Notes under the pieces: model-generated | What the model was told of the DNA's origin: nothing | The model's database searches: none | The model's input: only the letters and a program-made list of their open reading frames with translations | Program-made: the position numbers and the translations under genes | Shown here: positions 1 through 64,000 of the stretch, piece by piece | How the letters are laid out: every line of letters begins with the position of its first letter | Position numbering within the stretch: the stretch's first letter is position 1 | Origin: Streptomyces sp. NBC_01750 | Lineage (GTDB): Bacteria; Actinomycetota; Actinomycetes; Streptomycetales; Streptomycetaceae | Direction of reading: 5' to 3' | Length of the DNA: 64,000 nt | Assembly (NCBI RefSeq): GCF_035918095.1 | Contig: NZ_CP109137.1 | Location: 1-64,000 of the forward strand

Positions 1-2
1 TA

Positions 3-351
3 AGTTGGCCCTGACGGGCTAACTCGGGCCTGACGGCCCGTAAGGTGACGGTGCATCACGCCTGGCGGCGTGAGCGTGGGTTGGTGCGGCCGACGATGTC
101 GGCCGATGAGGCTGATGGATTCCCCCTGACGGGGGAATCGTTGGGTGTGTGAGTTGGGACCGGCGCCTGGCGGCGCCGGGTTGATGTCAAAGTGGTTTTC
201 TACATGGTTATTTGAGTTGGCCCCTCCCCTGGCGGGGAGGGTTGCTCAATGTGTTGTGCCGCTTGGCGATGCCAAGCGGAGAGAGCGTTGAGAGCGGGGC
301 TTGCCAGGCTGACGCCTGGTTGGGGGGCCGGAGGCGTTCGGGCTGGCGCCC
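3..351. repeat. Array of short hairpins with conserved TGAC/TGGC or GAT loops
   Basis: At least eight perfect or near-perfect hairpins lie within about 350 bases. Stems differ completely but loops are constant. Stems with loop TGAC are at 3-24 (9 pairs, one G-T), 25-40 (6), 118-139 (9) and 304-319 (6). Stems with loop TGGC are at 57-72 (6), 160-179 (8) and 222-241 (8). Stems with loop GAT are at 87-105 (8) and 259-279 (9). A short 4-pair GGGC/TGGC/GCCC stem is at 340-351. Several are preceded by GAGTTGG. Variable stems with a fixed loop are what a structured RNA or a hairpin-binding protein would select. I do not recognise the family, and no convincing gene overlaps it. Confidence 0.7.
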
Positions 352-765
352 TTCGGCTCCAGGAACGGTTCTGCGCTGGGTAAACGTGATCTGTTGGGGG
401 TTCCGTCTATCGAGTGCTCCTGTCTTGCGGGGATCCCTCGCTGACGGGTTTTGAAGTCAGTCTGGGGATACGGCAGTTCGTTCAGCCTTGTTGGTCCCTG
501 GTAGCTCCTGCGGCGCGCGTCCTGGGGTGCGGGTTGAGTCATCGCTGAGTTGGCACCTACGTGCGCCTTGCCGCGGTTCTTCTATCAGTCGTCTTTCATA
601 CGCGTCGTCGGCCTGATGGCCTGCCGCTCACCTTCTGCCAATAGGTCGCCGGCGGCATTCCCCGTGTAAGGGGCTTGTCTGCCTGGGCACTTGGGGGCTC
701 GGACGACTGCGGTCCATTGGCAGTTCGGTCTCGTCATTGCACAGAAACAGAAAAGGAGCACCTCC
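352..765. other. Gene-less stretch between hairpin array and first gene
   Basis: No convincing coding region is visible on either strand. A GAGTTGG word like those in the hairpin array recurs near 547-553. The last bases hold a good ribosome site (AAAGGAG near 751) for the gene that follows. A promoter for that gene may lie here but no clear -35/-10 pair stands out. Confidence 0.4.
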
Positions 766-1469
766 ATGTCCATTGCACTCCCAGAGGCAAGCAAGGCGCC
801 TGCAGCCGTCCCTCCCCCGGACATTGCTGACGCGCGCCGTGCCGCGTACGAAGATGGCCAGCCTCTACTCCCCCGGCTCTCCGCCCTGGGTGTCCGGATC
901 GGTGACAGCACGCCCGGCTACGGAACCATCCCCGGCGTTCTCCTCCGGAACGTAACGGACGTACAGCGCGAGTGGGTAGTTGGGCTCGCTCAGTCCGGAG
1001 ACCCGTGAGCGTGTCCTTGCCTGGCTCTTCGCCCAGGCGCTGGACATCGACAGCGAGCGGCCCCTGGTGATTCAGCGTCAGGAGAAGGGCAGCTTTGCCA
1101 CCTGGTGCCCGAGGGGCTGCGTCGTGGACCACACCAGGGACGTAACGGAGGGCGCCGCGCTTGAGGATCTCGCGCACTACATCGGCGAGCCGGCGGAGAT
1201 GACGCTCTCCATCTGGGACGCCGAGCAGGGCACGGTCGACACCGTGGTGCTCGGTGGGCAGATCGCCGTCTACCCCTACTCGCAGAACCCCGAACGCACC
1301 GTTCCGCACGTCAATCTGGAGGTCTTTCAGGACGAGTACATGGAGGATCCTCGGCCCGAACGAACTCGCTGACGTCATTGCCCGGGTGCGGGCTCACCTC
1401 GATGTGCTCGAGGAGCTGCGGGGCTGGCTGGTTCAGGCTCGTTTCGCGTACCGGGCACCGAGCTCATGA
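766..1469 (+). pseudogene. DUF6907-like hypothetical protein, broken by two apparent frameshifts
   Basis: Three overlapping reading frames read as one protein. The first (ATG 766, behind AAAGGAGCACCTCC) ends at 1008. The second, open to 1372, carries the WCPRGCxxDH cysteine/histidine motif and the following strand-rich region expected of DUF6907 proteins. The third, ending 1469, supplies a helical tail (NELADVIARVRAHL). The frames shift near 980-1008 and near 1340-1370. A natural overlapping pair is possible for the first junction, with a TTG start at 980, but that start has no ribosome site. The family function is unknown. The ATG of the next frame overlaps the final stop (ATGA at 1466), which suggests an operon of small genes. 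Confidence 0.5.
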
Positions 1470-1707
1470 CCACGGCGATGCCAGCGGGGGCTGGCTGTCC
1501 GGAGTTGGCAGGTGCCTGCGCGGTTGATCATGCGACGGACCAGAGTGGTCCCCACTCTGCGTATGGCCTCACGGTCGGCTGCTGTGAGCGTGCGAGTGGG
1601 CGCGGCGATACGGTCGGCCTCTCGGCAGAGCTCGTCCAGTGGGACGCCGAGCCGGGCTTTCCCAGGGTGGTCGAGGTGTGCCCAGACGTCGACGGGACCA
1701 TTCTCGA
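1470..1707. other. Unresolved, possibly decayed coding stretch
   Basis: An ATG at 1466 overlaps the previous stop and opens a frame to 1900, but its later part does not look protein-like. On the minus strand a frame at 1433-1750 contains a plausible helical segment (LTAADREAIRRVG). Both strands have high third-position GC here, so codon bias does not decide. I could not assign a product. Confidence 0.3.
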
Positions 1708-2172
1708 GTGTCGACTCCTGCGGACGTGGAGCGCCTGCGTACGGCGGCATACGCGTTCGGGCAAGGTCTCAGCACGCTCGCCGTACGGCTCGCCGGTCAG
1801 CAGAATCCGGGCGCGCGCAGGGGATGTGAGGGGCTGGGTGGTCACTGCTCCCTGGATCACCCCGGTCCGCCTGAAGGTCTCGACCATGTTGGTCCCGTAA
1901 CCGCGCTCGGGGCGCCGGGCGATCGCGCGGGAGAGTTCCTGCAAGCGCAGTTGTTTCAGTCTCAGGCGCAGGACAGTCCCCCGGTCATCGCTCTGTGGGC
2001 CGGCTCCGTGGACGCGGAAGTCGGTGCTCGGGGCGCCCGGGCCTGTGCCCTGCAGCTGCGCTGTATGGCTGACCACATCGAGCATCTCGCCGCGCAGCTC
2101 GACCGGATCACCACAGGCTGGAGAGACGAGAGCGTCGCTGGGAGTATGGAGGCCGCAACCAAGGCCACGTGA
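1708..2172 (+). CDS. Hypothetical small protein
   Basis: The GTG at 1708 opens a 154-codon frame with two clearly protein-like helical segments, near its start (PADVERLRTAAYAFGQGL) and near its end (ADHIEHLAAQLDRITTGW). The middle is less convincing and may hide an indel. The stop overlaps the GTG of the next small gene as GTGA, so the two are probably translationally coupled. I recognise no family. The frame stays open upstream to 1639, so the true start is uncertain. Confidence 0.35.
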   Translation: MSTPADVERLRTAAYAFGQGLSTLAVRLAGQQNPGARRGCEGLGGHCSLDHPGPPEGLDHVGPVTALGAPGDRAGEFLQAQLFQSQAQDSPPVIALWAGSVDAEVGARGARACALQLRCMADHIEHLAAQLDRITTGWRDESVAGSMEAATKAT

Positions 2173-2288
2173 ACAGCTGGCGTCGCACGGTCTTTGGTCA
2201 GGATGGGAGGCATCAGCTCCAGGGTGGCAGCGTCCCGGAGGAGGACGACCTGTACGGCTTCGTCGACCGGTACCGGCTGTTGTGGTGA
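2169..2288 (+). CDS. Hypothetical 39-residue protein
   Basis: The start GTG overlaps the preceding stop by four bases (GTGA). The product is mixed and hydrophilic, with VNSWRRTVFGQ at the start and YGFVDRYRLLW at the end; the aromatic-rich acidic tail (EEDDLYGFVDRY) and the coupling argue that it is real. There is no recognisable domain. Confidence 0.4.
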   Translation: MNSWRRTVFGQDGRHQLQGGSVPEEDDLYGFVDRYRLLW

Positions 2289-2479
2289 GCGTGCTGCCAA
2301 TGCCGCACTGTGCCCACGTTCAGGACGAGGAGCGGCGTTTCGTTGTGTCGGCGCAGGCTGCCGTGCAATGGGGAGGTAAGGCTCACTGGAGACACGTCAT
2401 CTGCTGATCTACACGTGCCTAGGCATGGTGCTCGTACCGCTGCGACCCTTTCGGTCATCACTCCAGGAAGGAGACTGTG

Positions 2480-2668
2480 ATGAGCTGGGCCGACAATCCG
2501 GAGCGCCTCGCGCGCCTCTTGTCCGACCTGGCCAACGCTCTTGAGATGTCGGGCGTCGATAGGTCGGGAAGCTCTCCCGAGCGGCATCTCTTGGACGATG
2601 CGCGCTCGGCCGCTCGCGAGCTGGCCCCTCCCAAGCGTCGTCGATCAGGGAAGGGGGGCGGATTCTAG
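2480..2668 (+). CDS. Hypothetical 62-residue protein
   Basis: The ATG at 2480 sits six bases after AAGGAG. The start was chosen over the GTG directly before it for that spacing. The peptide begins MSWADNPERLARLLSDL, has a helical middle and ends in a lysine/arginine- and glycine-rich tail. It is probably cytoplasmic. No family is recognised. Confidence 0.55.
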   Translation: MSWADNPERLARLLSDLANALEMSGVDRSGSSPERHLLDDARSAARELAPPKRRRSGKGGGF

Positions 2669-2923
2669 GCAGTGATCATCCGGGCGCTTAGTGAGTGTCC
2701 GGGGTCTGGTGTTCGCCTTGGCTTCCGAACGGGCTAGCGACCGTGGTTGGGGGCGGCTCGTCGCCGTGAATTCGCCTTTCGACATCGCACCAACGCGTCA
2801 TCTTTCACAACGCCTTGGACATCTCCGAGGTCGTTGGCCAGGAAGGGGTCCGATGAACGTGCCAGGCGCCCGTGCAAGGCCGTCACTCTCCTCGCCCGGG
2901 CGGCGCCTGGAGCCTGCGGTCCG
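2669..2923. other. Intergenic stretch, nothing recognised
   Basis: This lies between convergent genes (hypothetical on plus, methyltransferase on minus). I see no convincing gene. Confidence 0.3.
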
Positions 2924-4119
2924 TCAGGGCCTGGGCAGCGGCAGGCCGGACATGTGCGGGTGTCGCAGATGCTGCCCGCCGTCGTAGACGTGCAGGGTGA
3001 AGGTCTCCGGCCCCGGCCGGTCGGCCTCGTCGTAGGCGTCCAGGACGCGCTCGATGCGCTCCCACAGCCGTACCGGGCCGCCCTCGCGCACCTGCCAACC
3101 GCCGTTGTGGGGGGTGAGGGTGGCGGCCGAGCTGGTCGCCACGTCGACCAGGTGCACCACCTCTCCGGCCGTCGTCATCTGCGCGTCCGGCACCGCGCTC
3201 TGGGCGAGGAACCGCAGGTGGAACGCTTCCTCGGTGGCGGCGGTGATCCGCTTGGGGCTGTGCCGGGCCGCCCTGGGTTTGTCCGGGAGGCCCGCGGCCC
3301 AGTGGGCGGGGTTGCCGAATGCCGGCGCGGCGTGCGTACGCGCCGACATGAACGACACCGTGCCGGGCAGCAGTTGGCCCTCGGCGGTGCCGTCCTCGGC
3401 GACGGTGAGCAGGACGCGGGCGTACCCGTAGAGCCAGCCCGAGAGGGTGAGCAGGATCTTCCCGCCTGGCCGGGCCTGGGCCAGCAGCGCGGGCGGTACG
3501 GCGCGGAACGAGCAGGCGGCCACGATCCGGTCGAACCGTGCCTCGGGCCAGTACCCGTACAGCCCGTCCGCCACTGCCAGGGTCGGGGTGTAGCCGCAGC
3601 CGTACAGCGCCCTCGCCGCTGTCTCCAGCCGGCGGCCGTCGACCTCGATCGATGTGACGTCGGCGGAGCCGAGACGCTCGCAGGCCAGCGCGGTGGAGTA
3701 GCCGGTCCCCGTGCCGATCTCCAGCACCGTGTGGCCCTCTTGGAGGTCGGCGTCGGCCCACATCCGCAGCACGAGGGAGGGGAGCGTGGAGGATGAGGTC
3801 GGGGCCCCGCCGTGGCGCTCGATCGGGTTCTTCCAGTCGGGTTCGTCGCCGTCGAACTGTGTGATGAGCGTGGTGTCGGAGTACGCGGCGGCCAGCCACC
3901 GGCCATAGTCGGGCTCGGCGGTGACCGGTTCCCAGTCAGGCCCTGCCTGTCGCGCTCGTCGGCGGGCAGGTAGAAGCCGGGCACGAACCGGTGCCTGGGC
4001 ACCGTTTCCACCGCCTGGCGCCAGGCTGGATCGGTGAGGACGTCCTTCTCGGCGAGGGCCTTCGCCATCGCCTCGCGCAGCCGCGCGGCGTCGGTCTCAA
4101 GGTCGGCGGGCATCGTCAT
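2924..4119 (-). pseudogene. tgmC: PIMT-like methyltransferase of the ATP-grasp peptide system, with frameshift
   Basis: The protein matches protein-L-isoaspartate O-methyltransferases of graspetide clusters. Such enzymes methylate a peptide aspartate, leading to an aspartimide. The N-terminal frame from ATG 4119 reads through FVPGFYLPADERDRQG. The rest, including the SAM-binding VLEIGTGTGYSTAL motif and the C-terminal extension beyond classical PIMT, is in another frame that ends at 2924. Reading across 3938-3948 with one base changed restores PDWEPVTAEPDYGRW, so a single indel breaks it. About 397 residues would be restored. Its ATG overlaps the ligase stop (ATGA), so it is the last gene of the operon. 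Real loss or sequencing error cannot be told apart here. Confidence 0.85.
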
Positions 4120-5096
4120 GGCCTACCGCCTCCTTTCCCTTCGAGGATGTCGGCGAACGCCTCGGTGATGGCGGGCGCGTCGGGCAGCCAGCCCCACTGT
4201 CCGTTGCTGTTGCACTCGATCGCCGTCCAGTGTTCCGGGGCATCCCCGTCGCCGGTCAGAGCGAAGTCGAAGCAGCCGAAGACCAGGCCGAAGGAGTCCA
4301 GGTAGCGGTGCAGCGCGGCCTCGACCGGGGCAGGCACGGTGGTGGGGGCGTGGGTCAGGTCGTCCCAGTTGCCGCGGCGCCAGTCCAGGGCGCCGTCCGG
4401 GGCGGCTACGTGCTGGGCGAAGACGCGGCGGCCGACCACGGTGACCCGTACGTCGCTGGTCTTGGGGATCTCGGCCTGGAACAGGTGTGCGGTCACGGCG
4501 AGCGTGTCGTCGAAGGTGTCGAGGTCGACGCGCTGGGCCCAGATCGCGCCGGTGTGACCGTCCTCGTCTCGGGGCAGGCCGCGGAACGTCTTGTAAATGA
4601 CGCGGCTGTGCTCGGCGGCGAACTTCCGCGCGGCCTCGGCATCGTTGGTGACCAGGGTCGGCGGGATCGTGAGTCCGAGCTCGGTGAAGCGTTGGAGCTG
4701 GGCGGGCTTGAAGTCGGCGCGTGTGATGGCGGCGGGGTGGTTGACGTACGTCGCACCGTGCAGATTGTTCAGTATGCCGCCGAGCCCGTGCCTCGCCTCG
4801 GCGGCGGCGAAGTCCCGCTGCTGTGGGGGCAGATGCCCGTACCGGGCGGCGTAGGGGGTGGGGCGGCGGTAGTAGACCGCCGCCACCTCCCCCAGCTCCA
4901 CCTCCCGGCTTGCCGTACGCAGCCGCCCGCCCCACGTGGGCGTCCCCGCCTCGATGTGGGCCGCGAAGGTCAGGGCGGGTCCGATGTCGGCGGGGTCGAC
5001 GCGGGCGACGGGCACCTCACGCTCGTTCAGCGCGGCGATGACCCGGTCCGCGGTGACGTCTTCCAGCGCGGTGACGACCAGGACGGTGGAGGCCAT
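4116..5096 (-). CDS. tgmB: ATP-grasp peptide maturase (graspetide ligase)
   Basis: This 326-residue protein has the layout of the SAV_5884/MvdD-type ATP-grasp RiPP ligases. The N-terminal pre-ATP-grasp part starts VLVVTALEDVTADRV. The central fold recognises nucleotide and peptide, and the C-terminal metal-binding segment is IECNSNGQWGWL. Such ligases use ATP to activate acidic side chains of the precursor and join them to Ser/Thr or Lys as ester or amide crosslinks. It starts three bases after the precursor stop and overlaps the methyltransferase start, so the three genes form one tightly coupled operon. Confidence 0.9.
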   Translation of the reverse strand: MASTVLVVTALEDVTADRVIAALNEREVPVARVDPADIGPALTFAAHIEAGTPTWGGRLRTASREVELGEVAAVYYRRPTPYAARYGHLPPQQRDFAAAEARHGLGGILNNLHGATYVNHPAAITRADFKPAQLQRFTELGLTIPPTLVTNDAEAARKFAAEHSRVIYKTFRGLPRDEDGHTGAIWAQRVDLDTFDDTLAVTAHLFQAEIPKTSDVRVTVVGRRVFAQHVAAPDGALDWRRGNWDDLTHAPTTVPAPVEAALHRYLDSFGLVFGCFDFALTGDGDAPEHWTAIECNSNGQWGWLPDAPAITEAFADILEGKGGGRP

Positions 5097-5099
5097 CGG

Positions 5100-5366
5100 T
5101 CAGTCCGACTCGTAGTCGGTGGTGTTGTCGTCCTGGGTCTGCGGCTGCGGGTTCTGCCCGTCGCCGCCCCCGGAAGTGGAGGCGGTGCCGGTGGTCCTGT
5201 TGGTGCCGTGGTTGCCCATCTCCACCACCTGGCCGGCGGCGTCGGTGTAGCGGGCGGTCTGCGTGGCCCCATCGAGCGTCACCCTCGCGTAGGACGGCGG
5301 GCTGTCCGGCAGCCGGTCGGTGACCAGCTGCATCGCCCAAGGAACCTCGGGTGCGAGCGTCGTCAT
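5100..5366 (-). CDS. tgmA: Graspetide precursor peptide
   Basis: This is an 88-residue putative ATP-grasp-modified RiPP precursor. The leader has the PW motif (residues 9-10) and a conserved DGATQTARYTDAAGQ region typical of the family. The C-terminal core (about residues 52-88) is rich in Thr, Gly, Asp and Glu, ending in DDNTTDYESD, which offers hydroxyl and carboxyl partners for ester crosslinks. A DG pair in the core is a natural aspartimide site for the PIMT-like enzyme. The start ATG follows GGAAGGGACAACGC. It is directly upstream of the ligase. Confidence 0.88.
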   Translation of the reverse strand: MTTLAPEVPWAMQLVTDRLPDSPPSYARVTLDGATQTARYTDAAGQVVEMGNHGTNRTTGTASTSGGGDGQNPQPQTQDDNTTDYESD

Positions 5367-5582
5367 GCGTTGTCCCTTCCCGTGCAGTCAGGCAGTCAGC
5401 CCGGTCGGCTGCCGCCTGAGCGGAATCGGCGATGCCCCGACCAGGACCGTAGTGGCCGCGCGCCGTGGCACATGACGCCACGCTTCGCGTGCTCGGCCAT
5501 GACCGGTCTTCCGTGTCGGCGGTGGATGTGGAGGTGGTGCTGCCTCCATGTCACCGCGATCGAAGATCTGTTCCTAGAGACG

Positions 5583-5636
5583 GAGTTGGGGACTTGCTGG
5601 GAGTGGATCTGGGAGGGAGTTGGGACGTGCTTGGGA
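5583..5636. promoter_or_regulatory. Imperfect 20-bp direct repeats upstream of the graspetide operon
   Basis: GAGTTGGGGACTTGCTGGGA at 5583-5602 and GAGTTGGGACGTGCTTGGGA at 5617-5636 are imperfect copies 34 bases apart. They lie between the peptidase stop and the precursor start, about 220 bases upstream of the precursor. They could be an operator for the nearby helix-turn-helix regulator. That role is inference from position. Confidence 0.4.
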
Positions 5637-5640
5637 CGCG

Positions 5641-6828
5641 TCAGCCCGCTCGGAGGAGGCGGAGGACGGCCCGCTGGTAGACGGAGTAGACCTGGGGCAG
5701 CTCGGCGAGGTGGGCGCGCTCGTCGATGCCGTGCAGCCCCTCGTAGGGCAGGCCGAAGCCGGCCGTGGCCGGGATACCTTCCGCAGCCAGCAGGTTGCCG
5801 ATGTTCGACGGCCCCGCCGTCTTCGCCCGCACCGCCAGTCCCGCCTCGGCGGCGGCGGTAAGGAGTGCAGCGGCAGGCTGTTCGTCGTCGGCCAGACGGA
5901 AAGGCGGCCAGGTGGCAACCGGGGTGATCTCGGTCGGCTTCGGAGCGGGTAGTTCCGCATCCAGCTCGGCAACGGCCTTGCGGATGAGGGTCTCGGCGTC
6001 GTGGGCATCGAAAGCCGGGGTGATACGGACGTCGACATTCAGGTCGCACCGATCGGGGGTGGTCGAGAAGCCTTGGCCACCGTGGAGGGAGGTCACCGAC
6101 AGCTTCGGCGGCAGCGGAAAGCCTGCATCTGCGCCGGGCAGTTCGGCCGCATCGAGGAGGCGTACAAGGTGGGCCGCGCGGGAGATGGCGCCGACCACGG
6201 TCCGGCTGGACCCGGAGTGTCCGGAAGGGGCGTGCACGGCGATGGTGGAACGCCACAGGCCCCGGCCGCCGACGACGACTTCGTCCAGTCCCGGGTATCC
6301 GATCATCACTCCGGCCGGCCGCGCCGCCCGCGGGTCGGCGAGGTAGGCGCGGGCGCCGCCGAAGCCTCCCGTGTGCTCGTCGACGTCCAGCAGCACGGCG
6401 AGCCCGCCGTGCAGGGCCTCGGCCCGGGGCTTCAGGTCGGCGGCGATGTGGCAGAACATCGCCGCGGCGAGCTTGGAGTCGGCAGCTCCGCGGCCCAGCA
6501 ACCAGTCCCCACGGATGTCGCCGGAGGTCGGGGAGAAGGACCAGGCGGTCTCGTCTCCGTAGGGGGCGGTGTCAACGCAGGCGTCCAGCGCCCACCATGT
6601 GCCCGTCCGGCCTCCGGGGATCTCCACCAGCAGGCCCACCAGCTCACCGGAGCTGCCGTGCAGACGCCTGTGGGGCAGGGAGCGGGCGGCAAGCCAGTCC
6701 TCCAGGACGGTAAGGACGGGCCCGTAGTCGTCGATCCCGGCCCGGCTCGGCCGACGGATCAGCCCACTCGCGAGCTCCGCCACAGACGCCATGCGGGCCT
6801 CGGTAGCCAGGTGAAGGTTCTCGCTCAC
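5641..6828 (-). CDS. M20-family-like peptidase with altered metal ligands
   Basis: This 395-residue protein resembles the ArgE/DapE/CPG2 (M20) family. The usual HxD first-ligand motif reads LDACVDTAP (81-89), with Cys84 where His is expected. GRGAADSK (112-119) is intact. The general-base/ligand EE pair reads DEHTGG (150-155), with His152 in place of the second Glu. A C-terminal His is present (GLHGIDERAH). The dimerisation insert (GRGLWRSTIAVH) is normal. It lies nine bases after the regulator gene and upstream of the graspetide precursor, so it may trim or bind the peptide. Activity may be changed or lost. Confidence 0.75.
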   Translation of the reverse strand: MSENLHLATEARMASVAELASGLIRRPSRAGIDDYGPVLTVLEDWLAARSLPHRRLHGSSGELVGLLVEIPGGRTGTWWALDACVDTAPYGDETAWSFSPTSGDIRGDWLLGRGAADSKLAAAMFCHIAADLKPRAEALHGGLAVLLDVDEHTGGFGGARAYLADPRAARPAGVMIGYPGLDEVVVGGRGLWRSTIAVHAPSGHSGSSRTVVGAISRAAHLVRLLDAAELPGADAGFPLPPKLSVTSLHGGQGFSTTPDRCDLNVDVRITPAFDAHDAETLIRKAVAELDAELPAPKPTEITPVATWPPFRLADDEQPAAALLTAAAEAGLAVRAKTAGPSNIGNLLAAEGIPATAGFGLPYEGLHGIDERAHLAELPQVYSVYQRAVLRLLRAG

Positions 6829-6837
6829 GCTTCTCCC

Positions 6838-7617
6838 CTAGTTGTGCCGTACCGGCAGCATGCGGACGGCCGCGATCGTCTCCACCGGCCGCGCCGAGGC
6901 ACACGCCTCACGACCATGGTGGACCAGGCCCACCGCCGCCTCACGGCTGAGTAAGACCCCGCAGTCGAACCCGTTCGCCCCGTGGAACGACGGCAGCGGC
7001 ACCACCGCGGCGGTCTCGGAGGCGACGAAGAAGCGTTCCAGCGCCACATCGGCCTCCACGAGCCCGATGTGGAGGGTCTTGACGCCGTTGAAGCGAGCGG
7101 ACGGGTCGCGCAGCTCCAGCAGCCGCTCCAGGTGGTCGACGAGCGCCTGGTGCCGCGGCGGGCCGTACAGCACCCGGTAGTGGACCAGGTCCGGCCGCTG
7201 GGCCACGGCCGTCTCAATCGCCGCCAAATACGCCTTCTCCCGGCTCCGGCTGCCGGTGACAACCAGCTGCTCGCGCGCCTGCGCCACTACGTCGGCCATC
7301 GGCTCGACAAGGTCCGTCCAGCGAGTGAGCACCTTGACCACCACCGCGGTGCCAGAGGTCTCCAGCACACTGGTGGCCGCCCCGTCCTGGTGCGCGAACA
7401 ACACCTCCGGCCGCTCCCGGTACAGCTGGCACAGCCCAGCCCGGTTCCGCTTGCCCGTACGCCGTCGCCCGGACTCCCACGCGCTCATCAGGCTCGCGTC
7501 CGCCGCACCCCCGGTGATCACGTTCAACGCATCGGCAGCCTCCTCCAGCGTCATGTTCCGCACCAGCCTGGCCCGCTTGAGCGCCGAATCCCCACCGCTG
7601 CCCACGGCCACGGACAC
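6838..7617 (-). CDS. XRE-type helix-turn-helix regulator
   Basis: The N-terminal helix-turn-helix (about residues 8-60, RARLVRNMTLEEAADALN then MSAWESGRRR) is followed by a roughly 200-residue effector-like domain with a VTGSRSREKAYL segment, of the kind seen in regulators beside graspetide clusters. I chose the GTG at 7617, which has GGGAGGG just upstream; the frame stays open to 7983 but that part is arginine-rich and not protein-like. It is divergent from the DUF6087 gene and co-oriented with the peptidase and graspetide genes, so it likely controls them. Confidence 0.75.
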   Translation of the reverse strand: MSVAVGSGGDSALKRARLVRNMTLEEAADALNVITGGAADASLMSAWESGRRRTGKRNRAGLCQLYRERPEVLFAHQDGAATSVLETSGTAVVVKVLTRWTDLVEPMADVVAQAREQLVVTGSRSREKAYLAAIETAVAQRPDLVHYRVLYGPPRHQALVDHLERLLELRDPSARFNGVKTLHIGLVEADVALERFFVASETAAVVPLPSFHGANGFDCGVLLSREAAVGLVHHGREACASARPVETIAAVRMLPVRHN

Positions 7618-7757
7618 CCCCTCCCATCCCTCACCGGCATGCGCACCCAAGCCTTCCCTGCGCGGCGGCAGTTCGCTCAGCAGACCGCCCACGGCATGTG
7701 CGCGCGGTCTCGCCGACACCCGTGCGACCCCGATCGCGGCCTGGGACCATCGACCAC

Positions 7758-8036
7758 ATGGGTAAGCACCGCCGTCCCGGACCGCCGAATCAGCCGTCCC
7801 GCGCGGCCCCGTGCCTCGACGAAGGCGACCCGCTCGGGCCGTACGAAAGACGTCGGTGTCCGCCGATGGACGTCTACCGACGCCACCGCCCGCTCCATGG
7901 CGGCGGTGGCCATTTCCGCCCCACCGAGCCGCGAGTCCTTGAGGAATGGGACGGCTTCGCCTACACCCCCGCCGGAACGGCACCCGACCTCACAGCGGCG
8001 CAGGCGTGGGTCAACGAGCTCATCCCTGGCACGTGA
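7758..8036 (+). CDS. DUF6087 family protein
   Basis: The 92-residue protein begins MGKHRRPGPP and contains the family pattern of a basic proline-rich head, a PPMDVYRRHRP segment and a C-terminal RVLEEWDGFAY...AAQAWV block. Function is unknown. It is a common small Streptomyces protein often next to helix-turn-helix regulators, and here it is divergent from one. Confidence 0.75.
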   Translation: MGKHRRPGPPNQPSRAAPCLDEGDPLGPYERRRCPPMDVYRRHRPLHGGGGHFRPTEPRVLEEWDGFAYTPAGTAPDLTAAQAWVNELIPGT

Positions 8037-8264
8037 GGCCGATGGTGACGCGTCTGTTGATCTGCCAGCCCTCTTCAGTGGCGTTGTCGGCGTTCCGAGA
8101 GGGTGGATTCCTGGTACGGGTGCCGTCACAGCCGCGCCGACAGGTACAGCCGGCGACGATGCAGGGCCATGGTGTCAGGCGAGCGCAATCGCTCCGGTAG
8201 AGAGGGCTGGCTCCCGGCTCGCTGACTTCTCCAACGCTCGAGGTCGACCGCCGATCGGTGCCGC

Positions 8265-10538
8265 CTACCAGCGCATGTTCAGGGCATCGAGTGCGTGGAT
8301 GCGGTCAGCGGGGAGACGCTCCTTGCGGCGGCGGGCGTTGCTGATCCACTGCCCGAGGCGTACGGGTTCGCCGTCGAGGACTTCGATGTGCCGCTGAGGC
8401 ACATCGAGGTGCCCTTCCCGATGGTGAAAAGCGCGCGCAGCGGCCAGGCCCCTGTCCCAGTTCCGGGCGGCCAATTTGCCTGTGCCGGGGGGCTGTTCAG
8501 CGGTCTGGTTCAGGCCGAGGTCGGCGAGGAGTCGCCATTGCCCGGGGTGGAGGCGCCCGGGGTGGAGGCGTTGGGTGTGCAGCCACTCCCCCAGGCGGTG
8601 TCCGTCGTCGGTGACGAAGTCGCGGGGCACGTCGGTCAGAACATGGCCGGCTTCGCGGTGCCAGCGGGCGGTGTGGAACGCGCGTTGCCAGGTCAGGGAC
8701 CAGAGCGGGTTCCACTGAGGGTCCAGGTCATGCAGGGCTTGGGTGCGGGCGGGGGTGAGCTGGTCGGCTCGTTTGCGCTGGGTGGCGAGCCAGCGGCCGA
8801 GAGCGAATCCGTCATGCTGGTGGTCGACGGGGGCGGCCAGATGGCCGTGGAGCGTTGCGTAGGCAGCCGCGTGGGCGAGGCCTCGTTCCCATGCCTGCTG
8901 GCGTGGGCTCCAGATGATGCCGAGGCGTTCCAGGGCGGTGGCCCGGGCGGTGTCGAGGGCGCCGGTGGTGTGCAGGTGGCGTTGCCAGGTCAGCCATCGG
9001 CCGAGCGGGTAGCCGGTGTCGTCTTCATGGGCCTGGGGGGCGTCGAGGTGGTGGTGGGTGCGGTGGTAGCGGCGGGCGGCTTTCAGGCCGCGGCGCCATT
9101 CGGCGCTTTTGGGGGCGAGGACGCGCAGGGTGAGGGCGAGGGCGACTTCTTCCTCTTGGGTGGGGCGGTCGAAGCGGAGCCAGTCGCCGGGTTCGTCAGA
9201 GGTGAGGGTGGGGCGGTTGGTGCGGGGGTCGGCGAGGCGGGCGGTGAGGCGCTCGTCGTGGGCTCGGAGGGCTTGGACGGTGCGCCACAGGGGGGTGTAG
9301 GCGTCGGCGCCGAGGAGGTCGTCGGGGTCTTCGTCGGGGGTGAGGTAGACGGGGACGATCAGGGTGGCCTTCTTGCCGGCGCCGGGGGGCTGTCGCAGGG
9401 CGCGGCCGACGGCCTGGACGGTGTCGACGGGGCTGTTCTTGGGGTCGGCGAAGACGACGGCGTCGATGGAGGGGACGTCGATGCCTTCGCCCAGGACGCG
9501 GGCGTTGGCGAGGACGGCCGGCTGTTCGGGGTGGGTGTGGGCGGCGAAGTCGAGGAGGATGCGGCGGCGGACGCGGGGCGGGTGGGAGCCGCTGACCCAG
9601 TTCGACCACAAGCCTTCGGGTTGCAGGTCGGCGGGGAGGGCTGCGGCGGTGTCGGGGAGGGTGGTGGCGAAGGCGCGGGCGTCGGCGACCCGGTGGTGGA
9701 ACGTGAGGACGCGGCGCAGGCGGTGGTCGCGGATGGCCCGCAGGACGGCGACCTGACGGCCGGCCAGGCGCAGGCCGTCGACTCCTGCGCCGGGTCCGGT
9801 GGCGAGCCAGTCCCGCAGGTCGGTGTTGTCGACGACGGGGACGAGGATCTGGTAGTCGGCGAGCAGGCCCAGGTCGATGGCGTCGGAGAGGGTGAGGCGG
9901 TAGGCGACAGGGCCGAACAGGGTCTCGTCGTCCATGGAGGCGACGGGGTCGTCGCCTCGGTCGCTGTCGGGGTCCCAGATGCGGGGCGTGGCGGTGAGGT
10001 AGAGGCGGCGGGCGGCGGGGACCTGGTCGTCGTGGTGGATGGCGGCCCAGGCTTTCCCGAGCCGGCCCGCGGTGCGATGCGCCTCGTCAACGACCGCAAG
10101 GTCCCACGCTGGCAGCCGGTGGCTGTGATGGGCGGCCAGCAGGGTGGGCAGCGAGGCGTAGGTGGCATAGACGGTCACCGGCCCGGTGGCGTCGGCCGGG
10201 GTCAGGGCGGCGAGTTCGCCCGGATCCGTGGTCATGGGGATGTCGCCAGCCGAGGGATGCTCGACAGCCTGGCGTGCCGAACAGACCGCCACCGCACGGC
10301 CCTTGCGGCCGGCTGCGTGCCAGGACCGGACCGTCTGGGACAACAGATCCAGCGTCGGCACCAGAACCAGAACCCGGCTGCGGGCGGCGAGGCGTGCGGC
10401 GGTCCGCGCAGCAATGAGCGTCTTACCCGTACCGCAGGCGGCCACCACGCTTGCCCGGGCATGCATGCGCAGCGTCTTGACGGCCGCGGTGACGGCTTCG
10501 GCCTGGTGGGGCCGCAGTTCGAGGTCGGCGGTAGCCAT
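8265..10538 (-). CDS. DEAD/DEAH helicase with helicase-associated repeats
   Basis: This superfamily 2 helicase of about 757 residues has Walker A (ACGTGKT), Walker B DEAH (VVDEAHR), SAT-like LTATPR and motif VI (QAVGRALRQ) in the first 430 residues. The C-terminal 290 residues hold four helicase-associated (HA) repeats, each of the pattern W-x-x-x-L/F...G-H-L...LG-x-W-L/I...R. HA repeats are thought to bind nucleic acid. The ATG at 10538 was chosen over the first in-frame start at 10589. It follows sbcC by 13 or more bases on the same strand, so the three genes probably act together in DNA processing or defence. Confidence 0.85.
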   Translation of the reverse strand: MATADLELRPHQAEAVTAAVKTLRMHARASVVAACGTGKTLIAARTAARLAARSRVLVLVPTLDLLSQTVRSWHAAGRKGRAVAVCSARQAVEHPSAGDIPMTTDPGELAALTPADATGPVTVYATYASLPTLLAAHHSHRLPAWDLAVVDEAHRTAGRLGKAWAAIHHDDQVPAARRLYLTATPRIWDPDSDRGDDPVASMDDETLFGPVAYRLTLSDAIDLGLLADYQILVPVVDNTDLRDWLATGPGAGVDGLRLAGRQVAVLRAIRDHRLRRVLTFHHRVADARAFATTLPDTAAALPADLQPEGLWSNWVSGSHPPRVRRRILLDFAAHTHPEQPAVLANARVLGEGIDVPSIDAVVFADPKNSPVDTVQAVGRALRQPPGAGKKATLIVPVYLTPDEDPDDLLGADAYTPLWRTVQALRAHDERLTARLADPRTNRPTLTSDEPGDWLRFDRPTQEEEVALALTLRVLAPKSAEWRRGLKAARRYHRTHHHLDAPQAHEDDTGYPLGRWLTWQRHLHTTGALDTARATALERLGIIWSPRQQAWERGLAHAAAYATLHGHLAAPVDHQHDGFALGRWLATQRKRADQLTPARTQALHDLDPQWNPLWSLTWQRAFHTARWHREAGHVLTDVPRDFVTDDGHRLGEWLHTQRLHPGRLHPGQWRLLADLGLNQTAEQPPGTGKLAARNWDRGLAAARAFHHREGHLDVPQRHIEVLDGEPVRLGQWISNARRRKERLPADRIHALDALNMRW

Positions 10539-10602
10539 GGGATGCGCCGCTCCGGGGCTGGGCTGGTGGGTGCGGTGGCATTGTTGCACCGCACCCTGAG
10601 GG

Positions 10603-13600
10603 CTATTCGGCTGCTTCGGTAATGAGGGCCAGGGTAGAGCCGCTGGCGGCCTTGCGGACGTGGAGGCGGTGGGTGATGCGGCGGCGCAGTTCGGGGACGT
10701 GGCTGATCAGTCCGACGGTGCGGTCGTGGTCGCGCAGGGAGTCCAGGACGTCGAGGACGTGATGGAGGGTGTCTTCGTCGAGGGTGCCGAAGCCTTCGTC
10801 GATGAAGAGGGTGTCCAGGGCGCGTCCCCCTGCCTCGTGGGTGACGACGTCGGCGAGGCCGAGTGCGAGGGAGAGGGAGGCGAAGAAGGACTCGCCGCCG
10901 GAGAGGGTGTCTGTGTCGCGGTCGCGGCCGGTCCAGGCGTCGGTGATCTTGAGGCCGAGGCCGGAGCGTCCGCCGCGGGATGCCCGGTGGTCACTGTGGG
11001 AGAGGGTGTAGCGGTGGTCGGACATACGGGTCAGGCGGGTGTTGGCAGCGGCGACGACTTGTTCGAGTCGTGCGGCCAGAACGTATGCCTCGAGTTCCAT
11101 GCGGTCGTTGTTGCTGAGTGAGGTGCCGTGGATGAGTTCTTGGAGGTGGTGCACGGTGTCGTAGTCGTCCTGGAGGGGTTCCAGGCGCTGGATGCGGGTG
11201 TCGAGTTCCGTGGTGAGGTGGGTGAGGCTGTCACTGCGGGTGCGGGAGCCTGCCGCGGCGGCGACGGCCTGGGTGTGCTGCTCGGCGGCCCTTTCGCGCA
11301 GGCTGACAGCGGCCTGAAGGTCAGCGGGGGGCTGGGCTGCGGCCTGTACGAGCTCGGGCCTTTCCAGGACGGCGGTGTGAGCAGCGCACTGGTGGCTCCA
11401 CTGCTTGATCTCTCCTTCGACGGTGTGCATCGCATCGTCGTCGAGCAGTGCCTGCTCGACAGCCTGGAGGGTGTCGAAGCCCTGGGCTTGAGCAGCGGTG
11501 GTGGCGTGAGTGATGCGTTCGTCCCGTTCCAGGACGGTGCGGGTGGTGGTGGCGGCGGCTTCGCTTGCGGTCTTGAGCTGGTCAGCGCTGTGGGTGAGCT
11601 CGGTGACGCGCGCGGCTACCGTGGGAGCGCCTTCGCGTACGGCGTCGAGCTTGGTGGTGAGGTCCTTCAGCCGTGCAGCGGCGTGGTCGTAGTCAGCGTT
11701 GCGCGCTGAGAGCTGTTCGCCGGCTGTGGTGTCCTTGCGGGTCATCTCGGCCTGTTCGCGTTCCAGGGCTGCGAGTTCTTCGGACGCTGGGCCGAAGTCG
11801 GCCGCTTGCTTGAGGGCCTGTGTCAGTTCCTCCTCAAGGGCGCGGCACTGGGCTTGGATGTCTGCCAGGGGGGCGTCGCCGGCCTCTCCGGCTGCTGATG
11901 CTGCTTGTTCCCGGGCCTGCTGCAGCGTGGTGGTGACGGCCTGCTCGTCCTGCTGGGCCTTGAGGTGTCGGGCTTCGGCAGCCTGTTCATCGGCGCGGGT
12001 CGGCTGGCCCGGGTGCGGGGCAGCCGGTGCGGGGTGCGTGCAGGATCCGCAGACCGGGCAGGGGGCCTCGTCTTCGAGGCTCGCGGCGAGCTCGGCCGCC
12101 ATGCCTTCGGTACGCTGGCGCCGGATGTCGATGTGAGCCGTGGCGGCCTCAGCGGTGACGGTGCGGGCGGTGGCCAGGTGCTGCTCGGCCTCGGTCACGG
12201 CGGCGAGATGGGTGTCGCGCTGTTCGGCTGCTTTCACGCGCCGGCGTACGTCTTCGAGGGTGGTTGCGTGGTGGCGGCTGTCGCCCTCGGCGCTGCGGGC
12301 GGCGTCCATGCGGCCGGTGAGGGCTGTGCGGCGGGCGGGCGCCTGCTCGAGCCATGTGCGGGCCTCGCGCTGCTCGGTGGCGGATTCCACACGCTCGGCG
12401 TCGAGATGTTCGAGGTCGGCAGCGAGCTGCTGAACAGTTGCTTCCTCGGGAAGGAGTTCCTCGGCGACGGCGGCCTGGGCGCGCAGTTGCCGTTCGGCAG
12501 CAGTGAGTTGATCGGCCGTGGCCGCGGCGTGGCCGGAGGTCAGAGGGCTGCGGGCGCCGGCTTCGTCGCGGGCGGCGCGGTCGTGCTCGGCAATCGCTGT
12601 GTTCGCCGCGTGGACGACAGCAGCAAGTTTGCCCGCCCGGCGGCCCTGGGCGAGCTGGTCGTTCAGTTCCTGCTGTCGGGGTGCCTTCTGCTGGAGCAGC
12701 TCGAGCTGCTCTTGGGCACTGCGGTGCTCGCTCTGCTGCTGGTGGAGTGTGCGGACGGTGAGTTCGAGATCCTGCTGGATGCTCAGGTCGGTGGCTGTCT
12801 TCGCTGTTTGCTCGGTCTTTCCCTCCAGGTCCGCTGCTGCAGCCTGTGCCAGGGCGGTGGCCCAGCTGCGGACAGGCCCGGTCAGGGTGTGCGCATCGTC
12901 GCTGGTGGGGTCTGGGTGTTCGTGGTCGAGGTCGCCTGCGGCTTGGTGGATGCGCTCGATCAGGCTGGTCACTTCGCTGCGGGCTGCTGTGAGGGTCTTC
13001 CCCGCCTCCCGGCTGCGCTCGAGGAGCCAGCGGTCGATGTAGGCGAAGCGGCCGGTGCGGAAGAGCTTTCCGAGGAGTTCTCTGCGCTCGGGGGCCTTGG
13101 CGCGCAGGAATTGAGTGAACTGGTTCTGCGGCAGGAGAACGACTTGGCAGAACTGGTCGCGGCTCATGCCCAGCAGCGTGAGGATCGCGTCGCCGGCCTC
13201 TTGGTGGGATTTGCTGGACGCCTCCCACTTGCCTTGTCCCGAGACGTCGTCGTGCTTCCACTCGCGCAGCGTGGTTTGCGCGCTCTGGGTGGTGGTTCCC
13301 GTTCCCCGGGTCTTGGGCCTGGTCTGCTGCGGGGTTCGGGTGATCTCCAGGCGGCGGCCGGAGAGTGTGACCTCGAGCGTCACTTCGGTGAGCAGGTGCT
13401 CCGGGGCGTGGTGACTGCGCAGCAGCAGGTCCAGGTCGCCTGGGGGTTTGCCGTACAGGGCGTAGCAGATGGCGGCGAAGACTGTGCTCTTGCCAGCGCC
13501 GGTGTCGCCGTGGAGGAGGAAGAGGCCGTCGGTGCACAGGGAGTCGAAGTCGATGGTGTGGGTTCCTGCGAAGGGGCCGAAGGCCTGCAGGGTGAGGCTG

Positions 13601-13611
13601 TGCAGGCGCAT
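10603..13611 (-). CDS. sbcC: SbcC/Rad50-like nuclease ATPase subunit
   Basis: The 1002-residue SMC-like ATPase has an N-terminal Walker A (GDTGAGKST), a long coiled coil and a zinc hook near residue 515 (CPVCGSC). The second coiled coil is followed by the C-terminal signature TLSGGESFF and Walker B LFIDEGFGTLD. Together with SbcD it cuts hairpins and blocked DNA ends. Its ATG directly abuts the SbcD stop (TAAATG), so the pair is translationally coupled. No defects are seen. Confidence 0.95.
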   Translation of the reverse strand: MRLHSLTLQAFGPFAGTHTIDFDSLCTDGLFLLHGDTGAGKSTVFAAICYALYGKPPGDLDLLLRSHHAPEHLLTEVTLEVTLSGRRLEITRTPQQTRPKTRGTGTTTQSAQTTLREWKHDDVSGQGKWEASSKSHQEAGDAILTLLGMSRDQFCQVVLLPQNQFTQFLRAKAPERRELLGKLFRTGRFAYIDRWLLERSREAGKTLTAARSEVTSLIERIHQAAGDLDHEHPDPTSDDAHTLTGPVRSWATALAQAAAADLEGKTEQTAKTATDLSIQQDLELTVRTLHQQQSEHRSAQEQLELLQQKAPRQQELNDQLAQGRRAGKLAAVVHAANTAIAEHDRAARDEAGARSPLTSGHAAATADQLTAAERQLRAQAAVAEELLPEEATVQQLAADLEHLDAERVESATEQREARTWLEQAPARRTALTGRMDAARSAEGDSRHHATTLEDVRRRVKAAEQRDTHLAAVTEAEQHLATARTVTAEAATAHIDIRRQRTEGMAAELAASLEDEAPCPVCGSCTHPAPAAPHPGQPTRADEQAAEARHLKAQQDEQAVTTTLQQAREQAASAAGEAGDAPLADIQAQCRALEEELTQALKQAADFGPASEELAALEREQAEMTRKDTTAGEQLSARNADYDHAAARLKDLTTKLDAVREGAPTVAARVTELTHSADQLKTASEAAATTTRTVLERDERITHATTAAQAQGFDTLQAVEQALLDDDAMHTVEGEIKQWSHQCAAHTAVLERPELVQAAAQPPADLQAAVSLRERAAEQHTQAVAAAAGSRTRSDSLTHLTTELDTRIQRLEPLQDDYDTVHHLQELIHGTSLSNNDRMELEAYVLAARLEQVVAAANTRLTRMSDHRYTLSHSDHRASRGGRSGLGLKITDAWTGRDRDTDTLSGGESFFASLSLALGLADVVTHEAGGRALDTLFIDEGFGTLDEDTLHHVLDVLDSLRDHDRTVGLISHVPELRRRITHRLHVRKAASGSTLALITEAAE

Positions 13612-14781
13612 TTAGACAGTCACCTCTTGCGCGGCGTGGATGCGGGATGCCTCGACGGCCTGGCGCAGCAGGTCGTGCTCGGCGGGGGTGGGGTCGGTGC
13701 CACGGACCTTTTTGACGAAGTCGCAGGCAACCTCGAAGTCGGTGCGTCCCTCGAGGCGTTGGGTGTAGGTGGGCCTGTCCCCCGGTTGGGCTGTGTCCGG
13801 GCGTTTGTGCAGGAGCTGCATGGTGTGCGGGAAACGGCGCCGCAGCTTGGCCATGGGCTCGTAGGGAAGGGCGGGGTCCGTGAGGGTGACCTGCAGCCAG
13901 GATTCGGTCAGGTGCTCGTGGGCGGGGTTGGTGAGCAGGTCTTGGAAGGTGCCCTTCAGGCAGGCGAGGGGGCGTGGCACGGGGGTGGGCACGGGGGTGA
14001 GGGTGACGGTGGAGTCGCCGTGCAGGTCGACCACGGTGAGGGTCTTGGTGTGGTCGGACTCGGAGAAGGAGTACGCGAGGGGTGATCCGCTGTAGTGGAT
14101 GCGGTCGCTGATGGTCTGGGCTCCGTGGAGGTGGCCGAGTGCGACGTAGTCGAGTCCGTCGAAGGCGCTCGTGGAGACGTAGTCGAGGCCGCCGACGGTG
14201 ATGTCGCGCTCGCTGGTGCAGGGCTTGGCGTCGGCTACGAAGGCGTGTGCCAAGGCGACTGAGCGCGTCCCGGTCGGGTAGGTGGCGAGGTCGGCTCGGA
14301 TGCGGTCCAGTGCCGCTGTGAGCACTGCCTGGTGGGTCTTGTCGGCCTCGAGTTCGTCGCGGGTCAGCGAGGGCTCCAGGTAGGGAATGCCGTAGATGGC
14401 GACGGTGCCGTGCTCGTCGTCCAGCAGAACGGGAGTGGTGCAGGCGGTGGCCGGGTCGGTGCGCAGGTGGACACCGGCGCGGGCGAGGAGCCGTGAGCCG
14501 ACTCCGAGCCGGTGGGCGGAGTCGTGGTTGCCGCTGATCATGATGATCGGCAGGCGGAGATCGGCCAGCTGGTTCAGGGCGTCGTTGAACAGCCGTACGG
14601 CGTCCAGGCTGGGGATCGCGCGGTCGTAGATGTCTCCTGCTACCAGGATCGCGTCGACCTGCTGCTCGCGTGCGGTGTCGTGCACGTGAGTGAGGAAGGT
14701 GCGCTGGGCGTCGGTCAAGTCTGCTTCGTGGAACCGGCGGCCCAGGTGCCAGTCCGAAGTGTGCAGGAACCTCATGAGCAC
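13612..14781 (-). CDS. sbcD: SbcD/Mre11-like exonuclease subunit
   Basis: The 389-residue metallophosphoesterase shows the family motifs in order: HTSDWHLG, VAGDIYDR, SGNHDS and a later GLDYVALGHLHG. These ligate the two metal ions of the nuclease site. It may start at GTG 14781 or ATG 14775. It is first in an operon with sbcC and the HA-repeat helicase. Confidence 0.95.
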   Translation of the reverse strand: MLMRFLHTSDWHLGRRFHEADLTDAQRTFLTHVHDTAREQQVDAILVAGDIYDRAIPSLDAVRLFNDALNQLADLRLPIIMISGNHDSAHRLGVGSRLLARAGVHLRTDPATACTTPVLLDDEHGTVAIYGIPYLEPSLTRDELEADKTHQAVLTAALDRIRADLATYPTGTRSVALAHAFVADAKPCTSERDITVGGLDYVSTSAFDGLDYVALGHLHGAQTISDRIHYSGSPLAYSFSESDHTKTLTVVDLHGDSTVTLTPVPTPVPRPLACLKGTFQDLLTNPAHEHLTESWLQVTLTDPALPYEPMAKLRRRFPHTMQLLHKRPDTAQPGDRPTYTQRLEGRTDFEVACDFVKKVRGTDPTPAEHDLLRQAVEASRIHAAQEVTV

Positions 14782-14939
14782 AGACCGTAACCATCTGCGC
14801 AGACGTTACGGATGGTTTTCCGGATAAACGGATTCCCATATGCGGGTATGCCAGCAGTTGAGGGAAGGTTTCTCCTCTTGGGCGGCAGCCCTCCGCAACG
14901 CGGGCGGGTGCCAGGCGATTGTCAGTGGCAGGAGGGAAG

Positions 14940-15155
14940 ATGAGCAGTGGGGGAAGGGAGAAGGACATGTCCTCACCGCATTCTGCTCAGCGTGTGCTGG
15001 CGCCTGGCGGCTGCCGGTGGTGCGGCATCGAGGCGCGCGGACATGCCCGGCAATGGGTTGCGGAGGCAGGCTGGCATGCCTGGACGGCGCCCACGGCCGA
15101 GCAGCGTAAAGAACGAATGCGCGGGCGGCGGAGCCACCGGCAGACGGGTCAGTGA
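14940..15155 (+). CDS. Hypothetical small Cys/His protein
   Basis: The ATG follows GGAGGGA. The 71-residue product has a CRWCG knuckle followed by several His residues (GIEARGHARQWV, then GWHAWTAPTAEQRKERM) and ends basic, a pattern common in small Streptomyces zinc-ribbon-like proteins. A second ATG at 14967 also has a fair ribosome site, so the start is not settled. It is divergent from sbcD and convergent with the nuclease fragment. Confidence 0.55.
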   Translation: MSSGGREKDMSSPHSAQRVLAPGGCRWCGIEARGHARQWVAEAGWHAWTAPTAEQRKERMRGRRSHRQTGQ

Positions 15156-15800
15156 GCCAACTGCTGCAACTGGGCGAAGACCTCACGTAGTTGCTGCGGC
15201 ACGTCCTCTGCGCCTTGGAGAGTGGTGGTGAGGCTGTAGAGCATGTCGGGTTTGCCGCTGGGGCTCCGCTCCTGTGCCTGGTCCCTGATCATGCGGAAGA
15301 CGCCTTCACTGAACCTCTTGCCGTCGCGGTGTGCGGCGAAGTCGTCGGGGCTCCAGGTTTGCGGAGCAGGGCGGGGCCAGTGCTGGTTCGCCGCCACGGT
15401 CCACTGTTCGTCGGTGGAGAGCTCTTCGAGTTCGTTGCGCCCCTGGGCTTCACCGACGTAGGACACCTGGGTTGCAAGGTCGAGGCCGGCGCGGCGCAGC
15501 CTCTCGTCTTTGAGGAGTTTGTTGTTGCGGCTGTCGGCGTCGATCATGAGCATGACGGTGCGCTGGTGCTTGACGAGGTAACGGGCGAGGTGCAGGGCGC
15601 CTTCGTTGTTCTCGCAGGCCCAGAGGGCAATACCGGCGGCCTGCAGTGACAGGCCTTGTGAGAGCCGGAACAGCAGGGGAATGCTCTGTTGCTCAGTTTC
15701 TCCCTCCACGGCGAGGAAGCAGCGTTCATGGAGGAGGACTGAGTTGCGCAGTCCCAGCCCAGGCTTGATGATGCGCGGGTGGGTGGCGCTGATCTGGGAA
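15149..15800 (-). pseudogene. TOPRIM (OLD-family) nuclease, C-terminal fragment
   Basis: The C-terminal part reads as an OLD-type TOPRIM domain: CFLAVEGETEQQSIPLL holds the catalytic Glu, and MLMIDADSRNN the DxD metal-binding pair. OLD nucleases have an N-terminal ABC ATPase that is absent here. Upstream, the same open frame (to 15934) passes directly into transposase-like sequence, so the gene seems cut by an insertion and only its last 210 or so codons remain. It could still be expressed as a fusion. It ends next to the small Cys/His gene. Confidence 0.6.
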
Positions 15801-15990
15801 AGCAGGTGGATTCCGCCGGCGTTGTCGGAGACGCTGGCTGCGGTGACCGCGCAGGAGCAGGCCGAGGGTGTCGATACCGAGGTGGCGTTTGCGGCCGACG
15901 ATTCCTTTGCCGGCATCGGTGCCCTGATCTCCATCGGCTGCGGCTACACGATGCAGGTCTACCTGTGCGCTGAATCCTTCGACCACCCTC
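15750..15990 (-). mobile_element. IS5-family transposase remnant
   Basis: Minus-strand frames contain DAGKGIVGRKRHLGIDTLG and, after a frame change, TAASVSDNAGGIHLL and ATHPRI, a stretch typical of the central catalytic region of IS5-type DDE transposases. Only this internal piece is present. It joins the TOPRIM fragment in frame near 15780, which marks the junction where the nuclease gene was truncated. Confidence 0.6.
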
Positions 15991-16004
15991 ATCTGCAGGT
16001 CATG

Positions 16005-16398
16005 CAGTAGACCCAGCGAGGAGCCCTGGCTCCCCTACACGGCAGTTCATTTCGACTCGGGCTACGGCCGTCTGCGAAGCGTGCGGCCCACTGACCAGCA
16101 GAGATCGGGACAAGGGCAAGGCCCAGGCGCGGCGGCCCGAGTTCGGTACGTCCAGGGCGCTTTCTACGTGAAGGCGGCACCGAAAGTACCGATCCGCGGC
16201 GACGCCACCTACCGCTGGGCCCGAGCTCGCGAGCGATCGTGAAGCGCTGCCGGAGTTCTGAGTGGTGTCATTCACGCCGATCACTGGCGACTGTCCCTCC
16301 CGCCGGAGGAGCATGCCAGGTAACGTCGCCATCCTCGAAGGGGCACCTACCCCAGGTCGCCGTGGCTGGTCTCGTAGCGCCACGTACACCGGTCTCTT
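16005..16398. other. Gene-less stretch downstream of the RiPP operon
   Basis: No protein-like reading frame stands out on either strand. It lies between the transposase remnant and the end of the methyltransferase gene and may be more mobile-element debris. Confidence 0.35.
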
Positions 16399-17151
16399 CT
16401 AGATGGGCGTCGCCCGCAGCCAGGTCCTGTCGCTCGTTAGGAACTCCTCAAGGCGAAGCGAGGAATCGCGCAGACATTCAGCCAGGTCGTCATCGCTGAG
16501 CTTCTGCACCCATATCTGCTGGGTCCATATATGGCCGTCGACGTGGTATTCGAGAACGCCTCCCACCACGTTGTCAGGGCACTGCTCAATGTCCCGCACG
16601 ATAAAACGGTTCTTACCGGCTCTGCGGTCGATCGGGTCTCTCAGGAAGGACGGGTCGTGCCTCTGTATAACGATCGAACCACCCGGGCGTACATGATGGC
16701 GGCAGGTATCCAGCATACTTTTACGCGCCACGACGTTGATGGTATTGATGAGCTGCGAGGCAAGCACGACTCCATCAAACGAGGAAGCCGCCAATCGCAG
16801 GCCCTCGATCGAAGAATGGATCTTCTCGACGGGGGAAAGAACGTTGAGCGCCGGGAACCCGTCGAGCATGTCACGGGACTCGTCGACCGCGACGACCTCG
16901 TGGCCAAGGCTGGCCAGGGCGCGAGTGACGCGTCCGGCTCCGCAGCCGAGCTCCAGGATGCGGGAAGGTACGAGCACTGCGGAGCTGACGATCTCTGCTT
17001 CCCCCTGGGGGGCAAGACGGGTGTACAACGCGACAGGACTTCCGTCCCGCGCGATGGGCCCGTCCCCCCGACCGGATTGACGCCTTCGCTCCTGACCGCC
17101 CGGGTGCGTGCCGAAATTGCCCTGATGAGCCACGGTGTGGGTGCCTTCCAT
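16399..17151 (-). CDS. Class I SAM-dependent methyltransferase
   Basis: The 250-residue protein has a Rossmann methyltransferase core: motif I ILELGCGAGRVTRAL, then VVAVDES at the end of strand 2, and RPGGSIVIQRHDP. The C-terminal part (EYHVDGHIWTQQIWVQ) resembles small-molecule methyltransferases. It begins three bases after the ATP-grasp stop (TGACGGATG) and ends the pentapeptide operon, so the crosslinked peptide or its extension is the likely substrate. The substrate is inference. Confidence 0.85.
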   Translation of the reverse strand: MEGTHTVAHQGNFGTHPGGQERRRQSGRGDGPIARDGSPVALYTRLAPQGEAEIVSSAVLVPSRILELGCGAGRVTRALASLGHEVVAVDESRDMLDGFPALNVLSPVEKIHSSIEGLRLAASSFDGVVLASQLINTINVVARKSMLDTCRHHVRPGGSIVIQRHDPSFLRDPIDRRAGKNRFIVRDIEQCPDNVVGGVLEYHVDGHIWTQQIWVQKLSDDDLAECLRDSSLRLEEFLTSDRTWLRATPI

Positions 17152-17154
17152 CCG

Positions 17155-18549
17155 TCACTGAACGAAGAATAGTGGCGCGAAAACTGGCGGCTTAACCTTT
17201 CTCGTCATTTTTCCGAATGGGGCACTCTTCCTGATCCCAGCGATACCGATCGCATCGCCGGCCACGTAATAGCCGTAATCAACAAAGTTCTCCTCATGGG
17301 TGAGCGTTCCGCTCCGGCTAATCGCTATGCGCGTCGGCTTGGTCCGGACGAGACGCTGGACTAGCCAGGCCTCCGAGGAGGAAATAGCAGACTCGATCAC
17401 CTCTCGCCACTGCGCCGGATCCACTTCGCAGCCGATCGTCACTCCGCGACCTTGAAACCCGGTACCGGGTTTCAGTACTAAATCTTGTTGCTGCGCCTCG
17501 CACCACGCGAGCAGATCAACACTGCTTCCATCAATCAGGGATTTGGTATCGCTTAGAATCCGACTCCAAGGAATAAAGCTGCGCAACAGTGTGGCGGTGG
17601 GCTCGGGCACCCGACCCGCATCAACTTCTTCGGACAGGACGGCGAGTATCGTCTTGTTTCCGGCGATCTGGTCTCCCAGATCATCGAGCAGCGAGACGTT
17701 TCCGTCAGCTGCGGAGTCAATCAAGGGCGCCAGTTTGGGATAAAGTCCCACGGGATCCGGCTGTTCGCCGCACATGCGATAGACGACGGCGACCTTCTGC
17801 CGCTGGAAGGTCACCGCATCTTCTGCCACCTCCAGGTCTTCGACAGCAGCCGCCTCGGCCTTGATCCCGTGTCTACGGAGTTCTCTGGCGAGCATGGTGC
17901 AGTGATAGAAGCCGGGATTGGCCAATTCTTCTTGTCGTTCAATCACGACAACCAGGCCGTCAGGCTCGGTTGCTTGGCCCTTCATCTCTGCCCGGATCAG
18001 GCTGGCGATTGGTCCGATGGCGTCGCCTGGGGTCGCGCCAATTCCACGCAGGAAGTCCCCGATGACCGGAGCCTCCATGAAGATACGCGCCAGCAGGTCC
18101 GCGTCCGGCATGCCGCCGCAAGAAGTGCCCACGTTGGGCTCGACCATGGTGACGACGTCTCCGTGGATCACTACATCAGGGCGACCGACATGCGCCCACC
18201 GGGGACGGCGCGAGGCCCGGATATACCGATTGGAAGGGCCGTCCAGGCGAAGCTCGTCGGCGAGTCGCTCCCAGGATGCATCCATGCGGTTTTCGTAGAC
18301 GTGATTCAAACCGCTCCGGAAGGCCTGGTGTAGACCCTTCAGTCGCTTTGTCAGCGCAGTGGGCACCAGCGGTGGGGGGACCGGGAGACGCTCGCCGATG
18401 GAATACATGCAAGCATCTCGAACCTCTCTAAGTGCTTCCCCATCCGCGTCGAAATACGATCCCAGTAGTTCAGCGTGCGGAGCCACGTATTCATGAAAAG
18501 CCATGTTAAGTTTAGCTATCTCATACTCAAGAATGACAAGCTCCTTCAT
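17155..18549 (-). CDS. ATP-grasp-like ligase of the pentapeptide RiPP operon
   Basis: The 464-residue protein resembles circularly permuted or glutathionylspermidine-synthase-like ATP-grasp enzymes. VEPNVGTSCGGMPDADLLA resembles the substrate/nucleotide loop of that group, and DLVLKPGTGFQGRGVTIG resembles the ATP-grasp lysine and glycine-rich loop. ATP-grasp enzymes join a carboxylate to an amine, so it could lengthen or cap the short peptide. The ATG at 18549 starts the conserved MKELVILEYEIAKLN part but lacks a good ribosome site; the frame is open upstream to 18618. It is 82 bases downstream of the MRYVH gene and separated from it by a hairpin. Confidence 0.7.
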   Translation of the reverse strand: MKELVILEYEIAKLNMAFHEYVAPHAELLGSYFDADGEALREVRDACMYSIGERLPVPPPLVPTALTKRLKGLHQAFRSGLNHVYENRMDASWERLADELRLDGPSNRYIRASRRPRWAHVGRPDVVIHGDVVTMVEPNVGTSCGGMPDADLLARIFMEAPVIGDFLRGIGATPGDAIGPIASLIRAEMKGQATEPDGLVVVIERQEELANPGFYHCTMLARELRRHGIKAEAAAVEDLEVAEDAVTFQRQKVAVVYRMCGEQPDPVGLYPKLAPLIDSAADGNVSLLDDLGDQIAGNKTILAVLSEEVDAGRVPEPTATLLRSFIPWSRILSDTKSLIDGSSVDLLAWCEAQQQDLVLKPGTGFQGRGVTIGCEVDPAQWREVIESAISSSEAWLVQRLVRTKPTRIAISRSGTLTHEENFVDYGYYVAGDAIGIAGIRKSAPFGKMTRKVKPPVFAPLFFVQ

Positions 18550-18583
18550 GAATAGCGGTATGGGGTGGAGAGGCTGGTGTGCC

Positions 18584-18619
18584 GGTGCGGTCCAGCCTCT
18601 AAGAAGGCCGGACCGCACC
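18584..18619 (-). terminator. Strong hairpin after the pentapeptide gene (attenuator)
   Basis: GGTGCGGTCC and GGACCGCACC form a perfect 10-pair stem (18584-18593 with 18610-18619). Inside is a second 4-pair stem (GCCT/AGGC). It lies 12 bases after the MRYVH stop and before the ATP-grasp gene, with no long T-run. Such hairpins after RiPP precursor genes often stop or stabilise transcripts so that precursor exceeds enzyme. That role here is inferred. Confidence 0.6.
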
Positions 18620-18630
18620 CCTGGGAATTA

Positions 18631-18648
18631 TCAGTGCACGTAACGCAT
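18631..18648 (-). CDS. Minimal RiPP precursor pentapeptide MRYVH (biarylitide type)
   Basis: A five-codon gene reads ATG CGT TAC GTG CAC TGA, giving M-R-Y-V-H. It sits behind the perfect Shine-Dalgarno AAGGAGGTG (18653-18661 on the complement), in an otherwise unexplained 180-base gap of an operon with a cytochrome P450. Biarylitide precursors are pentapeptides of pattern M-x-Y-x-H whose Tyr and His (or Trp) are crosslinked by a P450, releasing an N-terminally trimmed cyclic tripeptide. The Tyr3/His5 spacing matches. Unlike classical two-gene bytA-bytO loci, the P450 is two genes upstream and four more tailoring genes share the operon. It is far below normal gene-calling limits. Confidence 0.85.
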   Translation of the reverse strand: MRYVH

Positions 18649-18652
18649 GGCC

Positions 18653-18661
18653 CACCTCCTT
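18653..18661 (-). promoter_or_regulatory. Perfect Shine-Dalgarno of the MRYVH gene
   Basis: AAGGAGGTG on the minus strand is fully complementary to the 16S rRNA 3' end. It ends four bases before the ATG (spacer GGCC). It is stronger than those of the neighbouring enzyme genes, as expected for a precursor made in excess. Confidence 0.8.
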
Positions 18662-18731
18662 GTTGTTGCGGTCATTTCAGACACGAGCCGTCATTATCGG
18701 CAGTGCTCGCATCAGTCATTGGACGGCGGGA

Positions 18732-19742
18732 TTACGACAGCCGATCTCCATGAAGAGATAGCGTGTGACACTCATCGCCGTTCCGTATGCGGAATGTGAT
18801 TTCGGCCCCGCCCGTCCCGTTTGGACGAATCAGGATGGTCCGCTCCATGGTCCACCCGCCGAGCCGGAATTCGCCTTCGCCTAGATGTATTAGATCGGCG
18901 CGGGGGATCCCCTCGATGAACAGCACAGGGGTCCCATCCGGGCAGTCCACTGCAGCTGGCACCAGCCCTTGCCGCCGGAAAATGCCGGCATCCGTCTCCA
19001 GGAAGGACGTGAACAATGCGGGCATGTCGAACTCGCATCTGAACGACCGGACGTCAACCGGGCCCAGCGGCACCTCCGGACGGACGTAGAGCGTGTTGTC
19101 GAGCACGCTTGGCGTCCTGAACTCCTCCGGAAAGAGTGCCATCAGCTCCTTGGTGACATCCGCGTCGACGACGAGGTGAACCCGCGTCACAGCCTCATCG
19201 GTGTTCGCCACGGCGTGCGGGCGAGAGAAGTCCCCGTACCAGAGGTCTCCTGCGTTCCAGCAATGTGCCTCGCCGTCAACGGTCAGCGTCGCTTGCGGGG
19301 TGGTCGAGATGGGTACGTGCAGGCGGACGGTGCCCCACGGGAGACCACACTTTTCGTCACTGTGGGTAGGACCATGCGTGTCGGGCCGAGTGGCCATCAG
19401 CCTCGCTCCGCGGAGAGGAGCGGGGAAGTCTCCCAGGAGCCGGGCGAGATAAGGCATATTCTCAAGCAATGTCGATCCCGCGTAATCTCTCAGATACGGG
19501 AAGTCGCCAGCGCTGGGGCGAGGGGCGGCGGCCATGTGTCGCAACCTGAGGCTCTGCCAGCCGATGGAGTCACTCTCACGTGTTGTTCCGTCTGGCGCAT
19601 GCACTTCGATTGCCGCCCAGGGAGCTTCTGCCAAGTCCTCAAGCTCAGCGCGGAGCGATGCGGCATCGTAGGTGCGGGCAAGGCGTGCGCTACCAGGGAG
19701 CTTGGCGAGAATCGGAGAGGGCGGCCAGGGCCTTGTGTCCAC
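18732..19742 (-). CDS. Aspartyl/asparaginyl beta-hydroxylase-like oxygenase (second copy)
   Basis: The 336-residue cupin-type Fe(II)/2-oxoglutarate oxygenase shows an HxD pair in THSDEKCGLPWGTVRLH, a downstream His in SRPHAVANTDEAVTRVH and the Arg in that same segment. A C-terminal domain of about 120 residues (FIEGIPRADLIHLGEGEFRL) follows. It begins NWP-like PWPPSPILAKLP, just as its neighbour does, so the two are paralogues of nearly equal length. It starts at GTG 19742 after GGGAGAAC. It lies directly upstream of the MRYVH gene, so a hydroxylation on that peptide is likely. Confidence 0.8.
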   Translation of the reverse strand: MDTRPWPPSPILAKLPGSARLARTYDAASLRAELEDLAEAPWAAIEVHAPDGTTRESDSIGWQSLRLRHMAAAPRPSAGDFPYLRDYAGSTLLENMPYLARLLGDFPAPLRGARLMATRPDTHGPTHSDEKCGLPWGTVRLHVPISTTPQATLTVDGEAHCWNAGDLWYGDFSRPHAVANTDEAVTRVHLVVDADVTKELMALFPEEFRTPSVLDNTLYVRPEVPLGPVDVRSFRCEFDMPALFTSFLETDAGIFRRQGLVPAAVDCPDGTPVLFIEGIPRADLIHLGEGEFRLGGWTMERTILIRPNGTGGAEITFRIRNGDECHTLSLHGDRLS

Positions 19743-19780
19743 GATGTTCTCCCATTGAATCGAGGCGATCTGCGACTTCC

Positions 19781-20794
19781 CTACAGCGGACGAGAGGAAG
19801 GAATCTCCAGAGACCGCACCACATTGCCGCAGCGGCTGCGGAGGATCACCTTGTCACCGCCGTTCTTTTCACTGGGGATCAGCTGGATCGTCCGCTCGCG
19901 ACTCCAGCCGGCGAGACGGAACTCCCGGTCTCCCACATGAACGAGCTTGAAGGCGGCTTGGCCGTCAATGTGGAGGCCCAGAGAGTCCTCGAAGAGGTCG
20001 ATCGTCGCGATCTCACATTCCTGAGCCACGGTGAACACCCCGTCCTCCTCTTCAAACGACTTGAAGGACCGAGGAAGCCGAAATGTGCAGCGCAGCGCAG
20101 CGAGTTCCTCTATCGACAAAGTCGGCTGTTCCGAGGCAAAAAGGATGTTCCTTCGCACATCGGCGGTGTGGAACTCTCTTGGAAACAGTTCCAGCAGCTC
20201 TTCCGTCGGCTGGCAGTCGATCACCATGTGCACGCGCGGCTCGCGGTCGGTGTTCCGCACGACGTGCATCCGAGTGAAGTCGGCGTACCACAGTTGGCCC
20301 GGCTGCCAGCGCTGTGTCGTGTCATCGATCTCCAGCACCGCACCCGGCGTTGTCAGAACCGGCACGTGAAGGCGCAGGGCGCCCCACGGCAAGCCATACT
20401 TCGTATCGTGATGGAGCGGACTCTCGGCTCCTGGGCCCAACAACATGAGGCGTACGGCGCGCAACGGTGCTGGGATGCCGGCCAAGACCTCCTTGAAGTA
20501 GGGCGTGTCGGCTAGCCACCGGGTGTCGGCGAATTCCGCCAGCCCGGGCCCGCCGGCGTCGCTCCTGGTGGCCTCACCACGCAGGCTGCGCAGCGCTATG
20601 GAACGCCAGTCCAAATCGGTGACGTACTTGCCGACCCCCTCGCCCGAGACGATGCGAGGCTGGTTCCACGTCAGTCCGTTGAGCTGCGCGAGGTCCTTAC
20701 GCAGGCGGTCGGCGTCGTACTCCTGCCGGAGTCGGGCGACGGCAGGGAGTTTCGTGAGAATCGGCGCCTGGGGCCAGTTGTCGATCTGGCTCAT
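19781..20794 (-). CDS. Aspartyl/asparaginyl beta-hydroxylase-like oxygenase (first copy)
   Basis: The 337-residue paralogue of the next gene has the HxD pair in LHHDTKYGLPWGALRLH, the distal His in RMHVVRNTDREPRVH and the same C-terminal domain (HIDGQAAFKLVHVGDREFRL). The ATG at 20794 follows AAGGGGGACC. It lies 39 bases after the P450 stop and 38 bases before its paralogue. Two such enzymes in one pentapeptide operon imply two oxidations, or one active and one diverged copy; both keep their metal ligands. Confidence 0.82.
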   Translation of the reverse strand: MSQIDNWPQAPILTKLPAVARLRQEYDADRLRKDLAQLNGLTWNQPRIVSGEGVGKYVTDLDWRSIALRSLRGEATRSDAGGPGLAEFADTRWLADTPYFKEVLAGIPAPLRAVRLMLLGPGAESPLHHDTKYGLPWGALRLHVPVLTTPGAVLEIDDTTQRWQPGQLWYADFTRMHVVRNTDREPRVHMVIDCQPTEELLELFPREFHTADVRRNILFASEQPTLSIEELAALRCTFRLPRSFKSFEEEDGVFTVAQECEIATIDLFEDSLGLHIDGQAAFKLVHVGDREFRLAGWSRERTIQLIPSEKNGGDKVILRSRCGNVVRSLEIPSSRPL

Positions 20795-20833
20795 GTGATG
20801 GTCCCCCTTGCAAGTGCGATGACGGTCGCTCAG

Positions 20834-22033
20834 CTACCGGTTAACGATGGAAAGTTGCAGTCGGTCGAGACCACGCAGAGTTGCGGTGGGACGCTGGACC
20901 GGTACTTCCCTGAGTTGAATGCTGTAGCGGCGTACGAAGTCGCCGAGTATTTCGACGCCCAGCAGCAAGGCAAGCCTGGTTCCCAAGCAGGAATGAATAC
21001 CCTTACCGAAGCCGAGATGGGGGTTCTGCGAGCGGTCAAATGCCAACTTATCGGGGTCGGAGAATATCGTTCCGTCCCGATTGGCAGACCCAACCATTAC
21101 CACGACCACTTCACCGGCCCGCAGGCGCTTTCCGCCGACCTGTGATTCCCGGCTCACAGCCCTGCTCTCAGCTTGAACAGCTCCATCGAATCTCACCAGC
21201 TCATGGAAGGCCGTTTGATCGATCTCAGGCACCGTACCAGCATCGAAAATTCCTTGCTCTGCCAGAGCGCGAATAGCGTTCCCGAATGCGCTACTCGTGG
21301 AAGAGTATCCAGCTACAAAAATTGCCCGCAGAGAGTTCACGAGAAAGTTGAGCTGCTCACCGGAAACCGCAGAGTAATCCACGTCGCTCAGGAGGCCGGC
21401 CGGAGGTGCGTGCTCGATCCACGGCTCGACCAGGCCACTGAGGTGACGTCTGGCCTGCATCCCAGCCTCACGGCGGGAAGGTTCCAGCCCCGAGTCCATG
21501 CTGAGCACGAGATCGCGCTGCGCCGAACGAAAGGCCGTCTCGTCTTCCAGCAGCGGAATCCCGAACAGGACACACATACTATGGGCCGCCAGAGGCTCCG
21601 CGAACTCCGTTATGAAGTCGAAGTCACTGACGTCTACGACACTCAACAACTTCTCGGCGTGCGCCTTCGTCTCGCGAAGCCAGCCTTTCAGGTCGACTTT
21701 GCGAAGCGCAGGAAGGATGGCCTTGCGAACGGCGGCATGATCGGGAAGGTCAAGAGTCTGCAGACTGAGAAATTCGTCGGGAGTCTCCTCCCCTGTCACC
21801 CGGAAGTCTGACACGAATGTCTCATGGTCCTGCAGGATCTGCGAGCAGTCAGCATACCGGGTGACCATCCAGGCATTGAGCTTCTCGTGCCAATGGATGG
21901 GATCCTCACGTCGCAGCATCTCATACGCCGGGTAGGGATTCTCAAGTACCTCGGTGGACAATGGATCTAAGGTTTGCATGCCGAATCCAGGTTCACTAGG
22001 CATCGTGGCGGAATGGTCATCCGGCCCAGACAT
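20834..22033 (-). CDS. Cytochrome P450, candidate biaryl-crosslinking enzyme
   Basis: The 399-residue soluble P450 has a normal heme loop (FGKGIHSCLG, near 345), a K-helix ExxR (HELVRFDG) and an I-helix AIFVAGYSSTSSAF in which the usual AGxxT has Ser at the Thr place and Thr one residue later. In biarylitide loci the P450 joins Tyr and His side chains of the M-x-Y-x-H peptide; a matching peptide gene lies in the same operon, so that is the likely role. Starts at 22033 and at two downstream ATGs are all possible; none has a clear ribosome site. Confidence 0.9.
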   Translation of the reverse strand: MSGPDDHSATMPSEPGFGMQTLDPLSTEVLENPYPAYEMLRREDPIHWHEKLNAWMVTRYADCSQILQDHETFVSDFRVTGEETPDEFLSLQTLDLPDHAAVRKAILPALRKVDLKGWLRETKAHAEKLLSVVDVSDFDFITEFAEPLAAHSMCVLFGIPLLEDETAFRSAQRDLVLSMDSGLEPSRREAGMQARRHLSGLVEPWIEHAPPAGLLSDVDYSAVSGEQLNFLVNSLRAIFVAGYSSTSSAFGNAIRALAEQGIFDAGTVPEIDQTAFHELVRFDGAVQAESRAVSRESQVGGKRLRAGEVVVVMVGSANRDGTIFSDPDKLAFDRSQNPHLGFGKGIHSCLGTRLALLLGVEILGDFVRRYSIQLREVPVQRPTATLRGLDRLQLSIVNR

Positions 22034-22385
22034 TGTTCTGAGCTGCCGTGTTCGCTTCCCGATGCATATTTCAGGGTCGCCACAGCAAAAGGCAATCTAT
22101 TTGCCCTCCCTGGCCAAAATCTTTCACCCGTTCCCGTGCCATATCTCAGGCTGGGGCGTCGAAAGTACGAAGGGACGGGAAGATGCCCCTGTGACCTGGG
22201 AGTCTCGCCCGTGAGTGACCCTCGCCGAGCGGGGGTCGGACGGGGGAATCAAAGCTTCACTCTGCGTGAGAAGCCGCCGTTGCCGTCCTGAGGATGGCCG
22301 GTTCCGCGTGTGCCCGGTGAACGGGCACGTCGTCATCACCGGGCGTGCAAGACCCGAGACGGGCTCGCAGCCGACCTCCGGCCCG
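22034..22385. other. Intergenic, probable promoter region of the pentapeptide operon
   Basis: About 350 bases lie between the transporter stop and the P450 start. Local AT content is higher than in neighbours near 22060-22110. I looked for further Shine-Dalgarno plus short-peptide genes here on the minus strand and found none. Confidence 0.4.
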
Positions 22386-23633
22386 TTACTTGTCTGGCGT
22401 CTGTGCGGCGCCGTTCATTAGAGGGGCGGTCGACCGGCTCCATCCCGGCCAGAGCGCAGCGGCTGTGGCGACGGTGGCCACGCCGGCTGCACCGACGGCA
22501 GCGCCATAACCCGTCCACTCCGCAAGCGCTCCGAGGACCATCGGGCCAACCCCCTGCAAGGCCATCAGACCCGTGCCCAACAGCGCGAAAGCCTGTCCCA
22601 GCAGTGCGGTCGGCGCGACGTCGCGGAACCGTCCTTGCACGCCCAGCATGTAAGCGTTGCCCACGCCGGACACTGCCAGGAGCGCAGCGCAGACCAGCGT
22701 CGGCGGCTCGAACAGCAAGGGCACAAAGGCGATTCCGACGAGAGTCATGAGCGGCATGACCAGTCGGACGCGGGTCGCAGGCCGGACCAGACGGCCCATC
22801 AGGAGGTCTCCAACGATCATGCCCACCGGCAGGCAGGCCAGGAGCAGACTCGCCGCGGTGACGGAGAAACCGCGGACGCGGGCGTACGGAAGGATCAGGC
22901 TCTCCACCCCCGCGATGAACGCCGGCGGTAGCCACTGCGCCAAGAACAAAGAGCGCATGGCGCGCTCCTTCATCAATTGTCTTGTACCGGACCAGCTTTG
23001 CCGGACGACCGTGCCGGCCGCCCTGCCCTCGACGGGAAGATTCGGCAGACCGATGCGGACAACGATCGCCGCAGCTAGATGGCAGAGCGCCCCGGTCAGC
23101 AGCGCGCCCGGTACGCCGAGCCACGCGACGAGCAGCCCTCCGGCCGCGAGTGCGACCAGTTGGCCGCCGGACATGGTCAGGCCGACCAGCGAGCGGCCCA
23201 GGACGTACGCGTCACCGTGGAGCGACTGGGCGATGACCTTGCTCGTGGCCCCCCGGAACGCGGGGGTGAGCGCGCCGAGCACCGCCACGAGAAGCAAGCC
23301 GGCGCCGATCGGCAGGGGGGCCAGCGCCACCACTGCGCCGACCGCGCATTCGAGCCCGTGACCGGCCGCGATCAGGGCTCGTGGGCATATCCGGTCGGGC
23401 AACGCTCCCAGCAGAACACCGCCGATCGCCTGCGGTGCGAAGGCGATTCCGTAGGTGAGTGCGGTGAGAAAAGCGGAACCCGTCACGTCGTACACCAGCA
23501 GCGACAGCGCAACCATGCGAAGCGTCGTGCCGAGGACCGCAGCCAGGTTGGCACCGAAGAGAAGGCGGAATACGGGATTGTCGAAGACTTCCCGGTACGT
23601 CGCTGATGCCGTTGCGGTGTCGCTCGATGCCAT
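22386..23633 (-). CDS. MFS transporter
   Basis: The 415-residue protein has about twelve hydrophobic segments and an MFS_3/enterobactin-exporter-like layout, with conserved loops such as GALPDRICPRALI after helix 2 and APQAIGGVLLGAL. It starts at ATG 23633. It is divergent from the ArsR-type regulator and upstream of the P450 operon, so it may export the finished peptide. MFS plus DUF5937/ArsR pairs also occur alone, so membership in the cluster is not certain. Confidence 0.85.
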   Translation of the reverse strand: MASSDTATASATYREVFDNPVFRLLFGANLAAVLGTTLRMVALSLLVYDVTGSAFLTALTYGIAFAPQAIGGVLLGALPDRICPRALIAAGHGLECAVGAVVALAPLPIGAGLLLVAVLGALTPAFRGATSKVIAQSLHGDAYVLGRSLVGLTMSGGQLVALAAGGLLVAWLGVPGALLTGALCHLAAAIVVRIGLPNLPVEGRAAGTVVRQSWSGTRQLMKERAMRSLFLAQWLPPAFIAGVESLILPYARVRGFSVTAASLLLACLPVGMIVGDLLMGRLVRPATRVRLVMPLMTLVGIAFVPLLFEPPTLVCAALLAVSGVGNAYMLGVQGRFRDVAPTALLGQAFALLGTGLMALQGVGPMVLGALAEWTGYGAAVGAAGVATVATAAALWPGWSRSTAPLMNGAAQTPDK

Positions 23634-23707
23634 GGCGAGAAGCGTGCCGCCGAGCCGATTGCATGGCTAATGTTTCGCACGGACGCGAAAAGCAGAGGGG
23701 GAGACAG

Positions 23708-24754
23708 GTGTTCCGACTGGAAGTGTGCGCCGAAGACCTGCTTCGAACCCGGTTCGCGCTGTCACCGCTGACGGAGTTGACGCGTCTGCTCCGACTCTTG
23801 AGCGGAGGCTCGCGTTCAGCTCTGTCGGCGAGATGGGTCAACCGGCTGGAGCCGGCATACCGCTGCCTGCTGCGCGAAACGGACCTGCATGCCGTACTTG
23901 CCCTGGAGTCAGCCCACAGCGGTGTCGGTTTCATCAACCAGCCTCCGGCCGGCATGGCCCAGACCTGGCCCGACGACCTCGCCGCGATCCAGGCCACGCC
24001 CCCGCGCCAGGCACGACAGGAAATCGACCAGTGGCTGGCTGGGCATCCCGTACGTGATCAGCGCTCGCTGCGCGTCCTGCGCGGCACCGACCCTGTGGAC
24101 CGCATCGCCCACGCTCTCGACCAGGCCTGGCACGCGCTGCTCGCCCCGCTCTGGCACCAGCTCCGGGCCATTTGTGACTACGACGTCGTGCACCGCGCCG
24201 GGCGACTGTCGCAATTCGGATGGGCGGCCGCGCTGGACGGCCTGCACGATGGAGTGCGTTGGCACGACGGCGCCATTGAACTGAAGGGCGACCCGACCCG
24301 GGATCCAGTGTCGCTCGACGGGGACGGCTTGCTCCTGGTGCCGTCCGTGTTCGTCTGGCCCGGCCTCGTCGTGCACGTCGACCAACCGTGGCCGAAGGCA
24401 TTGATATACCCAGCCCGCGGTGTGGCCGCCATATGGGAAACGTCGTTCGATGCCGACCCTGAAGCCCTGCACGCGCTGATCGGCGCAGCGCGAGCACGGC
24501 TGTTGACGGCTCTTGAGCAACCGGCCACCACAACCCAACTCGTCGCGATGCTGGGGATGACGCTCGGCGCGGCGGGCAGACACCTAGCCGTACTTCGCGA
24601 GGCCGGGATGGTCAACCGCGCCCGCATGGGGCGATCGGTGCTCTACCGCCGCACACCGCTGGGCGACGCGCTGGCCGCCGTCGCGGTCAGCAAGACGCCC
24701 ACTGCACGCACCGCCAGAGCCTCACGGGATACCAGCGCCGCATCACACGCGTGA
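23708..24754 (+). CDS. ArsR-type winged-helix regulator (DUF5937-like)
   Basis: The 348-residue protein has a long N-terminal domain (VFRLEVCAEDLLRTRFALSP onward) of the kind called DUF5937. A C-terminal ArsR winged helix follows (RARLLTALEQPATTTQLVAML, then GRHLAVLREAGMV). The GTG at 23708 was chosen for the GGGGGAG ribosome site; the frame is open upstream to 23606. It is divergent from the MFS gene with 74 bases between them, the usual arrangement of a regulator with its exporter. Confidence 0.85.
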   Translation: MFRLEVCAEDLLRTRFALSPLTELTRLLRLLSGGSRSALSARWVNRLEPAYRCLLRETDLHAVLALESAHSGVGFINQPPAGMAQTWPDDLAAIQATPPRQARQEIDQWLAGHPVRDQRSLRVLRGTDPVDRIAHALDQAWHALLAPLWHQLRAICDYDVVHRAGRLSQFGWAAALDGLHDGVRWHDGAIELKGDPTRDPVSLDGDGLLLVPSVFVWPGLVVHVDQPWPKALIYPARGVAAIWETSFDADPEALHALIGAARARLLTALEQPATTTQLVAMLGMTLGAAGRHLAVLREAGMVNRARMGRSVLYRRTPLGDALAAVAVSKTPTARTARASRDTSAASHA

Positions 24755-24766
24755 ATCGGTCGTGGT

Positions 24767-24940
24767 TCAGCAGCCATGGATGCCGGCGCCGGCAGGATCG
24801 CCATCTTCCCGTCGGAACAGCGCATCCCGCTCCGCCGGGCCGGTGTCGACGTACGAGCGCAGCTTCGTGTCGGTCCACTCGGCCGCGTACTGGCAGTACA
24901 AGTCGCAGCTGAGCGGCAGCCACGCGGTGGGGTTTTGACC
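24767..24940 (-). pseudogene. HNH (DUF1524) endonuclease, C-terminal remnant
   Basis: About 57 codons end with the tail pattern of secreted DUF1524/HNH nucleases: a WLP segment, CxxYCxYAAEWTDTKLR and a final GIHGC. The catalytic His-containing part is missing upstream, where no fitting frame is found. This is a relic only. Confidence 0.45.
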
Positions 24941-25532
24941 GGACTTTGACGGTTCTGCCGGGCCGTGACCGCGACGAGCGACAGGCAGCCTCATCGGTCC
25001 CGGTCTACCTATTGCGGCCGCCGGTCTGTGTAACGGAGACCTTCTCCTCCATCCCGGCCGTGAAGTCGTACTGGACCGGCCAGTGCGGACCCACCTCCGA
25101 CCCGGCGCATCGCCGCTCGAACGCCGTAACGCCTGATGCCCAAGGAGAACAAGGACCCGCAAGGTCGGGCATCAGCGCGCGATGCGCCCGGCCGAAGCCG
25201 ACAAGGCCCGGTGCCCCATCAAACCGAGATCGATGAGCCGGGGCATCCACCTCCCGCTCGTCGCCCTCGAGCCGAACCCACGGGCCCGCCCAAGGTCTGC
25301 CGCCGGCGCAGCATCACGCTCGCTCCCGCCCGAGGGCGTCAAGCACCGGCAGTACCTCGAGTAGGGAAGACATCACCCACGGCCGTTGATGGTCGCGGCT
25401 TCGGTGACCTCCGAGGCTCTGGCACGGAAAGTGATCCGGGACCACTAATGCGTCGCCGACAGCCGTGGGATGACGGACTGAGAAGAGACCGGTCAGCGGG
25501 TCGGATGCATGCACCCGTGTCGGTGGTGCCGG
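24941..25532. other. Gene-less stretch
   Basis: Frames here are short or arginine/proline-rich and resemble no family I know. It is probably decayed sequence between the nuclease relic and the ParB-like regulator. Confidence 0.35.
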
Positions 25533-26480
25533 TCATTTCTCGTCGTGGCAACTGCCTACACTCTGCGACATGACCCTCGCTGCGAAGTCGTGCCATGTCT
25601 TGGCGCACTCCACGGCCAGAGCGGCCACGGACTCTGCTCGGTGTGGCGGCACGTTGTCCGTAAGCCGTTCCCATTCATCAGCCTGGATCAGATTCATATC
25701 CAGCAGCCGCAGCAGGAAGCGACCCGTCTCCGTCATCCGCACGGACGGGTCCTGGCGCAGAATCTGGTACGCCATCCTCCACCGTTCGGCGCTGGAGCGC
25801 TGGTGGCTCGCACGGTCCGGAGGCGCCTCACGCGACGATTCGCGTGGACAGTACATGGCATGGGAGACCCGACCTGACCTGGCCATCGCACCGGACGGAA
25901 CGTCCTTAGTTCCGCCGCGGTCGGACGTGGGAACGGTCTCGTCCTTCGCTTTCCGTGTGGGGAGCTGGCGGATTCTGCCGTCCCTCCCGACTCGAGCCGT
26001 CGACTGAGGAAATTCCTCAGCAGCTAGGCGCCGCCGTACGACCCCGACTGTCTTGGGCGAGAGACCGACCAGCCCGGCGATCATGCGGTCTGACCAATCT
26101 GCGTGCGTCCGCACGATGCGGGCGGCTGCGGTTCTGCGGTCTGCCAAGGTCAGTGGCAGACCGTGCGTGGCGTTGGCTTGTACTGCTGCGACGAACGCTT
26201 CCTCCTCGTCCCCCTCGAAGAACCGAACGGCGATCGTCTCTCGCCCCTGCAACTTGGCTGCCAACAGCCGGTGCCTACCGTCGATTACGCGGAGCGTGTG
26301 ACGGTGCACGAGGATAGGCGGTAACGGGCCCTCAATCTCCACCAGAACACGGACATGGCCCTCGTTCGTGCCCTTTATCCGAAGCGTGTCACCCGCGACG
26401 AGCGAGGTGAGGGGAACAGTTTCCCCATCGACTTGCTCATGCGAAGCGATCTGTAACCAATGGACGTCAGAGTAAAGCAT
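25533..26480 (-). CDS. StrR/ParB-like transcriptional regulator (copy 1)
   Basis: This 315-residue protein has a ParB-nuclease-like N-terminal domain with PPILVHRHTLRVIDGRHRL and GRETIAVRFFEGDEEEAF. A helix-turn-helix follows (WSDRMIAGLVGLSPKTVGVVR), then a C-terminal helical region (RMTETGRFLLRLLDMNLI). This is the layout of StrR-type activators of antibiotic gene clusters. The ATG at 26480 follows AAGGGGGAAG. It shares the whole layout with the regulator at 27441-28487, so the two are paralogues. Confidence 0.8.
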   Translation of the reverse strand: MLYSDVHWLQIASHEQVDGETVPLTSLVAGDTLRIKGTNEGHVRVLVEIEGPLPPILVHRHTLRVIDGRHRLLAAKLQGRETIAVRFFEGDEEEAFVAAVQANATHGLPLTLADRRTAAARIVRTHADWSDRMIAGLVGLSPKTVGVVRRRLAAEEFPQSTARVGRDGRIRQLPTRKAKDETVPTSDRGGTKDVPSGAMARSGRVSHAMYCPRESSREAPPDRASHQRSSAERWRMAYQILRQDPSVRMTETGRFLLRLLDMNLIQADEWERLTDNVPPHRAESVAALAVECAKTWHDFAARVMSQSVGSCHDEK

Positions 26481-26847
26481 TTCAACTTCCCCCTTGTGAG
26501 ATCAGGCGCTAGGGCCAGGAGGCTGGCAAAAGGCAGACGCAGCCCCCGGTTTGATGAACTGGCGTACCCAGCAGCCAGGTGGGGGCTGACACTGCCCGGG
26601 ACTGAGACGACGGGCCTGCCGACTTGTTGGTGCCGGCGTCAGCAGGCCGTGGCAGTCGACCCAGGAGGGCTTCTTGCACGCCTGTCTAATCTGCCGAGCG
26701 GGCTGACTCGAGCATCTCTGCCGGGCGACAACATGTCGTATGCCCTCACAGGCGATGCGACGAGTCGGAGGGTATGGCGACTCATGGCCGCAAAATCCGT
26801 TGGGGCGCAAATGTTTCCTGATCGCCATCGCCTGGAGGTTCCTCTCC
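26481..26847. other. Probable remains of thioesterase 3' half
   Basis: It lies between the truncated thioesterase frame and the ParB-like regulator. Minus-strand frames are open but have poor protein character. The missing C-terminal half of the thioesterase would fall here. Confidence 0.3.
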
Positions 26848-27386
26848 TCAGACCCCGCCAAACCTCAGGTCGGCCCGTAGCACGGGCTCGAAGAACGAGA
26901 ACTTGTTGTTGTCGGCTGCGACTTCGGAGGAGACGATCCCGGCCTTGAGCAGCGCCTTCAGGAAATGATCGCTCGGCAAATGGGCCATGGGCGACGACGT
27001 GCCCCATGCACTGGGGGCCACCTGCCTGAGAACGGCGAGCCCGCATAATGCGAGTCCCTCCTGCTCCAGTCTCCGCGCCACCTCGTAGGCGACGAATGCT
27101 CCGGAACAGTCCCCCAGCAGAATGAACAACTCGCCATGCCCTCGCGCGTGGCGCGGATATTCTCCGTGCACTCGGCGACCACAGACGACATGTCGCGCCG
27201 CAGCGGCTCCGAGAACCTGCTCTCCCGGCCTGGCAGTCGCACAGTGAGCAGACTGAGACTCGGCGGCGAGCCACGTGCCAGGTCACGGTGGGAAGCTGCC
27301 CCTGAACCCGAGCTGGGGATGGTGTAAACGACAGCCTGAACCGGTCCCTCCGACGCGGTGTGCTCCAGCACCCAGCGTTCACTCAC
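26848..27386 (-). pseudogene. Type II thioesterase-like hydrolase, frameshifted and truncated
   Basis: The GTG at 27386 has a perfect AAGGAGGTG site. The first frame (VLEHTASEGPVQAVVYTIP, then LLTVRLPGRESRFSEPL) matches the N-terminus of alpha/beta-hydrolase thioesterases that edit polyketide and peptide synthetases. Near 27138-27148 the reading moves to a second frame with LFILLGDCSGAFVAYEVARR; the nucleophile motif is GDCSG, with Cys where Ser is usual. That frame ends at PVLRADLRFGGV, about 60-80 residues short of a full enzyme. It is probably inactive unless the indels are errors. Confidence 0.6.
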
Positions 27387-27440
27387 GCGTACACCTCCTT
27401 GTGTAGGGCTAGAACAGGCCGTCAGCCGCAGCGCTGCCGG

Positions 27441-28487
27441 TCACTCTGGTGGATGTGGTCGAGCCAGCCGGCTGGCCCAAGACATGCTCGCCGTCGCCTG
27501 CTCGTCGCACGCCTCCAACTGTTTTGCGAGTTGGTACCAGTCCCGCGAACAGGAATAGGCCAGCTCCGCGACAGCGCACCGCCAACGGCTGGGAAGCCAG
27601 TTGATGAGCCGCTGCCGCTGCCCGGTGTCGGCGATGTGCATGCCGAACAGGCGCAGCAAGAGCCGGCCCTCGGCAGACATACGAAGCTGCGGATCCCGCA
27701 TGAGCGCTTGCCTGGCCGTCTCCCGGTTCAGCATCCCGACGGCAGCTCCGGCACCGCTGTCCATCGCGATGTGGCTTCCCTGCGCGGCATTCAGCTCGGC
27801 CCTGCGCTGACGGGGAGGGACCGGGTCCTCGTTGCGCTGCAGGCGCTGACGCACATCCCGCACGGTGCCCGGTGACACGCCGGCCGCGGTGGCGATCTCC
27901 CGCAGTGAGGCATCAGGGTTCTTCGCGATCAGAGCGCTCGCCAACCTGCGGCCCTCCGTACTGTTGACCGGGCGGGCCTTGCTGTCCCTCCCGATCCGGG
28001 AGTGCAACTGGGGAACTTCCCCGGTTGCCGACCGCCGACGAATGGCAGCGACGGTCTTCGCCGCCAACCCGGTCGCTGCGGCCACCGCACGATCAGACCA
28101 TTCCGGATGTGTCTTGACGATGCGTAGTGCCGCCGCTGTGCGATCCGATAGCGTCAGCGGCAAACCATGCTGCATGTTGGACTTCACAGCAAGAACAAAT
28201 GCGTCCCGTACGCTTCCATCAAAGAACTTGACCTCAATTACATCCCGGCCCCGCAAAGTCGCGGCGTGCAGCCGATGCATTCCGTCGATGACTCTCATCG
28301 ACGGGCGGTGGACAATAATTGGAGGCAATACTTCTTCGGACTGGGCAAGCATGCGACCATGCTCCATATCCTCACCCGCCAAACGGGGAGAATCTGCCGT
28401 TACCAGTGAAGCGATAGAGACGCGCTCGACACTCGACTCTGCTAAATCACTCTTAGGCGAAGGCTCCAGGGGTATGCCTTCCATCAT
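27441..28487 (-). CDS. StrR/ParB-like transcriptional regulator (copy 2)
   Basis: The 348-residue protein has the same layout as copy 1: PPIIVHRPSMRVIDGMHRL, GRDVIEVKFFDGSVRDAF, the helix-turn-helix WSDRAVAAATGLAAKTVAAIR and a C-terminal LRMSAEGRLLLRLFGMHI. It carries an extra helix-turn-helix-like segment (ASLREIATAAGVSPGTVRDVR) that copy 1 lacks. The ATG at 28487 was chosen for GAAGGATGCG upstream; the frame is open to 28541. StrR-type proteins activate antibiotic genes by binding inverted repeats; suitable repeats lie in its upstream region. Confidence 0.82.
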   Translation of the reverse strand: MMEGIPLEPSPKSDLAESSVERVSIASLVTADSPRLAGEDMEHGRMLAQSEEVLPPIIVHRPSMRVIDGMHRLHAATLRGRDVIEVKFFDGSVRDAFVLAVKSNMQHGLPLTLSDRTAAALRIVKTHPEWSDRAVAAATGLAAKTVAAIRRRSATGEVPQLHSRIGRDSKARPVNSTEGRRLASALIAKNPDASLREIATAAGVSPGTVRDVRQRLQRNEDPVPPRQRRAELNAAQGSHIAMDSGAGAAVGMLNRETARQALMRDPQLRMSAEGRLLLRLFGMHIADTGQRQRLINWLPSRWRCAVAELAYSCSRDWYQLAKQLEACDEQATASMSWASRLARPHPPE

Positions 28488-28606
28488 CACGCATCCTTCC
28501 TGCCGGGCCATCGACACGAACACGTACATGGAGTGGCCCACGAAGCACTTGACTCAGATCAGCAACAACCGAAGAACAACTGCTCAACCCACGCCACAAA
28601 CCGGCG

Positions 28607-28653
28607 GTCAACCGTTAGATGAAAGTTGAGATTCAAATAATCTACCGGTTGAT
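28607..28653. promoter_or_regulatory. Inverted-repeat operator between StrR-like and XRE genes
   Basis: GTCAACCGTTAGAT (28607-28620) and ATCTACCGGTTGAT (28640-28653) form an inverted repeat matching at 12 of 14 positions, centres 33 bases apart. A third, related copy, GTCAACCAGTAGAC, is at 28684-28697. StrR-family activators bind two-arm inverted repeats, so this could be an autoregulatory site of the flanking regulator. The exact words are seen; the binding partner is inference. Confidence 0.55.
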
Positions 28654-28674
28654 CCGCAGATGCTTCCATGCCCA

Positions 28675-28706
28675 CGGCGCCTCGTCAACCAGTAGACGAG
28701 GCGCCG
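28675..28706. promoter_or_regulatory. 12-bp-stem hairpin containing a third operator-like copy
   Basis: Bases 28675-28686 pair perfectly with 28695-28706, with an eight-base loop (AACCAGTA). The loop and inner stem contain the operator-like GTCAACCAGTAGAC. It lies 64 bases upstream of the XRE gene start. It could be a terminator-like element in that leader or simply an operator. Confidence 0.5.
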
Positions 28707-28769
28707 CAGTAGACTTCAACTGTCCGTCGCACAGGGGTAGATGGTGCATATTCAGCCACAGGAGGACGC

Positions 28770-29195
28770 ATGACTGGCGCGCCAGAGGAGTCGACGCTTG
28801 CCGAGCGACTGGACGGCCTGTTCTCCAGGAGCCGCCCTGAGGGACGGCGGTGGACTAACAACGAGGTTGCTGACAAGATCAAGGAGAAGTTTCCTCACAT
28901 ACGCGTTAGTGGCGCCTACCTGTCAGCACTGCGGAACGGCTCTCGTGCACACCCCTCTCAAGAACTACTGGCAGCACTTGCAGAGTTCTTCGGCGTCTCG
29001 CCGGCCTATTTCGTGGACCCCGACCATGCAGAGCGAGTCAACGCTCAGCTCGCGGGGCTGGAGGTGCTGAGCCAGGCAGGCGTCCGCGGGGTCGCCCTAC
29101 GAGCTGTGGGCTTGCAGCAGGACAGCCTTGAGGCCATTACAGCCATGCTTGATCAGGTGAGGAAGCTGCATGGACTCCCCCCTGTCGAGGAGTGA
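28770..29195 (+). CDS. XRE-family helix-turn-helix protein
   Basis: The 141-residue protein has a helix-turn-helix over residues 25-85 (WTNNEVADKIKEKF, then GAYLSALRNGSRAHPSQELL). A short helical tail follows (LRAVGLQQDSLEAITAMLDQ). The ATG follows AGGAGGACGC. It is the first gene of a common actinomycete cassette with an ImmA/IrrE protease and a DUF6545 membrane protein. Such repressors are often cleaved by the partner protease. Confidence 0.88.
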   Translation: MTGAPEESTLAERLDGLFSRSRPEGRRWTNNEVADKIKEKFPHIRVSGAYLSALRNGSRAHPSQELLAALAEFFGVSPAYFVDPDHAERVNAQLAGLEVLSQAGVRGVALRAVGLQQDSLEAITAMLDQVRKLHGLPPVEE

Positions 29196-29448
29196 CGATG
29201 CGTGCCTTTTCCGAGCCGCATCCGGCCCGCACCGCCGCAAGTGGTTCTCAGGCTCTTACGGTGCACAGCAGAAGAGTTCCTCGCCGACTTAACCCTGCCG
29301 GGCCTGCTGTGCCCGGCGGCAGGAACCACCACGGCTGGTGTTGCCGGAGTCGAAATCGTCCGAGTGTAGACACCAAGGCTGAGGTAGAAGACTTAACGTC
29401 TCCACACTCGTACGGTCGGTGGTCTTCTTCGCTGAGAGGTCGCGTCCA

Positions 29449-29991
29449 GTGCCGCCGGAAATGAGATACAGCCAGCGCCGCAGCCTTGCACACCTACGCC
29501 GCAGTTGTGAGGCCCGTCTGGCTGCGTTGATGCTCCCCATGTCGTGCGACATCGCCGGGTTGTGCGCTCGTCTAAGCGAGCGGCGCGGCCGACCTCTCCA
29601 TCTGATTCCCATTGCCATGCGGGCCGCCCAGCCGTGCGGTCTTTGGATCGCCTCGGACGCGGCCGACCTCGTCATATTCGAAGCCAAGACTACGCGACCT
29701 CACCAGGACCACATCATCGTGCACGAGCTGGCTCACATAGTCTGCGAACATCGCAGCAGCTCATCCCTGGACGACGCGACCGCCCGATTGGTGTTTCCGG
29801 ATCTGAATCCAGAGCTAGTCCGAAATATGCTGCAGCGTTCAAACTATTCTGATGCCCAGGAACAAGAAGCGGAGATGATGGCAAGTCTGATCCTCGCCAC
29901 ACAGAATGACGGCATCGCTGTGCCCCCAACTCCCGCGCTGGGGGCACTCAGCGAGGCACTGGGAATCACCCAAAGGGGACGTCGACTGTGA
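29449..29991 (+). CDS. ImmA/IrrE-family metallo-endopeptidase
   Basis: About 180 residues carry the zinc protease motif HELAH within IIVHELAHIVCEH, and a downstream Glu region (AQEQEAEMMASLIL) that supplies the third ligand. Family members cut XRE-type repressors, and the gene lies after one. The start may be GTG 29449 (after GAGAGG) or ATG 29461. It overlaps the next gene (GTGA). Confidence 0.88.
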   Translation: MPPEMRYSQRRSLAHLRRSCEARLAALMLPMSCDIAGLCARLSERRGRPLHLIPIAMRAAQPCGLWIASDAADLVIFEAKTTRPHQDHIIVHELAHIVCEHRSSSSLDDATARLVFPDLNPELVRNMLQRSNYSDAQEQEAEMMASLILATQNDGIAVPPTPALGALSEALGITQRGRRL

Positions 29992-31169
29992 CGATCAGCG
30001 AATTACTGAGTTTCGGGATTGGCTTGGAGACGGCTGGCGTCGCCTCTCTGTGGTTGGCAGTGGTGCTACGTGCTCCGACCGTCATGCGTTCAAGCGAGCA
30101 ACGGCCCCTGTGGCTAGCGGTCCTGGGCGCCGCAGCTGCGTTGACTCTCCATCTGCAATGGGTCAACGACCTCGTGTACCAAGCCACCGGGCCCACCCAT
30201 CTGACCGCGTTGGCACGAAACCTGTTCGGCGTTCTCACCTCTGCCGCCGTACTGGACTTCGTGTTCCTGGCGGTTCGCGGCCGTCACACATACCTGCTGT
30301 ACGGTTTAGCCGGGCTCGTGATGACCGCGCTCGCCTGGCTAGATCTAGCCGCAGAACCGCACCTGTCACACACGGTTCCCTCCGTTGGTGATCCCACCCC
30401 TTCCACGACATACTGGGTGGTCCTTATCACGGTCAACCTCAGCACGAACTTGGTGTGCGCAACCGCCTGCTGGTGGTACAGCCGTGCGAGTTTAGACCTC
30501 GCCCTACGTGTCGGACTGCGGCTCTTCGGCCTCGGTGCTGTCTTCGCCGGGGCGTACTGGCTACTCAGCGCCACATATATCGGGATGCGATACTCGTGGT
30601 TCCCATCTATCACTCCACTTCTGCTGGGTTGTTATGCCTTCTCAAGAGCGAGCGCGATCTGCGTCCCTCTCGGGACTGCGGCGGCGCTGGCGCTCAGACG
30701 CATGCGGATCTTGTGGCAGCTCTGGCCGCTGTGGCGTGACCTGGTCGACGCGGTGCCCGACGTCCGCCTGGCGCAGACTCAACAACGCAGCCTTGGTTTC
30801 CTGCGGTGCTCTGACCCGCTGGACTTGCTCCTCTACCGGACAGTGATCGAGATCCGTGACGCCGTCCTCGATCTGCGTGCCTATGTCCCCCAGGCAGTAC
30901 TGGATGACGTTCGGGCACAGCTTGAACACGAAGACTCACCCCCACCCGCCGAGGTCGATCCCCGCGTGACCGCCTGCTGGTTGCGCATAGCGCGACACGC
31001 AAAGGCAGGCGGAGCGCCCCTGCTGCGCGGTGATCTGACCGTCCCGGTCCTCGGAGGTGCAGACCTGCCTGGCGAGATCGAATTCCTACGCAAAGTCGCC
31101 AAGGCAGACACTTCACCTCAGATCCGCGAACTCGCCGCCCGCCTTAACCGCCTGATAGCGACGCACTGA
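29988..31169 (+). CDS. MAB_1171c-type membrane protein with DUF6545 domain
   Basis: The 393-residue protein has six or seven hydrophobic segments in its first 235 residues. A soluble C-terminal part of about 150 residues follows (RMRILWQLWPLWRDLVDAVP onward), which matches the DUF6545 tail. It starts at GTG 29988, overlapping the protease stop. Function is unknown despite the name putative transporter. Confidence 0.85.
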   Translation: MTISELLSFGIGLETAGVASLWLAVVLRAPTVMRSSEQRPLWLAVLGAAAALTLHLQWVNDLVYQATGPTHLTALARNLFGVLTSAAVLDFVFLAVRGRHTYLLYGLAGLVMTALAWLDLAAEPHLSHTVPSVGDPTPSTTYWVVLITVNLSTNLVCATACWWYSRASLDLALRVGLRLFGLGAVFAGAYWLLSATYIGMRYSWFPSITPLLLGCYAFSRASAICVPLGTAAALALRRMRILWQLWPLWRDLVDAVPDVRLAQTQQRSLGFLRCSDPLDLLLYRTVIEIRDAVLDLRAYVPQAVLDDVRAQLEHEDSPPPAEVDPRVTACWLRIARHAKAGGAPLLRGDLTVPVLGGADLPGEIEFLRKVAKADTSPQIRELAARLNRLIATH

Positions 31170-31189
31170 GATCGGAGACATCGTTCGAC

Positions 31190-32311
31190 ATGGAAATTCA
31201 AGGCAACTGTAGCCACCAGTTCAGCGCAGTACGGGAGGCGTTCGCCGACTCCCTGCGCAGCGGAGCGGATGTCGGTGCCTCGGTGGCGATCTACCTAGAC
31301 GGCGAACCCGTCGTCGACCTGTGGGGAGGCCACACCGACCAGGAATGTACCCAACCATGGCAGCGCGACACCATCACCAACGTGTGGTCCACTACGAAGA
31401 CGATGACCGCGCTGTGTGCTCTCGTCCTCGCCGACCGCGACGAACTCGACCTGACCGCACCGGTCGCAAAATACTGGCCGGAGTTCGGTACCGCAGGAAA
31501 AGACCGCATCGAGATCCGGCACCTGCTCGGCCACACCGCTGGTCTCCCCGACTGGGACCAGCCAATGAACCTCGACGACCTGTGCGATTGGGAGAAGGCC
31601 ACCACCCTACTGGCCCGCCAGTCGCCCCGCTGGGAACCTGGCGCGGCTTCTGGCTACCACAGGTTCACCCACGGCTTTCTGATCGGCGAGGTCATCCGCC
31701 GCATATGCCAGCAGTCAATCGGCAGGTTCTTCGCCGACCACATTGCTGCCCCACTCGACGCCGACTTCCACATCGGCCTCCCAGCCGAACACGACCTCCG
31801 TGTCTCCGATGTCATCCCCGCACCCGGCCCCGCACCCGCAGCCAACCCACGGGTGACCATTCCGGTCGGCGCCTACGTGACCGCTCAGGATACCTGGAGC
31901 GCCCAGTGGCGCCGCGCCGAGATCCCTGCCGCGGCGGGCTACGGAAACGCGCGATCTGTGGCCGCCATCCAATCGGTACTGGCATCCGGAGGCCAAACGC
32001 CCTCAGCGCGCCTTCTGTCCGAAGCTACCTGCCGCATGGTGTTCGACGAGCAGTCCCACGGCATCGATCTCGTACTCGGCATCCCTCTGCGCTTCGGCAT
32101 GGGCTACGCCCTGAACGCCGACGACGCACCGGTCGGCACACCCAACCTCCACACCTGCTACTGGGGCGGAAGGGGCGGATCATTGGTCGTCAATGACCTC
32201 GACACGCGCATGACCATCGCCTACGTGATGAACCAGATGACCCATCTCGGCCTCACCGACCCGCGCAGCCACAAGCTCCTCCAAACCGCCTACGAGGCAC
32301 TGACACGCTGA
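31190..32311 (+). CDS. Serine hydrolase, class C beta-lactamase/EstB family
   Basis: The 373-residue esterase/beta-lactamase-fold protein has the SxxK nucleophile as STTK (in NVWSTTKTMTALCALVL) and the HTAGLPDW segment. A YxN-like Tyr lies in SGYHRFTHGFLIGEV and a late GGRGGS replaces the KTG-like motif. It is cytoplasmic by absence of a signal peptide. It starts 20 bases after the DUF6545 gene and belongs to the same cassette. The substrate is unknown; esters are more likely than beta-lactams. Confidence 0.88.
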   Translation: MEIQGNCSHQFSAVREAFADSLRSGADVGASVAIYLDGEPVVDLWGGHTDQECTQPWQRDTITNVWSTTKTMTALCALVLADRDELDLTAPVAKYWPEFGTAGKDRIEIRHLLGHTAGLPDWDQPMNLDDLCDWEKATTLLARQSPRWEPGAASGYHRFTHGFLIGEVIRRICQQSIGRFFADHIAAPLDADFHIGLPAEHDLRVSDVIPAPGPAPAANPRVTIPVGAYVTAQDTWSAQWRRAEIPAAAGYGNARSVAAIQSVLASGGQTPSARLLSEATCRMVFDEQSHGIDLVLGIPLRFGMGYALNADDAPVGTPNLHTCYWGGRGGSLVVNDLDTRMTIAYVMNQMTHLGLTDPRSHKLLQTAYEALTR

Positions 32312-33520
32312 GCGAAAGCCCTGTCGGTCCATTCGCGCACCGCTGATAGAAAGCACGGCGCGGGGCCCGCTGTCACAGGGCCGCCGCCCGCGGGGCTCGA
32401 GGCGCCCGGCTCGGTTTTCTGGCTGGCGGTTCCGACCTTGGTGAGGTAGTCGGCGAGGGAGTTGAGGATCTCGTCTGAGGTCTTGGTCCAGCTGAAGGGC
32501 CGCGGGTTCTCGCTCCATGTGTCGATCCACGCGGTGATGTCGTGTTCCAGGGCCTTCACGGACCTGTGGACGCCGCGGCGGATGAGCTTGTCGGTCAGCA
32601 GGCCGAACCACCGCTCGACCTGGTTCATCCAGGAGGAGCCGGTCGGGGCGAAGTGGACGTGGAAGCGCGGGTGCTTGCTTAGCCACGTCTTGACCTCGGC
32701 GGTGTTGTGGGTGGCGTAGTTGTCGCAGACGAGGTGGACGTCGAGCCCGGCGGGCACCGCCTTGTCGATTCGGACCAGGAACTACTTGAACTCAATCGCA
32801 CGGTGGCGGCGGTGGAGTTGAGATATGACGGTGCCGTCAGCGATGTTGAAGGCGGCGAACAGGCTGGTGATGCCGTGCCGGTAGTAGTCGTGGGTCCGGC
32901 GTTCGGGCATGCCCGGCATCATCGGCAAGACCGGCTGTGAGCGGTCCCGCGCCTGGATCTGGGACTTCTCGTCCACGCAGAGCACGACCGCCTTCTCGGG
33001 CGGGTGGTGGTACAGACCCACCACATCGACGACCTTCGCGACGAACTGCGGATCGGTGGACAGCTTGAAGGAGTCCTGCAGATGGGGCTTGAGGTCGAAT
33101 TTCTTCCAGATCCGGCCGATAGTCGACTTCGACAGGCCGGTGCGCTGAGCCATCGAGGCCCGTGACCAGTGCGTGTCCCTGCCCGCGGACGACTCCAGGG
33201 TGGCCACGATGACCTCCTCGACCTGGTCGAGGAGGATCGAGGGCGGCCGGCCCGAGCGGGGCGTCATGCAGACCGTCGAGGCGTTTCGCGATGAACCGGG
33301 CGCGCCAGCGGTCCACGGTCGACCTGTCGATGCCGAGGTCGGCGGCAGCCTACTGGTTCGTCCCGCCCTCCGCGCAGCGCAGCACGATCTTGGCTCGCAA
33401 CGCGAGGAACTGAGCGGTCTTGGCCCGCCGTGCCCACTGCATCAGCTGCCGCCGCTCGGCCTCGTCCACGACCAGGTCGGCCTTCGGCCGGCCAATCCAG
33501 CCGGCGTCCTCAAGCCCAGC
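32290..33520 (-). pseudogene. IS630-family transposase, decayed
   Basis: Minus-strand frames spell an IS630-type transposase. The N-terminal helix-turn-helix ([20 protein letters not shown]) is interrupted by a TAG codon after GGTNQ near 33350. The frame shifts near 33265 (to [20 protein letters not shown]). The first catalytic Asp is in [15 protein letters not shown] second TAG sits after HRAIEFK near 32780. The last part, LVCDNYATHNT and GSSWMNQVERWF with the second Asp and Glu, is intact. With two stops and a frameshift it cannot make active enzyme. Inverted repeats were not located. Confidence 0.8.
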
Positions 33521-33599
33521 CATCCGCTCCGCGCCGAAAGCCCGACGCCATTTCGGATGGTCACGCGACCGGCGGCCACGAGCTCACGCAGTCCCTTGC

Positions 33600-33825
33600 T
33601 GCGGACGTTCTCACTCAGCGCGAGCCGGCGCACTGCCTCGCCGCCGGTCAGCAGGCCGTCAACGGGCACGCACACGTCCGGGCACTGGTCGAACAAGCCA
33701 TCGCCACCCTCAAGTCCTGGCGGCACCTGCGCAAGCTCCGCTGCTCGACGACCCGGATCACGACCCTCGTCCAAGCTGTCCTCACCCTCCATCGAACAGC
33801 TCAGACTGAGGATGGAAAAGGATAA
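33600..33825 (+). mobile_element. IS5-family transposase, C-terminal remnant
   Basis: The plus-strand frame ending at 33825 contains NGHAHVRALVEQAIATLKSW and LRKLRCSTTRITTLVQAVLTLH, the conserved tail of IS5-type DDE transposases that includes the last catalytic Glu region. The N-terminal two thirds are missing, where the IS630 remnant adjoins. Nested insertion and decay is the likely history. Confidence 0.65.
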
Positions 33826-33828
33826 CGG

Positions 33829-34707
33829 TCAGCGGCTGGTCACCTCCACCACCCGGTACAGCGGCCGGCCAGCCAACTCCTTGGCGAGATCGGGGGCTTG
33901 CCGCTCGTCGAAGGCGCCGTGGATCTCTATCGTTCCATCGGTCAGGGTCTGGTTCACCGAAGGCGCCCACACCACTCGGCCTCCCGCCGTGATCGCCAGC
34001 TGGTTCTGCGGTGGCGCGGACGTGGCGAGTTGGGCCGTCAGCTGGGCGAACTTCTTGCGGCCACCGGTGTTGAAAGACACGAGGACGCGCCAGCCTTGGT
34101 CGGTGGCGTAGGAAGGTGCGGCTTCTGTCACGTCGTCGCCTGTGAGGGCCACGGTGCCCAGCAGATACGTGATCGGGTCGCGGGCATCGCACAGGACCAC
34201 AGGGTCGGAGGGGACGGCTTCCTCGGTCTGGGCGGTGTCCGAGGGGCACTCGGTTGCCTCGAACCGTCGTTCCAGCTCTGCGGCAACGGGGTCGGGTACC
34301 ACCTGCGGCGAGGCCATGCTCTCGTTTCCGAATTGGGGCCGGGTGTCTGGCATAGCGGCTCGCAGCTCAAGGACCGGTCGGATCTCCACGCCGGACTCGC
34401 CCTCGGCGAGCGCCACGAGACGTTCGCGGTATGTGACAGGCGCGGTGGCCGTGATCGTGCCGGCCCTGCCGGTGAACTCGGCTCCCGTGATGCCGGACTG
34501 GGCAGCGCGGTGGCGAAGTTGGGCTGTCGCCTGGTCGAGATCGACCGAGCGTGTGTCGTCGGTTGGCGCGAAGGTCACGGTGACCGTGGTTGGATCCACG
34601 CGCGTGGCCGGTGACACGGGTGCGTAAGGTGCCCCGAGAAGTGCGGGCACGCCGACGATGAGCAGTCCGACCAAGAGGGCGACGGGCCAGTTGTACGTGT
34701 CCACCAC
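33829..34707 (-). CDS. SecDF-P1-head domain membrane protein
   Basis: About 292 residues: one N-terminal membrane helix (PVALLVGLLIVGVPALL) and an extracytoplasmic domain with the SecD P1-head pattern (VRAAMPDTRPQF-like loop, WRVLVSFNTGGRKKFAQLTA, FDERQAPDLAKELAGRPL). The GTG start at 34707 overlaps the end of the CHAT frame. The sequence just upstream also reads well in this frame (REYDSVVDTYNW), so it may really begin earlier, or be joined to the CHAT protein by a further indel. Not a complete SecD; role unknown. Confidence 0.7.
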   Translation of the reverse strand: MVDTYNWPVALLVGLLIVGVPALLGAPYAPVSPATRVDPTTVTVTFAPTDDTRSVDLDQATAQLRHRAAQSGITGAEFTGRAGTITATAPVTYRERLVALAEGESGVEIRPVLELRAAMPDTRPQFGNESMASPQVVPDPVAAELERRFEATECPSDTAQTEEAVPSDPVVLCDARDPITYLLGTVALTGDDVTEAAPSYATDQGWRVLVSFNTGGRKKFAQLTAQLATSAPPQNQLAITAGGRVVWAPSVNQTLTDGTIEIHGAFDERQAPDLAKELAGRPLYRVVEVTSR

Positions 34708-34709
34708 GC

Positions 34710-37700
34710 TGTCGTACTCTCGTCGTCGAGCAGGGCTGCGGTGATCACGTGAAGCGGGGTCGTCCGGTGGGTTCCCTCGGCGAGTCGCGCGGCGCGGCGC
34801 AGAGCCCGGGCCAGCGCGGCAGTGATCACGTGGGACCGATGTCCCGGTGAGGCAAGGAGCAGCAGGCGGTCGCTTCTCCCCTCGGGGGGTTCGTCGCGTA
34901 CGTCCGCTGTCGGGTGGCCGGGCAGTGGTTGCCAGTTCGCGGGGTCCGAGGTGAACGCCGAGACGGCGAAGTCCATCGTGCCGACCGGTCGTCCCGCGGA
35001 CGTGTCCGTCGCCGATTCCAGCAGGGCCCGTACCGATGAGGGCAGCGCCAGCGACAACTGCCCCTGAGAGGTGACGTGTTCGATGGAGAGCCCGTCTCCG
35101 TCCCAGAACTCCACGTACGCCGGGCGGGATCTCGTCCGCAAGGAAGGGCCGGCCGTGGACCAGGTGATGAGCCCGGTGGCCGTGGCGGCGTCGAGGTCGG
35201 AGAGGGGCACGTCCCGAATGCGTTCGAGGGCCACCTCACGGAGTACGGACAGGGGTGCGGGGCCGTACGGAACCGACGCAATGAGCCGGCGGACGTCTGA
35301 GCCGGCGATCTCGTCCTGTACGGGTGCCGCGCCGCCGACCACTGTGTCCGCTCCGCCGAGGAAGCAGGCGAGCGGGAACCCGAATGGCTCCTTGCCCGTG
35401 TCGACGATCATGCCGCTGACCCAGCAGGAGCCCAGGACGACCGTCGACGGCCAGGGCAGCGTCGCCGCGCTCGCAGCCGAGAGGGTCGATCCGTCGGCGA
35501 GCCACAGCGACCGGTCCACCGCCGCGCCGGAGGAGCCGTGTGCCGAGATGATCGCCAGATCCGGTGCGGGCTCCGCGCACAGGGCGGCGTCCAACTGCGC
35601 GCGATCCGCCGTGCGCCGTACGGTCGCCGAGGCGGCGATCCGCTCCAGTGCCACGGCCTCGGCCTCCGTGCTTTCGGGCCGGAGGCCGACGCCGATGTGG
35701 CTGACCACCGTCGGACCGGCTGCTGTGCGCTGGCCCGTCGGGCGGGCGGAGGGCGGCCGGAGCATCGAGAGTGCCGGGGTGAGCGTGATCAGCGCGTACT
35801 CCAACAGGGGCCGCCGATCGCGGACGGGCAGTGCGGCGAAGGGCAGCGCGGAGAGCGGTCCGTCGGGTACGACGACCACCTCGCGCGCGGTCCCCTCGCC
35901 CTCGGGGCACAGCAGGTCCCACCACGCGGCGGGGACCAGTGCCTGGCTCAACTCCGCCCAGACCGGGTCGTCCAGCGGCGTGTAGTACAGCATCGTCGTC
36001 TGCGCCTCGTCCGCCGCCGCCAGCGCATCGAGGGCGCCCGCCGAGGTGAGCGTGTCCGAGATCTCCTCGCCCGCCACGGCGTCCAGCCGGGTCCGGTGGA
36101 GCCGGGTTCCGTGTGCTGCGGAGACGATCGCGCTCAGCACGGACCAACCGCGCGTGTCACGTCGCAGTGGTAGAGCAGGGCGACGCGGTCGCCGAGCCGG
36201 TCGAGCAGATCCTGTACGTCGGTGGTGGCGGAGATCGCGGACTCGTCCTGGGCCGCGGCGGCATGGTCCGAGCCGATGTGCGGGCCGTCCGTGACCGTGG
36301 CGGCGGGCCCCCGGGCCGTACAGGCAGCGCCCTCGACCGTGGCGGCTGGTGCCTCGGTCGACGGCGACGGCGGTGTGTCGTCGCCCCGGCGGGCGGCAGC
36401 GAGACGGTCGAGGAGATGCGTGCGGGCACCGAACGCGCCGATGCGCTCCTGGACAGCGGCGAAGTCCTCGGCCGTACGTGCTCGTGCGGTCGCCTCCAGA
36501 TGGGCCAGACGCTGGAGTTGTGCGTCCCCCACCGGATGCCACGGACCGCCTTCCGCACCGATCAGCGCCTCGGTCAACGTGCGGTGCAGGGACTCCAGCA
36601 GCCACAGGCCCAGTTCGGCGGCCTTGCCGCGGTGGGTATGCGGCCCCGTCGACACATAGGCAAACACCCTTGCGTAGAGCTCCTGTTGTGCGGCCAGCCA
36701 GGCGGCGCGGTGCTCCTCGCCGCGCAGAGCGCCGCGGTCGGACTCCAGCATCTGCAGGCTCACCCGGATCATGTCGAGGGCCATCTCCTCCTGATCCGGA
36801 TCGTCGTAGCCGGCCTCGACGGCGTTGAGGAAGCCGAGCACGACGCACCGGGCCGCCCAGGTCCGCTCCACGGCCGCCTTGAACGCGCTCAGTGCGTCGA
36901 GGTACGCGCCGGTCGCCGCGCCGTGGTGCCCGCGCGACTCGTGGATCTCGGCGGCCAGCATCAGCGCCAGTCCCGTGGCCGTCCGACCCTGTTGGTATGA
37001 ACGGGCGTGGGCGTCCGAGTCGCCGTCACGGGCGAACGGCGCGACGCGGTCCGGCAGTCGGCACACCCGGTAGACCAGCGCCAGCGCCCGATCCGGGTCG
37101 GTCGCGGCCAGAGCGCGGGCCTCGACGACGAGACCGAGGAAGACCGCCCCGTACTCCTGCCGCCACACCAGGGCCGTACGCTGCCCCGCTCCGTCCGGAG
37201 CGACCGGGTCCGCCGCCGCTTCCAGGGCCACTTCGGCGATCAGCCCGCGCAGCGCCGCAGGCACGCGCTCCGCGGCGGTGGCCGCCCGCCGCAACTTGGC
37301 CAGTGCCCGCTCGGACTCGCCCACCGCACGCAGCAGCGCGGCTTCCGCCGCGAGCGCGGCGGGCTGTCGGGCGGCCTCCGGAGAACCGCGCATCGCGCGC
37401 ACCAGCCGCTCGGCGTACGGCAGTTTGTTCCGCACGATCATGTAGTCGATGCCGAGGGCCCAGCAGAACGCCTCCGAGGCGGCGTCGCCTCGGTCCCTGA
37501 ACACCGCCGCGGATTCCTGCGCCTGGGTCTCAGCGAGGTTGGTCGAGAAGAGCTTGAGCTCCGGGTAGGCGGTGATGACGTTCCGCAGCGCGATGTAGGG
37601 GTGTAGCCCCAGCAGAGCCCGGGAAGAAGGACCGAACCCAGCGGCGGTTCTCCGGCGCAGCCATGACCTCCGGGGTCACCGCCCACGCGGCCGACCGGTC

Positions 37701-37734
37701 CCCGTCGATCACCCCGCCCGCTGCGCCCGCCATG
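34710..37734 (-). pseudogene. TPR-like plus CHAT-domain protease, frameshifted
   Basis: About 1000 residues. Starting at ATG 37734, the reading passes through MAGAAGGVIDGDRSAAW and shifts near 37620 into LHPYIALRNVITAYPELKLF. It continues through a helical repeat region, then shifts again near 36150 into the CHAT domain. The caspase-like dyad is visible: His in LAIISAHGSSG and Cys in VVLGSCWVSG. CHAT proteases act in eukaryote-like signalling and in some phage-defence systems, usually on a partner protein. Here the partner may be the SecDF-like neighbour. Both indels are single-base, so the gene could be intact in truth. Confidence 0.75.
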
Positions 37735-38683
37735 GACCGTACAACACACCTAGACCTGATGAGGTTCGGCGCCCTGCTCTGCTCAGCACCCCCGGGCAAA
37801 ACGAGGACACGGGAATCCGCCGTCCTGCATGCGTACATCACGCAGCGGGTTGGTCTCAGCGTCAACTTTCTGGAGCTGCTGGAACACCGAGTGGGGCTCC
37901 TTCTCGGCCCGGTCCCGTCTCCCCTTTTGCTGCGACCCTGAGGAGCGGACCGAAGCCACAGTGCCAGCCGGATACACCAGCACGGAGTCGATTGCGCCGA
38001 GCACCGTCGCCGACACGATGGTGTCTAACTGGTTTCTGTATGTGACTAACGCGGACCTACTGGAGAAGCGCCTCCTGCACAGCGCTCTGTGGGTGATGCG
38101 GACATCTGGATTCCAGGCGGGCGTTGACTATCTCGTGGACCTGTTCCTTGCTGGGGTCGCAGGCGTCGAGGAGTTGGATTTCGCGCTGTTCATCCCGCTG
38201 CTGGGACGTGGCGCCGTCGATTCGGACGAGACCCTGGTTGATCGCCTGATGGGCCGCGATGCCGAGGGCCCTCGCGGGCGGCAGGACCACGACCTGAACC
38301 TCAGCTGGCTGCGGACGGAGGCTGCGCAGCCTGCCGTCGTCGGCCCGGTGCTCGAGAGGCTTTTCGCTCGGGTGGACCGCGAGATCACGCGGGTCCAGCA
38401 TGCGACTGACTTGGACGTTTGGGGTGTGGGGAACGCCCAACTGGCCGGTCTAATCTGCTCAGCGCAGTTTCTGACCCGCGAACTGCTGACGAGACCCCCT
38501 CTGGCCCTGGGGCGAAGCTGTCCCAGTGCGAAGGTGACGTTGAGATGCCACTCGATGCGCGCAGTCAATCTCTACCCAGAGGCTCTGCTACGTTCGGTTC
38601 GCGTCGGGGCACGGGGGTAGCCGCCTGCGCGTCAGCCTGCCAGCATTTTGTCGGGGTTCCTGACGTCCAGGTGGGGGTGTTGC
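37735..38683. other. Unresolved stretch upstream of AIPR gene
   Basis: A plus-strand frame (37829-38620) contains plausible segments (TSGFQAGVDYLVDLFLAG), while minus-strand frames over the same bases also show strong third-position GC (e.g. ALGIAAHQAINQGLVRIDGA). I could not decide a strand or family. It may be mobile-element debris. Confidence 0.25.
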
Positions 38684-40423
38684 ATGACGTCCGTGCAAAA
38701 CAACGACCAGCGGCTGCTCGATCGCATCCTCGATGACCAGCACCGGCGGCTGGCGCCCGAGAAGGGCCGGGATGACTTCTTCACCTTCTTCGCGGCCGAC
38801 AAGGCACTGCAGGACTGGGATCTCGACAACGACGAGATCATGGACGGCGTCGTGGACGGGGCGCACGACTGCGGCATCGACGGTATATGGACGTTCGTGG
38901 ACGATCGTTATGTCACCGCGGACGCCCACCAGTATCTGCCGTCGCGGGCCAACACCATCGAATTGGTCATCCTGCAGGCGAAGACCTCCCCGGGCTACCA
39001 GGAAACGGTGATCGAAAAGCTGCATTTCCATCTGCCGACACTCCTCGACATGAGCCGTGATGAGGAGGAGTTGGTGGCCCACACCAATGCCAAGCTCCTC
39101 GACCGCACACGACGCTTCCTGCATATCCTTGAGGAGCTGGCATCCTCGTTCCCGCAGGTCCGCGTCAAGGTGATCTATGCCAGCAAGGCTGCTGAGAGCC
39201 CCCACCCGAACGTGAAGTCCAAAGGCGACCGGCTGCGACGCGAACTAGCGAAGATCACTTCCGACACCAAGGCAGATCTCGAGTACCTCAACGCTGCGGA
39301 CCTGCGCGAGCGGACCGCCCGGGGCGCCAAGGCGGTCGCGCAACTGGTGTTCTCCGAGACCCCGACGAGCACCTCGCTGGGCGAGGGGTATGTCTGCCTG
39401 GCGCGTCTGGATGAGTACTACCGCTTCATCACCTCCGACAACGAGGCGTTGCGGCTGGAGCTGTTCGAGTCGAATGTGCGGGACTACGCAGGCTCCACCG
39501 CGGTGAACAACGCCATCGGCGAGACCCTCAAGTCGGGCACGGGCGAGGACTTCTGGTGGTTCAACAACGGGGTAACCGTCGTCGCCGACGCGGCTCAGAT
39601 CGCGGGCAAAAAGATCGTCGTCAAGGACCCGCAGATCGTCAACGGGCTGCAGACCAGCCACGAGGTCTACAGCTACTTCCAGGCAGGCGGCCAGCACCGT
39701 GACCGGTCAGTCCTGGTCAAGATCGTCGTAGCGCCCGAGTCCGGCACCGCACGCGACAGGATCATCCGGGCCACCAATAGCCAGACCCAGCTGCCGGCCG
39801 GCGCCCTGCGGGCGACCGAGTCCATCCAGAAGGACATCGAGGAAAGCCTCACCCACTCCAGCGGCTACTACTACGAGCGGCGCGCCAGCTACTACCGCAA
39901 CCTCGGCTTCCCCCTCGACCGGGTCGTCAGCATGGCCCGCCTGGCACGGGAGTTCACCGCCTTCGTCCTGCGCGAGTCACACACCGCGCTGCGGCACTCA
40001 GAGGCACTCCTGCTCGACGACCAGCACTACAGCCAGATCTTCTCCCCCCGCCACAACCTGGACGTCTACCGTCTCTGCCTCGACGTCCACACCCGGCTGC
40101 GTACCTTCCTGACCCAGTACGCCGAAGACCGGCCGCTGCTGGGAGAAACCCTGGAGAACTGGCTCTACCCCCTGGCAGCCATGTCCGCCTACACGCTCAC
40201 ACGACTGCGACAGCCCACCCCACGGGACCTGCTCAACATCGACCTCGAGCACCTCAGCAGCGACCTGATGACCCGCATGACCGGCACCCTCGAGCAGAAT
40301 TTCAAAACCGCCCTGCGCCACAGCAAAGCCGGCGGCGTCGACCGCATCGCACGCACCCCCGATTTCACCACCAAACTCCGCCAAGCCGTCATAGCTCAAA
40401 GCCGTTACCACGTCGAACGCTAA
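38684..40423 (+). CDS. AIPR-family abortive phage resistance protein
   Basis: The 579-residue protein matches the AIPR family over its middle. Conserved points are ESNVRDYAGSTAVNNAI, DFWWFNNGVTVVAD and VKDPQIVNGLQTSHEVY, which in the family form a diagnostic block. The N-terminal part (GIDGIWTFVDDRYV and LVILQAKTSPGY) resembles a restriction-endonuclease-like fold with a D...QAK pattern. AIPR proteins are linked to abortive infection and occur near modification systems; none is seen here. The ATG at 38684 was chosen by homology; the ribosome site is weak. Confidence 0.85.
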   Translation: MTSVQNNDQRLLDRILDDQHRRLAPEKGRDDFFTFFAADKALQDWDLDNDEIMDGVVDGAHDCGIDGIWTFVDDRYVTADAHQYLPSRANTIELVILQAKTSPGYQETVIEKLHFHLPTLLDMSRDEEELVAHTNAKLLDRTRRFLHILEELASSFPQVRVKVIYASKAAESPHPNVKSKGDRLRRELAKITSDTKADLEYLNAADLRERTARGAKAVAQLVFSETPTSTSLGEGYVCLARLDEYYRFITSDNEALRLELFESNVRDYAGSTAVNNAIGETLKSGTGEDFWWFNNGVTVVADAAQIAGKKIVVKDPQIVNGLQTSHEVYSYFQAGGQHRDRSVLVKIVVAPESGTARDRIIRATNSQTQLPAGALRATESIQKDIEESLTHSSGYYYERRASYYRNLGFPLDRVVSMARLAREFTAFVLRESHTALRHSEALLLDDQHYSQIFSPRHNLDVYRLCLDVHTRLRTFLTQYAEDRPLLGETLENWLYPLAAMSAYTLTRLRQPTPRDLLNIDLEHLSSDLMTRMTGTLEQNFKTALRHSKAGGVDRIARTPDFTTKLRQAVIAQSRYHVER

Positions 40424-40751
40424 CTCCAGGTCGATGCGCCCACGGCGGCAGGACCCCGCCGCCGAGGTGAATACCGCGGCGGCAAGCTCCAGGCATGGCT
40501 CCACGCACCGACAAAGCACGGCTGATACGGCCGATCGCGTTCGCCAAGGTCCCGCGGCGGGGCGCAGGCCAGCATGCTGACGCGGTCGCAACTGCCGGCC
40601 GTCGTCCCGCCGCGGCGAGTCGTCCGTACGGCTGCACCGGCCGCCACACCTCAATAGGGGAGGTCGACTGACCCCTTGAGGGACAAGGGGCCCGGCATCA
40701 CCGGCTTCCCGCCGGGAGGCACCGTCCAGGCTGCCGCTACCGGCAGGCTAC
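40424..40751. other. Intergenic between convergent genes, possible terminator
   Basis: A GGCGG/CCGCC stem at 40444-40460 just after the AIPR stop could be a terminator. No gene is seen in the rest. Confidence 0.35.
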
Positions 40752-42224
40752 TCAGCCCAGTAGCGGGTTCCCCTCGGGGTGGTCGTGAATCCAGGACAGG
40801 CCGCCGAGGTCGAGGCGGCTGCGGGTCCGGGTGACGGCGACATACGCGAGGCGCGCTTCACCCTCATCAATCGGACCAGGGACGGCATTGCCGTTCTCGT
40901 CCTGTTGGTCGGTGTCCTTGGGCGGGGTGAAGTCGTCGGCGATTTTGACGGTTACCCATTCACGGCCTTTGGCGCGGTGGGCGGTGGAGACGGTGATGTC
41001 GGCGTCCGCTTCGGGGGTGAGTTGGTCGACCGCGGCGAGGATGGCGTCCGGGCCGTGCTGGTCGATGAGGTCGACGAGCGGCTTCAAGTCACGTCCGGCG
41101 GGGTCGTGTTCGGCGTAGTCCTGCAGTTCACCCCAGGAAGGGAAGAGGAGGAGCTCGGGGTGCCAGGTGCGGCGCCCTGCCTTGAGGTCGCGGGCAGCGG
41201 TGGCCAGGGAACGCAGGCTCTCCCCTCCCCCGGCCAGCCCGACGCGATAACCCGCACCGAGGTGTGCCATCACTTCGGTCATGGCTCCGATGTTGGTCCG
41301 GCACAGCACCGCATCGGGACAATCAACCGGGGCGAGTTCGGTGGAAATCGCGTCGGTGCCCGTCAGACGGATCGGTGCATCGGCGATCGTGAGCCACCGG
41401 TTGGCCTCGTCGGCGAGACGGGGACCGAAGCGGAAGGACTGCGACAGGGACAGGGCGTGGCCGTCGAAGCCGGTCATGATGTCGCGGGCGCCGCGCCATC
41501 CGTAGATGGCCTGGGCCGAGTCGCCGACCATCACGAGCTGGGCGTGGGCGCGTTGGGCGTTGAAGACGTGTTCGAGGACGGGGTTGGTGTCCTGTGCTTC
41601 ATCCAGGAGGAGGAAGTCGGCGTCGATCTTCGGGTCCGCCAGGGCCCAGATCTTCAGGTAGTGGTCGTGGCCGAAGCGCACGACGCCGTCGTCGGGGTGC
41701 TGGAGGTCGACCCAGGCCTTCTGGGCGAACGGCAGGACCACCTGGGCTAGTTGGGTGTGCAGGTCTTTGTCGTCGAGTCCGCGCAGGCGCGGGACGTGAT
41801 GGCGGGTGAGCGTGCGGTCGGCGGAGTGGCAGAAGCGGGTCACCGTGCGCAGGACGGCGTGGGACAGGGCCTTGGGCGTGACCTCGCGTTCGCCGATGCG
41901 GACGGTCTTGGTGATGCCAAGGGCCATGCCGGTCTTCCAGCCGGCCTGGCGTGGGCCGTTGAGGCGGCGGGCGTAACGGTGACCGACCGCCGCGAACGCG
42001 AGAGCGTGGGCGGTCTTGCACGTCACGGTGGCGGGGAAGCGGGCGGCGGCATCGTTGGCGATGGCCTTGTTGAAGGCGATGTAACGCCCGCGGCGCCGGG
42101 TGGCAGAAGCGAGCAGGACGAGGGTGCTGGTCTTGCCCGTTCCGGCGCCTGCCTGGAGCGCCAGGTGCTCGCCGGCGCGGAAGACGTCGACGGCTGCGGC
42201 CTGTTCATCGGTCGGATTCAGCAC
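40752..42224 (-). CDS. UvrD-like superfamily 1 helicase
   Basis: The 490-residue helicase begins VLNPTDEQAAAVDVF at GTG 42224. It has Walker A (AGAGTGKTST), DEAQDTNP Walker B, GDSAQAIYGWRGA (motif III), FRFGPRLADEANR (motif IV), and VSTAHRAKGREW and AYVAVTRTR (motifs V-VI). A much longer start at 42695 exists only because a frameshift joins the preceding gene. The GTG overlaps the stop of that small gene, so the two are coupled. Solitary UvrD-like helicases of this size occur in several defence islands, but no nuclease partner adjoins it. Confidence 0.85.
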   Translation of the reverse strand: MLNPTDEQAAAVDVFRAGEHLALQAGAGTGKTSTLVLLASATRRRGRYIAFNKAIANDAAARFPATVTCKTAHALAFAAVGHRYARRLNGPRQAGWKTGMALGITKTVRIGEREVTPKALSHAVLRTVTRFCHSADRTLTRHHVPRLRGLDDKDLHTQLAQVVLPFAQKAWVDLQHPDDGVVRFGHDHYLKIWALADPKIDADFLLLDEAQDTNPVLEHVFNAQRAHAQLVMVGDSAQAIYGWRGARDIMTGFDGHALSLSQSFRFGPRLADEANRWLTIADAPIRLTGTDAISTELAPVDCPDAVLCRTNIGAMTEVMAHLGAGYRVGLAGGGESLRSLATAARDLKAGRRTWHPELLLFPSWGELQDYAEHDPAGRDLKPLVDLIDQHGPDAILAAVDQLTPEADADITVSTAHRAKGREWVTVKIADDFTPPKDTDQQDENGNAVPGPIDEGEARLAYVAVTRTRSRLDLGGLSWIHDHPEGNPLLG

Positions 42225-42689
42225 TGTCGCTTTCCAGAGAGGGTGAGGGTACGGCCAACTGCCGTTAGGAGCTGGGCTGGGGTGGTGTGGGCCAGCAGGG
42301 CTTTCAGGGCGTCGTCGAGGCGCTTGGCTTCCTGGCCGGCGTGACGGGTGAGGGCACGGTGGATGCTCTGCTGGAGGAAGACGCGGGGTGATTGGCCTAT
42401 CTGGTCGGCGGCGCGGCCTGAAGACATCGGCCGCGGGGCTGAAGGCAATGGTGAGAAGGACGTGTCCATCGGGGGCCGGATAGTGGGTCGCGAGGACGTC
42501 GAGGGGCAGCAGTTCCTTGAGGCGGTGGTGGGCGCGGCTCAGGGCCCGGTCGGGGTTCTTCGCCTTCGCCACGGTCATCAGACGGGTGCGGTCACAGTTG
42601 GCGGCGAGCGGCATGATGCGTACGGCACGGGCGAGTTCAGCTTGCGTGGCGGGCCGGGTCAGGGTGATCTCAAGAGCGTGGTGCGGCAT
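42218..42689 (-). pseudogene. Small hypothetical protein upstream of the helicase, frameshifted
   Basis: About 157 residues. The ATG at 42689 follows GGAGGC. It reads MPHHALEITLTRPATQAELA and on to LLTIAFSPAADVF, then must shift near 42415 to continue AADQIGQSPRVFLQQSIHRAL to the stop at 42218. Without the shift it would fuse wrongly into the helicase through a proline/arginine-rich stretch. No family is recognised. Confidence 0.55.
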
Positions 42690-42816
42690 GGTCACGCCTC
42701 CGTGGCGTATGCAAGGACTACTCCGTCTGCCGGTGGCGGACGGCGGCGTCGGACGGGCGCTGTCCTGCCGGTGGAGAGCGCCTCACCCGGCCAGGTGCCC
42801 TGGCTGGAGGCTGCGT

Positions 42817-43677
42817 TCACGGCCGTTCCCGGCGGCCTTGGGCGGTGGCGGGGAGGCGGGCGTGGATGTGCTGGTGGTGGAACAGCGGGTCGAAGACCTC
42901 CCAGTCTGCGAGCGTCAGGTCGGGCGCGGCAGAGGTGCCAGCGTGGGAGGGGCAGCGCTGGGTGCGCCAGCGCAGCTGTTCCGCATAGGGCACGTGGGTG
43001 AGGTCGTAGACGGCCATGTCGGCTGCGGACAGGGCCAGTTGTCCGCGGGCGGCGGTGGCGGGCATGAGCCTCCAGACCCCTGCGGGTGCGTCCGGAGCAA
43101 GGATTCGGTGGGGGCAGCGGTGGCGCAGACGGGTCTGCGCGACGCACTGGATGTCATCGACTGGGCGGGCGGCGAGATAGCGGCCATACAGGATCTGCAC
43201 CACGGGCCGGGCCGGCCGGCACACCGGCTCTGATGCGGGCGAGTCAGTGGGCGGGGCCAGGGCGTAGGCGCCGGTGTCGAGCAGGCGGCGGGTGTGCAGC
43301 GCGAGGCGACGGCGCAGTTCGGCCAGTTGCGGCGTCAGCGGCTCGGTGGGCTCGCGTGCGGGGCACAGGACGGGGTGCGGGATACGGCACCACCGGGTGC
43401 CGTCGCCCGCGGGGTGAGCGATGCCGGAGTCGACGTGCCAGCGGCAGGAGGCTGGGACGACCGCCGCGTCGAGCTCGCGCGGGTGCAGGCCGACGGGTCG
43501 CCCATGGGTCTGGGTGTACCAGTCGATGCGATTGCCGCAGTCCCGGCACAAGCCGGGCTGGGCCGTGTGCAGCAGGCGTCTGGGGCCGTCCGCGGCAACC
43601 CGCAGGGAACGCAGGCGCCAGGGCGTCGTGGGGGTGCCGTCCCAGCGGCGGGCGGACGGGATGGTGAGGGAACACAT
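42817..43677 (-). CDS. DUF6083 domain protein
   Basis: About 286 residues. A zinc-knuckle-like CRDCGNRIDWY is followed by VGLHPREL, a second Cys/His set in SCRWHVDSGIAHPAGDGTRWC and HPVLCPA, the pattern of DUF6083 proteins. The C-terminal half is an unknown extension (DLTHVPYAEQLRWRTQRCPSH). The start was put at ATG 43677; the frame is open to 43779. Function is unknown; metal binding is likely. Confidence 0.7.
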   Translation of the reverse strand: MCSLTIPSARRWDGTPTTPWRLRSLRVAADGPRRLLHTAQPGLCRDCGNRIDWYTQTHGRPVGLHPRELDAAVVPASCRWHVDSGIAHPAGDGTRWCRIPHPVLCPAREPTEPLTPQLAELRRRLALHTRRLLDTGAYALAPPTDSPASEPVCRPARPVVQILYGRYLAARPVDDIQCVAQTRLRHRCPHRILAPDAPAGVWRLMPATAARGQLALSAADMAVYDLTHVPYAEQLRWRTQRCPSHAGTSAAPDLTLADWEVFDPLFHHQHIHARLPATAQGRRERP

Positions 43678-43836
43678 GGCCGCGAAGGTGACAGGCGGCG
43701 CGCCGCCAACACGGTGGCCGGGCCGCCAGCGTCCCACGATCGGCTCAGACTTCGGGAACTGGTGCGCGATCCATCGCACGTGTGCGCCATGCCGGTGACC
43801 GGATCGGGTGATCCGTCGAGAGCCGTGGGGCCGGGG

Positions 43837-44100
43837 CTAATCGGCAGCTTCGGCGGGCGGCGCGTGCCCGTCGCAGAGGGTGCCGAAGAGGTGGTCGACG
43901 GGCACGTTCAGGGCATGGGCGAGGGCGTGCCAGGTCCTGAGGGATCCGATCGTTCGGCCCTGCTCGATCTCGATGAGAGTGCGCCTGGCCAGGCCGCTGC
44001 GGCTAGCCAGTTCGTCATAGGTCCAGCCGCGCTCGCTCCTCAGCCGCGCCAGCTCCAGACGCAGCGCGGTGAGGTTCGGGTCGGGCGGGAAGATCGTCAC
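43837..44100 (-). CDS. XRE-family helix-turn-helix regulator, small
   Basis: The 87-residue protein is almost wholly a helix-turn-helix (LRLELARLRSERGWTYDELA, SGLARRTLIEIEQGRTIGSL, then WHALAHALNVPVDHLFG). The GTG at 44100 was chosen because it begins the protein-like part. It is divergent from the next gene, with a repeated operator just upstream of its start, so autoregulation is likely. Confidence 0.85.
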   Translation of the reverse strand: MTIFPPDPNLTALRLELARLRSERGWTYDELASRSGLARRTLIEIEQGRTIGSLRTWHALAHALNVPVDHLFGTLCDGHAPPAEAAD

Positions 44101-44114
44101 TCTACCATCCGACG

Positions 44115-44196
44115 GTGCAGAACCCTGCCCTGTCAGTGCAGACCTCTGCCCTATTTCCGCAGGTGGCCGCGCCAGCGGCAGGGCAGAGGTCTGCAC
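44115..44196. promoter_or_regulatory. Three-copy 17-bp operator between divergent genes
   Basis: GTGCAGAACCCTGCCCT (44115-44131) and GTGCAGACCTCTGCCCT (44136-44152) are direct repeats exactly 21 bases apart, two helical turns. AGGGCAGAGGTCTGCAC (44180-44196) is the exact inverted copy of the second. The array sits in the divergent promoter of the small XRE regulator and the hypothetical gene starting at 44286. It is most likely the regulator's binding site. Confidence 0.75.
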
Positions 44197-44285
44197 TACG
44201 TTGCGGCCAACACCCCACTCCCCCATCGGTGAGGGGACTGGAAGCGGACCGGCCCCGCGCCGACGGCAGGAGGAACGCGCGCCCC

Positions 44286-45344
44286 ATGAGGCTGTGCACC
44301 ATGCACCCACCGGTGCCCCGCACCTGGACCGTGGAACTACGCCCCCAACACGGCGGACCGGCCCTCTACTGCCCACGCTGCTCACCGCACGGCCAGGCCC
44401 TGCAGGCAACCTCCGCCCGGCCCGCAGCCCTGGCACACCTGGCCCGGCACGCCCGCAGCGACGCCCTCCCCGCCCACCTCCGCACCTGCCAGTGCCACGA
44501 ACGCGGCTGCCGCTGGCACCCCCGCCACCGCGGCTGCGCCGGACCCGTCCTGCTCGTCCTCACCCGCGAACACGGCGGCCGCACCTGGCGCCTCGCCGAC
44601 ACATGCGCCTCCTGCGCCACAGCCACCCCCCACGCAGCCGCCGTCCCCGACACCGCACTGACGGATCCGCCAGCACGGCATCTGCCTGGGATCAGTGCGG
44701 GCTTGGGCCAACGGAAGCAGGCGAGGAGGCCGCGCGGACCGTCCGAGCAGGTCCGCGTCCAGGACATGCTCAGCTACCTCGCCGCCGCACTCCCCGAAGG
44801 GACCAGCCCCGAAGCCCGGCTGCTCGCACTCCAGTGCGCCTTGCGGGCCGACACTCATGGGCAGGTATGCCTCCCCGTCGGCCTCCTGCGCAGCATGCGC
44901 CTGGCACACGACCCCACGCCCTGGCGCGAATTGGAACACCACCGCTGGCTCCACCCTGTCCAGCAGAAGACCACCAGCTGCCCGCACGACGAAACCCCCA
45001 CCGCCCAGCTCCTCGACCCCCTGACCCAAGCACCCGGCCGCCCCGACCGGCATCGGGCCGCCGACTGGGCACTACTCGCCACCTCCGCGGCGCCGCTCAA
45101 GGCGCTGCCGGCCAGTACACGGCTGACCGCACTGGCCCTCGAAGCACACCACTCCCCCGCCCACGCACACACCGGCGTCGAAGCCGACCGTCTCAGCCGC
45201 GCATGCGGCACCACACCCGCAGAACTCGGCTCACTGCTGGACCAACTCGTCACGGCCGGGACGATCACGGCATGGGGCTGCGACCCGCACACCCAAGAGC
45301 TCCACTGGGCCCCCTCGCGCCCCGCGGCGCGCCCTGCCCTGTGA
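44286..45344 (+). CDS. Hypothetical protein with Cys/His motifs
   Basis: This 352-residue protein starts at ATG 44286 after AGGAGG. The first 130 residues hold Cys/His groups (LCTMHPP, YCPRCSPHG, CQCHERGCRWHP, CASC) that suggest a zinc-binding head. The C-terminal half (VQDMLSYLAAALPEG, then a helical GVEADRLSRACGTTPAELGSLLDQLV) resembles a winged-helix-like fold. It is divergent from the XRE regulator and shares its operator. No named family is recognised. Confidence 0.6.
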   Translation: MRLCTMHPPVPRTWTVELRPQHGGPALYCPRCSPHGQALQATSARPAALAHLARHARSDALPAHLRTCQCHERGCRWHPRHRGCAGPVLLVLTREHGGRTWRLADTCASCATATPHAAAVPDTALTDPPARHLPGISAGLGQRKQARRPRGPSEQVRVQDMLSYLAAALPEGTSPEARLLALQCALRADTHGQVCLPVGLLRSMRLAHDPTPWRELEHHRWLHPVQQKTTSCPHDETPTAQLLDPLTQAPGRPDRHRAADWALLATSAAPLKALPASTRLTALALEAHHSPAHAHTGVEADRLSRACGTTPAELGSLLDQLVTAGTITAWGCDPHTQELHWAPSRPAARPAL

Positions 45345-45451
45345 GGCTGGCTCACCGCGATGCTGTCGTGGCCAGTCCCGGATGCCCGGGATACGGCTCC
45401 CTTGTTGCCGGGATCACCGCCCGCCGAAAGTGCCCGTACTGGAGGTGAGCC

Positions 45452-47557
45452 ATGAACGAACTCGCGGGAAACCAAGAGGGACATACGATCCCGTACACGA
45501 CGTCCCTGGCGACGCAGAAACGAACCGCCTGGAGCCTGTGGATCGCCATCGTGGTCGTGGCGGCGGTGACAGTGGTCTTCGCGGTCCTGTCCCGGGCGGA
45601 ACCTCGTCCGGAATGGAATCTGTGGCGGCTGATGGTCGTCGAGACCGTGACCGGCGTGATGTTCGCGCTGCCGGGGCTGGTGGTGGCGACACGTCGACCG
45701 CGTAATCCGGCGGGCTGGCTGCTACTGGTCGCAGGGCTCGGGTCGGCTGTCGATCAGCTTGCGCACGCTTATGGGCTCTACGCGATTCCCCGAGGACTCC
45801 TGGGCGGAGTCCTCGCAGCGTGGGTGTCGAACTGGTCCTTCGTTCTTTTCATCTTCCCGGTCTTCTTCCTGTTTCTGCTGTTCCCGAACGGCCAATTGCC
45901 ATCTGTACGCTGGCGTATTCCGGCCTGGTACGTCGGCGGGTGTGGCGTGCTGGTGCTCCTGATCGGAGTGTTCTTGCCAGGGCCGCTGGGCGGCGGAGAA
46001 TACTTCCCCTCGACACCCAACCCGGTCGGCCTTTCGGCGCTGTCGGTCGCGCTGGAGAACGCGGGCATCGTGGCGATCTTGCTCAATTTGATCCCCTTCC
46101 TGCTGTCGGCGCTCTCGCTTGCTGTTCCGCTTCCGCGGGTCTGCCGGCGTGGTGCGGCAACAGATGAAGTGGGTGGCCTGGGCCGTGATGATGACCGTCC
46201 TTCTGGTGACCGTGCAGATCACCTTGGTGGACGGCCCTGCCGGGTCAATCGCGATGGACTTGGTCTCCGTGGTGCTAAGTGCAGCCATCGCTGTCGCGAT
46301 CGTGCGCCACAACCTGTTCGACATCGACCGGATCCTGAGCCGGTCGCTGCTCTACGCGGGGCTGACGGGCATCGTGGTCGGGCTCTACATCGGGTCCGTG
46401 AGCCTGTTCGGGCTTGTGCTGCAGCACTCAGCCTCCAGGGTTGCCGCGCTGCTGGCGACCGGCGTGGTCGCCGTTGCGCTGCAGCCGCTGCGTGACGTGC
46501 TGCAGCGTCTGGTCAGCCGGCTCGTGTACGGGCTGCGGGACGACCCGTATGCGGCACTGGCCGAGCTCGGCCGCCGGTTGGAAGCACCACCGATCCGAAA
46601 AAGGTGCTGCCGGAGGCGGCAGCCGCGGTGGCGCAGGCGCTGCGGCTGCCGTACGTGGCCATCGAACTCGACGACGCCACCGCGCCTGACGCAGGCACAG
46701 CGCGCGTCGCCACCCACGGCACCGAATCCCCGGTCGCGCTGCGGCTGACGCTGGTGCACCAGGGCGAGGAGATCGGCGCTCTGGTGGTGGCGGCACGGGC
46801 GCCCGACGAGACTTTGTCTGCTGCGGATCTGCGGCTGTTACGGGATGTTGCCCGGCACATTGCGCAGGCAGCGGCAGGGGTTCGGCTGTCCCTGGCACTG
46901 CTGCGCTCCCAAGAGCACGCCGTCGCTGTGCGGGCGGAAGAGCGCCGACGCCTGGCCCGCGACCTCCACGATGGCGTCGGGCCGGTCCTCACCGGCGCCA
47001 CCTGGACCCTTCAAGCGGCCACCACCACACTGCGTACTAACCCCGACGCCACGCATGACCTGCTGAACACCGCACTGGTCCACATCGGGCAAGGCGCCGA
47101 GGACCTGCGCCGAATCTCCATGGGTCTACGGTCGCCGGTAGATCAGCTGGGCCTGCGCGAGGCCGTCCTGGCCTACACCGACCGCGTATCCCTGGCCGTG
47201 CACACCGAACTGCCCGAGCAGATTCCCCGCCTGGCCGCGGCTGTCGAGGAAGCCGCGTACTGGATCCTGGTCGAGGCTGTGGCGAACGTGCTGCGTCACG
47301 CCGAAGCCACCAACTGCTGGGTACGCCTCGAGATGGGAGACGTGCTCGAGGTGAGCGTGGCGGACGACGGGCGCGGTCTTCCTCCACGGATGCGGCCCGG
47401 TGTCGGGGTAAGCAGCATGCGCGAGCGCGCCGCCGAGATCGGCGGCAGCTGCGAGATCCGGCCCCGAAGCACTGGCGGAACCGAGCTCATCGCGCGCCTG
47501 CCGGTCAGCTTGCCCGGCGTCCAGGATGCCGATCTCGCAGATCAGGGGGCCGTGTGA
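45452..47557 (+). pseudogene. NarL-type sensor histidine kinase, two frameshifts
   Basis: Starting at ATG 45452 (GGAGGTGAGCC upstream), the first frame has about six membrane helices. It shifts near 46120 to FRFRGSAGVVRQQMKWVAWAVM and again near 46590 to DPKKVLPEAAAAV. The last frame carries the HisKA_3 dimerisation box with the phosphorylated His (RRRLARDLHDGVGPVL) and the ATPase boxes (EAVANVLRHAEA, VADDGRGLPPRM, GVGVSSMRERA). Its stop overlaps the response regulator start. As sequenced, no single protein has both membrane and kinase parts. Confidence 0.8.
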
Positions 47558-48216
47558 TGGAACAGGGTATTCGCGTCGTGATCGCCGACGACCACCCCTT
47601 CACCCGCTACGGACTGCGTGTCCTGCTCGAGTCCGATCCCGGCATCACCGTGGTCGCCGAAGCAGCCGACGGCCGCGAAGCAGTTGCCCGGGTCCTCGAG
47701 TTCCATCCCGACGTCGTCGTCATGGACGTCCGGATGCCGGGCAGCGACGGCCTGTGGGCCACCCGGGAAATCCAGCGCGCCCGGCCCGGTACCAAAGTCC
47801 TCGTCCACTCCCAGCACGAAGATGACCCCAACGTCATGGCCGCCATGCGCGCCGGCGCCTGCGGCTTCCTCCTCAAAGCCGGCGAGGTCACCCAGATCAC
47901 CCGCGCCGTACGCGACGTTGCAGCCGGCGCCTTCATCTTCCACCTCTCCGACACCGCCCGCATGCGCCCCTGGTTCGACCAACTCGGCACCGTCCGCCGC
48001 GACAACGCCTTCCCCCAACTCACCGCCCGGGAAAGGGAAATCCTCAACGTCCTCGCCATCCCCAAGCAGGCCACCCGCACCGCAGCAGGCCGCCTCGGCA
48101 TCAGCCACAAACGGGTCGAGAACGCCCTGACCGACATCAAAACCAAACTCGGCGCCACCGACCGTGCCCACCTCATCGCCCTCGCCCGCGCAGCAGGCCT
48201 CGGAACACAGCCCTGA
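47557..48216 (+). CDS. LuxR-type response regulator
   Basis: The 219-residue protein has a normal receiver domain (IADDHPFTRYG, phosphorylated Asp in VVVMDVRMPGSDG, Lys in FLLKAGE). The C-terminal helix-turn-helix is unusual: after LTAREREILN the normal G-x-SNxEIA segment is replaced by VLAIPKQATRTAAGRLGIS, though the recognition end (KRVENALTDIKTKLGA) is recognisable. The ATG overlaps the kinase stop (TGATG). It is the partner of the adjacent kinase. Confidence 0.88.
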   Translation: MEQGIRVVIADDHPFTRYGLRVLLESDPGITVVAEAADGREAVARVLEFHPDVVVMDVRMPGSDGLWATREIQRARPGTKVLVHSQHEDDPNVMAAMRAGACGFLLKAGEVTQITRAVRDVAAGAFIFHLSDTARMRPWFDQLGTVRRDNAFPQLTAREREILNVLAIPKQATRTAAGRLGISHKRVENALTDIKTKLGATDRAHLIALARAAGLGTQP

Positions 48217-48330
48217 GCCGCCACCCCGCCGCGTCGGTAAGCCGCTCCCGTGACAGCGGGAATCCTCCAGCCGCACGGTTGAGTCAACGGCTCCCGCACA
48301 TGCGGGTCCCGCGGCGGAAAGGGGAGGGAC

Positions 48331-48486
48331 ATGCACCAGGAGCAGCCGCAGCCCAGCGATGGGACCCGCACAGTACGCAGGCGGCGTTGGGGCAGGACCA
48401 CGCGGCTATGGACGCCCGTGATCGGCAACGTCATCACCACAGCGCTCGCGATCTACCAAGCCTGGCACGGCCAACCATCCGGCTAG
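48331..48486 (+). CDS. 51-residue predicted membrane peptide
   Basis: The ATG follows AAAGGGGAGGGAC. The product has a basic N-terminal half (TVRRRRWGRTTRLW) and one hydrophobic helix (VIGNVITTALAIYQAW), a single-pass or membrane-associated peptide. It is preceded by a GC-rich hairpin. Shorter than usual calling limits. Function is unknown; it follows a two-component system. Confidence 0.55.
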   Translation: MHQEQPQPSDGTRTVRRRRWGRTTRLWTPVIGNVITTALAIYQAWHGQPSG

Positions 48487-48930
48487 CCCACACCTCGAGA
48501 CTCAAGGCAAGGCCTCACTGGGACCTGATCGACAAGCCCCAGCGGGGCCTTCGCGCTTGCACGAACTCGGCGGTGAGCCGACGATCGGGACGTCCAGGAG
48601 ACCCATTGCGGTATCGGCCATCCACACCAGATGAGTGGTCCGGGGAAGCGTCCTCAGAAGCGGGTCCGGGCGCAGTGGTTGGCTGGGGCAGGCTCTCCGC
48701 CGCGCAGCAGTGGTTATAGAGCCCACGGGCGTGACCGGCCGAAGCCGCGGCTGACGCCGGTCCGGAATCGGATGGTCCTCGCGGCCGCACGTGGGCATTT
48801 CGAGCGCTGGCCGGGCGTGGGTGGCGAGTCAGCGTTCAACGGGCGCGTCGGTGTTGCCCGAACTGCACGCCTCCATGGACGCGCACCGCGCGCGTTGCTC
48901 GTGGAAAGGCACTCATGACAACATTTCGCC
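48487..48930. other. Gene-less stretch before the toxin operon
   Basis: A small GCCCCAGCGGGGC hairpin lies near 48536-48548. No protein-like frame stands out. The promoter of the toxin operon probably lies in its last part. Confidence 0.35.
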
Positions 48931-49467
48931 GTGAGGGATAACGGGGACGACACAACGAGGCCAAAGCGCGCCTTGAGACTGAGCCAACTGGCCGGTGGGC
49001 CAGCGCCAGGGAAAGCATTGGCACTGCAAGAGGTAGGTCAACTGGAGGCGTGCTCCGCTGCTGCGGACTTGACTCCGACGGCTTCGAGCACCACGTCTGA
49101 TGGTCAACTGGACGCAGTTCGTCGACGGTTCGCGGTGGTGCTGGGTGAATTCCGGCGTACGGCAGTCCTCGTGCCCCACGACCCGTACGGAAGCCTGTGG
49201 ACCGCGGACCAGGGCGGGGTTCGCTGGATCTGCGCGTTCTCGGACGAAGAAGCGCTGGCACGGTTTGCAGGTGCGCAGGGGGACGCCGAGCGGGAGTGGA
49301 CGTACCAGACGATCCTGGGCGCGCGGCTGCTGGATGTGATGGTGCCGATGGTGCCGGGTCCGGCAGGGGTGGCGCTCGACGCGGGCAGTGACGAAGGCAT
49401 GTTGTTCCCGCCGGTCCAGGGCATCGTGCCCGAGGCCGCGGCGGTAGACCTCGGGGGGATGGAATGA
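48931..49467 (+). CDS. SseB-like protein of the toxin operon
   Basis: 178 residues, starting at GTG 48931. The middle (RRFAVVLGEFRRTAVLVP, then GGVRWICAFSDEEALARF) matches SseB-type N-terminal domains found with secreted actinobacterial toxins. The first 50 residues are low-complexity. The stop overlaps the next ATG (ATGA). A chaperone or accessory role is inferred from the operon. Confidence 0.6.
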   Translation: MRDNGDDTTRPKRALRLSQLAGGPAPGKALALQEVGQLEACSAAADLTPTASSTTSDGQLDAVRRRFAVVLGEFRRTAVLVPHDPYGSLWTADQGGVRWICAFSDEEALARFAGAQGDAEREWTYQTILGARLLDVMVPMVPGPAGVALDAGSDEGMLFPPVQGIVPEAAAVDLGGME

Positions 49468-50111
49468 GCGGAAGCGATCCCGATCTCGCGGCGCCGGCAG
49501 CGGCGCTCGCCGAGATCGCGAACGGCATCAACTTGGCGCATGCCGAATTGAAGGACCTCGGGATGATCGGTGAGGCGTCGACCGGTCGGGGGTTCTCAGA
49601 TGTTGCGTTGTCGGGACTGGAGTTGGGGCACAGCGGGCTGACCGCGGAGTTCCAGACCTTCTGTGATCGCTGGGAGTGGGGTGTACGGACGCTGACCCTG
49701 CGCGGGAATGCCTTTGCGCATGGGGTGGGTCTGTCGGCCGGCTCGTTCGCCGAGCAGGAGCGGTACATCAAGGACTCGATCAAGGTCGGCGTGAACTCGG
49801 TGAACGGGAACCCGCACTTGAGCGAGGACGAGGTCAAGGGCATGAGCTGGGACAAGATCAGAACCCAGTCGGCGTTCGACGGTGCGGACTGGAGCCCCGA
49901 GTCCATCTCCGAGGCCCAGAAAAAGGTCAACCAGACCTGGAAGAACACCGGGTACGACGTGATGGACGCGGAGATGGACTCGATGGAGCGCTCGGGTCTG
50001 ATCGATCCGAAGGTCCGTGATGCCATGGACGAGAAGATGCGCGAGACGTTCGATCCGTCGAAGGAAACGATCGCGCAGGCTGAAGAGCCGCGGTGGGGGG
50101 AGCACCGCTGA
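49464..50111 (+). CDS. ESX-like helical partner of the RHS toxin
   Basis: 215 residues, mostly helical (LAEIANGINLAHAELKDLG, FCDRWEWGVRTLTLRG), in the style of type VII secretion-associated proteins. Overlaps the SseB-like stop and its own stop overlaps the RHS start (TGATG), so the order is tightly coupled. Probably a secretion partner or chaperone. Confidence 0.6.
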   Translation: MSGSDPDLAAPAAALAEIANGINLAHAELKDLGMIGEASTGRGFSDVALSGLELGHSGLTAEFQTFCDRWEWGVRTLTLRGNAFAHGVGLSAGSFAEQERYIKDSIKVGVNSVNGNPHLSEDEVKGMSWDKIRTQSAFDGADWSPESISEAQKKVNQTWKNTGYDVMDAEMDSMERSGLIDPKVRDAMDEKMRETFDPSKETIAQAEEPRWGEHR

Positions 50112-53100
50112 TGCCGGACTGGGGGAAGCTGGCCGACAAGGGCATCGACGCCGTAGGCGACGGGATCGACAAGGCCAAGGAGAAGGTCGGCGAAGGTGTC
50201 GACTGGGCGACGGACAAGGTCGGCGACGGTCTTGACCACATGGGCCAGCACAAGATGGCGGACGTGGTCGAGGACTGGGGTGATCGCACCGCCTCGTCCC
50301 TGGGCGCGGAAGTCGGTGAGCAGCAGCTCGGCGAGAGCGAGCAGGCGAACGAGCTGATCCACGGCAATCCCGGGAAGATCGCCGAGTCGGTGAAGAACCT
50401 GCGGGACTTCCAGAAGGCGTTCGACCTGGTCGGCGGCGGGATGAAGAAGCTCGACTCCAGTCACTGGAAGGGCGAGGCGGCCGACACCTTCCGGGACGAG
50501 TTCCAGACTCTGCCCACCGACTGGCTGTACGCGGCGGACGCGTTCGAGGACGCGGCCAAGGCACTGGAGACGTACTCCAAGTCGATCACCAGCGCGCAGG
50601 ACAAGGCCAGGGAAGCGATCGCCCTGTACAGGGAAGGCGACGAGTCTTCCAAGACGGCAACCGACGAGTACAACAAGAAGGTCGACGCCTACAACGCCGC
50701 CCGCAACGGCGACCACCCGTTGCCCGACCCCGGTGAATTGTCCGACCCGGGCCAGGCCAAGCGGGAACGGGCGCAGGAGGTCCTCAAGGAAGCCCGCCGC
50801 CACCGCAACGAGGCGGCCGAGACGGCGAAGACGGCTGTCACGGCAGCGATGGCGCACGCACCGAAGGAACCCACCGGCCGCGAAAGGCTCAATCTCGAGG
50901 TCATGGACTACAGCCTGGGCCAGAGCTTCGAGCTGGCCCACGTCGGCGGCGGCATCGTCAAGGGCACCGCGGGCCTGCTCAACTTCGTCCGGTCGGTGGA
51001 CCCGATGGACCCGTACAACCTGACGCACCCGGCCGAGTACTACAAGGGCGTCAACATGACGCTCGCCGGCCTCGCCTCGACCGCCGCCAACCCGGACCGG
51101 GCACTGAAGAACGCCTGGGACGCGGCGAAGGGCGACCCGAGCGAGTTCATCGGACGGCTGATTCCGGAGATTGTTGGTTCCAAAGGCACAGGCCTCGCTC
51201 GAGGGGGGTTTCGGCTCGGAGTGAAGAATGGTGCGGAGGCGGCCGCGGAAAGCGGGGCACGTCGTGCCGTGCGGGACACTCCCGAGAGCCACGCGGAGAA
51301 CCCCCGCAACAAGGTCGAGCGCGACCCCACCGACCCAGTCGATCTGACCACCGGCGCGATGTACCTGCCGCAGACCGACATCACGCTGCCCGGCGTCCTG
51401 CCCCTGGTCTTCACACGGCGGGTGGAGTCCGGCTACGGCCTCGGCCGCTGGTTCGGCCCGTCCTGGTCCTCCACCGTCGACGAACGACTCGAGATCGACG
51501 CCGAGGGCGTCGTCTTCGTCAGCGCCGACGGCCTCCTGCTCGCCTACCCGCATCCCGCCCCCGGCACCCCCACCCTGCCAAGTCACGGTCCACGCTGGCC
51601 ACTCGACCGCGCCGACGGCGGCTACACAATCACCGACCCGGCCACCGGCCGCGTCCGGCACTTCGCCGATCGCGCCGAGCATCTGGCGGTCCTGGAGCAG
51701 GTCGACGACCGCAATGGCCAGTGGCTCACCTTCGAGTACGACGCCGAGGGCGCCCCGCTCGCGATCGTCTCCTCCGGCGGCCACCACCTGAAGATCACCA
51801 CTCGGGACGAGCGGGTGATCGCCCTGCACCTGGCCGGCGCGGCGGTGGACGGCAGTGATCAGGAGATCAAACGCTACGTCTACTCAGACGACGGCCACCT
51901 GACCGAGGTCATCAACTCCTCGGGGCTGCCACTGCAGTTCACCTATGACGAACGCGGTCGTATCACCTCCTGGACCGACACCAACGACCGCTCCTACACC
52001 TACGAGTACGACGAGCAGGACCGCTGCGTCGCGGAGGGCGGCGCCGAGGGCCACATGAGCCTGCGCCTGTCCTACGACGAAACGGATCCCGGAACCGGCC
52101 ACCGCATCACCACGACCACGACCGGTGAGGGCCACACCCGCCGCTACCTCATCAACAGCGCATTCCAAGTAGTCGCCGAGATCGACCCGCTCGGCAACGT
52201 CACCCGCTTCGAACGGGACCGCCACAACCGCCTGCTGTCCCGCACTGATCCGCTCGGCCACACGGCCCGCTACGAGTACGACGACAGGGGCAACCTGACC
52301 CGAGCCGTCCGCGTCGACGGCCGTGAAATCCGTGCACACTACAATGAGCTGGATCTGCCGGTTAAAGTCATCGGCACCGATGGCTCCGTCCACCGCTATT
52401 ACTACGACGAGCTCGGCAACCGCACCGGCTTCACCAACCCCGCAGCCCAGAGCACCACCTTCACTTACGACGACGCGGGCCGCCTCACCTCGGTCGTCGA
52501 TCCCCTCGGTCACACGACCACCGTCCGCTGCGACCCGGCGGGACTGCCCCTGCAAATGACCGACCCGTCCGGCGCGGTGACCCGCTACGAGCGCGATGCC
52601 TTCGGCCGGCCGGTGACCATCACCGACCCGGCCGGAGCGACCACGCGCCTGCAGTGGACGGTCGAGGGGTTGCTCGCCCGCCGCATCGCCCCCGACGGCA
52701 CGACCGAGTCGTGGACGTACGACGGAGAGGGCAACCGCACCGGCCACACCGACCCGCTGGGCGGCACGACCCGCTACGAGTACACGCACTTCGACCTGAT
52801 GTCCGCTCGCACCGACCCGGACGGTGCCCGCCACGAGTTCCTGCACGACGAGGAACTGCGCCTCACCCAGGTCACCAACCCGCAGGGCCTGAACTGGAGT
52901 TACGAGTACGACCGCGCCGGCCGTCTTATCGCCGAGACGGACTTCGACGATGGCACCCTCACCTACACCCACGACCCGGCGGGCCGCCTGGCCTCCCGCA
53001 CGAACGCCCTCGGTCAGACGACCACGTACGAGCGCGACGCACTCGGGCAGATCGTCCGCAAGGACGCCGACGGACAGGTCACGACGTACGCCTACGACGT

Positions 53101-54817
53101 GACCGACCGTCTCGCCCAGGCCGTCGGCCCCGGTGGCAGCACGCTCACGCTGCTGCGCGACCAGCACGGCAACCTTCGCACGGAGACCGTCGACGGCCGT
53201 TCCATAACGTGCGTCCACGACTCCCTGGGCCGGCGCACCAGCCGCACCACACCCGGCGGTGCCACCACGACCTGGTCCTATGACCCGGTGGGCAACGTGG
53301 CGGAGATGACCGCCTCGGGCCGCCCCATCACCTTCACGTACGACGGGAACGGACGCGAGGTCACCCGCACCGTCGCCGACACCCTCAGCCTGGACCAGGG
53401 GTACGACCCGATGGGTCGCCTCACCGCTCAGACCACCATGGCCGACGAGCGCACGATCCAGCACCGCGCCTACACCTATCGGGCGGACGGCCACCTCACC
53501 GGCGTCGAGGACCTGCTCTCCGGGCAGCGCCGGTTCGACCTCGACGCGAGGGGACGCGTGACCGCCGTACACGCTGCGAACTGGACGGAGGCCTACGCCT
53601 ACGACGCCGCCGGCAACCAGACCCAGGCGTCCTGGCCCGCCGTCCACCCGGGCCACGAGGCCACCGGCGAACGCGTCTACACCGGCACCCGACTCACCCG
53701 CGCGGGCAACGTCCGCTACGAGCACGACGCGCTCGGTCGCATCGTGCTGCGCCGCAAGACCCGTCTCTCCCGCCGCCCCGACACCTGGCGCTACGAGTGG
53801 GACGCCGAGGACCGCCTGACCGCCACAGTCACCCCGGACGGCACCCGCTGGCGCTACACCTACGACCCGCTCGGGCGCCGCACGGCGAAACTCCGCCTGT
53901 CGGCCGACGGCGACACGGTCGTCGAGAGGGTGACCTTCACCTGGGACGGCACGATGCTGTGCGAACAGACCTCCGTGTCACAGGAGTTGCCGCATCCTGT
54001 CACCCTGACCTGGGACCACCAGGGCCTGCACCCCATCGCCCAGACCGAACGCATCACCGCTGCCGACGCCCCGCAGGAGGAGATCGACTCCCGCTTCTTC
54101 TCGATCATCACCGACCTGATCGGCACCCCGACCGAACTCGTCGACGAACAGAGCACCATCGCCTGGCACACCCGCGCCACGCTCTGGGGCTCCACCACGT
54201 GGCCCGCGGACAGCCCGGCCTATACGCCCCTTCGCTTCCCGGGCCAGTACCACGACCCCGAGACAGGGCTGCACTACAACTACTTCCGCCACTACGACCC
54301 CGAGACCGCCCGCTATCTCACACCGGATCCTCTGGGTCTCACCCCGGCACCCAACCCCGGCGCGTACGTCCACAACCCGCACACGTGGAGCGACCCGCTC
54401 GGCCTCGCGCCCAAGTGCCCGGAGGAGAAGGCCAAGAACGCCACGGAAAAGATCATCGAGCGTGCCCAAGAAGGCAAGATGAGAAAGGCCAGCAACTACC
54501 ACCCGCACTTCGGCGGCGACGAACGTGTGATCGAGATTCTGCAGAATCCGGACGCGGTGTATCTCTCCCAAGGAGGCCGCGGAAACCTCATCTTCCGACA
54601 GGGCGAAGACATCGTGATCACGAAGGGGCACGGAGCCGGCGCAGGCGACGTGATCACCGGCTACGGCCCGTCCGGGATCAAAGGGGAAACCGGAGTCAAG
54701 GCAGTGGGCGGATCGGTCAACGATCCCGGGCCCCCGGTGACCCACGACGATATCGTGAACGGGAAAATTCCAGACACTAACGGTGGCACCATGCCGCCCG
54801 CCAAGCAGATCCGATGA
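50111..54817 (+). CDS. WXG/RHS polymorphic toxin
   Basis: 1568 residues. An N-terminal WXG100-like helical domain contains HWKGEAADTF (near 120). A DUF6531 pre-RHS domain starts near 410 (DLTTGAMYLPQTDITLPG). YD/RHS repeats run from about 570 to 1370. The hyperconserved RHS core end is FPGQYHDPETGLHYNYFRHY and RYLTPDPLGL. A C-terminal toxin of about 135 residues (from 1433) contains YHPHFGGDERVIEIL, DAVYLSQGGRGNLIF and DIVITKGHGAGAGDVITGYG. The toxin part resembles small RNase (BECR-like) toxins, but no family is certain. Type VII export is implied by the WXG head. Confidence 0.9.
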   Translation: MPDWGKLADKGIDAVGDGIDKAKEKVGEGVDWATDKVGDGLDHMGQHKMADVVEDWGDRTASSLGAEVGEQQLGESEQANELIHGNPGKIAESVKNLRDFQKAFDLVGGGMKKLDSSHWKGEAADTFRDEFQTLPTDWLYAADAFEDAAKALETYSKSITSAQDKAREAIALYREGDESSKTATDEYNKKVDAYNAARNGDHPLPDPGELSDPGQAKRERAQEVLKEARRHRNEAAETAKTAVTAAMAHAPKEPTGRERLNLEVMDYSLGQSFELAHVGGGIVKGTAGLLNFVRSVDPMDPYNLTHPAEYYKGVNMTLAGLASTAANPDRALKNAWDAAKGDPSEFIGRLIPEIVGSKGTGLARGGFRLGVKNGAEAAAESGARRAVRDTPESHAENPRNKVERDPTDPVDLTTGAMYLPQTDITLPGVLPLVFTRRVESGYGLGRWFGPSWSSTVDERLEIDAEGVVFVSADGLLLAYPHPAPGTPTLPSHGPRWPLDRADGGYTITDPATGRVRHFADRAEHLAVLEQVDDRNGQWLTFEYDAEGAPLAIVSSGGHHLKITTRDERVIALHLAGAAVDGSDQEIKRYVYSDDGHLTEVINSSGLPLQFTYDERGRITSWTDTNDRSYTYEYDEQDRCVAEGGAEGHMSLRLSYDETDPGTGHRITTTTTGEGHTRRYLINSAFQVVAEIDPLGNVTRFERDRHNRLLSRTDPLGHTARYEYDDRGNLTRAVRVDGREIRAHYNELDLPVKVIGTDGSVHRYYYDELGNRTGFTNPAAQSTTFTYDDAGRLTSVVDPLGHTTTVRCDPAGLPLQMTDPSGAVTRYERDAFGRPVTITDPAGATTRLQWTVEGLLARRIAPDGTTESWTYDGEGNRTGHTDPLGGTTRYEYTHFDLMSARTDPDGARHEFLHDEELRLTQVTNPQGLNWSYEYDRAGRLIAETDFDDGTLTYTHDPAGRLASRTNALGQTTTYERDALGQIVRKDADGQVTTYAYDVTDRLAQAVGPGGSTLTLLRDQHGNLRTETVDGRSITCVHDSLGRRTSRTTPGGATTTWSYDPVGNVAEMTASGRPITFTYDGNGREVTRTVADTLSLDQGYDPMGRLTAQTTMADERTIQHRAYTYRADGHLTGVEDLLSGQRRFDLDARGRVTAVHAANWTEAYAYDAAGNQTQASWPAVHPGHEATGERVYTGTRLTRAGNVRYEHDALGRIVLRRKTRLSRRPDTWRYEWDAEDRLTATVTPDGTRWRYTYDPLGRRTAKLRLSADGDTVVERVTFTWDGTMLCEQTSVSQELPHPVTLTWDHQGLHPIAQTERITAADAPQEEIDSRFFSIITDLIGTPTELVDEQSTIAWHTRATLWGSTTWPADSPAYTPLRFPGQYHDPETGLHYNYFRHYDPETARYLTPDPLGLTPAPNPGAYVHNPHTWSDPLGLAPKCPEEKAKNATEKIIERAQEGKMRKASNYHPHFGGDERVIEILQNPDAVYLSQGGRGNLIFRQGEDIVITKGHGAGAGDVITGYGPSGIKGETGVKAVGGSVNDPGPPVTHDDIVNGKIPDTNGGTMPPAKQIR

Positions 54818-54827
54818 GGTGGCAGCC

Positions 54828-55586
54828 ATGGTGAAGTTCTCGGTCGGCGAGACCACGAGTGTCGAGACGACCGGTAACCCACTGGGGTTCACTCCACGTT
54901 TCGATTTTCGCGACCTCCAGGTGATCGTCGCGGGATACGCGGACCCGGAAGAGCGCGAGCAGCAGCTGGCCACCACCTTCGGCAGCATGCAATGGCTGTG
55001 GTCGGAGAACGACCACCTCCGGTTCGACCAGGGCACCCGGGAGCTGTGCAGCGCCACATTCTTCGTTCCCCCGGAATCCGTTCCCGCCGAGGTCTGCCAC
55101 CGCGCGCCCCACGGGCCCCCGGCGCTGCCGAGCGGCCTGCGCGCCGACACGGCGAAGGAGTTCGGCCTCCCCCAGGCGACGGTCTTCTGCTGCACCTCCG
55201 AAGCCGCCGAGCTGCGGTGCTTCCGGGACCTCGGCGTTCTCGACGGGCCACTGGACGCGCGGATCGGCATCGCCCCTGACGTGGACCTCCTCGTACAAAA
55301 GGGCGCCGTGGCCGGCTGGAGCCTCACCGACCCCGCGCGGTATCTGACGGACGGTTTCGCCGACCCCGAGGCCACCCCGCCCTCTCACACCACTCGACTC
55401 CGGCTGGCCGAGTGCCTGACCCTGGTCTCCTCGCCGCTCGTCGACCAGGTGATGGACCAGGACACCGACGCCTGGCGCAGGCTCCGGGCGACCGAGCACG
55501 CCCTGCGCAACCAGCAGGACGACCGGCGTCGCGCGGACGTCCTGCACCGGATCGTCAGCCGTCTGATCGACGACTACGAGTCCTGA
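54828..55586 (+). CDS. Candidate immunity protein for the RHS toxin
   Basis: 252 residues, directly after the toxin gene on the same strand. The ATG at 54828 follows GAGGTGG. The protein is soluble, acidic to neutral, and of no family I know. Position alone, immediately behind a toxin C-terminus, makes it the immunity candidate. The GTG next codon is an alternative start. Confidence 0.55.
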   Translation: MVKFSVGETTSVETTGNPLGFTPRFDFRDLQVIVAGYADPEEREQQLATTFGSMQWLWSENDHLRFDQGTRELCSATFFVPPESVPAEVCHRAPHGPPALPSGLRADTAKEFGLPQATVFCCTSEAAELRCFRDLGVLDGPLDARIGIAPDVDLLVQKGAVAGWSLTDPARYLTDGFADPEATPPSHTTRLRLAECLTLVSSPLVDQVMDQDTDAWRRLRATEHALRNQQDDRRRADVLHRIVSRLIDDYES

Positions 55587-55997
55587 CGGACACAGATCAG
55601 CCGGCGACACTCTTCCATGAAGAGCGAGGACACCCTCGCGACTGCGGGATGACCCCGCGCATGGTTGCCCGTAACTCCACTTCCACCAAGGCGGCCGCCT
55701 CCGCCCTGATCATCAGCGGCGAAACAGCGACCTGTGCCCCCGCCGTGCGGCGCGCCCGCGGGCCGACGAAGTGGCGGACTCGTCCTCCGCAGCGTCGCCG
55801 CGCGCCTCGGCCAATGGCTTGTTGACGTTCCTCGGTGGTGATGCAGCCGAAAGTGCGCGGTGGACACTCCGTGCCTTTAGGCCGGAAAGGTTCCGTGACG
55901 TGCACCACTGTTGATCATTACGAGTTGTGAACTTCTTGTGTGGGGTGTGTGACAAGCAGTAAGAAGGCCTTCTTCTTTACTAGTTCGGGGGGCTTCC
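55587..55997. promoter_or_regulatory. Intergenic with a perfect 14-bp palindrome
   Basis: AAGAAGGCCTTCTT (55961-55974) is a perfect palindrome about 24 bases before the next gene start; it is AT-richer than the surroundings, which fits an operator or promoter. No gene is seen in the rest, although several frames are open. Confidence 0.45.
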
Positions 55998-58900
55998 GTG
56001 CGTGCCGCACGTCCACTTGTTGTGTCTGTTGCGTTCTTGATGGCCGTGCTTTCGGGGACTGAGCAGGCTGCCCTGGCAGTGAGCCGGTGGTCCGACGCGC
56101 CCGGAGCCACGGGCGCTGATGCACCTGACCAGAGGTGGGGGTCGGCGGATGGCCGCAGCCACCGTGCCTCGGGGGCTGCCACGGACGCGGCGGCCAAGGG
56201 CGGGCGCGACAAGGCTCTGAAGGCTCCAGGGGAGTTGCCCCTGGAGCCGCAAGTGGCAGTCGGCGGTGTAGGCGTGGTGCCGACTCCTCCGCGTATGGGG
56301 CTGGGCGAAGCGGTTGATGTGCCGGTGGCGGCTCCTCAGGGCTTTGACGTCAAGACGAGCAAGGAAGCGGCAGGGAAACGGGACGCGCGTTCGCGGACCT
56401 TCCTCAATCGGGACCGCACCTTCACCACGCGGTTCTATGACGAGCCGGTGAACTTCAAGGCCGCCAACGGACAGTGGAAGCCGATCGACACCACGCTCGT
56501 CCGCCCGGGCGGTCCTCGCACGATGAGCGGCTCGGATGCCGGGTGGGCGCCGCGGCAGACTGCTGAAACGATTTCGCTGGCGGAGTACGCGGATTCGGAT
56601 CCCGTGGTGCGGCTGTCGGCGGGGGACGGGCTGTCGGTTGCCTATGCGGTTCAAGGTGCCGGTCGGGTAGCGGGGAAGGTCGATGGCAGCGTCATCAGCT
56701 ATCCCGGGGTTCGGGAATCGTCCGATCTCGAACTGATCGCGGGCAGCGAATCGGTGAAGGAGACGCTCGTCCTCAAGGGCAAGGGCGCGCCCACGCAGTG
56801 GAGTTTTCCGCTTGCTCTGGAGGGGCTCACTGCTCGGCTCGACGGCCTCGGTGGCGTGGAATTTGTGGACCTGAAGGGCAATCGGCGGGCGTGGATGCCG
56901 CCGGGCTGGATGGAGGATTCGCACCTTGCCGAGAACGCCAACGAGGGTGCCGTCTCCTCCGGTGTGGGCTATAGCCTGACCGAGGAGGCAGGGCGGCAGG
57001 TCCTGGTCGTCACCCTGGACGAGGCATGGCTGAACGACCCGGAGAGGGTCTTCCCGGTGCGTGTCGACCCGTCCGTGACGCGGGTCAGTGCGACGTCCGG
57101 TACCTATGTCGAGTACCCGTACACCCAGAACTTCGCCAGCGACACGGTTCTGAAGGTCGGCACGTACGACGGCGGCTCCCATAAGGCAGCTGGTTTCCTG
57201 CGGTTCTCCGGTCTGGAGACCACGCTGAAGAACGGGTACGTGCTCAACGCGAACCTGAACGTGTACAACACCTGGTCGCAGTCGTGCACGGCACGGCCGG
57301 TGACGGTGCATCCGATCACGTCGAACTGGTCGGAGTCGACTACGAGTACGTACCCCGGGCCGCCGACGGGCGCGTCGTTGGCGTCGAAGAGCTTCGCGCA
57401 TGGCTGGCGCCCCGCGAATACGACGACGTGGTCGTGCGGACCGGACTGGGAGGGCATGAAGCTGGGGCCGGCCGGCCGGAAACTGGTCGATGACTGGACG
57501 CACGGCCGCAAGAAGAACTACGGCTTGGCGCTGAAAGCCTCGACTTCGGATTCCAACAGCTGGAAGCAGTTCGGCTCCGACGACTATCCCAACGGCAAGC
57601 CGAGCCTGGATGTGACCTGGACGCGCTACGGCGCTGCCTACAAGCTCGGCGGCTTCGTCACGCCGGTGACGGCGACCGCCGAAGGCTCGATGAAGGTCAC
57701 GGTGACCAACCAGGGGCAGGAGACCTGGCCCAAGGGCGGCACTTTCAAGCTGGGCTACAACCTCTTCGACGCGGATGGCAAGGCGATCACTGATTCGTCG
57801 AAGATCCGCTGGACGACCATGACCACCGATGTCTCGCCGGGCGAGAGCGTCACCCTCGAAGCGAAGATCGCTCCGTTGTCCCCGGGCACCTACACCCTCC
57901 AGTGGACGATGGCCAACAACGCCTCCCGGTTCACCGGTGAGGGCATTCCGGGTGTGGCGGTGAAGTTCGCCGCAGTGAACGTGCCTCCGCAGCTGACGAA
58001 GGAATCCCCCGCCAGCGGAGCGGTACTGAACTCGCTCACCCCTACCCTGTATGCCGAGGGCAACGACAGCGACCACTACCCGGGCAAGCCCCTCCTGTAC
58101 ACCTTCGAGGTCTGTGAGGTCGAGGGCAAGGACACCCGCAAGAACTGCCGCTCGAGCGCCCGCACTACAGCACGGCAGTGGGCCGTGCCCTCAGGATGGC
58201 TGGTGTGGGGGAAGACCTACGCCTGGTACGGGTACGTGTTCGACACCGGTTTGACTTCGGCGCGCCCGCACCCGGCCCTGTTCACCACGCAGGTCCCCCA
58301 GCCTGTGGTGACGGCGCATCTGGGGGGTGATGACGGCCACGAGTTCTCGGCGCGAGCAGGCAACTACGCCACCTCTGCCACCGATGCCGCCATCTCCACC
58401 GTGGGCCCTGAGCTCGCAGTGCGCCGCACCTACAACTCGCTCGACCCGCGCCGCGACACCGCGTTCGGGACAGGCTGGGCGACCCGCTGGGACATGGGGC
58501 TGCGTGAGGAACCACAGACCGACACCATTCTGGTCACCTTGGACGGCGGGTCGAGGATCCGCTTCGGTACCAACGCGGACGGCACGTATGCCGGGCCGTC
58601 CGGGGTGACCACCACGCTGAAGCGCGAGGCCGAGGGGTGGGTTCTGCGGGAACCGTCCGGTACCACCTACCACTTCACCGCCGCCGGCCTGCTCGCGCAG
58701 ATCAGGGACGCGGCGGGGCGGACCCAGATGCTGCGTTACCGGGACGAGGACGGTGGACCGCTGGTGTCGGTGACCGACACACTCTCCGGACGGTCGCTGA
58801 ACTTCACCTGGACCGACGGGCACATCACGTCGGTGACCACGAGCGCCATCGGCCCGAGTACGCCGGGGCTGGCATGGACGTACCACTACACCGGGGACAC

Positions 58901-61900
58901 GCTGACCAAGGTCTGCCCGCCCGCATCAACAAGCGCTTGCACGCTCTACACGTACGAGGACGGCTCGCTGTACCGCTCCATGGTGATGGACGAAAACCCC
59001 GTCGCCTACTGGCAGCTGGGCGAGAAGGAGGGGTCCACCGGTGTCAGCCGGGCGCCCTCCCGCACCGGTCTGAATGATGCCGCCTACCGTGATGTCCTGC
59101 TCGGCCAGTCGGGTGTGATCGAGGGCACCAGTGACACGGCGGCCGGCTTCGACGGGACCGATTCCTACGCCGAAGTCCCGGAGAACACCCTGCGGACCTC
59201 GGCCTTCCTCTCGGTCGAGATGTGGTTCAAGACCACCAAGCCCGGTGTCCTCGTGGGTTTCCAGGGCGGAGACCTCGATGACGGCCAGCCGGAGTACGCC
59301 AGTCCGTTGGCCATCGACACGGCAGGGAAGCTGCGCGGCCAGTACGAGATCACAGGCCAGGCGGTCACTCCGCTCGTCTCGACCAAAACGGTCACCGACG
59401 GCGCCTGGCACCATGTTGTGCTCTCGGGAGCAGGCACCACCCAGACTCTCTACCTCGACGGCGCAGCGGTCGGCTCCCTGACCGGCCCCATCGACCACTA
59501 CGAGAAGTCCAACACCTACCTGGGCGCAGGCTGGTCCAGCCCGGCGTGGGACGGACAGGCAGCCGGCGTCCGGCACTTCACCGGTGAAATGGACGAGGTC
59601 GCCGTCTACCACCAAGCCCTGGACGCAGGGACCGTCGCCGCTCACTACGCAGCCCGGGCCAAGACGGCCCGTATGACCAAGGTCGTTCTGCCGTCCGGGC
59701 GGACACACGCCACGGTCGCCTACGACACGGCGAGCGGCCGCGTCACCAGCACCACCGATGCCAACGGCGGAACCTGGAAGGTGTCGGACCCCTCGTACTC
59801 GTCGGGTTCCGGCGCCTACGAGGACGCCGTCATGGCGCAGTCCCCGGCGGGGTACTGGCGCCTCGGTGAGCGCAGCGGCGCTCAGGCCTTCAGCGCCGCG
59901 GGGACGGGTATGGACGGCTCGTACCGCGACGGGGTGAGCCTGGGCAATCCCGGTGTGTTCGCGGACGGCGACAACACCTCCGTCGAACTCGACGGCACCG
60001 AGGGCGCGGTGAACATTCCCGGCGATCCGCTGGAATCTGCCACCGCCATGAGCCTGGAACTGTGGTTCCGCACCTCCAAGCCCGAAAGCGTCCTCTTCGG
60101 ATTCCAGAACTCCGAAGTGGGGCAGACCCCTACCTCCATCACCCCGGCGCTCCTCATCGACGGCGGCGGCAAACTCCGTGGCCAGCTCGACAAGAGCCAG
60201 GCCGGGACCACGATTGCGTCGACGACCGTCGTGACCGACAACGAGTGGCACCACGTCCTGCTCACCGGCTACAGCGGCGGACAGGCCATGTATCTCGACG
60301 GCGTACGGGTCGGCACCCTCTCCGGCGCGGTCAAGCCGATCACGCTGCCCAACGCCTATCTCGGCGGCGGATATGTCACGACCCCCTGGGATGGCCAGGT
60401 CGCCGCGACCAAGTACTTCGCCGGCCAGATCGACGAAGCAGCCTTCTACACCACGGCTCTTGGCGCTGGCGGGGCCGGCCAGCACTACCGGGCCCGCACC
60501 GCTCTCATAGCCGGTGACGGCCTGCACTACCGCGGAGCCGTCACCGGTGACGCCCCGGCCTCCTTCTGGCGCCTGGACGAGCCGGAGGGAGCAACCAAGG
60601 CGGTCAGCGAAACAGCCGCAAACAACAGCGCCGGCACCTACACCAACGCCACTCTCGCCACCACCGGCATCTTCGGCGTCGAGGACGGCCACGCCGCACA
60701 GTTCACCGGCACCGGCCAGATCGCCGTACCCAGCAGTCTCGTCACTGCTTCGACGGATGTCGCGGTGGAGCTGTGGTTCCGCACGACGAAGGAAGGGGTA
60801 CTGCTGGGCCTGCAGAACGCGGCGATCGGCAGCACGCCCACCGATGCGCGGCCCGTTCTGAACGTCGGGGCAGACGGCTTGCTGCGCGGCCAGTTCTGGA
60901 CCGCCGAACAGCCCAACGGCGCCACCCCGATGAAGTCGGCCGTCACCGTCACCGACAATGAATGGCACCACGCCGTCCTGAGCGCGTCCGGCACCAGTCA
61001 GGCGCTCTACCTCGACGGCATCAAGGTGGGCACCCTCAATCGTGCGGCCCGTCACCTGTCCGGGGGGTATGCCTATCTGGGCGGCGGCTACGCCAACGCC
61101 GACTGGATGGGTGTGGCCACGGCCGGCACCTACCGCTTCACCGGCCAGCTCGACGAAGTCGCCGTCTACCAGCACGGGCTGACCGAGGCCCAGGTCGGTT
61201 CCCACTACGGAGCCCGGACACGTACCAGCTCCTCCGGTCTCGCCTCCTCCATCGCGGTCACGGATCCCGCCGGGTTCACCACCAGCACGACCTACGACGC
61301 GCTGCACGGACAGCGTCGGACCGCCAGCACCGACGCCGAAGGCGGCCTGACCACCTACGCGTATGACACCGGCGGCTTCCTGAACACCGTGACCGACCCC
61401 AACGGGCACTCCACCGTCACCGGACACGACGTACGCGGCAACACCGTCTCGCGCACCACCTGCCGAGACGCCAATTCGTGCTGGACCTCCTTCACCGAGT
61501 ACTACCTCAATGCAGCCGACCCGCTGGACCCCCGCAACGACAAGCCGGTCGCGGTGCGCGACGCGCGCTCCGCGAGCCCGACGGACACCAGGTACCGGAC
61601 CGCGACGAGCTACACGGAACTCGGCTTGCCTTCTGTCACCACGCTGGCCGACGGGCGTACCGGGAGCAGGACGTACACAGGGGGCACCGAGTCAGCGATC
61701 GGGGGCGGCACCGTGCCGGCCGGCCTTGTCGCGTCCGAGAAGACTCCAGGCGGTGCCACCACGGCCTACGCGTACTTCACCAACGGCGATCTGGCTCAGG
61801 TGACCGCACCTTCCGGGCTCGTCACCCGCTTCACCTACGACGGCGTGGGCCGGAAGATCACCGAGACCCAGGTCGCGGACAGCTTCCCCGCCGGCGTGAC

Positions 61901-64000
61901 CACCAGCTACGCCTACAACGGCCTGTCCAAGGTGACCTCCGAGACCGGCCCGGGCGTGAAGAACGAAATAACCGGTACCACCCACACCGCAAGGATCACC
62001 CGTACGTTCGACGACGACGGCAATCTGCTGACCGAATCGGCAGAGGACGCCACCGGCGGTGACGCCAAGCGGACCACGCAGCACCACTACAACTCCTTCG
62101 GCCTCAACGACAGCGCCACCGACGCCGAAGGCAACGTCACCACGTCCGAACACGACGCCCTGGGGCGGGTGAAGGCCGAAACCGACCAGTCCGGGAACCA
62201 GTTCACCTACTCGTACACGCCTCGCGGGCAGCACTCCGAAACGGTGCTGAAGAACTGGACGGGCGACCCCACCGGCGAGACCCGGGACCTGGTCGTCGTG
62301 TCCAACGCCTACGACCCGGCGGGCCGGCCGGCGTCGACGACAAACGCGATGGGCGCAACCACTGCCTTCACGTACTTCGACGACGGGCTACCGGCTACCA
62401 CCATCGCCCAGCAGGTCACCCGGGCCGACGGCACCAAGCGCAACATCGTGATGGAGTCCGACTCCTACGACGGCGCCGGAAACCCGACACAGCAGACCAC
62501 GGGGGGCGGCCGCACCACAGTCACACAGACGGTGGACGCCACCGGGCGGACCACGCGCAGCGTGCTCGACCCGAACGGCCTGAACCGTGTGACCACCTAC
62601 GGTTACGACGCAGACGACCGTGTGACCGAACAGACCCAGTCGATCGACACCTCCGGCAAGAAGCTGACGACCACGACCGAGTACGACGCGGCGGGCAACC
62701 CCACCAAGTCGACACTGACCGACGGCTCCAGCACGCGCGTTACGAGCCAGGCCTACGACGACCGCGGCCTGCTCACCTCCACCGTCAGCCCCCGTGGCAA
62801 CGTGACCGGCGCCGATCCTGCCGCGTACACCACCACCTACCGCTACGACGCTCTGGGCCACCAGGTGCAGCAGACGGCCCCGCCCGTCCAGACCGAGGAA
62901 AGCGGCGGCACTGCGACGACCGTCAAGCCCACCTCCCTCACCGGCTACAACACGTACGGCGAGGCAACCGAGACCCGTGACCCCAGAGGCGCGGTGACCC
63001 GCTCAGAGGTGGACAAGCTCGGCAGGTCCGTGGCTGTGACCCTGCCGGACTACACCCCGCCAGGCGGCACGAAGATCACCGCTGTCACGCGGACCGAGTA
63101 CGACGCGGCCGGCCGCATCGCCACCACCACAGACCCCCTCGGCCGCACCACCCGCTACGGATACGACCAGTTCGGCCAGCTGTCCCAGAAGACCGACCCG
63201 ATCGCGGGCACCGCTCTCCCGAACCTCTCCGAGGCCCAGCCCAGCACGCTCAACACCACCGAGACAAACCTCGACGGTGCCGGCGTCACGCGCTACACGT
63301 GGACGCCCACCGGCCTGCAACTGACCGCCACGGCCCCGACCGGCGCCAAGAGCGAGGCCACGTACGACGAACTCGGCCGCCAGCTCACCGCGACCACGGT
63401 CGAGCGCTACCCAACCCTGCAGAACCTGACGAGCCGCTACGCCTGGGACGACGCAAGCAACCAGACCGCGTCGACCACCCCCGGCAATCGCACCACCTCC
63501 GCCATTTACAACACGGCGGGCGAGCCGGTCTCCGTCACCGACCCGATCGGCGGCATCACCAAGTTCAGCTACGACGGCCTCGGCCGCAAGATCGAGACCA
63601 TCGACGCCACCGGCCGCAAAAGCACCTCCACCTACGACGCCCTGGGCAACATCACCGCGGCGACCGACTACGGCACCGGCACCACCGCCCTGCGCTCCGT
63701 CTCCGCGGAATTCGACGCCGACGGCAACCGCATCGCCGCCACGTCCGCGACTCAGGCCCGCAGCACCTACGCCTACGACGCGCTGGGCCGCATAACCCAG
63801 CAGGTCGAGCCGGCCACGGCCACCAAATCGATCACCACCGGCTTCGGCTACGACGCCTCGGGCAACCGCACCCGCCTGACCGACGGCCGAGGCAACGCCA
63901 CCGCCTACACCTTCACCCCGTGGAATCTGCCCGAATCGACCATCGAACCAGCCACCGCGGCACATCCGGCAGCAAGCGACCGTACCTGGACCACCGTGTA
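55998..64000 (+). CDS. Exported RHS protein with DNRLRE and three LamG domains (runs off window)
   Basis: At least 2667 codons, open to the window end. The GTG at 55998 (GGGGGG upstream) begins a signal peptide (RPLVVSVAFLMAVLSG, then AALAVS). A DNRLRE domain follows near residues 365-560 (VGTYDGGSHKAAGFLRFSGL). An RHS-associated start near 770 (EFSARAGNYATSATD) comes next. Three LamG-like jellyrolls lie near 1000-1215, 1280-1495 and 1520-1735; each is introduced by a WQLGE/WRLGE/WRLDE motif and contains an H-x-V-L core (DGAWHHVVLS, NEWHHVLLT, NEWHHAVLS). Dense YD repeats follow. The toxin or end lies beyond the window. Confidence 0.9.
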   Translation, partial: MRAARPLVVSVAFLMAVLSGTEQAALAVSRWSDAPGATGADAPDQRWGSADGRSHRASGAATDAAAKGGRDKALKAPGELPLEPQVAVGGVGVVPTPPRMGLGEAVDVPVAAPQGFDVKTSKEAAGKRDARSRTFLNRDRTFTTRFYDEPVNFKAANGQWKPIDTTLVRPGGPRTMSGSDAGWAPRQTAETISLAEYADSDPVVRLSAGDGLSVAYAVQGAGRVAGKVDGSVISYPGVRESSDLELIAGSESVKETLVLKGKGAPTQWSFPLALEGLTARLDGLGGVEFVDLKGNRRAWMPPGWMEDSHLAENANEGAVSSGVGYSLTEEAGRQVLVVTLDEAWLNDPERVFPVRVDPSVTRVSATSGTYVEYPYTQNFASDTVLKVGTYDGGSHKAAGFLRFSGLETTLKNGYVLNANLNVYNTWSQSCTARPVTVHPITSNWSESTTSTYPGPPTGASLASKSFAHGWRPANTTTWSCGPDWEGMKLGPAGRKLVDDWTHGRKKNYGLALKASTSDSNSWKQFGSDDYPNGKPSLDVTWTRYGAAYKLGGFVTPVTATAEGSMKVTVTNQGQETWPKGGTFKLGYNLFDADGKAITDSSKIRWTTMTTDVSPGESVTLEAKIAPLSPGTYTLQWTMANNASRFTGEGIPGVAVKFAAVNVPPQLTKESPASGAVLNSLTPTLYAEGNDSDHYPGKPLLYTFEVCEVEGKDTRKNCRSSARTTARQWAVPSGWLVWGKTYAWYGYVFDTGLTSARPHPALFTTQVPQPVVTAHLGGDDGHEFSARAGNYATSATDAAISTVGPELAVRRTYNSLDPRRDTAFGTGWATRWDMGLREEPQTDTILVTLDGGSRIRFGTNADGTYAGPSGVTTTLKREAEGWVLREPSGTTYHFTAAGLLAQIRDAAGRTQMLRYRDEDGGPLVSVTDTLSGRSLNFTWTDGHITSVTTSAIGPSTPGLAWTYHYTGDTLTKVCPPASTSACTLYTYEDGSLYRSMVMDENPVAYWQLGEKEGSTGVSRAPSRTGLNDAAYRDVLLGQSGVIEGTSDTAAGFDGTDSYAEVPENTLRTSAFLSVEMWFKTTKPGVLVGFQGGDLDDGQPEYASPLAIDTAGKLRGQYEITGQAVTPLVSTKTVTDGAWHHVVLSGAGTTQTLYLDGAAVGSLTGPIDHYEKSNTYLGAGWSSPAWDGQAAGVRHFTGEMDEVAVYHQALDAGTVAAHYAARAKTARMTKVVLPSGRTHATVAYDTASGRVTSTTDANGGTWKVSDPSYSSGSGAYEDAVMAQSPAGYWRLGERSGAQAFSAAGTGMDGSYRDGVSLGNPGVFADGDNTSVELDGTEGAVNIPGDPLESATAMSLELWFRTSKPESVLFGFQNSEVGQTPTSITPALLIDGGGKLRGQLDKSQAGTTIASTTVVTDNEWHHVLLTGYSGGQAMYLDGVRVGTLSGAVKPITLPNAYLGGGYVTTPWDGQVAATKYFAGQIDEAAFYTTALGAGGAGQHYRARTALIAGDGLHYRGAVTGDAPASFWRLDEPEGATKAVSETAANNSAGTYTNATLATTGIFGVEDGHAAQFTGTGQIAVPSSLVTASTDVAVELWFRTTKEGVLLGLQNAAIGSTPTDARPVLNVGADGLLRGQFWTAEQPNGATPMKSAVTVTDNEWHHAVLSASGTSQALYLDGIKVGTLNRAARHLSGGYAYLGGGYANADWMGVATAGTYRFTGQLDEVAVYQHGLTEAQVGSHYGARTRTSSSGLASSIAVTDPAGFTTSTTYDALHGQRRTASTDAEGGLTTYAYDTGGFLNTVTDPNGHSTVTGHDVRGNTVSRTTCRDANSCWTSFTEYYLNAADPLDPRNDKPVAVRDARSASPTDTRYRTATSYTELGLPSVTTLADGRTGSRTYTGGTESAIGGGTVPAGLVASEKTPGGATTAYAYFTNGDLAQVTAPSGLVTRFTYDGVGRKITETQVADSFPAGVTTSYAYNGLSKVTSETGPGVKNEITGTTHTARITRTFDDDGNLLTESAEDATGGDAKRTTQHHYNSFGLNDSATDAEGNVTTSEHDALGRVKAETDQSGNQFTYSYTPRGQHSETVLKNWTGDPTGETRDLVVVSNAYDPAGRPASTTNAMGATTAFTYFDDGLPATTIAQQVTRADGTKRNIVMESDSYDGAGNPTQQTTGGGRTTVTQTVDATGRTTRSVLDPNGLNRVTTYGYDADDRVTEQTQSIDTSGKKLTTTTEYDAAGNPTKSTLTDGSSTRVTSQAYDDRGLLTSTVSPRGNVTGADPAAYTTTYRYDALGHQVQQTAPPVQTEESGGTATTVKPTSLTGYNTYGEATETRDPRGAVTRSEVDKLGRSVAVTLPDYTPPGGTKITAVTRTEYDAAGRIATTTDPLGRTTRYGYDQFGQLSQKTDPIAGTALPNLSEAQPSTLNTTETNLDGAGVTRYTWTPTGLQLTATAPTGAKSEATYDELGRQLTATTVERYPTLQNLTSRYAWDDASNQTASTTPGNRTTSAIYNTAGEPVSVTDPIGGITKFSYDGLGRKIETIDATGRKSTSTYDALGNITAATDYGTGTTALRSVSAEFDADGNRIAATSATQARSTYAYDALGRITQQVEPATATKSITTGFGYDASGNRTRLTDGRGNATAYTFTPWNLPESTIEPATAAHPAASDRTWTTV

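Follow-up and report, generated by a model that had tools for sequence, protein, structure and literature searches.

To our knowledge, biarylitides have no known function. A study of July 2026 (PMC13417212) describes 277 biarylitide clusters, some of them with tailoring enzymes, so the view of biarylitide loci as minimal two-gene systems, held in the first-pass annotation, is out of date. The sav cluster of Saccharothrix variisporea shares an identical MRYVH precursor, a BytO-type P450 and an Asp/Asn hydroxylase with the window, the whole 64-kb stretch of DNA analysed here (PMC13417212). C-C-crosslinked YVH was isolated from it, and YVH was the only product of both the sav strain and heterologous expression (PMC13417212). 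Since SavH was present, hydroxylation of a YVH-type peptide is unproven. The first-pass claim of a new product class was likewise too strong, because YVH has already been isolated from the same precursor. The two clusters also differ: sav has one hydroxylase to the window's two and encodes an amidinotransferase, while neither a ligase nor a methyltransferase is mentioned in the main text of PMC13417212. Somewhere among its proteins, S. variisporea does encode a relative of the window ligase (P0013, 48%), which that main text does not mention, and a hydroxylase (P0187) with 49% identity to the window hydroxylase OX1.

Three other described systems are relevant. The Planomonospora biarylitide cluster (bytA-bytO, MRYYH) has a P450 ∼50% identical to that of the window with the same Val position; unlike the window, the sampled MRYYH locus (L077) contains neither a ligase nor a hydroxylase homologue across 19 kb. 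The myxarylin cluster (bytA-bytO-bytZ) has a methyltransferase in the same broad class as that of the window (CorZ, E 2.6e-4), but its product carries a C-N crosslink, and a ligase or hydroxylase is not reported in the accessible text of PMC8708641 and PMC12951456. Finally, 47 biarylitide clusters contain Pgm1-type ligases (PMC13417212). As in the window, an ATP-grasp ligase lies beside the precursor, whereas position 4 of the precursor is Asp in these clusters and V, R or I in window-type loci.

The precursor gene and its surroundings

The locus comprises the following features:

16399..17151, minus: class I methyltransferase, predicted to methylate the peptide N-terminus (Pfam, sequence search)
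17155..18549, minus: circularly permuted ATP-grasp ligase with a glutathione-synthetase fold in its model, predicted peptide ligase (Pfam, fold)
18584..18619, minus: strong hairpin just 3' of the precursor stop (z -4.54, stem comparison)
18631..18648, minus: precursor gene, bytA-like, MRYVH (sequence, shuffles, MRYxH genes at related loci)
18653..18661, minus: ribosome-binding site AAGGAGGTG, directly ahead of the MRYVH gene (sequence)
18732..19742, minus: OX2, second PF05118 oxygenase, 39% identical to OX1 (Pfam, alignment)
19781..20794, minus: OX1, Asp/Asn-hydroxylase-family oxygenase, PF05118 (Pfam, alignment; kept in 5/5 loci)
20834..22033, minus: P450 of the BytO family, predicted Tyr-His crosslinker (Pfam, bit scores, clustering, Val240)
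22386..23633, minus: predicted MFS exporter (homologue at 3/4 related loci)
23606..24754, plus: DUF5937/ArsR-type regulator (homologue at 3/4 related loci)
25533..26480, minus: ParB-like regulator 1, possible cluster part (homologue at 2/4 related loci; nothing in Pfam)
27441..28541, minus: ParB-like regulator 2, possible cluster part (homologue at 2/4 related loci; helix-turn-helix only in Pfam)

The minus strand from 18648 to 18631 reads ATG CGT TAC GTG CAC TGA, an 18-base gene for MRYVH. On sequence grounds MRYVH is a biarylitide-type precursor: five residues, aromatics at positions 3 and 5, and a ribosome-binding site ahead. Among the ATG/GTG/TTG-x-[YWHF]-x-[YWHF]-stop frames of the 64-kb window, it alone is preceded by a ribosome-binding site; the one further aromatic five-residue frame, MMWSW (29717), has none. 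Although 18 bases is very short, a chance frame has a negligible probability and was rejected: ATGNNNTAYNNNCAYTRA occurs once in the 64 kb and in none of 100 shuffles, and its combination with the ribosome-binding site gives the same counts. The first-pass annotation had described this gene with its ribosome-binding site and had stated that ordinary gene callers overlook genes of this size; the sequence and shuffles bear out the former, and the latter is right and already in print.

Comparison with related loci argues further against chance. Four other ligase loci (Nonomuraea, [Actinomadura] parvosata, Nocardiopsis and Kitasatospora) each encode exactly one MRY[V/R/I]H gene together with a P450 and an Asp/Asn-hydroxylase, residue 4 being V, R or I across the five loci. 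The first-pass reading had been staked on an M-x-Y-x-H gene at homologous loci and on a P450 clustering with biarylitide P450s; an MRYxH gene is present in 4/4, and the P450 does cluster with them. In a survey of P450 loci, a pentapeptide was found at 8/9 strong BytO-like loci (the exception being L078) versus 0/6 for comparison. L003 and L005 are ∼87% identical in DNA, so the loci amount to fewer than five independent cases; L086 and L087 duplicate the L005 and L004 records, respectively, and were left out of the count. The window adds OX2 and the methyltransferase to the set of ligase, OX1, P450 and precursor. That this set occurs together in 5/5 loci from several genera speaks against a product that is simply crosslinked YVH, with the other enzymes idle or in a different pathway. 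Such a product is improbable, even though sav, with a hydroxylase and an amidinotransferase, gave YVH only (PMC13417212).

In the stem of the hairpin behind the precursor, 14 Watson-Crick pairs are accompanied by other pairs. Stems occupy the same position at the other four ligase loci; that of L005 is bulged, and a simple hairpin scan of the L005 locus found none. A scan for a T-run terminator at the hairpin found none, so by that scan it is no classical terminator, and a sigma-70-like promoter scan gave 0 hits versus 1.5 expected. We infer that the hairpin acts as an attenuator or 3' protector.

The neighbours (P450, two oxygenases, ATP-grasp enzyme, methyltransferase and MFS exporter) are as first described. 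The match of the methyltransferase to CorZ (9sot) is weak, and CypM is a better one (3.5e-8). At the four related loci the methyltransferase lacks a close homologue; the best hit, in L006, covers 98 residues at 28% (E 1.2e-4). Homologues of the exporter, the regulator and the ParB-like proteins (to 28541) occur at some related loci, so the cluster may extend further. We take the protein at 25533..26480 to be ParB/StrR-like and that at 27441..28541 to be ParB-like. At about 26848-27386 there is a thioesterase remnant with a broken frame. The region resembles a Streptomyces chromosome end. Because it falls within a terminal inverted repeat of 32.7 kb, the locus occurs in a second, identical copy.

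The P450 and the hydroxylases

The P450 falls in a group with Planomonospora BytO and SavB, scoring 414 bits to the BytO structure versus 275 to the 8spc group, which we take to be RufO. A C-C Tyr-His crosslink is likely, as predicted from Val240. The diagnostic position varies widely outside the ligase loci, with His in L063, L065 and L066, Leu in L067 and Gln in L061 and L064 (the L062 and L075 rows, out of frame, were ignored). The P450 gene end lies 2,185 bases from the precursor gene in the window and 1,506-1,595 bases in L003-L005. The window thus falls outside the older biarylitide limit of 500 bases between precursor and P450 gene; PMC13417212 drops this limit, with one clade at ∼1,400 bases, and uses a search range of 3 kb, a distance that includes the window.

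By analogy with the RufO branch, where nitrotyrosine is supplied for rufomycin (PMC13417212), the crosslinked or hydroxylated peptide could be a scaffold that is degraded to feed an unusual amino acid elsewhere, and the thioesterase remnant would fit such a role. This is improbable: the bit scores place the P450 nearer BytO, and no assembly-line enzymes beyond that remnant were seen in the Pfam-scanned parts of the window. RufO-type nitration is likewise not the best reading by those scores.

Both oxygenases match the PF05118 profile (51.4 and 48.6 bits versus a cut-off of 22.6). OX1 His128, Asp130, His177 and Arg187 are invariant in 26 aligned members, OX2 among them. In another hydroxylase comparison the L082 row, out of frame with a branch of 5.69, was ignored. 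Of the four OX1 residues, the first three are presumably the HxD...H iron ligands and Arg187 the co-substrate Arg. A sequence search of OX1 against solved structures gave no match; Foldseek with the OX1 model returned proline hydroxylases and human AspH among its high-ranking hits, a resemblance between folds that does not fix the hydroxylated residue.

The ATP-grasp ligase

The glutathione-synthetase-fold ligase is what is new in the window. Homologues place its start at ATG 18549 rather than GTG 18618. Both a profile score above the cut-off and the fold assign it to the circularly permuted ATP-grasp families, unlike the ligases of Pgm1-type clusters. Seven of the nine ligases scanned with Pfam fall below the cut-off or are unseen, and a ligase homologue is absent at 9/9 other sampled BytO-type loci. 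The first-pass annotation had not noticed that, like the short gene, most relatives of the ligase go unannotated. A profile search against solved-structure sequences returned two flavoproteins (E 5e-4, short stretch), judged spurious. Plasmid spread was also considered and rejected, since a search of 72,556 plasmid records at E 1e-30 gave no match; the 0/35 result of the ligase search in genomes of one family, guessed to be Frankia-like, by itself shows nothing.

Structurally, the ligase model shares its fold over most of its length with glutathione and glutathionylspermidine synthetases, YgiC/YjfC and Cp1B, at 11-16% identity. Among the structures closest to it are glutathione, glutathionylspermidine and peptide-polyamine ligases, enzymes that act on a peptide carboxylate. 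The fold alone fixes neither the substrate nor the direction of joining. The ligase could instead cap the crosslinked tripeptide at its N-terminal amine with a small acid or amino acid, on the model of Pgm1, the enzyme of pheganomycin biosynthesis that links a non-standard amino acid to ribosomal peptides. The Pgm1-type biarylitide clusters (PMC13417212), the coupling of a small acid and an amino acid by the neighbour Cp1B (PMC12568646) and the sav amidinotransferase, a possible source of a guanidino acid, all favour such a cap. It nevertheless appears rather unlikely, given the carboxylate chemistry of the nearest neighbours and a predicted methyltransferase that would compete for the free N-terminus.

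Proposed pathway and implications

Activation of the C-terminal carboxylate belongs to the pathway that we consider reasonably probable, in which the BytO-family P450 joins Tyr and His of MRYVH by a C-C bond and the hydroxylases, ligase and methyltransferase then hydroxylate, extend and methylate the peptide. The C-C bond in the window and every step after crosslinking are predictions. The hairpin would end or protect the transcript from which MRYVH would be translated, and the P450 would form the C-C bridge, as SavB does on the identical precursor. OX1 would then oxidise an invariant position (Tyr, His or the leader Arg), because residue 4 varies while OX1 is kept in all five loci, and OX2 would give a second oxidation in the window's branch. 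The ligase would activate the C-terminal His carboxylate and join an amine or amino acid to it. A host protease would cut off Met-Arg, the methyltransferase would cap the new N-terminus, as in myxarylin, and the MFS protein would export the product.

More tentatively, and somewhat short of probable, these loci may form a separate biarylitide branch in which a peptide encoded by five codons and stapled by a P450 is extended by a glutathione-synthetase-type ligase that adds a non-encoded amine or amino acid. If so, the product would be a ribosomal-plus-ligase ‘stapled glutathione’, made by a ligase that domain searches mostly do not see. The only MRYVH cluster tested stopped at the crosslinked tripeptide, and the conserved, mostly unannotated ligase offers a testable reason: its gene may be missing from the published sav construct. 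The predicted lengthening would thus explain the bare crosslinked YVH of the published relative, which would be an unfinished intermediate whose completion would require the overlooked ligase gene.

Precursor gene and gene content of the related loci

The first-pass annotation had placed the 18-base precursor gene, the ribosome-binding site and the neighbouring genes correctly. The features of the region are:

18631–18648, minus strand: precursor gene, MRYVH
16399–17151: methyltransferase
17155–18549: ligase, a circularly permuted ATP-grasp enzyme with a modelled glutathione-synthetase fold
18732–19742: OX2, Asp/Asn-hydroxylase-family oxygenase (PF05118)
19781–20794: OX1, the other PF05118 oxygenase
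20834–22033: P450
22386–23633: MFS exporter
23606–24754: DUF5937/ArsR regulator
25533–26480 and 27441–28541: ParB-like regulators

MRYVH is the sole five-residue frame of the biarylitide kind with a ribosome-binding site in the 64 kb, and shuffled sequence yields such a frame in 0 of 100 cases. Relatives were sought in public genome contigs with the ligase alignment alone, neither the P450 nor the peptide serving as query, and 4 of 160 candidate stretches were confirmed. In each, the pattern ATG-x-[YWH]-x-[YWH]-stop occurs a single time, and the M-x-Y-x-H gene expected at homologous loci is conserved in all four. The L004 gene was missed by a frame scan requiring a ribosome-binding site because its site is weak. 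L003 and L005 are ∼87% identical in DNA across 4.4 kb and are therefore not independent cases.

Table. Related loci found through the ligase
Locus; organism; precursor
L003; Nonomuraea solani; MRYRH
L004; Nocardiopsis chromatogenes; MRYIH (weak ribosome-binding site)
L005; [Actinomadura] parvosata; MRYRH
L006; Kitasatospora sp. GAS204B; MRYVH

All four loci encode the ligase (46–48% identity to the window's), the P450 (44–49%) and a hydroxylase nearer OX1 (46–53%) than OX2 (39–41%). The MFS exporter and the DUF5937/ArsR regulator each have homologues at three of the four, and the ParB-like regulators at two; for the methyltransferase, L006 alone gives a match, a weak one (28% identity across 98 residues, E 1.2e-4). 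Gene order varies: OX1 and OX2 separate precursor and P450 in the window (2,185 bases), the ligase gene does so in L003–L005 (1,506–1,595 bases), and the L006 P450 is divergent from the precursor and close by. Precursor–P450 separation is given as unique to the MRYWY clade (PMC13417212); in a further separated pair, the MRYLH gene (L079:7692) precedes its BytO-like P450 by ∼1.35 kb.

Radical SAM proteins, one with a B12-binding domain, adjoin the cluster at L004:8425–10296 and L005:8338–9753 and are a further tailoring enzyme of the related loci. A second P450 adjoins the BytO-type P450 at L006:6207–7406. Two P450 records of Streptomyces eurythermus (P0071, P0086) and a ligase record carry the same listed contig, of 41,016 bases.

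A 16-pair stem lies 3' of the window precursor stop (z −4.54, equalled by 0 of 200 shuffles). Stems with at least 11 Watson–Crick pairs within 90 bases of the stop occur at four of the five loci, against 0.028–0.063 expected per site; that of L005 is bulged. The window hairpin, which has no T-run, may act in attenuation or 3' protection.

P450 and tailoring enzymes

The best solved-structure matches of the window P450 are 9jv0/9jvf and the variant 9jvj (414 and 411 bits), followed by the 8spc group (275 bits) and 8u2m (255 bits), named P450Blt (PMC12951456); the first P450 outside these groups scores 131 bits. We equate 9jv0 with BytO on account of its near-identity in sequence to the Planomonospora P450 (P0068), whose 68.3% identity to the Saccharothrix variisporea P450 (P0091) fits the printed SavB–BytO value of 68.8%. 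The proposed clustering with biarylitide P450s is borne out by a 74-row tree, in which the window P450, P0068, P0091 and the L003–L006 P450s share one clade of 50 rows (99/95). A diagnostic position is His in C–N and Val or Leu in C–C enzymes (PMC12951456, section 9). It is His in 9jvj, Val240 in the window P450 and Val at all five loci; on this residue, a C–C bridge is the better guess. In P0041, one record of this P450, the reading frame changes at the heme-ligand region and stays changed through the C-terminal part.

OX1 and OX2 share 39% identity, and the HxD...H and Arg residues are unchanged across 26 hydroxylase members. A quick tree with several long branches places OX1, OX2, the L003–L006 hydroxylases and P0187, by inference SavH, in one 46-row group (99%). 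OX2 groups with P0224; the longest contig listed is 5951 bases for P0224, P0176 and the ligase P0002 alike, and this shared figure hints at, but does not prove, a sister cluster carrying two hydroxylases. Since residue 4 of the peptide varies while OX1 is kept, OX1 would act on an invariant residue.

The methyltransferase (METHYLTRANSFERASE) resembles CypM (E 3.5e-8) and, weakly, CorZ (9sot, E 2.6e-4), the myxarylin N-methyltransferase (PDB ids per PMC12951456). Its best NCBIfam match, daptide methyltransferase, lies far below the cut-off (61.6 vs 175). N-terminal methylation would be its role.

Rarity and genomic setting

At E 1e-70 or better, and with 4 or 5 candidates scored per genome so that misses are possible, the ligase occurs in a single genome at each of three ranks (genus, 1 of 392; class, 1 of 394; order, 1 of 391), always that of the window, and in 2 of 297 of one related family, both duplicates of L004 and L005; another family gave 0 of 35 at this threshold. 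More distant relatives are common (78 of 392 genus genomes at 1e-20, best 7.5e-62). Streptomyces sp. NBC_01794, with an OX2 98% identical (P0167) and probably also a ligase 99% identical (P0001), seems to hold the same cluster.

A BytO-like match (E 1e-75 or better) is present in 15 of 394 genomes sampled from the class, the window's own among them. The strong set comprises nine loci in eight other genomes (E 1.1e-116 or better). A pentapeptide gene lies within ∼1.5 kb of the P450 at eight of these nine and at none of six weaker loci (E about 1e-76). The 18–19 kb stretches of the strong loci hold MRYYH, MRYLH, MSYRH, MKYWH, MFYDH, MRYFY, MRYIY and MRYAY; those of L078, a strong locus, and of the four weak loci covered at this length again hold none. 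Across the nine strong stretches the ligase is absent, and one (L082) has a hydroxylase homologue.

Apart from one mismatch in its first 4,078 bases, the stretch 1–32684 of the window is identical to the right end of the contig (8,885,979 bases) in inverted orientation, and identity stops at 32685. This is the terminal inverted repeat of a linear chromosome, and all genes within it, the cluster included, are therefore present twice. G+C is 0.60–0.62 at 16–22 kb vs 0.69–0.71 at 2–14 kb, in keeping with acquisition from elsewhere. Near the chromosome end (8265–14781), a helicase with four helicase-associated domains precedes genes that we take to be SbcC- and SbcD-like. Between the two ParB-like genes (26848–27386), a type II-like thioesterase is split into pieces that read in different frames and looks broken.

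A rare branch of biarylitide-type loci

The biarylitide-type locus in the window is real and belongs to a rare branch. This branch combines an MRYxH precursor and a BytO-type P450 with an Asp/Asn hydroxylase and an under-annotated ligase. Among 277 biarylitide clusters (PMC13417212), the S. variisporea MRYVH cluster with SavB, SavT and SavH gave C–C-crosslinked YVH as the sole product obtained, suspected by its authors to be an intermediate. The accessible text of that paper mentions ATP-grasp once, for Pgm1, and a methyltransferase nowhere; by title and abstract opening, a full-text search of the main texts of open-access papers found no other paper on this ligase and biarylitides. The precursor and its crosslinking are known chemistry and the association with the ligase is new; the peptide is predicted to be extended, hydroxylated and methylated.
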